Part shown: piece after piece, positions 1-35,302 of the stretch
Position numbering within the stretch: position 1 is the stretch's first letter
Layout of the letters: every line of letters starts with the position of its first letter
NCBI GenBank assembly: GCA_017472695.1
Contig: JAFUOQ010000027.1
Coordinates: forward strand, 1-35,302
Source: Clostridia bacterium
GTDB lineage: Bacteria; Bacillota; Clostridia; Oscillospirales; CAG-272
Reading direction: 5' to 3'
DNA: 35,302 nucleotides
The notes under the pieces: model-generated
Database searches by the model: none
Told to the model about the DNA's origin: nothing
What the model saw: only the letters and a program-made list of their open reading frames with translations
Position numbers and translations under genes: made by a program

Positions 1-373
1 GAAGAGATTTTAGAATAAAAATACAGGTATTGTACTACCCCGTAAATGTTGTGTACTACTCTTGTCCTGCTTCGATATAAAAACATATCGGTTGGACGGA
101 AAAGTGTACCAAGTCAGTCACTGTTATTTGATTTTTCATTAGTGTACAATATATCTATCAGTAATAAATCGTAAATGCTTCGCTCTAAAAAAGAAGTGGT
201 TTGTTAGTGTAGAATGTGATTACAAAAGGTTTTAGTCAAGGTTAAGTAAGACTTAGAATAAAAACTTTGTGAGTAAGAAACAAAACTGTGTGAGTCAGTT
301 GGTGGAAATCACCCATTTAAATTTGTTACAATAGGTTTTGCCATATAAATGAATTCTTTAGAAAGGAGGTACA
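1..373. other. A+T-rich non-coding stretch at left edge of mobile module
   Basis: No convincing gene is seen here. The stretch contains short repeated GTGAGT words near 269-296 and a small hairpin (GGTG-GAAAT-CACC) at 301-313, followed by the good ribosome binding site of the next small gene. Because the downstream gene encodes an HUH nuclease, this is one place where a nicking origin could lie, but no specific origin can be assigned by eye. Confidence 0.35.
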
Positions 374-532
374 ATGTCGAAGAAAAAAGAAACACAATAC
401 ACGGTTGTGTCTATCGGTAAGCCGAGTATTGAAAATTTAACCGATACAGAAGCAAGAGTGTTTTACAACTCGTTGCTCTCTTGCATTTTGCAAAAGCAAA
501 TAAATAACAAAAAAGAAAGCGAGGAAAATTAA
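374..532 (+). CDS. small hypothetical protein (52 aa) of mobile module
   Basis: A 52-codon ORF starts with ATG directly after a near-perfect Shine-Dalgarno sequence (GAAAGGAGGT at 361-370). It ends 27 bases before the HUH protein gene, so the two are probably co-transcribed. The product begins MSKKKETQYTVVSIG and is charged and soluble, with a lysine- and glutamate-rich C-terminus. I do not recognise the family. Small accessory ORFs in front of replication or relaxase genes are common in Firmicute mobile elements, so a DNA-binding or copy-control accessory role is possible, but that is inference from position only. Confidence 0.65.
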   Translation: MSKKKETQYTVVSIGKPSIENLTDTEARVFYNSLLSCILQKQINNKKESEEN

Positions 533-559
533 ACGACAAAAAAGAAAAGGAGAAAAATT

Positions 560-1477
560 ATGAACAACATCATTGAAGGTGTTAAGGTGTATTATGACGG
601 AAGTCATTTTATTGCCATCTTACCCGGATATTTTAAGGGTAAGAAAAAAGGAAAAAACAAGGAATATCTTGTAGAGGTTGACGGAAAGGTCATAGACCTA
701 AAGGAAACCTACAACAAGGAAAACGAAGCCAACAAGGGCAAAAGAAAAAAGGAACGAAAAGAGGCAGTTGCAAACGCAATGGCACCGTGCTTTGTAAACG
801 AGGAAGAGCTTGAAAAATTTATTGAAGAGCAAGAAGCACGTACCTTTAGAAATTTTGTATGCAGAAGAAAAAGGTTATACCGAAAGGTAAATCTTTTGTT
901 TGCCAACTATTTTTGCACATTCACTTATGATAGTGAAAAGACAACTCCTGAAGAGTTTAAAAAGAAGCTTATGCAAACACTAAATAACCTGTCAACCCGT
1001 AAAGGTTGGAAATATGTAGGTGCTTGGGAAGAGGGCTCGGAAAACGGAAGATTACATTTCCATGCTCTTTTAAGAATTCCTGAAGGCGAAATGATAGGTG
1101 AGCTTATAGAAAAAAGTGATTATGATACAAGACACCATAAAAGGCAAAAAGCTATGCAAAATACATATTTTTTGGAACGCTTTGGAAGAAATGATTTTTC
1201 AGCCATAAATCAGCACTTGCTAAATAATGCAGTTATGTATATGGTCAAATATCTTGAAAAGTCAGGCAGAAGAATTAACTTTGCAAGAAACGTTCACGAA
1301 ACCTTTACTGTTGATATATTAGTGGATGACATAGCTTGTCCGTACGGTTTTAGTGATGGCAAAGAGGAAATAGAGGGCAAAGTAGTTATGTTTGATAATT
1401 TTCTTTGTCTTAAAAATGGTGAGGTGCTTGGCACAGTTAGTCCCGAAATAATTCAAAAATTGGAAAATTACGAGTAA
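560..1477 (+). CDS. HUH-superfamily replication/relaxase-like protein
   Basis: This 305-residue protein carries the three motifs of HUH single-strand endonucleases. A hydrophobic strand with FCTFTYD lies at residues 118-124 (motif 1). LHFHAL at 165-170 supplies the metal-binding HxH pair (H166, H168). YMVKY at 227-231 supplies the candidate nucleophilic tyrosine and the YxxK pattern typical of rolling-circle Rep proteins. The N-terminal 110 residues are lysine-rich and probably bind DNA. The start is fixed by AAAAGGAG about 8 bases upstream. The gene lies between a small ORF and a large serine recombinase, a combination seen in Clostridia mobile elements. Known HUH enzymes nick one strand and stay covalently attached; whether this one serves plasmid-like replication or mobilisation cannot be decided. 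No helicase domain is present. Confidence 0.8.
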   Translation: MNNIIEGVKVYYDGSHFIAILPGYFKGKKKGKNKEYLVEVDGKVIDLKETYNKENEANKGKRKKERKEAVANAMAPCFVNEEELEKFIEEQEARTFRNFVCRRKRLYRKVNLLFANYFCTFTYDSEKTTPEEFKKKLMQTLNNLSTRKGWKYVGAWEEGSENGRLHFHALLRIPEGEMIGELIEKSDYDTRHHKRQKAMQNTYFLERFGRNDFSAINQHLLNNAVMYMVKYLEKSGRRINFARNVHETFTVDILVDDIACPYGFSDGKEEIEGKVVMFDNFLCLKNGEVLGTVSPEIIQKLENYE

Positions 1478-1485
1478 TTTTCTAT

Positions 1486-1641
1486 CTTTCGCGCTGAGAG
1501 TGTAAACGAAGCCGCCCCATCTGTCAAGGGGGAAAAATTATTGCACAAAAAAGATAATGAAAAAAGATTAACGCAATAATTTTGTCCTATTTCCCGTTGA
1601 CATCCGTGACGGCTCCGTTTATGGTTCACTCTCGTCGAAAG
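1486..1641. repeat. long imperfect inverted repeat between HUH gene and recombinase gene
   Basis: Left arm 1486-1544 and right arm 1573-1641 are largely reverse complements. Shared blocks in order include CTTTCG, GAGAGTG, TAAACG, AGCCG and AAATTATTGC; the loop is about 28 bases and A-rich. Folded, this makes a long interrupted stem on either strand. Its position directly after the HUH gene fits a single-strand origin, a nicking origin or a protein-binding cruciform, but a transcriptional function for the recombinase leader cannot be excluded. Confidence 0.65.
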
Positions 1642-1675
1642 ACAGAAAAAAGAATAAAAGAAAGGAGGAAACTCA

Positions 1676-3220
1676 GTGAAAACAGCTGTTGTATATGCTC
1701 GTTATTCCAGTGAGAGCCAGACAGAGCAATCAATTGAAGGGCAATTAAGAGTCTGTAATGATTACGCAAAGCGTAATGACATAGTTATTGTTGAAAAATA
1801 TATCGACAGAGCTATGACAGGCACTAATGATAATAGAGTTGCCTTTCAGCAAATGATGAAGGACTGCCAAAAAAGCACTTGGGACTACATAATTGTATAT
1901 AAGCTTGACCGTTTTGCAAGAAATAAGTACGATGCAGTAGTAAACAAGAAAAAATTAAGAGATAAAGGCATTAAGCTTTTGTCAGCGATGGAGAATCTAA
2001 ATGATACCCCGGAGGGAAGACTAATGGAGGGCGTTTTAGAGGATTTCAATCAATATTTCTCGGAGGAGCTTGCCCAAAAGGTTAAAAGAGGACTCAGAGA
2101 AAGCTGGCTAAAGGGTTATGCCGCAGGAGGTAAACCGTTGTTTGGATATGACATAATAGATAAACGCAATGTGATAAATGAGTATGAGGCAAACATAGTA
2201 ATAGAAGCCTTTACTAAATATGCACAGGGCTATATGGTACCAACAATCGAAAAGGAATTTAAAGCAAAGGGCTACAAAAGAAAAGACGGTAAGGATATCA
2301 CCGATAAGCAGCTTTACTTTATGCTTCATAACAGAAAATATACAGGTAAGGTTGAGCACGATGGAGAGATATATGAAAATATTTACCCACGAATTATTGA
2401 TGATGACTTATGGGAAGCAGTAAATGCTATCTATAATAGCAATAAATTTGTACCAAGTCCCAAAAAGGAAAAGTACGATTTTATTCTTACTGGAAAACTA
2501 ATTTGTGGCGATTGCAAAAATTATATGAGAGGCGAAAGCGGAACATCGAGAACCAGAGAAATTCACTATTACTACACCTGTTCCCACAGAAGACGCAAAA
2601 AGGCAAAATGCAATTCCAAGCCGGTTAAGAAAATTCAGCTTGAGGACATTGTAATAAATCATACTTGCGATTTGTTCGGAACAGAGGAAAATTTACATAA
2701 GGTAGCAATGAATATTCACAAGGTTCATGTAGAGCAAACAAAGAATAATGTAGCATTAAAATCCCTTGAGAAGCAAAGAGCAGCGGTGAAAAGAGCTTGC
2801 GACAATATTATGAAAGCAATAGAAATGGGAGTAGTTACCGAAATGACTGCATCCAGACTAAAGGAGCTTGAAGCACAACTGCTTGAATACGATTTCTTAA
2901 TTGAAAAGGAAAAGCAGAAAACCTATGCTTTTATATCAGTTGAGGATATTGAAAATTATCTTAGAAGGGACATATTTAATAACCGAGAGGATATGAGGGT
3001 AAGAAAAATGATAGTCAATACCTTCATTCGTGAAATAGTATTATTCGAGGATAGAATAGTGATAACCTACAATTTCAAAAACAATACAGATACAGGCAGA
3101 CACACACCCGAAACAGTAGAGAAAATGCTAAACGAGGTTGACTCTGCCTATACCACCGAAATTGGTTCGTCTATATCACTTTACTCGGAGCCAACAAAAA
3201 AGACTAGACCTTGTGCCTAG
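1676..3220 (+). CDS. large serine recombinase (site-specific integrase)
   Basis: At 514 residues this has the usual length and domain order of large serine recombinases. The catalytic resolvase domain (about 1-140) starts VVYARYSSESQ with the expected nucleophile Ser11, and the KLDRFARN segment lies at 76-83. The recombinase domain follows at about 150-250. A zinc beta-ribbon has cysteines at 277, 280, 302 and 312. A basic coiled-coil stretch covers about 340-415. The start is GTG at 1676, supported by AAAGGAGG at 1661-1668. It most likely integrates and excises the local element by attP x attB recombination. The stop codon lies inside the stem of its own terminator. Attachment sites were not identified. 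Confidence 0.93.
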   Translation: MKTAVVYARYSSESQTEQSIEGQLRVCNDYAKRNDIVIVEKYIDRAMTGTNDNRVAFQQMMKDCQKSTWDYIIVYKLDRFARNKYDAVVNKKKLRDKGIKLLSAMENLNDTPEGRLMEGVLEDFNQYFSEELAQKVKRGLRESWLKGYAAGGKPLFGYDIIDKRNVINEYEANIVIEAFTKYAQGYMVPTIEKEFKAKGYKRKDGKDITDKQLYFMLHNRKYTGKVEHDGEIYENIYPRIIDDDLWEAVNAIYNSNKFVPSPKKEKYDFILTGKLICGDCKNYMRGESGTSRTREIHYYYTCSHRRRKKAKCNSKPVKKIQLEDIVINHTCDLFGTEENLHKVAMNIHKVHVEQTKNNVALKSLEKQRAAVKRACDNIMKAIEMGVVTEMTASRLKELEAQLLEYDFLIEKEKQKTYAFISVEDIENYLRRDIFNNREDMRVRKMIVNTFIREIVLFEDRIVITYNFKNNTDTGRHTPETVEKMLNEVDSAYTTEIGSSISLYSEPTKKTRPCA

Positions 3221-3231
3221 TCTTTTTTGTT
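3193..3231 (+). terminator. intrinsic terminator of recombinase gene
   Basis: A perfect 15-bp stem (3193-3207 with 3217-3231) and 9-base loop contains the TAG stop codon in its right arm and ends in a T-run. A-run and T-run flank the GC core, so it could act on both strands. Confidence 0.85.
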
Positions 3232-3650
3232 GTTTCCGTTTGTTATGGCGAAAATCTGCTCGGCTTTAGCCGTTTGCTGCGACGGACGCAGTCCTAGTCC
3301 CTTTAGGGAGTTCGAGCCCGAATTGCCATAACAACTGGGCGCCTCACCATCGAATTTGCTTCGCAAATGTAGGTTCCACCAATTGGTGCCACCAAAGTCG
3401 CATAGTCGATTGCCATCGCATAACCAAGCGTTACACTCGGCACTCTCCTTGCTTTGTTCGGTTTCACTCGTTAAAAAAGATTATTAACCATTTTTAACTT
3501 CGATACCCAGCCACACCATTAGGATGAAGGCTAATTAGTGGGAGGCAGCCCCTCCCCTAAATGATTTCTATTAAATCTGTGTATAGTTTTGATGTAAAGG
3601 TGATGTTCGCCTTGCCATTCGATACGATTTACACACGTGTTTTTCATATA
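3232..3650. other. non-coding region with compact folded element
   Basis: No gene is seen in these 420 bases. An outer stem GTTATGGC (3242-3249) with GCCATAAC (3325-3332) encloses four small hairpins: 3261-3272 (CGGCT/AGCCG), 3276-3291 (CTGCG/CGCAG), 3298-3309 (TCCCT/AGGGA) and 3311-3322 (TTCG/CGAA). Further on are a hairpin at 3354-3368 (ATTTGC/GCAAAT) and a CACC-AATT-GGTG dyad near 3378-3389. The location just after a serine recombinase suggests the end or attachment region of the mobile element, or a structured RNA. Confidence 0.5.
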
Positions 3651-3679
3651 TTGACATGATCTCATATTTATGCTATAAT
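3651..3679 (+). promoter_or_regulatory. consensus sigma-A promoter
   Basis: TTGACA at 3651-3656, a 17-base spacer, an extended TGC and TATAAT at 3674-3679 make a textbook strong promoter. The predicted start of transcription is near 3686, only about 5 bases before the TTG start of the ORF that follows. Confidence 0.8.
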
Positions 3680-3690
3680 ATAATTATGAA

Positions 3691-4335
3691 TTGGGGAAGA
3701 AACCCATAACAAAAAACGTAAATTCAAAATATGCAAATCAAGACAAGGGGGCGACACCCATCGAAAAAAACATTTTTGTTGTTGACGAGCAAGGAAATGA
3801 ATATGAGGCTACCTACCCCAAAAGGGCTAAAGGTCTTGTTAAAAACGGCAGGGCACGCTTCATAAATGAAAATACAATATGCCTTGCGTGTCCGCCAAAT
3901 GAATATTTGGAGGATAATATAATGGAAAATAAATTAACTGAAAGAGAAATTTTCGAGCAAATAGTAGCATTGCAAAAGCAACTTACTGAAAATACCGCCC
4001 AATCCCTACATAAATTAGGTGATGTGATAGATAGTGTTTATTCTACGGAGAATGATACAGGAAGCGAGCAGGTTTCAGAGGTTTGCAATGTATTTGCAAT
4101 GCGTGAGCATAATTTGAAAATTATGCTTGAATTTTACATCAAAATGTATGATGATATTAGAAAAAGCGACGAGGAGAAAAAAGCTGATTTGATAAAGAAT
4201 GCTTTTTCAGAAATTTCTTTCAAAATTAATGATTCTGATTTGCCTTCTGAGGATAAATTTGCGGCATTAAGCGACATTACTGAAGCAATAAAAGAAATAG
4301 TTATGATGCTAATATATCCAAAACAGAATAATTAA
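3691..4335 (+). CDS. hypothetical protein, conserved-looking N-terminal block plus helical tail
   Basis: The 214-residue reading frame opens with TTG and has no ribosome binding site, so the true start is uncertain. The recognisable block begins near residue 27 (NIFVVDEQGNEYEATYPKRA) and continues through GLVKNGRARF and ICLACPPNEY. From memory this segment recurs at the start of uncharacterised Clostridia proteins, so initiation may lie downstream of TTG, possibly at a non-AUG codon near the AAGGGGG at about 3747-3753. The rest (about 78-214) is predicted alpha-helical and acidic, without membrane segments. The gene has its own consensus promoter and a terminator of the kind found between the XRE genes that follow. 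Function unknown. Confidence 0.6.
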   Translation: MGKKPITKNVNSKYANQDKGATPIEKNIFVVDEQGNEYEATYPKRAKGLVKNGRARFINENTICLACPPNEYLEDNIMENKLTEREIFEQIVALQKQLTENTAQSLHKLGDVIDSVYSTENDTGSEQVSEVCNVFAMREHNLKIMLEFYIKMYDDIRKSDEEKKADLIKNAFSEISFKINDSDLPSEDKFAALSDITEAIKEIVMMLIYPKQNN

Positions 4336-4342
4336 ACATGGG

Positions 4343-4364
4343 CGAGTGCTTCGGCACTCGTTTT
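4343..4364 (+). terminator. UUCG-loop terminator (copy 1)
   Basis: CGAGTGC-TTCG-GCACTCG followed by TTTT, just after the hypothetical gene. Near-identical hairpins close the next three transcription units. Confidence 0.85.
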
Positions 4365-4382
4365 CCATTTATTGATTAAGTA

Positions 4383-4446
4383 AAGTAATCGTTTATTTTT
4401 AAACAATTAATTGATAATTGATTTTTGTTTTGTGGTGGACTATAAT
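4383..4446 (+). promoter_or_regulatory. promoter and candidate operator of first XRE gene
   Basis: TTGATT at 4418-4423, a 17-base spacer and TATAAT at 4441-4446. The upstream 11-mer AAGTAATCGTT (4383-4393) aligns with the AACC-N3-GGTT dyads of the other three units, though it is the most diverged copy. A second dyad, GTTTA-TTTT-TAAAC, overlaps it at its 3' side. TGTGGTGG just before the -10 box resembles the third unit. Confidence 0.65.
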
Positions 4447-4486
4447 GTAATTGTAAGCTTACAAAAACTATTTTTGGAGGTTCATT

Positions 4487-5656
4487 ATGAATATAAGAAT
4501 CGGTGAAAGAATAAAGCTTTTAAGAAAGCAAAATAAGATAACACAGGATGAATTAGCAAACGCTTTGGGAATTACTGCTCAAGCGATTTCAAGGTGGGAA
4601 AATTGTACAGGAGACCCGGATATTGATTTGTTACCGTCAATAGCGAATTTTTTTGGAGTGTCTATTGATGAACTGTTTGGATATTATGGCGAAAGAGAAA
4701 AGAAAATTGATGACCTTCTGAACAGGGTCGAGCTTCTATCTTCTCAAAATGTTCGTGAGGATATAAACATTGATGAGTGCATTTCGTTGCTTCGCACAGG
4801 TTTGGCAGAATTTCCTGCAAACGAAAGAATTATGCATAAATTGGCTTGCGTGTTAAATGATACAGGATGGCAGCGACATACCGAATGGCAAGACTATGAC
4901 AAAAACGGTAATATTGTATATTGCTTTGATACAGAAAAATCAAATGAATATTGGAACGAATCGAAAATATTGTTTGAAACGCTTATATTAAATACATCAA
5001 ATAATGAAATAAAAGCAAATTCAATATATAATATGATTATGCTTTATAGAAATACAGGTGAATATCAAAAAGCAATAAATTTAGCAAACACATTGCCACA
5101 AATTCGTTACAGTAAAGAAATAATGCTTTCCTTATCTACTGATGGGAAACAGCAATCAGGATATTTAGGAGATTCCTTGCTCGAACTTGCGTATGTGTTT
5201 GCCGAGCAGATAATTTATGACCTTATAAGTAATAAATCAAATTTTGATACTGATATGTCTATCGAAAAGGTTAAGGGAGCAATTTCTAATTTTGGATTGT
5301 TAGCCGAGGATGGATTTTTGGGAATATATCATAGAGAGATATGCTATCTGTATCTTTATCTATCAAGATTGCAATATGAAAAAGGATACGAGGAAGAAGC
5401 ATTTATTTCTCTTAATAATGCATTAGAACAGGCGAAAAAATATGATGGTTTTGCATTGAATCCAAGCAAACAATATACCTCTATGCTATTAAGAAATACA
5501 AAGTGCAGAACTGAAACCTTTAGCGAAAGTGGAAGTCTTACGAAAAATCTTCCAAACGATTGGCCAATGTGGGCAAATCCTGATTATAAAGAGGTAAAAG
5601 AAAAGATTTCCAAAGACACCCGTTGGAATCTTTGGGTAGAACAATGTGAAAAATAA
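4487..5656 (+). CDS. XRE-family regulator 1 with TPR-like C-terminus
   Basis: Residues 4-65 form a Cro/CI-type helix-turn-helix (IKLLRKQNKITQDELANALG, then QAISRWENCTGDPDIDLLP). The following 320 residues are helical and tetratricopeptide-like, for example around YQKAINLANTLP and EEAFISLNNALEQAKKY. The total of 389 residues fits an HTH plus sensor arrangement like that of RRNPP-type or other XRE-TPR regulators, but no peptide-binding residues can be assigned. The start is fixed by TTTGGAGG at about 4473-4480. It is a single-gene unit bounded by its own promoter and terminator and is the first of four tandem paralogues. Many such regulators bind their own promoter region, and the dyad upstream fits that. 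Confidence 0.85.
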   Translation: MNIRIGERIKLLRKQNKITQDELANALGITAQAISRWENCTGDPDIDLLPSIANFFGVSIDELFGYYGEREKKIDDLLNRVELLSSQNVREDINIDECISLLRTGLAEFPANERIMHKLACVLNDTGWQRHTEWQDYDKNGNIVYCFDTEKSNEYWNESKILFETLILNTSNNEIKANSIYNMIMLYRNTGEYQKAINLANTLPQIRYSKEIMLSLSTDGKQQSGYLGDSLLELAYVFAEQIIYDLISNKSNFDTDMSIEKVKGAISNFGLLAEDGFLGIYHREICYLYLYLSRLQYEKGYEEEAFISLNNALEQAKKYDGFALNPSKQYTSMLLRNTKCRTETFSESGSLTKNLPNDWPMWANPDYKEVKEKISKDTRWNLWVEQCEK

Positions 5657-5661
5657 GAATG

Positions 5662-5692
5662 GCGAGTGCTGATTTTTGGCACTCGCTTTTTT
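5662..5692 (+). terminator. terminator of XRE gene 1 (copy 2)
   Basis: GCGAGTGC (5662-5669) pairs with GCACTCGC (5679-5686) and is followed by six T. The stem equals the other copies, but the loop is TGATTTTTG instead of TTCG. Confidence 0.9.
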
Positions 5693-5705
5693 AATTGTCA
5701 TAATC

Positions 5706-5778
5706 AACTATTGGTTTAAAAAAACAACCAAAAATAAACATATCGGTTATTGTTTTTGTGAATTTTGTTTGATATAAT
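5706..5778 (+). promoter_or_regulatory. promoter and candidate operator of second XRE gene
   Basis: TTGTTT at 5750-5755, a 17-base spacer and TATAAT at 5773-5778. The 11-mer AACTATTGGTT (5706-5716) is the local version of the AACC-N3-GGTT dyad. GGTT recurs at about 5745, and AACCAA lies just after the dyad. Confidence 0.65.
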
Positions 5779-5820
5779 TTAAGCAGAACAGGCGCCTAGG
5801 TTCTAAATTAGGAGGATAAA

Positions 5821-6885
5821 ATGAATATTTTAATTGATGAACAACTAAAGAAATTGCGAAAGCAAAAGGGAAACACACAGGAGAATTTGGCAAATCATTT
5901 AGGGATAAGCGTGCAATCTGTTTCTAAATGGGAACGTGGCGAGGGACACCCCGACATTACGCTTTTGCCTTATATTGCTTCATATTATAACGTAAGCGTT
6001 GATGAGCTCTTGGGCGTAGATGCGATAGCGAAAGAAAAACGATTTCAGGATTATGAAGAACGGCATAAAAAGTTATTTGAAGAGGGAAGAACTAAGGAAA
6101 GAGTCAAGCTGTGGAGAGAAGCTGAGAAGGAATTTCCAAATGACCTTAGGGTGACTGCGGAGCTTATGTATGCTCTAAATACGGAAGGCGGAAACGATGA
6201 TAAGGTTATAGAGTATGGTGAGCGCATTTTGGCAGAATCAACAGATGCAGGCTTGCGCTCGAGCGCAATACAGGTTTTGGCATTTACCTCGCATAGAAAA
6301 GGAGATAAAGAAGCGGCGAAAAAATATGCCGATATGGCAACAAGCATCTGCGTTTCGAGAGAGGCTCTTTTTCCTCACATTTTAGATGGAGAGGAAGCAG
6401 TAAAATACTGTCAAACCAATATCCAAGAGTTTGTTGGAGATATAGGCTTAAATACACAAATTATGATTGGAAAAGGAAATTATAGTCCCGAGGACTCAAA
6501 CAAAGCATTAGAATTTATGATAAATCTATATAATTTGCTTTATCCAAACGGAGATTTTGGCTTTTATCATTGTAGAGTGTCAGGGGACTATGAGCAAATG
6601 GCAAAAAATTATTTAAAGCTACAAAATGAAGAAAAAATGTTTGAATGCCTTGAAAAAGCCACAGAGCATTCAATTAAATTCGACACCAGAGGAACTAGCT
6701 TGTTTAAATATACTTCCTTTATGGTAAATAAGGTTGAGGATGAATTGAGTGTTGTAAAGGATTATACAGAAAATGACACAGGACTTTTATTAAAGCTATT
6801 AAAATCAGATATGTTTAAGGAATATCAAAGCCATCCGAGAATGATAAAAATTATTGAAAAATTAACACCTATTGCAATTATTTAA
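5821..6885 (+). CDS. XRE-family regulator 2 with TPR-like C-terminus
   Basis: This 354-residue paralogue of the preceding gene has its HTH at about residues 5-62 (LRKQKGNTQENLANHLG, then VQSVSKWERGEGHPDITLLP), ending with the VSVDELLGV signature of this XRE subgroup. The remaining 290 residues are helical, with repeat-like segments around HRKGDKEAAKKYADMA and EEKMFECLEKATEHS that fit a tetratricopeptide-type sensor. AGGAGG at about 5810-5815 sets the ATG. It has its own promoter and a UUCG terminator. Role by family: DNA-binding repressor or activator; targets and signal unknown. Confidence 0.85.
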   Translation: MNILIDEQLKKLRKQKGNTQENLANHLGISVQSVSKWERGEGHPDITLLPYIASYYNVSVDELLGVDAIAKEKRFQDYEERHKKLFEEGRTKERVKLWREAEKEFPNDLRVTAELMYALNTEGGNDDKVIEYGERILAESTDAGLRSSAIQVLAFTSHRKGDKEAAKKYADMATSICVSREALFPHILDGEEAVKYCQTNIQEFVGDIGLNTQIMIGKGNYSPEDSNKALEFMINLYNLLYPNGDFGFYHCRVSGDYEQMAKNYLKLQNEEKMFECLEKATEHSIKFDTRGTSLFKYTSFMVNKVEDELSVVKDYTENDTGLLLKLLKSDMFKEYQSHPRMIKIIEKLTPIAII

Positions 6886-6890
6886 CAAAA

Positions 6891-6913
6891 GCGAGTGCTT
6901 CGGCACTCGTTTT
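6891..6913 (+). terminator. UUCG-loop terminator of XRE gene 2 (copy 3)
   Basis: GCGAGTGC-TTCG-GCACTCG followed by TTTT, preceded by AAAA. Confidence 0.88.
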
Positions 6914-6935
6914 CGTCTTATAAATTCAAAAATTA

Positions 6936-7002
6936 AACCTATGGTTAAATTTAATTTCCTTAACGTTATCTGTACAAGGTGGTTTTTCTGTGGTAGTATA
7001 AA
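6936..7002 (+). promoter_or_regulatory. promoter and candidate operator of third XRE gene
   Basis: The dyad AACCTATGGTT at 6936-6946 is flanked by TTAA and TAAA. The -10 box is TATAAA at 6997-7002, preceded by TGTGGTAG as in the first XRE unit. No good -35 box is visible, which would suit activator dependence or a weak promoter. Confidence 0.55.
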
Positions 7003-7045
7003 TATAGAACAAGCGCGAGTTCAATATAAAAAGGAGCTTAAATTT

Positions 7046-8122
7046 ATGCAAATTACGATAGGAGACAATATAAAAAGATTAAGAAAAGAAAGAGACATAA
7101 CACAGGAAAAGCTATCCGAGGCGTTAAATGTATCTGTTACGGCTGTCAGCAAATGGGAAAGGGGAGAAACCTATCCTGATATTACTCTTATTTTCCCACT
7201 TGCACACTATTTTGATGTGTCGGTTGATGAGTTGATGGGTTATAACAAGGAAAAAATTGAGCAGGATATAAAGGATACTTTGGCGGAATATCGAAAGCTA
7301 CAGCGTAATTATGCCGAGAAATCAGTTTTAGATAGATTTATCTCTGATGCGTACCAAAAGTATCCTAACGATTTTCGCGTAATGCGCACATATATGTGGA
7401 GTAAGTCTGATTATGCAGACTGCGATAATGAATCACTGCTTGAAAACAAGGAAGAGCTTGAGCTTATATGCGATAAAATATTGCAGGGATGTAACGACAA
7501 CGATATTGTATTGGACGCTAAAAATATGAAGGCGAAGCTTCTGCATGCACAGGGAAAAACAGAGGAAGCAATAAAAATATATAAAAATGAATTTCCCGAT
7601 TTTTTGCAAAATGCACACCAAAAAATAGAGCAATTATTTACAAAAGACAGCGAGGAGTATCTGTATTGGAATAAAATTAACATATACGAATATATTGATT
7701 TTACTGCTATGAAAATAGCAAGAATGGTGTGGTACGATAAAGCACTTGACAAAAAAGAAAAGGTCGTAAAATGTGAGCAAATAGTAGATTTGTTGTCAAC
7801 CGCAAGACGAGTAACAAACGAGGGATTTTTTGTGGTGCTTGAAAAGTCATTAATTGAACAATACATTTATTTAATGGCAGCAAATAATGGTGATATAGAT
7901 GATATAGCAAGATTCCTTGATAAATTTCTTGATTCGGCAAGAGCAGAAACGGAATTTGTAAAATATGATAAGGCTTTAAGGGACGGCATACTTGTGCCAT
8001 ATAAAACAGAAAACGTACTGAAATTTCATATTGATAATTGGCGTACCTCGAATCATTGGTCACTTGTAGAACTCCGCAACGAGGAAAAAATAAAGGCAGT
8101 GCTTGATAAATACGATAAATAA
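7046..8122 (+). CDS. XRE-family regulator 3 with helical C-terminus
   Basis: The reading frame is open back to 6872, but ATG at 7046 is chosen because AAGGAG lies at 7031-7036 and because the upstream extension would cover the preceding terminator, the operator and the promoter. The 358-residue product has an HTH at about residues 4-62 (IKRLRKERDITQEKLSEALN, then AVSKWERGETYPDITLIFP), then VSVDELMGY. A long helical, TPR-like sensor region follows, for example KTEEAIKIYKNEFPDF. It is the third unit of the tandem array and ends at a UUCG terminator directly joined to the fourth unit's operator. Confidence 0.85.
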   Translation: MQITIGDNIKRLRKERDITQEKLSEALNVSVTAVSKWERGETYPDITLIFPLAHYFDVSVDELMGYNKEKIEQDIKDTLAEYRKLQRNYAEKSVLDRFISDAYQKYPNDFRVMRTYMWSKSDYADCDNESLLENKEELELICDKILQGCNDNDIVLDAKNMKAKLLHAQGKTEEAIKIYKNEFPDFLQNAHQKIEQLFTKDSEEYLYWNKINIYEYIDFTAMKIARMVWYDKALDKKEKVVKCEQIVDLLSTARRVTNEGFFVVLEKSLIEQYIYLMAANNGDIDDIARFLDKFLDSARAETEFVKYDKALRDGILVPYKTENVLKFHIDNWRTSNHWSLVELRNEEKIKAVLDKYDK

Positions 8123-8126
8123 AAAA

Positions 8127-8151
8127 GTGAGTGCTTCGGCACTCGCTTTTT
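8127..8151 (+). terminator. UUCG-loop terminator of XRE gene 3 (copy 4)
   Basis: GTGAGTGC (8127-8134) and GCACTCGC (8139-8146) with a TTCG loop and TTTTT. Its T-run is also the start of the next operator dyad. Confidence 0.9.
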
Positions 8152-8215
8152 CAACCTGTGGTTGAAAAAAATCAACTGTGAGGCTGTTGTATATTGTGAA
8201 AAATGGTGTTATAAT
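8147..8215 (+). promoter_or_regulatory. promoter and strong operator dyad of fourth XRE gene
   Basis: TTTTTCAACC (8147-8156), the spacer TGT and GGTTGAAAAA (8160-8169) form a perfect 10-bp inverted repeat, the best copy of the AACC-N3-GGTT element. TTGTAT (8187-8192), a 17-base spacer and TATAAT (8210-8215) form the promoter. Confidence 0.75.
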
Positions 8216-8267
8216 GAAAATGTAAAAAAGAAGCGCTTCAAAAAAATCATTTTGAAAGGAACAAAAA

Positions 8268-8990
8268 ATGGAAAACATAAACGCTATTTTAGCAAGTAAC
8301 ATAGCTTCATTTAGAAAACAAAAAGCTCTTACTCAGGAAAAGTTAGCAGTGCTACCTGGTGTATCCTATCAGGCAGTATCAAAATGGGAAAATGAGAAGT
8401 CATTGCCTGACATTACAATTTTGCCAATTTTGGCTGATACCTTTGACTGTACTATAGATGAGCTTTTTTCGAGGAAATACACAAATTCAAATTGCATCAC
8501 CTGGGATGATGACGATAAAATACGAGGAGTTGTTTATAAAGGTAGGCACATCTTAGAAGCATCAAATCCAAACGATTTGGCATTGCTTCAAAAATTTACC
8601 TTTGAGGTTGATGGAGATGCGAAAAGCATCGAGTGTCAATGTAACGTAACAGTTAGTGGGTCTGTTTCCTGTGGTGTAAATGCAAACGGAGAGGTTACGG
8701 CATGTGGTCATATAAGCGGTGGAGTCAATTCCTGTGGAGACGTAACAGCAGGCTTTAACTTGAGTGGTGGAGTTAATGCAAACGGAGATGTGTGTGCTGG
8801 CAAGGATATAATTGGCGAAATTAATACAACAAGAGGAATTACAGTAAAGGGCAACGTTTCGGGAAACATTGAGTGCGACGGAAAAATTCAAGTCGAGGGA
8901 AACGTTGATGCTGGAAAAATAACAGGAAACGTTATCTGCAATGAGCTAAAATGCGAAAGAGTAGAGGGAAGTGTAACCATAAATAAGTAG
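8268..8990 (+). CDS. XRE HTH fused to beta-solenoid (bactofilin-like) repeat domain
   Basis: Residues 1-67 are a typical Cro/CI HTH (FRKQKALTQEKLAVLPGVSY, QAVSKWENEKSLPDITILP, TIDELF). After a linker (about 68-115), residues 120-240 consist of short valine/glycine-rich strands with a period of about 16 residues. The turns read GGVNSCGDVTAG, GGVNANGDVCAG, GEINTTRGITVKG, GNIECDGKIQVEG and so on. This pattern is that of a right-handed parallel beta-helix such as bactofilin or polymer-forming domains; cysteines recur at the same turn positions. No membrane segment or signal peptide is seen. The ATG follows GAAAGGA. It is the last gene of the XRE array and no clear terminator follows. The fusion suggests a DNA-binding protein whose tail oligomerises or senses a ligand, which is inference. 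Confidence 0.8.
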   Translation: MENINAILASNIASFRKQKALTQEKLAVLPGVSYQAVSKWENEKSLPDITILPILADTFDCTIDELFSRKYTNSNCITWDDDDKIRGVVYKGRHILEASNPNDLALLQKFTFEVDGDAKSIECQCNVTVSGSVSCGVNANGEVTACGHISGGVNSCGDVTAGFNLSGGVNANGDVCAGKDIIGEINTTRGITVKGNVSGNIECDGKIQVEGNVDAGKITGNVICNELKCERVEGSVTINK

Positions 8991-9077
8991 ACATCTCAAT
9001 TAATTAAATCTACTTGCAAATTGAGGGGTGTAAAATATAGAATAAAAAGGTGGATACATTTTAACGGTCTGCTTGAG

Positions 9078-9083
9078 TATAAT
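9078..9083 (+). promoter_or_regulatory. probable -10 box of pdxK-like operon
   Basis: TATAAT at 9078-9083, 46 bases before the start codon. No good -35 box stands 16-18 bases upstream, so the promoter is weak or regulated. Confidence 0.4.
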
Positions 9084-9128
9084 GCCCCGTGTAATAAAGA
9101 AATAATATTTATAAACAGGAGAAATACG

Positions 9129-9947
9129 ATGAAGAAACTATGTTGCGTAAATGATATGCCCGGTGTGGGCAAGATCGCACTTTCTGCGATGATACCGATC
9201 CTTTCTGCAAAGGGGATTGACGTTGCATCCTTGCCTACCGCGTTGGTATCCAATACATTGGATTTTGGGAAATTTGATATTCTCGACACAACGGATTATA
9301 TGAATAAGACGGTAGACATTTGGTGTGACCTCGGCTTCCAATTCGATTGCATTTCTACGGGATTTATGGTAAGCCCCAAGCAGATTGAGATTGTGGAAAA
9401 GCTGATCAACAATCAGAATAAGGAGGACCTTTTGGTTGTGGTGGATCCAATTATGGGCGATGAGGGCAAGCTCTATAATGGAATGACAGATACAAATGTT
9501 TCTATCATGCGAAAGCTGAGCTCGTATGCCGATATACTGATCCCTAACTATACGGAGGCTTGCTTCCTTGTAGATCACTTCTACGATGGTGGAACGTTGA
9601 CCGAGGCAGAGGCTTGTGACCTTCTTGGTCGTGTCCGAGATCTTGGAGCAAGATCCGTTGTTATAACGAGCGCTAATGTAAACGGTAAAAACTGTGTGAT
9701 TGGATACGATCATACCAAGAATGAGACCTTTACTATTGAGTTTGAGCTGATAAACGTTCGTTTCCCCGGAACGGGAGACATCTTCTCCGCAGTCTTGATC
9801 AGCGATGTGCTGAACGGGCATTCTCTATATAAAGCAGTCGCACACGCAATGCAAGTAGTGAGCGATATTATCAAAGACAATCTGGATAAAGAAGAAAAAT
9901 TCTTTGGAGTTGATATAGAAAGATACATAAGCGAGGGTAAGCTATGA
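9129..9947 (+). CDS. pdxY: PfkB-family pyridoxal/pyridoxamine kinase
   Basis: The 272-residue product has the layout of the pyridoxal kinase branch of the ribokinase superfamily. It has an N-terminal VNDMPGVGK strand, DPIMGDEGKLY (about 113-123), IPNYTEACFL (about 145-154) and the anion-hole motif PGTGDIFSA (about 214-222) with its catalytic aspartate. It would phosphorylate pyridoxal, pyridoxamine or pyridoxine with ATP in PLP salvage. Base 9129 is preferred to an upstream in-frame codon because AGGAG lies at 9117-9121. Its stop overlaps the start of the next gene (ATGA), so the two are translationally coupled. Base composition shifts here from the A+T-rich XRE region to the less A+T-rich remainder. 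A hydroxymethylpyrimidine kinase role is less likely. Confidence 0.82.
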   Translation: MKKLCCVNDMPGVGKIALSAMIPILSAKGIDVASLPTALVSNTLDFGKFDILDTTDYMNKTVDIWCDLGFQFDCISTGFMVSPKQIEIVEKLINNQNKEDLLVVVDPIMGDEGKLYNGMTDTNVSIMRKLSSYADILIPNYTEACFLVDHFYDGGTLTEAEACDLLGRVRDLGARSVVITSANVNGKNCVIGYDHTKNETFTIEFELINVRFPGTGDIFSAVLISDVLNGHSLYKAVAHAMQVVSDIIKDNLDKEEKFFGVDIERYISEGKL

Positions 9948-10183
9948 AAATAAAAATTACGTTAGTGGAGCAAAAGGGAAGATGCCCCTGTCATCGCGGT
10001 CATAAGGTAGGAGATACCTTTGATTTTGATACTGAAAGAGGTAAGATTTGCCCGATGGCAATGCACGTTCTTTTTCCGATGATCGATATACTGCGCTATG
10101 GCGGCAAGCTGCCAAGTGATCGTTTTTGCTGCCCGGATGTCGATACCATCAATGTGTTCAAAATAGAAAAGGCAGAGGAATAA
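9944..10183 (+). CDS. TIGR04076 family small protein
   Basis: The 79-residue protein matches the remembered TIGR04076 pattern: MKIKITLVEQKGRCPCHRGHKVGDTF-like N-terminus with a CPCHRGH motif (residues 14-20), then KICPMAMHVLFP and DRFCCPDVD near the C-terminus. The conserved cysteines suggest metal or redox chemistry, but the family has no established function. It overlaps the kinase gene by 4 bases, so it is co-translated with it; a link to PLP or cofactor metabolism is inference from this. Confidence 0.75.
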   Translation: MKIKITLVEQKGRCPCHRGHKVGDTFDFDTERGKICPMAMHVLFPMIDILRYGGKLPSDRFCCPDVDTINVFKIEKAEE

Positions 10184-10186
10184 GTT

Positions 10187-10309
10187 ATGACTCATTTTGG
10201 AATGTCAATGCTGTGGCTTTGGATTAGCTACATACAGGTCACCTATGCTGGTATCCTACATACCATAAGTTATTTTTTTATTGCCAAGCTACTCGTCGAG
10301 AAGAATTAA
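10187..10309 (+). CDS. possible 40-residue membrane peptide
   Basis: ATG at 10187 starts 3 bases after the preceding stop, with AGAGG about 10 bases upstream. The peptide (MTHFGMSMLWLWISYIQ, then VTYAGILHTISYFFIAKLLV) is strongly hydrophobic with a lysine-ended tail, as for one short transmembrane helix. The position suggests a third gene of the operon. It could equally be a chance ORF or the remnant of a longer gene. Confidence 0.4.
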   Translation: MTHFGMSMLWLWISYIQVTYAGILHTISYFFIAKLLVEKN

Positions 10310-10416
10310 AAATCTATTTATTGCCAATGGCTGTAAACGGTTCCCCGAAGAGACGGAATTTTACCAGCCCATTATTGTTGCAAGAAAATAACATATCGTC
10401 ACATTCCAATTTATCT

Positions 10417-10453
10417 AAAAGCCCTCGCTTTGAAAATGTAGCGAGGGCTTTTT
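10417..10453. terminator. bidirectional intrinsic terminator
   Basis: GCCCTCGC (10421-10428) pairs with GCGAGGGC (10441-10448), with AAAA on the left and TTTTT on the right. It sits between the convergent pdxY-like operon and the DUF421 gene and can serve both. Confidence 0.88.
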
Positions 10454-10501
10454 GTTTGAGCAAACCATTAATCTGCTATCATTTCAGAAAAGAGCGGTGG
10501 T

Positions 10502-11176
10502 TTATTCCACTGCAAACAAAGACAGTTTTTTGTCGCTATCGCAAATTGCAAGAAATACATCCTTTGCGCTTTTGAAACCTTGTTCCTTCAGTTGCTTGTC
10601 AAGCCATTTTTGGTCAAGTCCCATACGCTTTAAATTCTCGCCTATAATACGCCCATCCATAATGATCTCCGTGCCGATATGAGTAGCCTCTGCTGTAATC
10701 TTCAAATCAGATGGCGTGGCGGGACGGTTAGCCGCTTTCGGTAGAATCGAGAGCTTTCCGTTGTGCTCAAATACTACCGTCTGTATTTCGTTCAAATCAA
10801 AATATCCTTGCTCTCGGCAGAGTAGCATAAATTCTGAAAGGTCAAGCTTTGCTTTTTTCAAGTTTTTTCGGTACAGCTTCCCGTTGTTCATTAAGATTGT
10901 CGGTGTGCCATTGATATATTTTCTTGTTTTTGGGAATTTGTGGGTAAGCAGACTGAGCAGAATCGATACAACTCCGTAAATTCCAAGTGCGATCAGTGGC
11001 TTCCACGGCTCCTCAAGATTGGTGGCAAGCTCCGCTCCGATCGATCCGATGGTGATACCGCTGACATAGTCGAAAAAGTCAAGCTGTGCTACTTGCTTGT
11101 GTCCCATAATTTTTGCGATAACAAACAGCGCGGTCACTGAAAGAAGCGCCGTTCCTATGATCTTAATTACATCCAT
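10502..11176 (-). CDS. DUF421 / YetF-family membrane protein
   Basis: The 224-residue protein matches the YetF/YdfS/DUF421 family: about three N-terminal transmembrane segments (about 4-23, 36-52, 59-77) with the family motif LDFFDYVSGITIGSIGAELA. A soluble C-terminal domain follows with NGTPTILMNNGKLYRKNL, LSEFMLLCREQGYFDLNEI and VVFEHNGKLSILPK. In spore formers members of this family occur in sporulation and membrane contexts, but no biochemical activity is established. GGAGG precedes the ATG. It is divergent from the VWA gene, sharing a 126-bp region that contains the dyad AGTATTT-CCA-AAATACT (11203-11219). Confidence 0.88.
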   Translation of the reverse strand: MDVIKIIGTALLSVTALFVIAKIMGHKQVAQLDFFDYVSGITIGSIGAELATNLEEPWKPLIALGIYGVVSILLSLLTHKFPKTRKYINGTPTILMNNGKLYRKNLKKAKLDLSEFMLLCREQGYFDLNEIQTVVFEHNGKLSILPKAANRPATPSDLKITAEATHIGTEIIMDGRIIGENLKRMGLDQKWLDKQLKEQGFKSAKDVFLAICDSDKKLSLFAVE

Positions 11177-11202
11177 TTTATGCCTCCAAGCTATTTTACG
11201 TT

Positions 11203-11219
11203 AGTATTTCCAAAATACT
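11203..11219. promoter_or_regulatory. inverted repeat between divergent DUF421 and VWA genes
   Basis: AGTATTT and AAATACT, separated by CCA, form a perfect 7-bp-arm dyad in the 126-bp divergent intergenic region. It may be an operator for one or both genes. No consensus promoter is clear here. Confidence 0.45.
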
Positions 11220-11302
11220 GACAGAGTATTCGACACAGAATTATTTCCTTACACATATACTGTAAAGAGTCTTAATAACGATACAAGACTCGGAAAGGAA
11301 AT

Positions 11303-12691
11303 ATGAATATGGGTGTAACAAACTCAAACAAGGAGCTGAATGCAACAGGAATCAGTTGCGGTGACTCCTTCAAGATAAAGCTCTCCTTGACGGCAGAGCC
11401 GGACATTACGTCTAATCCCACCGATATAGTGCTGCTCCTAGACCGTTCGGGCAGTATGGCAGGAAGTCCTCTTGCTAATATGAAAAGCGGCGCAAAGGCG
11501 TTCATCGACATTATTGATGAAGCGACCGACGGTACGGAAGATGGACAAATCGGCTTTGGTAGCCACATTGGTATCGTCAGCTTTGCCGATGTGGCAACGC
11601 AGGACACACAGCTCATCACCTCGGTTTCTGACTTGAAAGCCGCCGTAGATGCGCTTTCCTCAGGAGGATCTACCAACCACGAGGATGCCTTTCAAAAGGC
11701 ACTTGATCTCTTTGATCCGAACTCGACTAACGCCAAAGTCATGGTCATGTTTACCGATGGTGTGACTACCACAGGCGGCAATCCTAACACGGTTGCAACA
11801 CTTGCAAAGTCGCAAGGTGTGATCATATACTGTATTGGTCTTTCGGGTAACGGCGGTATCGACGTGCAAGCATTGAATGATTGGGCATCCGATCCCGATT
11901 CGGCATACGTGTCAATCACACCAAATGACGAGGAGCTTGAGGATCTGTTCGAGGATTTGGCGCAGAATATCGCAAAGCCCGGAGCAACCAACGTCGTTAT
12001 CACCGATAAGGTGGCGTCTTGCTTCCGTATTACCGCACTTTCATCTCCTACCAAGGGTACGGCAAGTATGCTTGATGCGAATACGGTGGAATGGAAGATC
12101 GACGAGCTTGGCGTAACACAGAGCGAGGGCGCTGCCTTTGAATTTACCGTGGAGCATATCGGCCCCTGCTCGGGGACGGTTGAGGTCAATGAAAGCGTAA
12201 TCTATTCCGATACCGAAGGTAACGTCGTGACCTTCCCATCGCCTACAATAGAGGTAGATTGCGGTGTTACGATCTGCGAGGAAGGTTGCCGCGAGCCCAT
12301 TGATGTAACCGTTGACGGTTGTACCGATACGCTAGAATTCGATGCGGGCGATATCTGTATGGAAGGCCTTGGACGCATCGTTCAGCTTGACGTTACCTTG
12401 CGGAGTGTTTGTCCTCGCCGGCGAGTTGCCTTGGCTATATTATTATACGAGGTGGATGACAACGGATTCGAGCACAAACGTGGTATGAAGATGATGACCG
12501 TCCCTGCGCATACAAGTGAGAGCTGCCGTGACGTGACTGTTCGCTGCATAACCTTTGTCCTCCCCGAAGATTTGGATGTTTCAGATAATACGGGAGCAAT
12601 CTGTAATCAGCGTAATTTCAGAGCGAGATTGATCGCACATTATATCGATTACGATTATGACTGTTGTTGCTGCGATGATGTAGAGGGATAA
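11303..12691 (+). CDS. VWA-domain protein with cysteine-rich C-terminus, no signal peptide
   Basis: The 462-residue protein contains a von Willebrand factor A domain (about 40-225) with an intact MIDAS: DRSGSM at 47-52 (DxSxS), the segment STNHED supplying the threonine, and MFTDGV supplying the aspartate. A beta-rich middle region follows (about 230-315), then a region (about 316-462) with many cysteines, including CGVTICEEGC and a terminal CCCC run. The N-terminus is polar with no signal peptide or membrane anchor, so the protein is cytosolic, spore-associated or exported by an unknown route. I recall similar C-terminal domains on Clostridia VWA proteins. The start follows GGAAAGGAAA. VWA-MIDAS domains bind protein partners through a divalent metal; the partner is unknown. 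Confidence 0.8.
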   Translation: MNMGVTNSNKELNATGISCGDSFKIKLSLTAEPDITSNPTDIVLLLDRSGSMAGSPLANMKSGAKAFIDIIDEATDGTEDGQIGFGSHIGIVSFADVATQDTQLITSVSDLKAAVDALSSGGSTNHEDAFQKALDLFDPNSTNAKVMVMFTDGVTTTGGNPNTVATLAKSQGVIIYCIGLSGNGGIDVQALNDWASDPDSAYVSITPNDEELEDLFEDLAQNIAKPGATNVVITDKVASCFRITALSSPTKGTASMLDANTVEWKIDELGVTQSEGAAFEFTVEHIGPCSGTVEVNESVIYSDTEGNVVTFPSPTIEVDCGVTICEEGCREPIDVTVDGCTDTLEFDAGDICMEGLGRIVQLDVTLRSVCPRRRVALAILLYEVDDNGFEHKRGMKMMTVPAHTSESCRDVTVRCITFVLPEDLDVSDNTGAICNQRNFRARLIAHYIDYDYDCCCCDDVEG

Positions 12692-12697
12692 TAAAAC

Positions 12698-12730
12698 GGG
12701 GCTGACCGAATTTAAGCGGTCAGCCCTTTA
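12698..12730. terminator. intrinsic terminator between VWA and hydrogenase genes
   Basis: GGGCTGACCG (12698-12707) pairs perfectly with CGGTCAGCCC (12717-12726), followed by TTTATATTT. A-rich sequence on the other side gives a T-run on the minus strand too, so it can also end the minus-strand hydrogenase operon. Confidence 0.85.
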
Positions 12731-12757
12731 TATTTGAAATGATTGAACTTTTTATAT

Positions 12758-14179
12758 TTACTTTAATAGCAAAACAGCATCACCAATTGTTTTTTCAAGC
12801 GACTCACGACCGTACTTGTCAACCTCGGCTTTGTTCTTTTCACCGTGTGTCAGGCAACCTGCACCACCGATACATCCGCCGATGCAAGCCATACCTTCAA
12901 TAAAGTTACCGTCAAGAATGCCCTTATTCAGCTTTAACAGAGCCATACGGCAGGTCTCAATACCGTCGCAGGGAACTGCTTTCAGATCAAAGTCGATATT
13001 CTGTTCCTTGAGCCCTTGTGCTACTGCATCGGAAAGACCGCCGGAACGTGCAAAGATACGACCGAAATAGGAAGCGTTATCAAGAACGTCTTCGCCAAGT
13101 GTGGTAATGTCGATATCCTTACTGTCAAAGAGCGCTTGCAGTTCTTCAAAGGTGAGAACGGAATCGACATAGTTCTTGACTTCTTCAAGCTGAGCCTCTG
13201 CCTTTTTTGCTGTGCATGGACCGATGAAAACGACCTTCGCATTCGGTGTGGTATCCTTGATGTACTTTGCAAGTGTTGCCATCGGGGAAAGGTTGTGTGA
13301 AACGTACTTCAAGATATCTGGAAAAGCGGACTTAATGTACGCCACAAAAGCAGGACAGCAGGAGCTTGTCAAAAGACCTTTTTCTGCGAGCTCCTTGGAT
13401 TCAGCCTGAGCAACCATATCTGCACCAAGAGCAGCTTCTACTACCGTGAAAAAACCAAGCTCCTTGAGTCCAGTAACGACCTGACCGAGCTTTGCATAGG
13501 TAAACTGACTCGAAATAGAGGGGGCAACCATTGCATAGACCTTATATTTCTCGTTGTTCTCGCTCCTTTTGATGAGGTCAATGACATTGAGAATATAGGA
13601 CTTATCCATAATAGCACCGAAGGGACACTGATAAACGCAGGCACCGCATTGAATGCACTTGTGGTTATCAATAGTAGCCGATTTCTTCTCGTTCATAGAA
13701 ATTGCTTTGACCTTGCAGGCGTTTTGACAAGGGCGCTTACGGCTTACGATTGCAGTATAAGGGCAGACCCTCGCGCACGCTCCGCACTCCTTACACTTGG
13801 ATCTATCGATGTGTGCAACGTGCTGATGGTCAAATGAGATCGCTCCGAACTTGCAGACATCCTCGCAGCGATGTGCAAGGCAGCCACGACAGGCATTCGT
13901 TACTTCATAGCCACCGACAGGGCATTCGTCACAGGCAATATCAATTACTTCAATAACGTTGGGGTTGTTTTTATCTCCACCCATTGCGATCTTAACTCTC
14001 TCACCGAGAATCGCTCGCTCTTTATATACACAGCAACGCATGGTAGGTTCATTACCGGGCACAATCGTTTTCGGAATATCCATGACGTGCTCCAGCAATA
14101 CGTCTTTCCAAGCAAGGCGTGCAACCTCGCGTAGTACTTTATATTTCAAGTGCTGTACTTTGGTATCAAATTTACGCAT
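12758..14179 (-). CDS. hydA: monomeric [FeFe] hydrogenase with ferredoxin-like N-terminus
   Basis: This 473-residue protein has cysteine clusters at 83-109 (including CRGCLAHRCEDVC), then ferredoxin-type motifs CKECGACARVCP (129-140) and CIQCGACVYQCP (175-186). A hydrogenase large domain follows. The H-cluster signatures are TSSCCPAF (271-278, L1), FIGPCTAKKAE (318-328, L2) and GMACIGGCIGGAG (429-441, L3). All four H-cluster cysteines are present, as is the adjacent proton-transfer cysteine. L1 reads TSSCCP instead of the usual TSCCP, and the type is closer to the poorly studied monomeric (group B-like) enzymes than to HydABC subunits. It should interconvert H2 and protons with ferredoxin. 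It is the last gene of a co-oriented cluster, 11 bases after the phosphatase. No HydEFG maturases are in the window. Confidence 0.85.
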   Translation of the reverse strand: MRKFDTKVQHLKYKVLREVARLAWKDVLLEHVMDIPKTIVPGNEPTMRCCVYKERAILGERVKIAMGGDKNNPNVIEVIDIACDECPVGGYEVTNACRGCLAHRCEDVCKFGAISFDHQHVAHIDRSKCKECGACARVCPYTAIVSRKRPCQNACKVKAISMNEKKSATIDNHKCIQCGACVYQCPFGAIMDKSYILNVIDLIKRSENNEKYKVYAMVAPSISSQFTYAKLGQVVTGLKELGFFTVVEAALGADMVAQAESKELAEKGLLTSSCCPAFVAYIKSAFPDILKYVSHNLSPMATLAKYIKDTTPNAKVVFIGPCTAKKAEAQLEEVKNYVDSVLTFEELQALFDSKDIDITTLGEDVLDNASYFGRIFARSGGLSDAVAQGLKEQNIDFDLKAVPCDGIETCRMALLKLNKGILDGNFIEGMACIGGCIGGAGCLTHGEKNKAEVDKYGRESLEKTIGDAVLLLK

Positions 14180-14190
14180 TTTACACCTCC

Positions 14191-15363
14191 TTAGAAATAG
14201 CTTACCTTGATGCGCTTACCCATCTTTTTCAGGCAGGCAGATAATTCTTCCACCAAATTCATTTTGATATTGAAGTTGATAGGAAGATCGGGATTTTGAT
14301 GGGCAGGATTTACGGCTCTGCCTACATAGAAATTGATGTCGGTGGCTTCCTCAAACAGCAGTCGACTGATCAGAGAAGCACCGTCCTTCTTGAAGTTCCA
14401 AGTTTCATACAACTCGTTTTCTCCTAGATAATCCTTTGCGTACTCAATTACGCGGTTCATAGTGATTACACCCTCGGTAACCAGATCCACGCCCTCGATC
14501 TCTGCAATCGGAGGAATATCCGAACGCTCGAATTTTAGACTTGCCTTTACGGTTTTACCGAGAAATTTAGCAGCAATGGATGATGTAGTTCCACCGCAGA
14601 TGATATGCTTTCCTTTCTTTGAGAAGAAAAGGGACATCATTCTATCACAATCATCTCGGTTTGAGGGAGGTCCGAAGAGGATATTCATCGGCTCTCTCTT
14701 TCTGATTTTAACGACGCAGGCGGTCGTATCGTCTCCAGGCTTGTGTCCATAAAGCTTATCACATTCATCAACGAGCATAGTGGAGAGATTTTTAGCGGTG
14801 TAGCCACCGCAGATAAGCGCTTGCATATAATCGGCAATATCCTCTCGCTTCCAACCAAAGTTGTATCTTCCACCGAGCCCTGCATGAGGACAGCCGTCGC
14901 TCATCGCTATAAAAACGTCGTCCTCTTGGAGCTTAATGATTGATTTGTAGATCTTTTTGCCGCCGATATTTAACTCAGTCTTGGGATAAGCATATATGTC
15001 AAAGTCTCTGTATGCAATTACTTGAGGATTGTCGTATTGGATGATCTCAGCCGTATCATTGTTTTGAATATGAATAATAGTAAAAGTGGAATATGCCACG
15101 CCGCGCACCGAGCAAACTGGAAGGGTTGCGGCGATCGTGGACACACACTCCTCAATAGGAAGTCCGGCAGCCATCATCGTGGAGATGATCTTGGATGTAA
15201 GAGTCGAAAGAATACTTGCCTTAACACCCGAGCCAAGACCGTCTGCAAGCACGATAACGGTTGAATTATCGTTTTCCTCTATGATGTCTACGTGGTCACC
15301 GCAAAGCTCTTCGCCAATGTGATTGATGCTTTTGTATCCGATATCTGCACACAAATCATTCAT
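14191..15363 (-). CDS. SpoIIE/PP2C-type phosphatase of hydrogenase cluster
   Basis: The 390-residue protein has a PP2C fold of the SpoIIE type in its first 230 residues: a GDH segment, VLADGLGSGVKAS, then FIAMSDGCPHAG and PGDDTTACVV, supplying the metal-binding aspartates. The C-terminal 160 residues (after REPMNILFGPPS) are an extra domain without an obvious family; ICGGTTSSIAAKFLG looks like a nucleotide- or phosphate-binding loop. ATG at 15363 overlaps the end of the HydS gene by 8 bases; GTG three bases upstream is an alternative. SpoIIE-like enzymes dephosphorylate Ser/Thr on regulatory partners. Fixed pairing with an HydS protein is known for putative sensory hydrogenase clusters, so it is probably the output enzyme of the sensor. 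Confidence 0.82.
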   Translation of the reverse strand: MNDLCADIGYKSINHIGEELCGDHVDIIEENDNSTVIVLADGLGSGVKASILSTLTSKIISTMMAAGLPIEECVSTIAATLPVCSVRGVAYSTFTIIHIQNNDTAEIIQYDNPQVIAYRDFDIYAYPKTELNIGGKKIYKSIIKLQEDDVFIAMSDGCPHAGLGGRYNFGWKREDIADYMQALICGGYTAKNLSTMLVDECDKLYGHKPGDDTTACVVKIRKREPMNILFGPPSNRDDCDRMMSLFFSKKGKHIICGGTTSSIAAKFLGKTVKASLKFERSDIPPIAEIEGVDLVTEGVITMNRVIEYAKDYLGENELYETWNFKKDGASLISRLLFEEATDINFYVGRAVNPAHQNPDLPINFNIKMNLVEELSACLKKMGKRIKVSYF

Positions 15364-17038
15364 CACCAATAGACTCCTTTAGCTTTGTCAGGGCAATCTT
15401 TGTCTCTGCGGCGGTTTCTCCGAGCAGAGAAGCAATTTCCTGAACGATTCTCATCTGCTTTTCTACGACGGTATCGGCAACCTCAACGGTTTGCTGATTG
15501 ATTCTCGTCTTTCTTTCTCTCTCCGCTTCCTCGTCGGTTATGTCACGCATAATTCCAACGAGCATACGGGAATCTGGATCGAATACAACTGTTTGTTCGA
15601 TGTACTTTTTATATTCTGCAAGATAAACCTTCTGGTCTCTTACGCTTCTTCCAGAATTCTTAACGCTCATAAACACAGCAGGATCGAGAATGCGAACTAC
15701 GGGCTCTCCAAGTACATCAGACTCGAAACGGATATTCATGATCTTTCTTGCTGCAGCGTTGATTTGCTGAACCTCAAGATTCTCATTCAGCACGATCAGT
15801 CCGTTTGGGGTATTTTTGACAATTGTATCTGAGAAGCTTTCCGCCTTATCCTTAAGGAAGGGCAGACACATAGAGATCTCAGCCTTGCCCTGAATGATAG
15901 CGATTGCTTTCTCACGGCAGGAGTTGTAGCCACAGGAACCGCAGTTCAATTCGTCTGAGGGCTTGAACTTACCCATCTGACGAAGCACGGCACTGATTTC
16001 ATATTCAGCTGGCTGCATAGCCTTATGATCGATTATCGTGAAGTGCTTTTTAAGTGCTAATGCTTCAGGCTGTGCAACGTCAAAGTCGCGCGTGCCCGCG
16101 TACTGTGCAATCGACATATAATCGTGAACGGGAGAACGGTGGTATTTCTCCATTACAGGACCGCCGATACAGCTACCGACACAAGCAGACATCTCGATAA
16201 AGCATTTATGGATCTTACCGCTTTCAATATCCTTGAGCGCGGTGATGCAATTTTCAACGCCATCAAGTGCCAAGAAAGTATAGTCGGGTACATTCTGCGT
16301 CATTGTCTTAAGAATACCGCCGGTGGTGGGGAAGAAGCGAGCTCTGCTCTCGGGGTTTTTATCCATCTCCTTTTCAAGCTCGATACGCTCGGATTTCAAC
16401 CAATTTGTGAGCTCCTCAAAGGTGAGTACGGCGTCAACAGGTCCTTCGTAATATTCTGCCTCATCCTTCTTAGCCACGCAAGGACCGATAAATACCGTCT
16501 TTGCATTGGGGATGCGCTTCTTGATATCTATGCAGTGCGCTTGCATAGGAGACAAGACATCCGCAAGATATTGAAGCTCAGCAGGGAAGTATTTCTGAAT
16601 CAAAAGGTTGATAGAGTGGCAGCAGGAGGTAATAATAATATCTCTGCTGTCTTCTTTCAGCATACGCTCATACTCTGTTTTAACTATGGTAGCACCGATT
16701 GCAGTTTCCTCTACGTCATAGAAGCCAAGCTTTTTGAGAGCCTTGCGCATTGCTTCAATTCCAACGCCGTCATAGTTAGCAATAAAGGAAGGAGCAAGGC
16801 TGACAACGACAGGGTCACCGCTTTGAATCAAAACTCTGACCTTTTCCGTGCTGTCCACGATTTCTTTTGCGTTTTGAGGACAAACGACAAAGCAATGACC
16901 GCACAAAATGCACTCATTGCTGATGATATGTGCTTGGTTGCCCGAAAAACGGATAGCCTTTACAGGACAGTGACGGATACATTTATAGCAGTTTTTACAG
17001 TTGGATTTTTTCAGCGTTAAGCAGTTAGCCATGCTCAT
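15356..17038 (-). CDS. HydS-type sensory [FeFe]-hydrogenase-like protein with PAS domain
   Basis: The 560-residue protein has an N-terminal 2x[4Fe-4S] ferredoxin domain (CKNCYKCIRHCP at 14-25; CILCGHCFVVCP at 43-54). A hydrogenase large-subunit domain covers about 75-300, with L1 TSCCHS (137-142), L2 FIGPCVAKKDEA (183-194) and L3 EMSACVGSCIGG (282-293). A [4Fe-4S]-type CGSCGYNSC motif lies at 366-374 and a PAS domain at about 400-500. The C-terminus is a helical coiled coil. All H-cluster cysteines remain, but loop contexts differ from catalytic enzymes, as known for HydS proteins proposed to sense H2 or redox state. ATG at 17038 overlaps the previous stop (TGATG). The PAS-coil end fits signalling to the next gene, a PP2C phosphatase. 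A catalytic role is not excluded. Confidence 0.85.
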   Translation of the reverse strand: MSMANCLTLKKSNCKNCYKCIRHCPVKAIRFSGNQAHIISNECILCGHCFVVCPQNAKEIVDSTEKVRVLIQSGDPVVVSLAPSFIANYDGVGIEAMRKALKKLGFYDVEETAIGATIVKTEYERMLKEDSRDIIITSCCHSINLLIQKYFPAELQYLADVLSPMQAHCIDIKKRIPNAKTVFIGPCVAKKDEAEYYEGPVDAVLTFEELTNWLKSERIELEKEMDKNPESRARFFPTTGGILKTMTQNVPDYTFLALDGVENCITALKDIESGKIHKCFIEMSACVGSCIGGPVMEKYHRSPVHDYMSIAQYAGTRDFDVAQPEALALKKHFTIIDHKAMQPAEYEISAVLRQMGKFKPSDELNCGSCGYNSCREKAIAIIQGKAEISMCLPFLKDKAESFSDTIVKNTPNGLIVLNENLEVQQINAAARKIMNIRFESDVLGEPVVRILDPAVFMSVKNSGRSVRDQKVYLAEYKKYIEQTVVFDPDSRMLVGIMRDITDEEAERERKTRINQQTVEVADTVVEKQMRIVQEIASLLGETAAETKIALTKLKESIGDE

Positions 17039-17301
17039 CACTTCCTTTCTTCTTCAATAACCTTCAAAATATGTTCCGCAAAGAATTCTCTGAAATTCTC
17101 TTTGGTGATACCGACGTGAATATCATCGTTCACCTGTACAGTAACACCGACACGGTTGCACTTTCCAATACAGAAGCTACCGGAAAGCACGACCTCATCC
17201 TCAATATTATGATCCTTCACGGCTTTTTCAAAAAGCTCAACAATATCAGCAGAGCCTTTCAGATGGCATGATGAGCCAACACAAACCTGAACGAAAATCA
17301 T
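17038..17301 (-). CDS. thioredoxin-fold [2Fe-2S] ferredoxin (NuoE-like), copy 2
   Basis: With the ATG at 17301 the product has 87 residues. An in-frame ATG at 17319 is rejected because AAAGG lies 9 bases before 17301 and the longer form overlaps the preceding gene. Cysteines at 7, 12, 44 and 48 (CVGSSC and CIGKC) match the ligand spacing of thioredoxin-like [2Fe-2S] domains of NuoE and HydC. It is a close paralogue of the neighbouring gene, with identical cysteine positions. It lacks the helical extension of full NuoE, so it is a stand-alone electron carrier, probably shuttling electrons to or from HydS or the hydrogenase encoded next. Confidence 0.85.
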   Translation of the reverse strand: MIFVQVCVGSSCHLKGSADIVELFEKAVKDHNIEDEVVLSGSFCIGKCNRVGVTVQVNDDIHVGITKENFREFFAEHILKVIEEERK

Positions 17302-17305
17302 AATC

Positions 17306-17548
17306 TTATACCTTTGCAAGAATTTCCTTTTCGAAGAATTCGCCTACATCCTCGGGGGTAACGGAATAGAAGGTGTCGTTCACCGTTACGCAAACACCCT
17401 TCTGGCACTGTCCCATGCAGAATGTGCCACCGAGCTCAACCTTATCACCGAGTTTATTTTCTGCAATCAAATACTGAAGCTGTTCAACTACCTGGCGGGA
17501 ACCTTTGATATGGCAGGAGCTTCCGATACAAACTGTAATTTTAAGCAT
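17306..17548 (-). CDS. thioredoxin-fold [2Fe-2S] ferredoxin (NuoE-like), copy 1
   Basis: This 80-residue protein begins MLKITVCIGSSCHIKGS and has cysteine ligands at 7, 12, 44 and 48 (CIGSSC, CMGQC), the ligand set of thioredoxin-like [2Fe-2S] ferredoxins. It ends 4 bases before the second copy. Two such carriers in a row may allow dimerisation or division of labour between sensor and enzyme. It opens the second half of the rex-adhE-hydrogenase gene string after an 89-base gap holding a strong hairpin. Confidence 0.85.
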   Translation of the reverse strand: MLKITVCIGSSCHIKGSRQVVEQLQYLIAENKLGDKVELGGTFCMGQCQKGVCVTVNDTFYSVTPEDVGEFFEKEILAKV

Positions 17549-17583
17549 AATATTTTCCTCTCAATCTAATTTACGTGTTTAGC

Positions 17584-17619
17584 GCGGAGCTTCCCAAGAA
17601 TGTATTCTAGAAGCTCCGC
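17584..17619 (-). other. strong hairpin inside operon, between kinase and ferredoxin genes
   Basis: GCGGAGCTTC (17584-17593) and GAAGCTCCGC (17610-17619) form a perfect 10-bp stem with a 16-base loop. On the minus (coding) strand it is not followed by a T-run, so it is more likely an mRNA processing or stability element than a terminator. On the plus strand a T-run follows 6 bases later. Confidence 0.6.
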
Positions 17620-17637
17620 CACTTGTTTTTTAATCGA

Positions 17638-18387
17638 TTATTCGTAATCCACTACGTTGGTCCAGCTAATAAGGAACTCGCGCTCCTTTTCGTTGCCCTT
17701 AACGGACTGTGAAGCAGCCACGATAGGCATCCACTTCTGAACGTACTGCTTTGCGGTATCACTCTTCTTGCAGAAGAGCTCGAGGTACTTGTTAGCACCG
17801 CCAAAGTCGCCCTTGAGCATAAACAGCAGATAGGTGCGAGCTACGTCAGCTGAAGCATTGCCTTGGGTTGCGTGTGACCAGTCAAGAATGTATGGAGCTC
17901 CGTCATCGGTAATGATGATGTTTGAGGGATTGAAGTCGCCATGGCATACCTTGTTGTGCTTAGGCATACCCTCAAGTCGAGTATGAAGGTCATAACGGGT
18001 AGTAGCATCAAGGGTTGTTTGACTGATCTTACGATTCATCTTATCCTTGAGCTTGGTGAGAAGGGGACAGGTCTTTGCGTGAACGCTCATCTGAATATCT
18101 ACGAGAAGCTCGATGTATTCATCCTTTTTCTCGGGATTTTCTTCCATGAGCTGAGCGAGTGTCTTGCCCTTAATGAACTCGGAAACGATTGCCCACTTGC
18201 CGTCGATCATTGTAACACCGAGGATCTTAGGAATGTTCAGACCGGTCTCTTCAACTCTTGCCTGGTTGAGTGCCTCATTGAGTACGTCAGCCTTGGAGTA
18301 TTCTTCGTTAAATACCTTTACACAGGTATCACCATCACGATAGATGGTCTTGTTTGTTCTTACTGCGATCATTTTATCAAGTTTCAT
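17638..18387 (-). CDS. aminoglycoside-phosphotransferase-fold kinase
   Basis: The 249-residue protein has the small-molecule kinase fold: an N-lobe lysine in CVKVF (22-26), the catalytic loop CHGDFNPSNI (148-157) with Asp151, and the metal-binding ILDWSHA (167-173) with Asp169. It is shorter than most antibiotic kinases and has no resistance-gene context. It sits 20 bases after adhE and before the hydrogenase sensor genes, so it is probably co-transcribed. Such proteins phosphorylate small molecules or, rarely, protein Ser/Thr; the substrate cannot be read from the sequence. Its presence with a PP2C phosphatase in one operon raises the idea of an opposed kinase-phosphatase pair, which is inference. 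Confidence 0.8.
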   Translation of the reverse strand: MKLDKMIAVRTNKTIYRDGDTCVKVFNEEYSKADVLNEALNQARVEETGLNIPKILGVTMIDGKWAIVSEFIKGKTLAQLMEENPEKKDEYIELLVDIQMSVHAKTCPLLTKLKDKMNRKISQTTLDATTRYDLHTRLEGMPKHNKVCHGDFNPSNIIITDDGAPYILDWSHATQGNASADVARTYLLFMLKGDFGGANKYLELFCKKSDTAKQYVQKWMPIVAASQSVKGNEKEREFLISWTNVVDYE

Positions 18388-18407
18388 TGTTCCATGTCCT
18401 CCTTATT

Positions 18408-21104
18408 TTACGCTTTCTTACCCTTGCGGTAGGGTGTATTGATAGCATTTTGTGTTGTAACACCGAGGTCGTTTGTGGGCATTTTCTCTTCAACAAAGTG
18501 ATTGCCGTAGTATGCGTTGAGGTACATCTGCTTGATCTCACTTATCAGAGGATAACGGGGGTTAGCGCCGGTGCACTGGTCGTCGAATGCCTGCTCGGCC
18601 ATGTCATCAAGGCGATCGAGAAAGTCTTTTTCATCAATACCGTAATCCTTGATAGTAGCCTTGATGCCAACTCTTGTCTTGAGATCGTTGATCGCTTTAA
18701 TAAGACCTTCGAGCTTCTCCTCATTGTTTGCGCCCTTAATGCCAAGGTAATCAGCGATCTCAGCATATCTTGCGAGTGTGTGAGGATGATCGTACTGCGA
18801 GAAGGTACCCATTTTTGCGGGAGCCTCAGCAGCATTGAAGCGAAGAACCTCCTCGATCATAAGAGCGTTTGCAACGCCGTGGGGGAGGTGGTGGAATGCA
18901 CCGAGCTTGTGAGCCATCGAGTGGCAGACACCGAGAAATGCGTTTGCAAATGCCATACCTGCCATCGTAGCAGCGTTTGCCATCTTCTCACGAGCCTCAA
19001 CGTCGGTCTGCCCATTGTCGTAAGCTCTTGGCAAATACTCGAAGATCACCTTAAGAGCGCGGAGTGCAAGACCGTCGGTGTAGTCGGTAGCAAGCATTGC
19101 GGCATAAGCCTCAACTGCGTGAGTTACTGCATCAATGCCCGAAGCCGCAGTAAGTCCCTTGGGAGCAGACATATGAAAATCGGTGTCGATAATTGCCATG
19201 TTGGGAAGGAGCTCGTAGTCAGCAAGGGGATACTTAACACCGGTCTTCTCGTCGGTGATAACTGCGAAAGGAGTTACCTCGGAACCGGTACCTGCGGAGG
19301 TGGGGATTGCGATGAAGTATGCCTTCTCACCCATCTTCGGGAAGGTGTAGACTCTCTTACGGATATCGATGAAGCGCATTGCCATATCCATAAAGTCTGC
19401 TTCCGGATGCTCGTAGAGAACCCACATGATCTTTGCAGCGTCCATTGCGGAACCACCGCCGAGTGCGATGATGGTATCTGGCTGGAATGCTCTCATCTGA
19501 GCTGCTCCTTCAGTTGCATTTGCAAGGGTAGGATCGGGCTGTACGCCCCAAAACGTGATGTGTTGAATGCCCATTTCATCGAGCTTGTCTGTGATCGGCT
19601 TGGTGTAGCCGTTTTGGTAAAGGAAGGTGTCGGTAACGATGAACGCCTTCTTTGCGCCTCTTACAGTCTTAAGCTCGTTGAGAGCTACGGGGAGGCAACC
19701 CTTCTTGATGTAAACCTTTTCGGGTGTTCTGAACCAAAGCATATTTTCTCTCCTCTCGGCTACTGTTTTAATGTTGAGCAGGTGCTTAACACCTACGTTC
19801 TCGGATACGCTGTTACCGCCCCAAGAGCCACATCCCAGCGTGAGGGAGGGAGCAAGCTTGAAGTTGTAGAGGTCGCCAATACCACCGTGAGAGGAAGGGG
19901 TGTTAACGAGGATACGGCAGGTCTTCATACGAGCGGCAAAGGCGTCCAGCTTATCCTTTTCGGTCACTTCATTAAGATATACAGAGGAAGTATGACCGTA
20001 GCCACCATCAGCCACAAGATGCTCGGCCTTGTCAAGGGCTTCGCCAAAGTCCTTTGCCTTATACATAGCAAGTACGGGAGAAAGCTTCTCGTGAGCAAAT
20101 TCTTCGGAAAACTCTACGCTCTCAACCTCACCAATGAGGATCTTTGTACCTGCGGGAACAGTCACACCAGAGAGCTCTGCAATCTTCGCAGCTTTTTGAC
20201 CAACTATCTTTGCGTTCAGCGCACCGTTAATGATGATTGTTTTACGAACCTTTTCGGTTTCGATGGGATTGAGGAAGTAGCAGCCTCTTGCTGCAAACTC
20301 ATTTTTAACAGCATCATAAATGCTTTCAAGAACGATGACCGATTGCTCGGAAGCACAAATCATACCGTTATCGAAGGTCTTAGAGTGAATGATGGAGTTT
20401 ACTGCGAGAAGAATATCAGCGGTACTGTCGATGATCGCTGGAGTGTTACCCGCGCCAACGCCGAGAGCGGGCTTACCGCTGGAGTATGCAGCCTTAACCA
20501 TTCCGGGACCACCTGTTGCGAGGATGATATCAGCCTCTTTCATAACTGTGCTAGTCATCTCGAGGGAAGGAACGTCGATCCAATCAATGATACCCTCAGG
20601 AGCACCTGCGGCAACCGCAGCCTCGAGAACGAGCTTTGCAGCAGCGATGGTGGAGTTCTTTGCTCTTGGATGAGGGCTGATGATGATTGCGTTACGAGTC
20701 TTGAGTGCAAGCAAGCACTTGAAGATTGCGGTAGAGGTGGGGTTGGTGGTGGGGATTACTGCAGCGATTACACCGATCGGCTCTGCGATCTTCTTGATTC
20801 CGTATGCCTTGTCTTCCTCGATAACACCACAGGTCTTTGCATCCTTGTAAGCGTTGTAGATGTACTCGGCAGCGTAGTGATTCTTGATTACCTTGTCCTC
20901 TACAATACCCATGCCGGTTTCTTCAACTGCGAGCTTAGCAAGAGTGATTCTTGCCTTGTCAGCGGCAGAAGCAGCAGCGAGAAAGATCTTGTCAACCTGC
21001 TCCTGAGTATAGGTTGCAAATACTTTCTGTGCTTTCTTGGTGCGTGCGATAGCCTGCTCAAGCTTTTCAACACTGTCCACAATTTCATAAGTTTTGAGTT
21101 CCAT
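18408..21104 (-). CDS. adhE: bifunctional acetaldehyde-CoA/alcohol dehydrogenase
   Basis: The 898-residue protein has the full AdhE architecture. The N-terminal CoA-acylating aldehyde dehydrogenase (about 1-430) has its nucleophilic Cys250 in GMICASEQS. After a linker, the iron-dependent alcohol dehydrogenase (about 460-880) has GGGSAMDAAK for NAD binding and iron-ligand histidines in VCHSMAHKLGAFHH and LPHGVANA. It converts acetyl-CoA to ethanol, oxidising two NADH, and in relatives assembles into spirosomes. AGGAGG precedes the ATG. It follows rex by 20 bases, so both are transcribed from the rex promoter. A nearly full-length open frame on the opposite strand is a codon-bias shadow. Confidence 0.97.
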   Translation of the reverse strand: MELKTYEIVDSVEKLEQAIARTKKAQKVFATYTQEQVDKIFLAAASAADKARITLAKLAVEETGMGIVEDKVIKNHYAAEYIYNAYKDAKTCGVIEEDKAYGIKKIAEPIGVIAAVIPTTNPTSTAIFKCLLALKTRNAIIISPHPRAKNSTIAAAKLVLEAAVAAGAPEGIIDWIDVPSLEMTSTVMKEADIILATGGPGMVKAAYSSGKPALGVGAGNTPAIIDSTADILLAVNSIIHSKTFDNGMICASEQSVIVLESIYDAVKNEFAARGCYFLNPIETEKVRKTIIINGALNAKIVGQKAAKIAELSGVTVPAGTKILIGEVESVEFSEEFAHEKLSPVLAMYKAKDFGEALDKAEHLVADGGYGHTSSVYLNEVTEKDKLDAFAARMKTCRILVNTPSSHGGIGDLYNFKLAPSLTLGCGSWGGNSVSENVGVKHLLNIKTVAERRENMLWFRTPEKVYIKKGCLPVALNELKTVRGAKKAFIVTDTFLYQNGYTKPITDKLDEMGIQHITFWGVQPDPTLANATEGAAQMRAFQPDTIIALGGGSAMDAAKIMWVLYEHPEADFMDMAMRFIDIRKRVYTFPKMGEKAYFIAIPTSAGTGSEVTPFAVITDEKTGVKYPLADYELLPNMAIIDTDFHMSAPKGLTAASGIDAVTHAVEAYAAMLATDYTDGLALRALKVIFEYLPRAYDNGQTDVEAREKMANAATMAGMAFANAFLGVCHSMAHKLGAFHHLPHGVANALMIEEVLRFNAAEAPAKMGTFSQYDHPHTLARYAEIADYLGIKGANNEEKLEGLIKAINDLKTRVGIKATIKDYGIDEKDFLDRLDDMAEQAFDDQCTGANPRYPLISEIKQMYLNAYYGNHFVEEKMPTNDLGVTTQNAINTPYRKGKKA

Positions 21105-21124
21105 TTCTGTATGTCCTCCTAAAA

Positions 21125-21748
21125 TTATTTACTGATTTGATTATTGAGATATGCAAGTGAGAGTGCTAAGTTTTCTTGCTTCAAAAGAACACTCGAGGGA
21201 ACCTTCAGCGTGCAGGGAGCAAAATTCCATATTGCTTCGATTCCGCTTGCTACGAGTTGATCGCAAACATCCTGGGCAGAGCCTTTACCTACTGTGATAA
21301 TACCGAGCTTTACGTTGTATTCCGCACAATAAGAGGCGATATCCTTTATTGGAAGGATTGGCTTTGTGTTTTTACCGATCTGAAGTGCTTGTTCATTACA
21401 ATCGAAGCCTGCTACGATTTTTACACCGAACTCCTCAAAGCCATCATAATCAAGAAGCGCTCTGCCAAGCTTTCCAGCACCTACGAGAACTGCATTCGTC
21501 AACCTTTCATATCCGAGATGGCGTTCAAGATCGTCTATCAGCTTTGTTCTCTCGTATCCGATCTTAGGTTTTCCCGCGCCACTGACAGCAGCAAGATCCT
21601 TGCGAACCTGAACGTCGCCAAGAGAAAGACCTCTCGCAATTGCTGTTGCGGAGATCGTTGCACCATTTACGGCAGGTAAGCTTTTCAAATACTGTAAGTA
21701 CAGTGGAAGCCTTCCTAGTGTTGCCTTGGAAATAGAATATCCGTTCAT
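21125..21748 (-). CDS. rex: redox-sensing transcriptional repressor Rex
   Basis: The product (207 residues from ATG at 21748) has the Rex winged helix (IARGLSLGDVQVRKDLAAVSG at about 39-59) and a Rossmann NAD(H)-binding domain starting VLVGAGKLGRALL. It ends in the domain-swapped helix region typical of Rex. An upstream in-frame ATG at 21769 is rejected because the AGGAGG signal lies between the two. Rex normally represses fermentative genes and releases DNA when NADH/NAD is high. Here it is the first gene of a probable operon with adhE, fitting autoregulation. A canonical Rex operator was not found in its promoter; the palindrome present is of a different type. Confidence 0.94.
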   Translation of the reverse strand: MNGYSISKATLGRLPLYLQYLKSLPAVNGATISATAIARGLSLGDVQVRKDLAAVSGAGKPKIGYERTKLIDDLERHLGYERLTNAVLVGAGKLGRALLDYDGFEEFGVKIVAGFDCNEQALQIGKNTKPILPIKDIASYCAEYNVKLGIITVGKGSAQDVCDQLVASGIEAIWNFAPCTLKVPSSVLLKQENLALSLAYLNNQISK

Positions 21749-21776
21749 TTGCCACCTCCTTGTTTTCATCGTTAAT

Positions 21777-21805
21777 ATTTTAACACGCTTTCGGCTTCTT
21801 GGGAA
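21777..21805 (-). promoter_or_regulatory. rex-adhE promoter
   Basis: On the minus strand, TTCCCA (21805-21800), a 17-base spacer and TAAAAT (21782-21777). The -35 box is poor, as for an activated promoter. Architecture and spacing match the promoter of the second alcohol dehydrogenase gene. Confidence 0.65.
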
Positions 21806-21814
21806 TTATTAAAA

Positions 21815-21847
21815 TGTTATATCGGTATTATATATATCGATATAACA
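21815..21847. promoter_or_regulatory. palindromic regulatory element, copy A (rex-adhE)
   Basis: TGTTATATCG (21815-21824) and CGATATAACA (21838-21847) are exact reverse complements around a 13-base A+T spacer. The element ends 9 bases upstream of the -35 box, centred near -60. An almost identical copy lies at 25753-25783. Confidence 0.8.
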
Positions 21848-21932
21848 GTAATCGATAAGAGAATACTGATAAAAGTGTGTGGTTTTATTATAAATAACAG
21901 AAGCGTAAGTTTTTAGAAGTTTCATGCTTTTT

Positions 21933-21971
21933 GCCAAAAAAGAAAGGTCGCCTCTTCCTAAAGCGACCTTT
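21933..21971 (-). terminator. intrinsic terminator downstream of nfnAB
   Basis: AAAGGTCGC (21943-21951) pairs with GCGACCTTT (21963-21971). On the minus strand the hairpin is followed by a T-rich run (CTTTTTT), so it ends transcripts from the nfnAB genes upstream on that strand. Confidence 0.8.
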
Positions 21972-22005
21972 ATACCAGATGTTCTGTCACCAATGAGTGC
22001 CTTTG

Positions 22006-22059
22006 ATGATGGGCTCGGGCGGACTCATCGTTATGGACGAGGACAACTGTATGGTTGAC
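22006..22059 (+). pseudogene. remnant of NuoF/HydB-type flavoprotein gene
   Basis: Read on the plus strand, these 18 codons spell MMGSGGLIVMDEDNCMVD. This is the conserved motif before the C-terminal [4Fe-4S] ligands of NuoF, HydB and HndC (NADH-binding subunits of complex I and bifurcating hydrogenases). A stop codon lies five codons upstream in frame (TGA near 21993), and similarity ends at once downstream. It is a decayed internal fragment between the rex operator and nfnB, in opposite orientation to all neighbours. Confidence 0.75.
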
Positions 22060-22105
22060 ATGATAATTATAACATTTATTTTATTATTTCTTAAATTGAT
22101 ATATC

Positions 22106-23521
22106 TTATTTAGAAAGTGCTTCGTCAATTGCCTTTGACGCAACCTTGCCTGCACCCATAGCAGAAATAACGGTTGCCGCACCGGTTACAGCATCGCCGC
22201 CTGCATAGACAGCATTGCGAGAGGTAAGTCCATCCTCATTAACAACGATTCCACCCCAACGGTTTACCTCAAGCCCCTCGGTTGTCGATTTGATCAGGGG
22301 ATTGGGTGAAGTACCGATAGACATAATAACAGTATCAACATCAATGGTGAATTCACTGTTCGGGATTACCACGGGACGTCTTCTGCCTTTTTCGTCTGGC
22401 TCGCCAAGCTCCATTCTGACACATTTCATTCCTGTAACGAAACCGTTTTTGGGATCTCTTGCATCATCAGGATTATTGTAGCCGAAAATTTCGGTGGGAT
22501 TGCAAAGCAGACGGAATTCAATTCCTTCCTCCTTTGCGTGCTCGACCTCCTCGCGTCTTGCGGGAAGCTCTTCCATTGAACGGCGGTAAACGATATAAAC
22601 CTTTTCTGCACCAAGACGGAGCGCAGTTCTTGCAGCGTCCATAGCAACGTTTCCGCCACCAACGACCGCAACCTTACCGCCCTTCATAATAGGAGTTTCG
22701 GGGTTTTCAAGATAGGATTTCATCAGATTGCTTCTTGTGAGGAACTCGTTTGCCGAATATACGCCCTTGTGTGATTCGCCGGGGATTCCCATAAAGTTGG
22801 GAAGACCTGCGCCCGAGCCGATGAACACGGCTTCATATCCCATTTCGAAAAGCTCGTCAATGGTCAAGGTCTTGCCAATAACGACGTTTGTTTCAATGTG
22901 AACACCTAACTTTTTGAGAGTATCTACCTCTTTCGCAACAATTCTTTTGGGAAGACGGAACTCGGGAATACCGTATACAAGCACACCTCCTGCGGTATGA
23001 AGTGCCTCATAAACGGTGACATCGTAGCCTTTTTTTGCAAGGTCGCCAGCACAGGTAAGACCGGAAGGACCTGATCCAACAATTGCAACTCTGTGGCCAT
23101 TGCTCTTGGGACGTGCAGGCTCTTCTGTAGAGAAGGTATTGTGCCAATCGGCAACGAAACGCTCCAAACGACCGATGCCGACAGACTCACCCTTGATGCC
23201 TCTGACACATTTGGATTCACACTGAGATTCCTGCGGACATACTCTGCCACAGACAGCGGGAAGGGAAGACGACTTGGTTATAATCTGATATGCGCCCTCA
23301 AAGTCTCCTTCCTTAATTTTAGAAATGAATTCGGGAATGTGAATTTTAACAGGGCAACCATTCACACAGGGCATATTCTTGCAGCTTAGGCATCTGTTTG
23401 CTTCATCGATTGCCTGTTCCTCGGTGTATCCGAGTGCAACCTCGTCAAAGTTGTGCGCTCTGACCTTTGCATCCTGCGTAGGCATAGCGTTTCTTGTAAG
23501 ACTCATATTTGCCTTAGCCAT
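22106..23521 (-). CDS. nfnB: NfnB / GltA-type NADPH-dependent flavoprotein subunit
   Basis: The 471-residue protein starts at ATG 23521, set by AAGGAGG and by a one-base gap to the preceding gene; an open extension upstream is rejected. It has two [4Fe-4S] sites (CLSCKNMPCVNGC at 44-56; CGRVCPQESQCESKC at 91-105). An FAD Rossmann motif (IVGSGPSGLTCAGDL) and a second nucleotide-binding motif (VVGGGNVAMDAARTALRLGA, then YRRS) follow. This is the layout of the glutamate synthase small subunit, SudA and NfnB. Pairing with an NfnA-like gene makes it the large subunit of NADH-dependent ferredoxin:NADP oxidoreductase, which makes NADPH by electron bifurcation. No GltB-type glutamate synthase gene is nearby. 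Confidence 0.88.
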   Translation of the reverse strand: MAKANMSLTRNAMPTQDAKVRAHNFDEVALGYTEEQAIDEANRCLSCKNMPCVNGCPVKIHIPEFISKIKEGDFEGAYQIITKSSSLPAVCGRVCPQESQCESKCVRGIKGESVGIGRLERFVADWHNTFSTEEPARPKSNGHRVAIVGSGPSGLTCAGDLAKKGYDVTVYEALHTAGGVLVYGIPEFRLPKRIVAKEVDTLKKLGVHIETNVVIGKTLTIDELFEMGYEAVFIGSGAGLPNFMGIPGESHKGVYSANEFLTRSNLMKSYLENPETPIMKGGKVAVVGGGNVAMDAARTALRLGAEKVYIVYRRSMEELPARREEVEHAKEEGIEFRLLCNPTEIFGYNNPDDARDPKNGFVTGMKCVRMELGEPDEKGRRRPVVIPNSEFTIDVDTVIMSIGTSPNPLIKSTTEGLEVNRWGGIVVNEDGLTSRNAVYAGGDAVTGAATVISAMGAGKVASKAIDEALSK

Positions 23522-23522
23522 T

Positions 23523-24377
23523 TTACTGTACCTCCTTCTTATAAAGATTACAAGTAGATTCATAAGCGTGGCGCTCAAAATCAGAATACATTCTGCCTCT
23601 TGACATTGCCTCGTCAAAGTCGATCTCGTAGCCGTTGAAGTCTGGGCCATCCACGCAAGCAAACTTGGTGACCTTCTTGCCGTCCACATTGAGAGTGAGA
23701 CGACAGCCTCCGCACATTCCTGTGCCGTCGATCATAATTGGGTTCATAGAAGCAGTAACGGGTGTACCGTAGGGCTTTGCCGTTGCTACTACAAACTTCA
23801 TCATAATGAGGGGCCCAATGGTGATGATCATATCAAACTTTTCGCCAGCTTCAAGCATCTCTTTGAGGGGAACGGTTACGTTTCCGTGCTCGCCGTAGGA
23901 GCCGTCGTCGGTCATCACGCGAAGCGTATCGGAGCAAGCCTTAAACTCGTCTTCAAGGATGAGAAGATCCTTGTTTCTGAATCCGATGATGCTCGTCACG
24001 TTAGCGCCCATTCCGTGAAGTGCCTCGGCAATGGGCATAGCGATAGCGCAACCAACACCACCACCAATGATGCAGACCTTTGCCAGACCTTCAAGATGTG
24101 TTGCTACTCCAAGAGGGCCAACAAAATCCTGAATACATTCGCCGGCTTCCTTATAAGAAAGCTTCTTGGTAGTACCGCCTACAACCTGGAAAATGATCTT
24201 TACTGTTCCATTATTCTTATTTACACCCGCAACAGTAAGAGGAATTCTCTCACCATCCTCGTCTACGCGCAGAATGATGAACTGTCCAGGCTTTGCTTTA
24301 TTTGCAACGAGCGGTGCCTCGATCCAAAGCTGAATCACCGTGGGATTCAACACCTTTTTGTCAACAATTTTATACAT
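23523..24377 (-). CDS. nfnA: NfnA / SudB-type FAD- and [2Fe-2S]-containing subunit
   Basis: The 284-residue protein has a ferredoxin-reductase fold like the electron-transfer subunit PyrK. It has an N-terminal FAD barrel (KPGQFIILRVDEDGERIPLT at about 29-48), an NAD(H)-binding domain (VCIIGGGVGCAIAMPIAEAL) and a C-terminal [2Fe-2S] site in GTGMCGGCRLTL plus FACVDGPDF. It lies one base before nfnB. GGAGG precedes the ATG. A hairpin terminator separates it from the alcohol dehydrogenase gene upstream, so transcription probably depends on read-through or a weak promoter after that gene. A sulfide dehydrogenase role is the alternative. Confidence 0.88.
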   Translation of the reverse strand: MYKIVDKKVLNPTVIQLWIEAPLVANKAKPGQFIILRVDEDGERIPLTVAGVNKNNGTVKIIFQVVGGTTKKLSYKEAGECIQDFVGPLGVATHLEGLAKVCIIGGGVGCAIAMPIAEALHGMGANVTSIIGFRNKDLLILEDEFKACSDTLRVMTDDGSYGEHGNVTVPLKEMLEAGEKFDMIITIGPLIMMKFVVATAKPYGTPVTASMNPIMIDGTGMCGGCRLTLNVDGKKVTKFACVDGPDFNGYEIDFDEAMSRGRMYSDFERHAYESTCNLYKKEVQ

Positions 24378-24394
24378 TTTTATCCTCCATTTGT

Positions 24395-24433
24395 AAAAAG
24401 ACGGCTACCGAAAAATCGGTAACCGCCATTTTT
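24395..24433 (-). terminator. intrinsic terminator between adh and nfnA
   Basis: TACCGA and TCGGTA, extended outward by CGG/CCG-type pairing, surround AAAA. On the minus strand the hairpin is followed by TCTTTTT. It separates adh from nfnAB and may set their ratio by partial read-through. Confidence 0.75.
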
Positions 24434-24454
24434 ATATTTACGAGTTAACCGTTA

Positions 24455-25672
24455 TCAGAAATCAACTTCGGTGTCGTAGTAGCAGCACTTGAGAAGCTTT
24501 TCCATCTCTTCAACGGAGATCTTTCTGGGGTTGGAGCCGGTGCAAGCATCTGCAACTGCATTCTTTGCAATCTCAGGAAGTCTATCAAGGAAGATGTTCT
24601 CGGGAACAAAACCGTTTTCGGTGGGGAGGCTGTCAAGACCGTAGTTCTTGATGCACTGAGGAATGTTAAGAGCATCGTTCATGCCACGGAGGTAAGCGAT
24701 GAGGCTTGCAACCTTCTCATCGTCGTTTGCACCGCCAAGACCCATGTAGTCAGCAATAACACCGTAACGCTTCTTTGCGGTCTCATCCTTTGCATTGAAG
24801 GCAATAACCTTAGGAAGGTACATAGCGTTAGCAGCACCGTGAATGAGGTGTGCGCCGAGATCCTCGAACACAGCACCGGTCTTGTGTGCCATAGAGTGAA
24901 CGATACCGAGAAGTGCGTTAGAGAATGCCATACCTGCAAGGCACTGAGCATTGTGCATAGAAGCACGCTTGGTCATGTCGCCATTGTAGGAGCCAACGAG
25001 GTTTTCCTGGATCATCTTGATAGCGAATATTGCAAGAGGATCGGTGAATTCGCAGTTCGCGGTGGAAACGTATGCCTCGATTGCGTGAGTCATAGCGTCC
25101 ATACCGGTGTGAGCGGTTAGCTTCTTAGGCATTGTCTCAGCAAGCTCGGGATCAACGATTGCAACGTCGGGAGTGATCTCAAAGTCAGCAAGAGGATACT
25201 TTATGCCTTTCTTATAATCGGTAATTACGGAAAAAGCAGTAACCTCAGTAGCAGTACCTGAAGTGGATGGAATAGCGCAGAAGTGTGCCTTTTTACGAAG
25301 CTCGGGAATACCGAATACTACGCACATCTCTTCGAAGGTGATTTCTGGATACTCATATTTGATCCACATTGCCTTTGCGGCATCGATGGGTGAACCACCA
25401 CCGATTGCAACGATCCAGTCTGGCTGGAACTTTGCCATAGCCTCAGCACCGCGCATAACGGTGTCAACGGAAGGATCGGGCTCAATACCTTCAAAGAGCT
25501 CAACCTCCATACCTGCTTCCTTAAGGTAGGAAACAACCTTGTCAAGGAAACCGAAGCGCTTCATAGAGCCGCCACCAACGCAAACCATTGCGCGAGTTCC
25601 CTTAAGATTCTTTAGCGCTTCAAGAGCGCCCTTGCCATGATAGAGATCACGGGGTAATGTAAAACGTGCCAT
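24455..25672 (-). CDS. iron-containing alcohol dehydrogenase
   Basis: This 405-residue group III alcohol dehydrogenase has GGGSPIDAAKAMW for cofactor binding (about 93-105) and the segment IPSTSGTATEVTAFSVITD. Iron-ligand positions lie in MTHAIEAY, IVHSMAHKTGAVF and HLIHGAANAM. It resembles the C-terminal half of AdhE more than butanol dehydrogenases such as BdhA. It would reduce acetaldehyde or another aldehyde to the alcohol; coenzyme preference is not evident. AAGGAG precedes the ATG. Its promoter shares a long palindromic element and identical spacing with the rex-adhE promoter, so the two alcohol dehydrogenases are probably co-regulated. A LysR gene lies just upstream. Confidence 0.93.
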   Translation of the reverse strand: MARFTLPRDLYHGKGALEALKNLKGTRAMVCVGGGSMKRFGFLDKVVSYLKEAGMEVELFEGIEPDPSVDTVMRGAEAMAKFQPDWIVAIGGGSPIDAAKAMWIKYEYPEITFEEMCVVFGIPELRKKAHFCAIPSTSGTATEVTAFSVITDYKKGIKYPLADFEITPDVAIVDPELAETMPKKLTAHTGMDAMTHAIEAYVSTANCEFTDPLAIFAIKMIQENLVGSYNGDMTKRASMHNAQCLAGMAFSNALLGIVHSMAHKTGAVFEDLGAHLIHGAANAMYLPKVIAFNAKDETAKKRYGVIADYMGLGGANDDEKVASLIAYLRGMNDALNIPQCIKNYGLDSLPTENGFVPENIFLDRLPEIAKNAVADACTGSNPRKISVEEMEKLLKCCYYDTEVDF

Positions 25673-25714
25673 AACTTTTTCTCCTTGTGAGCTTTATTTT
25701 TTCTTTACGGTATC

Positions 25715-25743
25715 ATTATACCACCCTCACAAGCCCTTGTGAA
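25715..25743 (-). promoter_or_regulatory. promoter of adh
   Basis: On the minus strand, TTCACA (25743-25738), a 17-base spacer and TATAAT (25720-25715). Confidence 0.75.
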
Positions 25744-25752
25744 TAATCAAAA

Positions 25753-25783
25753 TGTTATATCGGTATTATCAATATCGATATAA
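25753..25783. promoter_or_regulatory. palindromic regulatory element, copy B (adh)
   Basis: TGTTATATCG (25753-25762) and CGATATAA (25776-25783) with a 13-base spacer, 9 bases upstream of the -35 box. Nearly every base equals copy A at the rex promoter, and the identity continues to the -35 box. Confidence 0.8.
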
Positions 25784-25795
25784 GACATATCAATA

Positions 25796-25826
25796 CAAAA
25801 ATGGCTCTGCATTTTTGCAAAGCCAT
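25796..25826 (-). terminator. intrinsic terminator of LysR gene
   Basis: ATGGCT (25801-25806) and AGCCAT (25821-25826), with internal TGCA/TGCA pairing. On the minus strand it is followed by TTTTT. Confidence 0.75.
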
Positions 25827-25843
25827 CATTATATAATAATTAA

Positions 25844-26767
25844 TTATTTAACGAATTTTCTTCTTGCCTCGCATAGCGCGGTAATGAAATCCTTATCAAG
25901 CTTGGTGAGCTTGTATCCTTTATGATATATAAGAACATCTTTATATACCTTCTTATTTCCTTGGCATACGCGCTGAACGAGATTATATCTGTCAAGTATC
26001 TGTTGCGATGCGGGAGATACCCACATAAAGGTCTTGGGATTCTCGGAGAGAAGGTCAAACTGACTTGCTCTCTCAAACACGAATATTCTCTGACCAATGT
26101 TATCGGGAAGCTCCTCACGGAATACCTTTGACATTGAAAGCGTGGGAACGTATGGATCTGCATGAGCTATTTCAATGTAAGAGGACAGATCCTCATAGGT
26201 GATTGTTTCCTTTTCAGCGAGAGGGTTATCTCGGCTCATAATAAGAACATACGAGAATTCAGCAACCAACTCATAAGCAAGCCCCTTTTCCTCAAACATC
26301 GTTTTATAATACTTGTCGTAATTTTCAGAGTAACGAATGATTCCGAGCTTGTATTCATTCTCCAAAAGCTTTTTTATAGTCTTTTTGGAGTTTGTTTCCT
26401 TATAATATATTTCTACGTCAGAGTCACCGATATTCTTGGAGAACTCCGCAAGTGCTGCAGAAATATAGCACGCACGAGGAACGGAAATGGAGAACTTGCG
26501 TTTCTTATGTGAACCATCACGGTAAGACTGCTCGATTTTATCAATACGTAGAAGAATGTCGCGCGCATAGTCCATAAACTCCTCCCCATCGGGAGTCAGC
26601 ACCATTCCTTTTGCACTTCGTTGAAAGATCGTAATTCCAAGATCAGCCTCAAGCTCCTTGATGGAGCGGCTGATATTGGGTTGTGCGATTAGAAGGGTTT
26701 CCGCTGCTTTATTCAACGATCCAAGTCTTGCGACCTCAACCGCATATTTCATATGGAGTAGATTCAT
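25844..26767 (-). CDS. LysR-family transcriptional regulator 1
   Basis: The 307-residue protein (ATG at 26767, AAAGGAGG upstream; a longer frame from 26836 would run over the promoter) has a winged HTH at 1-60 (MKYAVEVARLGSLNKAAETL, ISRSIKELEADLGITIFQRS). A periplasmic-binding-like effector domain covers about 90-300. LysR proteins usually activate neighbouring genes by binding near -65. The palindrome at the adjacent adh promoter, and its twin at rex-adhE, sit at that distance, making this the leading candidate regulator of both alcohol dehydrogenase loci. Its own promoter contains a perfect palindrome between -35 and -10. Confidence 0.88.
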   Translation of the reverse strand: MNLLHMKYAVEVARLGSLNKAAETLLIAQPNISRSIKELEADLGITIFQRSAKGMVLTPDGEEFMDYARDILLRIDKIEQSYRDGSHKKRKFSISVPRACYISAALAEFSKNIGDSDVEIYYKETNSKKTIKKLLENEYKLGIIRYSENYDKYYKTMFEEKGLAYELVAEFSYVLIMSRDNPLAEKETITYEDLSSYIEIAHADPYVPTLSMSKVFREELPDNIGQRIFVFERASQFDLLSENPKTFMWVSPASQQILDRYNLVQRVCQGNKKVYKDVLIYHKGYKLTKLDKDFITALCEARRKFVK

Positions 26768-26807
26768 AAACGAGCCTCCTTTTATCATCGCTGTGCTTAT
26801 ATATTTA

Positions 26808-26836
26808 ATTATATCACAAAATTGTGAATAAATCAA
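26808..26836 (-). promoter_or_regulatory. LysR 1 promoter with operator in the spacer
   Basis: On the minus strand, TTGATT, a 17-base spacer and TATAAT. The spacer contains the perfect 14-bp palindrome TCACAAAATTGTGA (26814-26827), so a bound protein would block RNA polymerase directly. Confidence 0.75.
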
Positions 26837-26869
26837 GAATGTTGGATAGAATTGTTGAAGATGTCATAT

Positions 26870-28216
26870 TCATCTTGTCGAGCATATTTCACAATTTGCA
26901 TCCCATTTTCTTGAACGATAGAAAATGTATGACATTGTCGCGGCAATCGTCCATCCGATTGGCCATGCAAGCCATATTCCCGTTGATGAAAACGGAATGG
27001 ATAGTAGCCACGCCAGTACAACACGCAGTATCAGATCGGTGAAGGTTGCGACCATAAATTTTTTCATCATTCCTGCTCCGCGAAGAACACCGTCTGATAC
27101 TAACTTTAACGATACGATAAAATAGAACGGTGAGAGAATACGAAGGAATACGATGCCCGTTTCAAGTGCTGCCTCACTCGGCGTGTCAAGAAACAGATAA
27201 ACAAGATATTTTCCCGCAAACAAATAAAGGATCACAAGAGGAATGCAGATCAACCACACCAATTTGACACCCGCGCGAAAGCCTTCCTTGATCCGTTCGG
27301 GCTTTTTTGCACCGAGATTTTGCGATGTGAAATTGGAGATACCGTTTCCAAGCGTGGTCAGAGAGGTTATGACGAGATTGTTCAGCTTTACCGAAGCGGC
27401 ATAGCCTGCCATTACACTGGGTCCAAAGCCGTTGATAATACCTTGAATGACTATATTTCCAACCGAAATAAAGCTCTGTTGCAGAATACTCGGCACAGCG
27501 ATGACTGAAATATCCTTTAGAAGCTTTAGAGAAAAGATGGGTATTTTTCCTTCCGTCTCAATCTTCGAGAAACGGCGGAATACAAATAGAACGGCAAGAA
27601 TACAGCTAATCCCTTGACAGATAAAGGTTGCCCATGCCACACCTGCGACGCCCATATCAAACGCAGTAACAAACAAAATATCCATTCCGATATTTGCCGT
27701 TGAAGAACACGCCAAAAAAACAAATGGGGTTTTGGAGTCGCCAAGGGCGGAAAAGATGCCGTTTGCTACGTTATAGAACAGTACGAAGGGCAAGCCCCAT
27801 ATGTAAATCTCAAGATAGAGCCACGAATTCGCAAAAACATTCTCGGGTGTGTTGATCAAGCGCAAAATAGGTTGACCAAGTGCCAAGCCGAGAAGCATCA
27901 GTGTCGCGCAAAGCACACCGCTTGCAATCAGCGTGGTATATACGGCAGTCTTAAGCTCCTTATATTGCTTTGCACCGAACAGTCTTGATACGATTACCGA
28001 GCAGCCTATGTTACATCCAAAGCCAAAGGCGATAAAGATCAGCGTGATCTCATAACTGTTTCCTACGGCGGCAAGTGCATCCTCACCGATAAATTTGCCC
28101 GCTACAAAGCTATCCGCAATATTATAAAGCTGTTGAAATATTACACTTGCGAACAGAGGCAAGCAGAATTTCCACAACACGGTTTGTGGTTTTCCAATGG
28201 TCAGATCCTTATTCAT
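26870..28216 (-). CDS. MATE-family multidrug exporter
   Basis: The 448-residue protein has the MATE layout of about twelve membrane segments, beginning IGKPQTVLWKFCLPLFASVIFQQLYNIADS with the family's conserved helix-1 pattern (FQQLYNIADSFVAGKFIG). The two halves are similar. It would export a drug, metabolite or peptide-like compound in exchange for Na+ or H+. Its start overlaps the end of the preceding small membrane protein gene by 8 bases, so both form one unit, divergent from a LysR regulator at 28615. Confidence 0.9.
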   Translation of the reverse strand: MNKDLTIGKPQTVLWKFCLPLFASVIFQQLYNIADSFVAGKFIGEDALAAVGNSYEITLIFIAFGFGCNIGCSVIVSRLFGAKQYKELKTAVYTTLIASGVLCATLMLLGLALGQPILRLINTPENVFANSWLYLEIYIWGLPFVLFYNVANGIFSALGDSKTPFVFLACSSTANIGMDILFVTAFDMGVAGVAWATFICQGISCILAVLFVFRRFSKIETEGKIPIFSLKLLKDISVIAVPSILQQSFISVGNIVIQGIINGFGPSVMAGYAASVKLNNLVITSLTTLGNGISNFTSQNLGAKKPERIKEGFRAGVKLVWLICIPLVILYLFAGKYLVYLFLDTPSEAALETGIVFLRILSPFYFIVSLKLVSDGVLRGAGMMKKFMVATFTDLILRVVLAWLLSIPFSSTGIWLAWPIGWTIAATMSYIFYRSRKWDANCEICSTR

Positions 28217-28487
28217 TTTCGCTCACCTCACGTCCTATATTGGGAAATGAAAACAGAACGGCGGTGTAGGCAAGATAAGCACCGATTATGTACAGAACAA
28301 ATGTCCACTTTACTGGAGCTGAGATTGCCTTGCTGACTGCTCCTATCACAAAGCCTACTCCCATTGTGATTACAATACTTCTATTGAGCTTCATATGAGC
28401 CAAACGCTCATTGGCAAATCTACACATCATAACCACCATCGCGGCGCACAGACAAGCTAACATGATACTTTCAAAAATAATATCCAT
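28209..28487 (-). CDS. small membrane protein co-translated with MATE exporter
   Basis: The 92-residue product has three hydrophobic stretches (about 3-24, 38-57 and 60-83) and a charged C-terminus. AGGAGG precedes the ATG. Its end overlaps the MATE gene by 8 bases, indicating translational coupling. I do not recognise a family. An accessory or stabilising role for the exporter is inference from position. Confidence 0.7.
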   Translation of the reverse strand: MDIIFESIMLACLCAAMVVMMCRFANERLAHMKLNRSIVITMGVGFVIGAVSKAISAPVKWTFVLYIIGAYLAYTAVLFSFPNIGREVSENE

Positions 28488-28515
28488 ATTTTCCTCCTAA
28501 ATAATAATTTGTTGC

Positions 28516-28544
28516 TTGACAAATTCTTTATCAATAATTATAAT
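28516..28544 (+). promoter_or_regulatory. consensus promoter of LysR 2
   Basis: TTGACA (28516-28521), a 17-base spacer and TATAAT (28539-28544) on the plus strand, in the divergent region between the MATE operon and LysR 2. Confidence 0.85.
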
Positions 28545-28580
28545 ACTCTTACAGATATATGTAAAATGTATATTTGAAAT

Positions 28581-28595
28581 ATTGATTATATCAAT
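28581..28595 (+). promoter_or_regulatory. dyad in LysR 2 leader
   Basis: ATTGAT-TAT-ATCAAT, a perfect inverted repeat about 30 bases after the predicted transcription start and 20 bases before the start codon, followed by another TTGAT. It may be the operator through which LysR 2 controls itself or the divergent exporter. Confidence 0.5.
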
Positions 28596-28614
28596 TTGAT
28601 ATTGAGGTGCAAGT

Positions 28615-29493
28615 ATGAACATCAGCTATGATTACTACCGTATTTTTTACTATGTATCTAAATACGGAAGCTTTACGCAGGCTGCTAATATGCTTTTGAA
28701 TAATCAGCCAAACATCACTCGTGCAATGAAGACCTTGGAATCGGAGCTTGGCTGTACACTCTTTATCCGAAGCAATAAAGGAGTAACGCTGACACCTGAA
28801 GGTGAGGCACTATATTCCCATATTTCCTTGGCTTTTGAACATATACAGACGGGAGAGGAAGAAATATCAGCCAACAAAGGCTTACAGAAAGGTATTGTAA
28901 CGATCGGAGCGACCGAGATCTCCTTGCGATGCTTTCTCTTACCGATCCTGAACGACTATCGAAAGAAATATTCGGGCATCCGTATCAAGATATCCAACCT
29001 ATCAACGCCACAGGCTTTGTCAGCGCTCAAAAACGGAATTGTAGATTTCGCCGTTGTGACTTCTCCTACAGAAAAAAGCCCCACTCTTCACGAACAGAAA
29101 GTAAAGTCCTTTCGAGAGGTCGCCGTGTGTGGTGAAGCCTTACAGAGCAGATTAAGCGGAAAAACACTTGGATTTAAGGAACTGACTGAATATCCAATCG
29201 TTTCTTTGGGAAAAGGTCGCTCCACTCATACATTTTATGCTGAGCTTTTTGCAAAACACGGCGCGATCTTTTCTCCCGATATTGAAGCGGAAACGGCGGA
29301 TCAGATTATCCCCATCGTAAAGCACAATCTCGGTATTGGTTTCGTCCCAGAACAATTTATGTATGACGAACCAAACGGTATCTATCGTTTGAATTTAAGT
29401 GAGCAGATCCCTGCAAGAGATATTTGTGTGGTTACAAGAAAAGGTCATACACCGAGCCTTCCCGCAAAAGCACTAAAAGAAATGATGGTATAA
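28615..29493 (+). CDS. LysR-family transcriptional regulator 2
   Basis: The 292-residue protein has the N-terminal winged HTH (YYRIFYYVSKYGSFTQAANM, ITRAMKTLESELGCTLFIRS at about 6-55) and an effector-binding domain (about 88-290, starting GIVTIGATEISLRC). GAGGTG precedes the ATG. It is divergently placed to the MATE exporter operon, the classic arrangement for a LysR regulator and its target; the inducer would probably be the exported compound. A consensus promoter drives it. Confidence 0.88.
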   Translation: MNISYDYYRIFYYVSKYGSFTQAANMLLNNQPNITRAMKTLESELGCTLFIRSNKGVTLTPEGEALYSHISLAFEHIQTGEEEISANKGLQKGIVTIGATEISLRCFLLPILNDYRKKYSGIRIKISNLSTPQALSALKNGIVDFAVVTSPTEKSPTLHEQKVKSFREVAVCGEALQSRLSGKTLGFKELTEYPIVSLGKGRSTHTFYAELFAKHGAIFSPDIEAETADQIIPIVKHNLGIGFVPEQFMYDEPNGIYRLNLSEQIPARDICVVTRKGHTPSLPAKALKEMMV

Positions 29494-29496
29494 GTT

Positions 29497-29523
29497 GGGG
29501 CGCAAGCCTTTTTGTCTGCGCCA
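29497..29523 (+). terminator. weak hairpin after LysR 2
   Basis: GGCGCA (29499-29504) pairs with TGCGCC (29517-29522), just after the stop codon. The loop holds TTTTT but there is no good T-run after the stem, so termination would be weak. Confidence 0.4.
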
Positions 29524-29790
29524 CTGTACTTTATTCTGCCGTCATTGCTTTCATTGCAATCCTCACTCAAAGGCGAAAGGCATATTAGAATATGGCGGCT
29601 TCGCAATGCTCGTGATTCTTAATTATCAGAAACTGTCCGTATCCTTTAAGCTTCCAAATAGTATCTGAGTTGAACCAGCAACAAAAAATACGCGGTCAAG
29701 GCTTTTATTTGAACGTACTTGACAAAAGCTTTTGAGCGGCTGAATATGGCTGCGTTATTACAAAAAGTTTTATATTTTTTCAAAAACCTG
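29524..29790. other. non-coding stretch with nested hairpin
   Basis: No gene is seen. A nested stem at about 29573-29603 combines GCGAA/TTCGC with CATATT/AATATG around AG. The remainder shows no recognisable element and may be the remnant of a repeat. Confidence 0.4.
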
Positions 29791-29819
29791 TTGACAAGGT
29801 AGGTGAATAGTGATATAAT
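29791..29819 (+). promoter_or_regulatory. promoter of trpB T-box transcript
   Basis: TTGACA (29791-29796), a 17-base spacer and TATAAT (29814-29819). The spacer begins AGGTAGG, and the whole promoter is nearly the same as that at 35050-35078. Confidence 0.88.
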
Positions 29820-29825
29820 ACTACT

Positions 29826-30110
29826 ATAAACCGTTGAAGCGGAGATAACGTAAGATAAGACTATACAGAGAGCCCGTGGTGCTGAGAGTCGGGTTAGAAA
29901 CTGTTTTGCAAATGGACCGTTGAGGGCGCAGTCAAAGGCGAAGTGATTTGCCGAGTATTCTGCGACGTTGTAGGCAGACGTCATATGCCGGAGATATGTT
30001 TGTATCTCGTTAAGCGCACACCCATTTGGATGTGAATCAAGGTGGCACCGCGGATAGTATTTGTATTATTCGTCCTTGACAGAGAGTAAATTTCTGTCAA
30101 GGGCTTTTTT
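29826..30110 (+). promoter_or_regulatory. T-box leader, tryptophan-specific, with terminator
   Basis: The 14-nt T-box hallmark with flanks AAGGTGGCACCGCGG lies at 30039-30053. The intrinsic terminator follows: CCTTGACAGA (30074-30083), TCTGTCAAGG (30093-30102) and a T-run. Stem I occupies about 29840-29960. TGG followed by A at 29913-29915 is the likely specifier codon, consistent with the downstream trpB. Uncharged tRNA-Trp should stabilise the antiterminator and allow transcription of trpB. Specifier placement is by eye, without folding. Confidence 0.9.
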
Positions 30111-30142
30111 GTTTTTTGCATAAGGGCGTAAGCCCATTGCCT

Positions 30143-30178
30143 AACTCCCTTGACGAGATAAATCGAGGGAGTTTTTCT
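30143..30178 (+). terminator. second intrinsic terminator downstream of T-box
   Basis: AACTCCCT (30143-30150) and AGGGAGTT (30066+100, i.e. 30166-30173) form a stem with inner CGA/TCG pairs and are followed by TTTCTCTTT. A small GGGC-GTAA-GCCC hairpin lies at 30124-30135. A second terminator between a T-box and its gene is unusual. Confidence 0.75.
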
Positions 30179-30193
30179 CTTTATGTGGAGGTA

Positions 30194-30235
30194 ATGATGT
30201 TTATTCTTTCAAGGCGATGGCGAGAGCAGGCGTGA
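30194..30235 (+). CDS. possible 13-residue leader ORF with a Trp codon
   Basis: ATG at 30194 follows GGAGGT (30187-30192, a somewhat short spacing), and a second ATG is adjacent. The reading frame MMFILSRRWREQA ends at TGA 65 bases before trpB. One Trp codon sits between arginine codons. It may be a regulatory upstream ORF or a chance frame behind a good ribosome binding site. Confidence 0.35.
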   Translation: MMFILSRRWREQA

Positions 30236-30299
30236 ACTTCTAACTAACAACCTTATCAAACCATATTAAAAAACAAATTATCTAAAGGAGAATATTACT

Positions 30300-31520
30300 A
30301 TGAAATACAATAACATTGAATTCGATACCTACTTCAAGAACTATCCCGACAAGAACGGCTTTTTCGGAAAATACGGTGGCTCGTATATTCCGCCCGAGCT
30401 TCAGGTTGCGATGGATGAAATCGCGCAGGCGTATAACACAATTTGCAAATCAAGAAAGTTTATCGACGAGCTTCGCCGCATCCGCAAAGAATTCCAAGGC
30501 AGACCCACTCCTATTTCGCACCTTGCAAGACTTTCCGACAGCATCGGTACAGGCGTTCAGCTCTACGTGAAGCGTGAGGATCTGAACCATACGGGCGCAC
30601 ACAAGCTCAATCACTGTATGGGCGAGGCGCTTCTTGCAAAATACATGGGAAAAAAGAAGGTCATTGCAGAAACCGGTGCAGGTCAGCACGGTGTTGCTCT
30701 TGCCACTGCCGCCGCTTACTTCGGACTCGAATGTGACATATACATGGGCTCGGTTGACATCAAAAAGCAAGCTCCCAACGTAGCAAGAATGAAAATACTC
30801 GGTGCGAGAGTTATTGAAGTAACGGACGGACTCGCTACCTTGAAGGAAGCAGTCGATGCGGCATTTGCGGCATACTGCAAGGAATATAAGGATGCCATTT
30901 ACTGCATCGGCTCTGTTGTCGGCCCACATCCTTTCCCAATGATGGTGCGTGATTTCCAAAGTGTTGTCGGCATTGAGGCAAGAGAGCAGTTCCTTGATAT
31001 GACGGGCGAGCTTCCAGATGCAGTAGTTGCTTGCGTTGGTGGTGGATCGAATGCTATGGGTCTCTTTTCAGGATTCCTCAATGATCCTGTTGATATCTAT
31101 GGTGTTGAGCCTCTTGGCAGAGGTATCAAAATGGGCGACCATGCAGCAAGTTTGACATACGGTGAGGAAGGAATTATGCACGGCTTCAACAGTATTATGC
31201 TGAAGGACGAAAACGGCGAGCCTGCTCCTGTTTACTCGGTAGCAAGCGGTCTTGACTATCCTTCTTGTGGTCCCGAGCACGCTTTCCTTCACGATCTCGG
31301 CAGAGTGAAATATGACGTTGTGAACGACGAAGAAACAATAGATGCGTTCTACACACTCTCACGTCTCGAAGGTATCATACCTGCCATCGAAAGCTCTCAC
31401 GCCGTTGCCTATGGTATGAAGCTTGCAAAGACCATGGGCAAGGGCTCTATCCTCATCAATCTCTCGGGCAGAGGTGATAAGGATATGGATTATATCATCG
31501 AAAAGTATGGCATTAGATAA
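30300..31520 (+). CDS. trpB: tryptophan synthase beta chain
   Basis: The 406-residue protein has the PLP lysine in HTGAHKLNH (Lys102), the substrate segment [10 protein letters not shown] and the phosphate-binding loop GGGSNAMG. This is the TrpB1 type, which condenses indole with serine to tryptophan. AAAGGAG lies before the ATG. No trpA or other trp gene is adjacent; the unit is monocistronic, after a Trp T-box leader and before a terminator. It may partner a TrpA encoded elsewhere or recycle free indole. Confidence 0.95.
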
Positions 31521-31547
31521 AGATTTGGTGTCAATATTAAACAAAAG

Positions 31548-31574
31548 AGAGGCTCGCCAAAATGGCGAGCCTCT
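31548..31574. terminator. terminator between convergent trpB and clpB
   Basis: AGAGGCTCGCCA (31548-31559) and TGGCGAGCCTCT (31563-31574) pair perfectly. The T-run is best on the minus strand (TCTTTTGTTT), serving clpB; the plus side has a weaker run after it. Confidence 0.85.
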
Positions 31575-31583
31575 GCTCATTTA

Positions 31584-34175
31584 TTATCGAATTGATAGAC
31601 ATGAACCGTCAAAGTCAATTTGAATAACGCTGCCGGGCTCAATATCACCGCTGATGATCTCACGGGCAAGGAGTGTTTCAATCTTCGATTGGATGAAACG
31701 CTTGAGCGGTCTTGCACCATAAATAGGGTCGTAAGCGGAATCAATGATATATGCTTTTGCTGAGTCGCTTATTTCAACCTTCAACTGCTTATCCTTCAAA
31801 CGCTTGTTAAGATCAGCGATCAAAAGATCCACGATGCCATGAATGTTATCACGGGTCAAAGGCTTGTAGAATACGGTCTCATCTAATCGGTTGAGAAACT
31901 CGGGGCGGAAGCTATGCTTGAGCAGATCTGACACCGTCTGCCTTGCCTCCTCACTGATCTCTCCGGTCTGCGTAATACCGTCGAGTATTGCACTTGAGCC
32001 GAGATTGGAGGTGAGTATGATGACGGTATTTTTGAAGTCCACGGTTCTGCCTTGACTATCGGTGATACGTCCGTCGTCCAATACCTGAAGAAGTACATTA
32101 AAGACGTCGGGATGTGCCTTTTCCACCTCATCAAAGAGGATGACGGCGTAGGGCTTTCGGCGTACTGCCTCGGTTAGCTGTCCGCCCTCATCGTAGCCCA
32201 CGTATCCGGGAGGCGCTCCAATCAGACGTGAGACCGAGTATTTTTCCATATACTCGCTCATGTCAATGCGGATCATGCTCTTTTCATCGTCAAATAAGGC
32301 TTCGGCAAGAGCTTTTGCAAGCTCGGTCTTACCGACACCCGTAGGACCTAAGAACAGGAACGAACCAATGGGACGACGCGGATCTTTGATACCTGCACGT
32401 GAACGGAGGATCGCTTCGCTGACCTTGGTCACTGCCTCATTCTGACCGATGACACGCTTGTGCAGGATGTCCTCAAGACCAAGAAGCTTTTCGCGCTCGC
32501 TTTCCATAATCTTCGATACGGGAATGCCTGTCCATCTTGCAACGATCTTGCAGATCTCCTCCTCACTGACGTTATCACGAAGCAGGGAAGTGGTTTTCGT
32601 TGTTTCTGTAGATTTTCCTTCCTCTTCCTCCAACTGCTTTTTCAAGGCTGGAAGCTTTCCGTACTGAAGCTCAGCAGCTTTAGCAAGATCGTAGTTACCT
32701 TGAGCGCGTTCGATCTCTGCATTTGTTTGTTCGATCTCCTCACGGAGCCTTTGTAGTTTTTCGATGGATTGCTTTTCCATATCCCACTTGGACTTCATTT
32801 CGTTGAAGGCTGCGCGCAGATCGGCAAGCTCTGCCTGAATCTCATTCAGATGCTCTACGGAAAGCTTGTCCTTTTCCTTTTTCAGCGCCGCTTCCTCAAT
32901 CTCGTGTTGCATAATTTTACGAGAGACTTCATCCATCTCTGATGGCATAGAGTTCATTTCTGTCTTAATAAGTGCACATGCCTCATCCACAAGGTCGATG
33001 GCTTTATCGGGAAGAAAACGGTCGGAAATATAGCGGTCGGACAGTGTGGCAGCGGCAATGAGTGCTCCGTCGTGAATTTTAACGCCGTGGAATACCTCGT
33101 AGCGCTCCTTGAGTCCCCTCAAAATAGAAATTGTATCCTCGACGGTGGGCTCGGGAATCATAACTGGCTGGAATCTACGTTCCAAAGCCGCGTCCTTTTC
33201 AATATATTGACGGTATTCGTTCAAGGTCGTAGCACCGATGCAGTGTAACTCGCCACGTGCCAGCATAGGCTTCAAGAGGTTGCCCGCATCCAAGGCACCA
33301 TCGGTCTTACCCGCGCCCACGATGGTGTGGAGCTCATCAATGAACAGAATAATTTTTCCTTCACTGTTCTTGACCTCCTCCAGAACCGCCTTAAGTCTTT
33401 CCTCAAATTCGCCTCTGAACTTTGCGCCCGCAATCAAAGCACCCATGTCGAGAGAGAAGATGATGCGATCCTTCAGATTGTCGGGGACATCCCCCTTGGC
33501 AATTCTCAACGCAAGACCTTCCGCAATGGCGGTCTTACCCACACCCGGCTCACCGATTAAGCATGGGTTGTTTTTGGTCTTTCTTGACAGAATTCGGATC
33601 ACATTTCTGATCTCGTCGTCACGACCGATGACGGGGTCAAGCTTTTGCTCCTTGGCTTTGGCAACCAAGTCCTGTCCGTACTTGCTTAGTACGTCGTAGG
33701 TCTCTTCGGGATTGTCGCCTGTAACGCTTCGGTTACCGCGAACCTTTTTTAGTGCGGAGAGAAAAGCGTCTTTCGTAAGTCCCACCTTGCGGAAGATGTC
33801 CTTTACCTTCATATCGGCTTTAGCAAAGAGAGCCAGCATCAGATGCTCAACCGATACAAACTCGTCCTTCATTTTCCTTGCCTGAGCCTCAGCGTCGACA
33901 AACACGTTGTCCAGCTCGCGAGATAGGTAGAGCTTATCAGACTGCAGTCCGGACACCTTGGGCAGCGAATTGATCGCATCCTCTGTAAGCTCCTTTACGC
34001 TTTCTGCGGACACATTCGATTGAGTAATCAAATTTGGAATCAGCCCGTCTTTTTTTGAAACAAGAGCAAAAAGCATATGAACCTGCTCGACCTGTTGGTT
34101 TCCGTTTTGCAAGGCAATGGATTGCATATCCTGAAGTGCCTCTATACTTTTTTGTGTAAATTGATTCATATTCAT
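31584..34175 (-). CDS. clpB: ClpB protein disaggregase
   Basis: The 863-residue protein has the standard length and order of ClpB. The N-domain (1-150) begins [21 protein letters not shown]1 has Walker A GEPGVGKT (about 205) and Walker B ILFIDELH. The middle coiled-coil domain (about 400-520) is rich in lysine and glutamate. AAA2 has [14 protein letters not shown] (about 600) and [14 protein letters not shown]. It rescues aggregated proteins together with DnaK. AGGAGGT precedes the ATG; a second ATG two codons later is possible. It lies 67 bases after hsp20 and ends at a strong terminator. Confidence 0.97.
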
Positions 34176-34206
34176 ACATTATACCTCCTTGTACTATAAA
34201 ATAGAG

Positions 34207-34236
34207 TGGGGAACCCTTCACGAAGAAGGATCCCCC
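34207..34236 (-). other. hairpin between hsp20 and clpB
   Basis: GGGG (34208-34211) with CCCC (34232-34235) and CCTTC with GAAGG form an interrupted stem in the 67-base gap. On the minus strand it is followed by ACTCTATTTTA, so partial termination or processing could make hsp20 mRNA more abundant than clpB. Confidence 0.5.
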
Positions 34237-34242
34237 GAATAT

Positions 34243-34677
34243 TTATTGAATCTCAAGACGTCTGCCTTCTTCGAGTTTTGATTCTGCCTTGGGCAATGTC
34301 AACAAGAGAACGCCGTCTTTGTAAGAAGCGGAAATTTCGTCGCTCTTGATACCACTTAAATCAAAGCTTCTGGTAAAAGAACCATAAGAGCGCTCTCTTC
34401 TAATATAATTATTGTTTTCGTCTTTTTCGTCATTCTTGGATTTGTGTTCGGCGTGAATTGTGAGGTAGCCGTTTCTGACTTCGGCGTGGATATCCTCCTT
34501 GGAAAATCCGGGCAGCTCTGCTTCTAGAATATATGCTTGCTCGGTCTCGCGAATATCGGTCTTGAAGGCAGGAAGCTGCCGTCCGAAAAAGTGCTTGTCA
34601 AACTCCTCCATTTCTTTAAAAGGGTCGAATGCGGCGAGGGAATGATTGCCGCGAACAAAGGGTGTAAGTTCAAACAT
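34243..34677 (-). CDS. small heat-shock protein Hsp20 (alpha-crystallin family)
   Basis: The 144-residue protein has an alpha-crystallin domain at about 36-135 (DIRETEQAYILEAELPGFSK, then SYGSFTRSFDLSG, and DGVLLLTLPK) and a short N-terminal arm with FDPFKEMEEFDKHFF. It holds unfolding proteins in a soluble state for refolding by DnaK/ClpB. AAGGAGG precedes the ATG. It is the first gene of an operon with clpB under two CIRCE-like dyads. It lacks a clear IxI motif at the C-terminus (ends RRLEIQ). Confidence 0.93.
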   Translation of the reverse strand: MFELTPFVRGNHSLAAFDPFKEMEEFDKHFFGRQLPAFKTDIRETEQAYILEAELPGFSKEDIHAEVRNGYLTIHAEHKSKNDEKDENNNYIRRERSYGSFTRSFDLSGIKSDEISASYKDGVLLLTLPKAESKLEEGRRLEIQ

Positions 34678-34837
34678 AACAGAATCCTCCTTATAGATTT
34701 GTTTTAATATGATTTGTGAAAAGAGATGAATTTATACGAGATACTGGCGCCATAATCCCACACCTCTTTTTACAATAATAATGATAAGCCCAAAATGTTA
34801 CAAAAAAATTAAAAAAGTGTGTCTTAAATGTAAATTA

Positions 34838-34864
34838 TTAGCACTCTGCATTTAACAGTGCTAA
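34838..34864. promoter_or_regulatory. CIRCE operator
   Basis: TTAGCACTC (34838-34846), 9 bases, CAGTGCTAA (34856-34864). This differs from the HrcA consensus CIRCE at one position (C for G). It lies in the leader between promoter and hsp20. Confidence 0.88.
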
Positions 34865-34893
34865 CAATTCGAAATTACAAACCCTTTAAATTG

Positions 34894-34924
34894 ATTATAA
34901 AAAGGAAAGAAAATTAGCAAACAA
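34894..34924 (-). promoter_or_regulatory. probable hsp20-clpB promoter
   Basis: TATAAT on the minus strand (34899-34894). A -35-like TTGTTT stands 19 bases upstream, or TTTGCT at 16. The -35 region overlaps the second CIRCE-like dyad. Confidence 0.6.
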
Positions 34925-34940
34925 TTTTGACGTGTGCTAA
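34914..34940. promoter_or_regulatory. second, diverged CIRCE-like operator
   Basis: TTAGCAAAC (34914-34922), 9 bases, GTGTGCTAA (34932-34940). Total length is 27 bases as in CIRCE, and 8 of 9 arm positions are complementary. Its centre is 76 bases upstream of the first. Confidence 0.6.
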
Positions 34941-35049
34941 TTTTGATAAGTGCGTAAAGGCAGAAGGAACGTGATTGTTCAAGGTGTTTAGTTAGAAATA
35001 ATAAAAAGAAGCTTTTTCCTTAAATTTGAAAAAATAATCAAATTACCTA
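34941..35049. other. A+T-rich intergenic region
   Basis: Divergent region between hsp20-clpB and the sulfhydrylase gene. Apart from the operators and promoters listed nearby, nothing further is recognised. Confidence 0.5.
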
Positions 35050-35078
35050 TTGACAAGGTAGGCAAATAATGTTATAAT
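35050..35078 (+). promoter_or_regulatory. promoter of sulfhydrylase-like gene
   Basis: TTGACA (35050-35055), a 17-base spacer starting AGGTAGG, and TATAAT (35073-35078). It is almost identical to the trpB T-box promoter. Confidence 0.88.
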
Positions 35079-35085
35079 ACTATAA

Positions 35086-35101
35086 CCTACCAATTGGGTG
35101 G
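35086..35101 (+). promoter_or_regulatory. dyad at transcription start of sulfhydrylase-like gene
   Basis: CCTACCAATTGGGTGG is an interrupted dyad (CC-N2-CCAATTGG-N2-GG) covering the predicted +1 region, a typical repressor position. CCTACC also mirrors GGTAGG in the promoter spacer. An Rrf2/CymR-type sulfur regulator is a possible ligand, by inference. Confidence 0.55.
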
Positions 35102-35116
35102 GTAAGAGGTATTACC

Positions 35117-35182
35117 ATGAAAAACTATTTTGAAAAGCTAGTGAGAGCAAACTTTCGTTTCGGGCGAATGTGTCGATGTTGA
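35117..35182 (+). CDS. candidate cysteine leader peptide (21 aa)
   Basis: ATG at 35117 follows AGAGGT (35105-35110) with good spacing. The 21-codon frame begins MKNYFEKLVRANFRFG and ends RMCRC-stop, with two Cys codons in the last four and a Met codon just before. It lies between the promoter and a Cys/Met-metabolism gene, as expected of a translation-controlled attenuator or upstream ORF. Confidence 0.6.
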   Translation: MKNYFEKLVRANFRFGRMCRC

Positions 35183-35255
35183 AGTATCATTTTTTAGAAA
35201 CTAAGTACAAAATCAACAACATCACATATTTTTAATAATGAAAGGAAATTTTATC

Positions 35256-35302
35256 ATGTCAAACAATTATAAATTTGAAACACTTCAGCTTCACGTTGGT
35301 CA
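35256..35302 (+). CDS. O-acetylhomoserine sulfhydrylase-like PLP enzyme (5' end only)
   Basis: The gene is cut by the window edge after 15 full codons. The N-terminus MSNNYKFETLQLHVG matches the start of the Cys/Met-metabolism PLP-dependent family (MetY, O-acetylhomoserine aminocarboxypropyltransferase). That family opens with F-T-Q-L-H-G-like residues. AAAGGA lies 9 bases upstream. The enzyme would make homocysteine from O-acetylhomoserine and sulfide. The candidate cysteine leader peptide and upstream dyad fit sulfur control. Assignment rests on a short segment, and a cystathionine-type relative is possible. Confidence 0.65.
   Translation, partial: MSNNYKFETLQLHVG

Follow-up and report, generated by a model that had tools for sequence, protein, structure and literature searches.

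An APH-fold kinase gene tied to adhE in a Rex-associated operon with a HydS–phosphatase pair and a group B1 [FeFe] hydrogenase

Introduction

The closest described relatives of the locus studied here are three clusters of fermentative bacteria, for which we draw on portions of the cited papers. In Thermoanaerobacterium saccharolyticum, hfsABCD encodes HydS (HfsB), a phosphatase (HfsC) and a hydrogenase (HfsD) (PMC5707799, PMC11837493) and is genetically linked to adhE (PMC5707799), with predicted Rex sites upstream of both adhE and hfsABCD (PMC5886521). Deletion of hfsA or hfsB raised the adhE transcript and NADH-ADH activity, and the hfsB deletion did so without a rise in NADH-ALDH activity, which suggested some post-transcriptional control to the authors (PMC5707799). 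The rex transcript rose along with ethanol, contrary to a simple Rex model (PMC5707799). A feedback loop through HydS and the phosphatase is itself a published hypothesis (Zheng 2014 as reported in PMC5707799; PMC6776011).

In Ruminococcus albus 7, a cluster of eight genes that includes adhE and the sensory and ferredoxin hydrogenases fell 111-fold in an H2-consuming co-culture (PMC6776011). In Clostridium thermocellum, genes for Rex, an aminoglycoside phosphotransferase, an Fe-S protein, SpoIIE and hydrogenase went down together after furfural (PMC3848806).

Here we analyze an operon of a gut-type bacterium in which an ethanol-forming enzyme, an H2-making enzyme, a probable H2 sensor, an NADH switch and a kinase are encoded together.

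Results

The window, the whole 35,302-nucleotide stretch of Clostridia bacterium contig JAFUOQ010000027.1 that was analyzed, carries eight minus-strand genes at 12758–21748, in the order rex, adhE, APH-fold kinase, two [2Fe-2S] carriers, HydS-PAS, SpoIIE-type phosphatase and group B1 [FeFe] hydrogenase. An earlier sequence-only reading had described these genes as one set joined by short gaps or overlaps, with rex starting at 21748; both points hold, and AAGGAGG precedes the rex start. The gaps range from −14 to +89 bp: 20 bp between rex and adhE, 20 bp between adhE and the kinase gene and 89 bp before carrier a, followed in order by −14, −4, −14 and +11 bp, the last separating the phosphatase and B1 hydrogenase genes. 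Where genes overlap, some of the start codons are TTG or GTG and could be placed differently. The same reading had proposed a synteny survey, which found this gene order in many genera; because the order recurs so widely, the arrangement is not due to chance.

Terminator-like hairpins flank the eight genes on the minus strand. One at 21943–21971, with a 12-pair stem and a T tail, parts the upstream nfnAB-like genes from rex, and another at 12699–12726, with a 10-pair stem and present on both strands, lies behind the hydrogenase gene. Between them, the minus strand has one other, weak hairpin, within the phosphatase gene (15239–15218). Such hairpins are not enriched in number: the scan found 11 over the two strands, where shuffled sequence averaged 8.6. 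At gathering thresholds, Rfam had no matches in the window. We also considered whether the contig is a contaminant, which was suspected as HydS is absent from all eight other genomes drawn from the genus. In a member of the genus (G262) there is a 91% match to the ClpB of this contig, so the contig fits the genus and we rejected this suspicion.

The operon itself is not new, its arrangement being already known from relatives. The C. thermocellum cluster (Cthe_0422–0432) has rex, adhE, an aminoglycoside phosphotransferase, a small hypothetical protein, an Fe-S (sensory hydrogenase) protein and a SpoIIE protein in the same order; it differs in having a single small protein where the window has two carriers and in its next genes, Cthe_0428–0430, which are classed as a trimeric bifurcating hydrogenase rather than B1 (PMC3848806, PMC3561251). 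The co-regulated R. albus cluster likewise contains a group C hydrogenase with PAS, a putative Ser/Thr phosphatase, a ferredoxin hydrogenase and a bifunctional alcohol/aldehyde dehydrogenase, but its ferredoxin hydrogenase is classed A1 (PMC6776011), whereas that of the window is B1 by TIGR04105. In T. saccharolyticum, unlike the window, locus tags place adhE (Tsac_0416), hfs (Tsac_1550 onward) and rex (Tsac_2615) at separate loci, and the portions of the two reports used here mention no kinase with them (PMC5707799, PMC11837493).

adhE (18408–21104, minus strand) encodes a bifunctional acetaldehyde/alcohol dehydrogenase (NF010378, 1,392.6 bits; cut-off 951). The gene behind it (17638–18387, minus strand) encodes the APH-fold kinase (PF01636, 54.0 bits; cut-off 23.2), which the sequence-only reading had named without assigning a role. 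The HGDxxxxN and metal-binding Asp motifs of the APH superfamily are present, and H149, D151, N156, D169 and K24 are kept in 96–98 of 98 aligned rows. Among 295 family genomes, 76 of 111 homologs of the kinase are encoded immediately 3′ of adhE, at gaps of −54 to 186 bp. This is an undercount, because AdhE matches had to reach E ≤ 1e-100 and came from the few candidates scored per genome and because genes are cut at contig ends; we found three such cases, and the count is at least 79 of 111 when adhE pieces cut by contig ends are included. The same adjacency holds in 27 loci of the class-level top 30, which includes the window, and in 70 of the 74 named loci for which upstream DNA is available. 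The named loci stem from the 80 top-ranking of 575 confirmed relatives (6 of the 80 had no upstream DNA and were dropped), a choice that favors close kin. No other regulatory-looking gene of the operon is as tightly tied to adhE as the kinase gene. Although the arrangement is known, this close tie seems not to have been remarked on: search summaries of the literature on an adhE–kinase link and on AdhE phosphorylation gave no function for the kinase, and Cthe_0424 appears in a table of the portion of PMC3848806 used here.

Many adhE–kinase pairs occur in genomes that lack HydS. At the family level, HydS is missing from 41 of the 101 genomes that have the kinase, and the kinase from 23 of the 83 that have HydS (2 of 85 HydS genomes, G104 and G147, were dropped, their matches being other hydrogenases at 36% identity). 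The genomes are related rather than independent, so the Fisher values attached to the family counts overstate significance. Since each occurs without the other, the kinase and the phosphatase are not an obligate pair, which weakens the idea of an obligate writer and eraser. The phosphatase gene, by comparison, lies directly 3′ of HydS in all 106 loci with enough downstream DNA. Because the kinase gene mostly sits behind adhE, often without HydS, while HydS and the phosphatase always adjoin, the sensor pair and the adhE–kinase pair look like two modules merged in the window operon. On a quick kinase tree labeled by gene context, the 98 labels require 30 changes against a shuffled mean of 49.1. 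At least five labels are wrong, with adhE or a piece of it lying upstream in L115, L118, L119 and L121 (labeled ‘other’) and in L142 (labeled ‘HydB1 only’), and we therefore conclude only that the gene context of the kinase is clustered, not fixed.

The APH-fold protein could instead be a small-molecule kinase or a metabolite-repair enzyme of the ethanol pathway, with no regulatory role, while HydS and the phosphatase act elsewhere. Membership in the APH superfamily fits this reading, as does the best solved relative by sequence, choline kinase (E = 6.6e-10). Matches to thiamine kinase and CcrZ models are weak and far below their cut-offs, and TIGR02172 gives 66.6 bits against a cut-off of 228.2. 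The alignment also has a conserved LDW..GNASAD run, which we take to resemble metabolite kinases. Against these stand a RIO1 match of 38.3 bits, above its cut-off of 22, and weaker matches to protein kinases, StkP among them, though a shared fold alone may account for some of these. Furthermore, three homologs (L133, L135 and L143) lie directly before a B1 hydrogenase gene with no adhE adjoining, which no single metabolite would obviously explain. The sequence matches are of both kinds and do not separate protein kinase from metabolite kinase, and we give the metabolite-kinase explanation a substantial chance that falls somewhat below even.

The last part of the window operon is the hfs, or HydS–HydA2, operon: HydS with a PAS domain is followed by a SpoIIE-type phosphatase, and the operon includes a monomeric, non-bifurcating [FeFe] hydrogenase. 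HydS (15356–17041, minus strand) comprises two Fer4 stretches, PF02906 (170.7 bits), PF04060 (41.9 bits) and a PAS domain (PF00989) whose 22.6 bits fall exactly at the cut-off; family models for an output domain gave no match in it. The PAS domain and four H-cluster cysteines are those of sensory (group C) [FeFe] hydrogenases. Upstream lie the genes for two thioredoxin-like [2Fe-2S] carriers, a (17306–17548; PF01257, 35.8 bits) and b (17038–17319; PF01257, 34.2 bits), both on the minus strand and both with Cx4C..Cx3C. Across 106 loci, a second carrier is present in 61, one carrier in 36 and none in 9. HydS regions at the class level were taken from 40 of 130 genomes with a match.

Downstream of HydS, the HfsC-like phosphatase (14191–15369, minus strand; PF07228, 48.9 bits; cut-off 25) resembles SpoIIE-type PP2C phosphatases in its domain and in its catalytic aspartates, which are present in 108 of 108 rows. 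It departs from them in its conserved C-terminal 168 residues, which have no Pfam match at E ≤ 1, and in its genomic setting: we rejected a STAS anti-anti-sigma route, as the 90.65%-complete assembly contains no PF01740 protein, and HATPase_c_2 gave only two sub-cut-off matches there. The final gene (12758–14179, minus strand), at the HfsD/HydA2 position, encodes a group B1 monomeric [FeFe] hydrogenase (TIGR04105, 580.8 bits; cut-off 450), which refines the earlier label of [FeFe] hydrogenase.

HydS and the B1 protein might lack a full H-cluster in this organism, in which case HydS would be a plain Fe-S relay with PAS that senses ferredoxin or redox state rather than H2. The genome itself, 90.65% complete, yielded neither a HydF above cut-off nor a HydG at E ≤ 1e-40, so an active H-cluster in the organism is not assured. 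HydF at E ≤ 1e-60 occurs in 1 of 29 genomes of the genus; of nine other genomes, five have no HydG at E ≤ 1e-40 and one more has only a sub-cut-off match. Titles and abstract openings of the literature on bacteria with [FeFe] hydrogenase and no maturases held nothing on point. However, all 113 aligned HydS rows (positions set by alignment with solved hydrogenases; one partial sequence, L136, was left out) and all 78 aligned B1 rows retain the four H-cluster cysteines, and HydS keeps them even in genomes with no HydG match. Without selection for the cluster, this would be difficult to account for. The cysteine adjoining the first of the four, presumably a proton relay, is kept in 99 of the 113 HydS rows. 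The genome, though incomplete, also has a HydC–HydB–HydA-like set (L298). We regard the absence of a full H-cluster as unlikely.

rex (21125–21748, minus strand) encodes an NADH-responsive repressor (NF003994, 240.7 bits; cut-off 130). A Rex-operator-like palindrome, GTGTTAAAATATTAACGA (21769–21786, minus strand), has two mismatches to TTGTTAANNNNTTAACAA and overlaps the predicted −10 box (21782–21777) of promoter-like hexamers at 21805–21777; from this we infer Rex binding. The number of Rex-like sites in the window is not above chance (6 in 35 kb at ≤3 mismatches, 4.1 expected). Similar sites lie 5′ of related operons: 19 of 142 have one at ≤1 mismatch, against 0.4% of dinucleotide shuffles, with a degenerate consensus that had been widened after we saw an earlier scan, which used simple shuffles. 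That set does not include the window, and 8 of 150 operons were dropped for too little upstream DNA. The operons with sites include some whose first gene is a carrier gene or HydS and that lack adhE within the stretch read; such a site precedes only 2 of 25 rex-first and 0 of 24 kinase-first operons. A mere Rex regulon neighborhood, with separate transcripts, co-regulation through NADH only and HydS acting elsewhere, would suit the weak promoter-like hexamers at and within the 89-bp gap before carrier a (17549–17637) and the Rex-like sites that HydS operons without adhE can have of their own, but it is the least probable of the alternatives, given that our scan found no terminator-like hairpin in that gap, that gene order is conserved with short gaps and that, in the portions of the reports used, the R. 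albus and C. thermocellum clusters behave as blocks (PMC6776011, PMC3848806).

Discussion

The layout, the flanking hairpins, the conserved order, the Rex-operator-like site and the published co-regulation of equivalent clusters make a single operon under joint Rex and HydS influence well supported. The sequence-only reading had gone further and proposed a closed loop, with HydS sensing H2 or ferredoxin state and the [2Fe-2S] proteins, which might feed HydS, as electron carriers; its operon under joint influence stands on layout and conserved order, whereas the loop comes too near a published hypothesis to count as a new idea.

We consider it probable that the operon is a Rex-controlled unit that couples ethanol formation by AdhE to H2 formation by the B1 hydrogenase and that carries its own redox sensor. 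In this model, AdhE would form ethanol from NADH and the B1 hydrogenase H2 from reduced ferredoxin, the two being coupled in one Rex operon. At high NADH, Rex would come off its operator in the rex promoter, allowing transcription of all eight genes. HydS, binding an H-cluster, would read H2 or the redox state of ferredoxin and alter the adjoining phosphatase via its PAS region, and the phosphatase would in turn alter a putative phosphorylated target that sets the levels or activity of AdhE and the hydrogenase.

The APH-fold kinase, contributed by the adhE–kinase pair, would most likely modify AdhE, the hydrogenase or a pathway metabolite, a step that we propose tentatively and with distinctly less confidence than the circuit as a whole. 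A more specific version is doubtful: that the kinase is a protein kinase dedicated to regulating fermentation enzymes in Clostridia, phosphorylating AdhE (and, in some species, the B1 hydrogenase) and reversed, in operons of the window's type, by the HydS-gated phosphatase, such that H2 pressure would set ethanol formation by covalent modification in addition to transcriptional control by Rex.

It has long been asked how H2 pressure shifts fermenting bacteria between ethanol and acetate plus H2, and the link from HydS and the phosphatase to AdhE is still missing. Linked to adhE in many Clostridia, the kinase gene offers a concrete candidate for this gap that could be knocked out.

An eight-gene operon with published counterparts

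The minus strand of the window carries eight genes from 21748 to 12758: rex, adhE, an APH-fold kinase (17638–18387), two thioredoxin-like [2Fe-2S] proteins (carriers a and b), the putative sensory hydrogenase HydS with a PAS domain at its C-terminal end, a SpoIIE-type PP2C phosphatase and a group B1 [FeFe] hydrogenase (B1). Rex, AdhE and the hydrogenase score far above curated NCBIfam cut-offs and the remaining products above Pfam cut-offs, with PAS exactly at its cut-off. The intergenic gaps, from rex to the hydrogenase gene, are 20, 20, 89, −14, −4, −14 and 11 bp. A hairpin scan of the window identified terminator-like hairpins before rex (21971–21943, minus strand) and behind the hydrogenase gene (12726–12699) and none in the gaps between operon genes. 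The genes, family scores, short gaps and flanking hairpins bear out the operon proposed in the sequence-only reading. Upstream on the same strand (22106–26836) lie an NfnAB-like pair, an iron alcohol dehydrogenase and a LysR regulator, an order that also precedes rex in locus L034. Judged by eye from the translations, the left end (560–3220) encodes replication-like and serine-recombinase-like products and is a possible mobile-element edge, and four helix-turn-helix regulator genes follow one another at 4487–8990.

The same reading proposed a loop in which the hydrogenase or HydS senses H2 or ferredoxin state and Rex and AdhE respond; this interpretation is sensible but not new. In the available part of one report, R. 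albus 7 has a cluster of eight genes that includes those for a ferredoxin hydrogenase, a bifunctional alcohol/aldehyde dehydrogenase and a sensory hydrogenase; in co-culture the cluster is down 111-fold, and the authors propose that H2 is sensed by way of this sensory hydrogenase and the phosphatase that goes with it (PMC6776011). Excerpts of a C. thermocellum study describe a joint decrease after furfural for Cthe_0422 (rex), _0424 (aminoglycoside phosphotransferase), _0426 (Fe-S protein), _0427 (SpoIIE) and _0430 (hydrogenase); this region also holds adhE (Cthe_0423) (PMC3848806). According to the portions at hand of a third paper, on T. saccharolyticum, the adhE transcript increases two- to threefold when hfsA or hfsB is deleted, and of the two enzyme activities NADH-ADH goes up and NADH-ALDH does not; the rex transcript also rises, which argues against a simple Rex model (PMC5707799). 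Rex sites are predicted 5′ of adhE and hfsABCD in T. saccharolyticum, again in a partial source (PMC5886521). On the evidence of these R. albus, C. thermocellum and T. saccharolyticum excerpts, the operon is therefore already known and the sensing loop already proposed.

The HydS–phosphatase module across genomes

HydS searches matched 85 of the 295 family-level genomes surveyed, in 38 of 71 genera; two of the 85 matches proved to be other hydrogenases. The phosphatase lies directly 3′ of HydS in all 106 fetched loci with enough downstream DNA, and B1 lies directly 3′ of the phosphatase in 58 of 89 loci and after a ~1-kb insert in five more. In L034 the insert (3858–4802) is a lactate dehydrogenase gene (lactate/malate dehydrogenase), and L035, L036 and L146 have similar ORFs at the same place. 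Other loci have a HydC-HydB-HydA-like set nearby in place of B1, recognised by its weak similarity to the B1 and [2Fe-2S] proteins of the window. In the window's genome, a HydC-HydB-HydA-like set at L298 (HydB and HydC assigned by eye) has a HydA (9189–10943) with TSCSPGW in place of the usual TSCCP. At the other end of the operon, rex is directly 5′ of adhE in 24 of 68 loci, and L164 has the order rex, adhE, kinase, carrier, HydS, phosphatase. A Pfam search at E ≤ 1 gave no match for the C-terminal 168 residues of the phosphatase (14194–14697), which are conserved across loci.

The window's genome gave no HydF maturase over the cut-off and no HydG maturase at E ≤ 1e-40; among 29 genomes of the genus, one had a HydF match at E ≤ 1e-60. 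Of ten genomes tested for HydG, three exceeded the cut-off (G017, G134, G023), one had a sub-cut-off match (G008) and six had none. Among the nine HydG-tested genomes with HydS, G016, G033 and G006 (94 to 98% complete) gave no HydG match, and their HydS proteins keep the H-cluster cysteines despite this. These three and the window's genome encode [FeFe] hydrogenases whose H-cluster cysteines are intact, and no HydG was found in any of them. Either maturases were missed, or these lineages use another maturation route, or HydS in them falls short of a full hydrogenase.

Rex-like sites 5′ of the operons

A Rex-operator-like palindrome at 21769–21786 overlaps a predicted −10 box and has two mismatches to the Rex-operator consensus used. 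Scanning the window at ≤3 mismatches yielded six sites versus 4.1 expected, a count not above chance; the argument for the palindrome is its position. In a survey of 142 mutually related operons outside the window, for which the consensus was broadened once initial results had been seen, sites with ≤1 mismatch lay 5′ of 19 (versus 0.4% of dinucleotide shuffles) and sites with ≤2 mismatches 5′ of 47 (versus 4.3%). By first gene, the ≤1-mismatch sites preceded adhE in 8/41, carrier a in 6/34, carrier b in 2/4, HydS in 1/14, rex in 2/25 and the kinase in 0/24. By these counts, a separate predicted Rex-like site can precede the sensor module when adhE is absent, and operons whose first gene is rex or the kinase have weaker support for such a site. 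A second imperfect palindrome (TATCGA..CGATA) precedes rex at 21842–21818, and TCGATAAAxxTATATCGA-like sites occur 5′ of several related operons; our guess is that these are possibly a LysR site.

An APH-fold kinase linked to adhE

The kinase has 111 homologues in 101 of the 295 family genomes. For 76 of them adhE is the immediate upstream neighbour in the same orientation (gaps −54 to 186 bp); in three more (G129:C38, G249:C137, G008:C12) the contig end truncates adhE to a piece, and 19 others, some near contig ends, have HydS downstream and no adhE found upstream. In L133, L143 and L135 the kinase directly precedes B1 (gaps −5, 11 and 17 bp) and adhE is not adjacent. At class level, adhE is upstream in 27 of the 30 best loci, the window included. 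A scan that took one genome per species gave named loci, of which the best 80 were kept: adhE precedes the kinase in 70 of 74 with upstream DNA, and the carrier/HydS part follows in 55 of 75 with downstream DNA; many of these records are herbivore-gut metagenome assemblies labelled Clostridia, Ruminococcus or Oscillospiraceae. In L146 an iron alcohol dehydrogenase takes the place of adhE before the kinase, carriers, HydS and phosphatase.

The kinase still follows adhE in genomes without HydS, among them seven of the eight other genus genomes drawn; HydS is in none of these eight, which makes the distribution of the window's operon within the genus patchy. The window's genome itself has a second adhE–kinase pair (G000:C18:10677–14070, L113), with a kinase 59% identical and no HydS in the stretch read. 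HydS is missing from 41 of 101 kinase genomes and the kinase from 23 of 83 HydS genomes; with HydS standing in for the HydS–phosphatase pair, kinase and phosphatase are separable. L289, whose record bears the title Candidatus Treponema caballi, holds homologues of the kinase (78%) and phosphatase (75%), by transfer or mis-binning.

Of 98 aligned kinase rows, 96 to 98 keep the catalytic motifs. The best solved relative is a choline kinase, followed by StkP, and RIO1 is matched above its cut-off; the sequence matches metabolite and protein kinases alike. Our literature search for an adhE–kinase link and for AdhE phosphorylation found no comment on this tie, and the adhE-linked kinase is the lead from this operon worth following.
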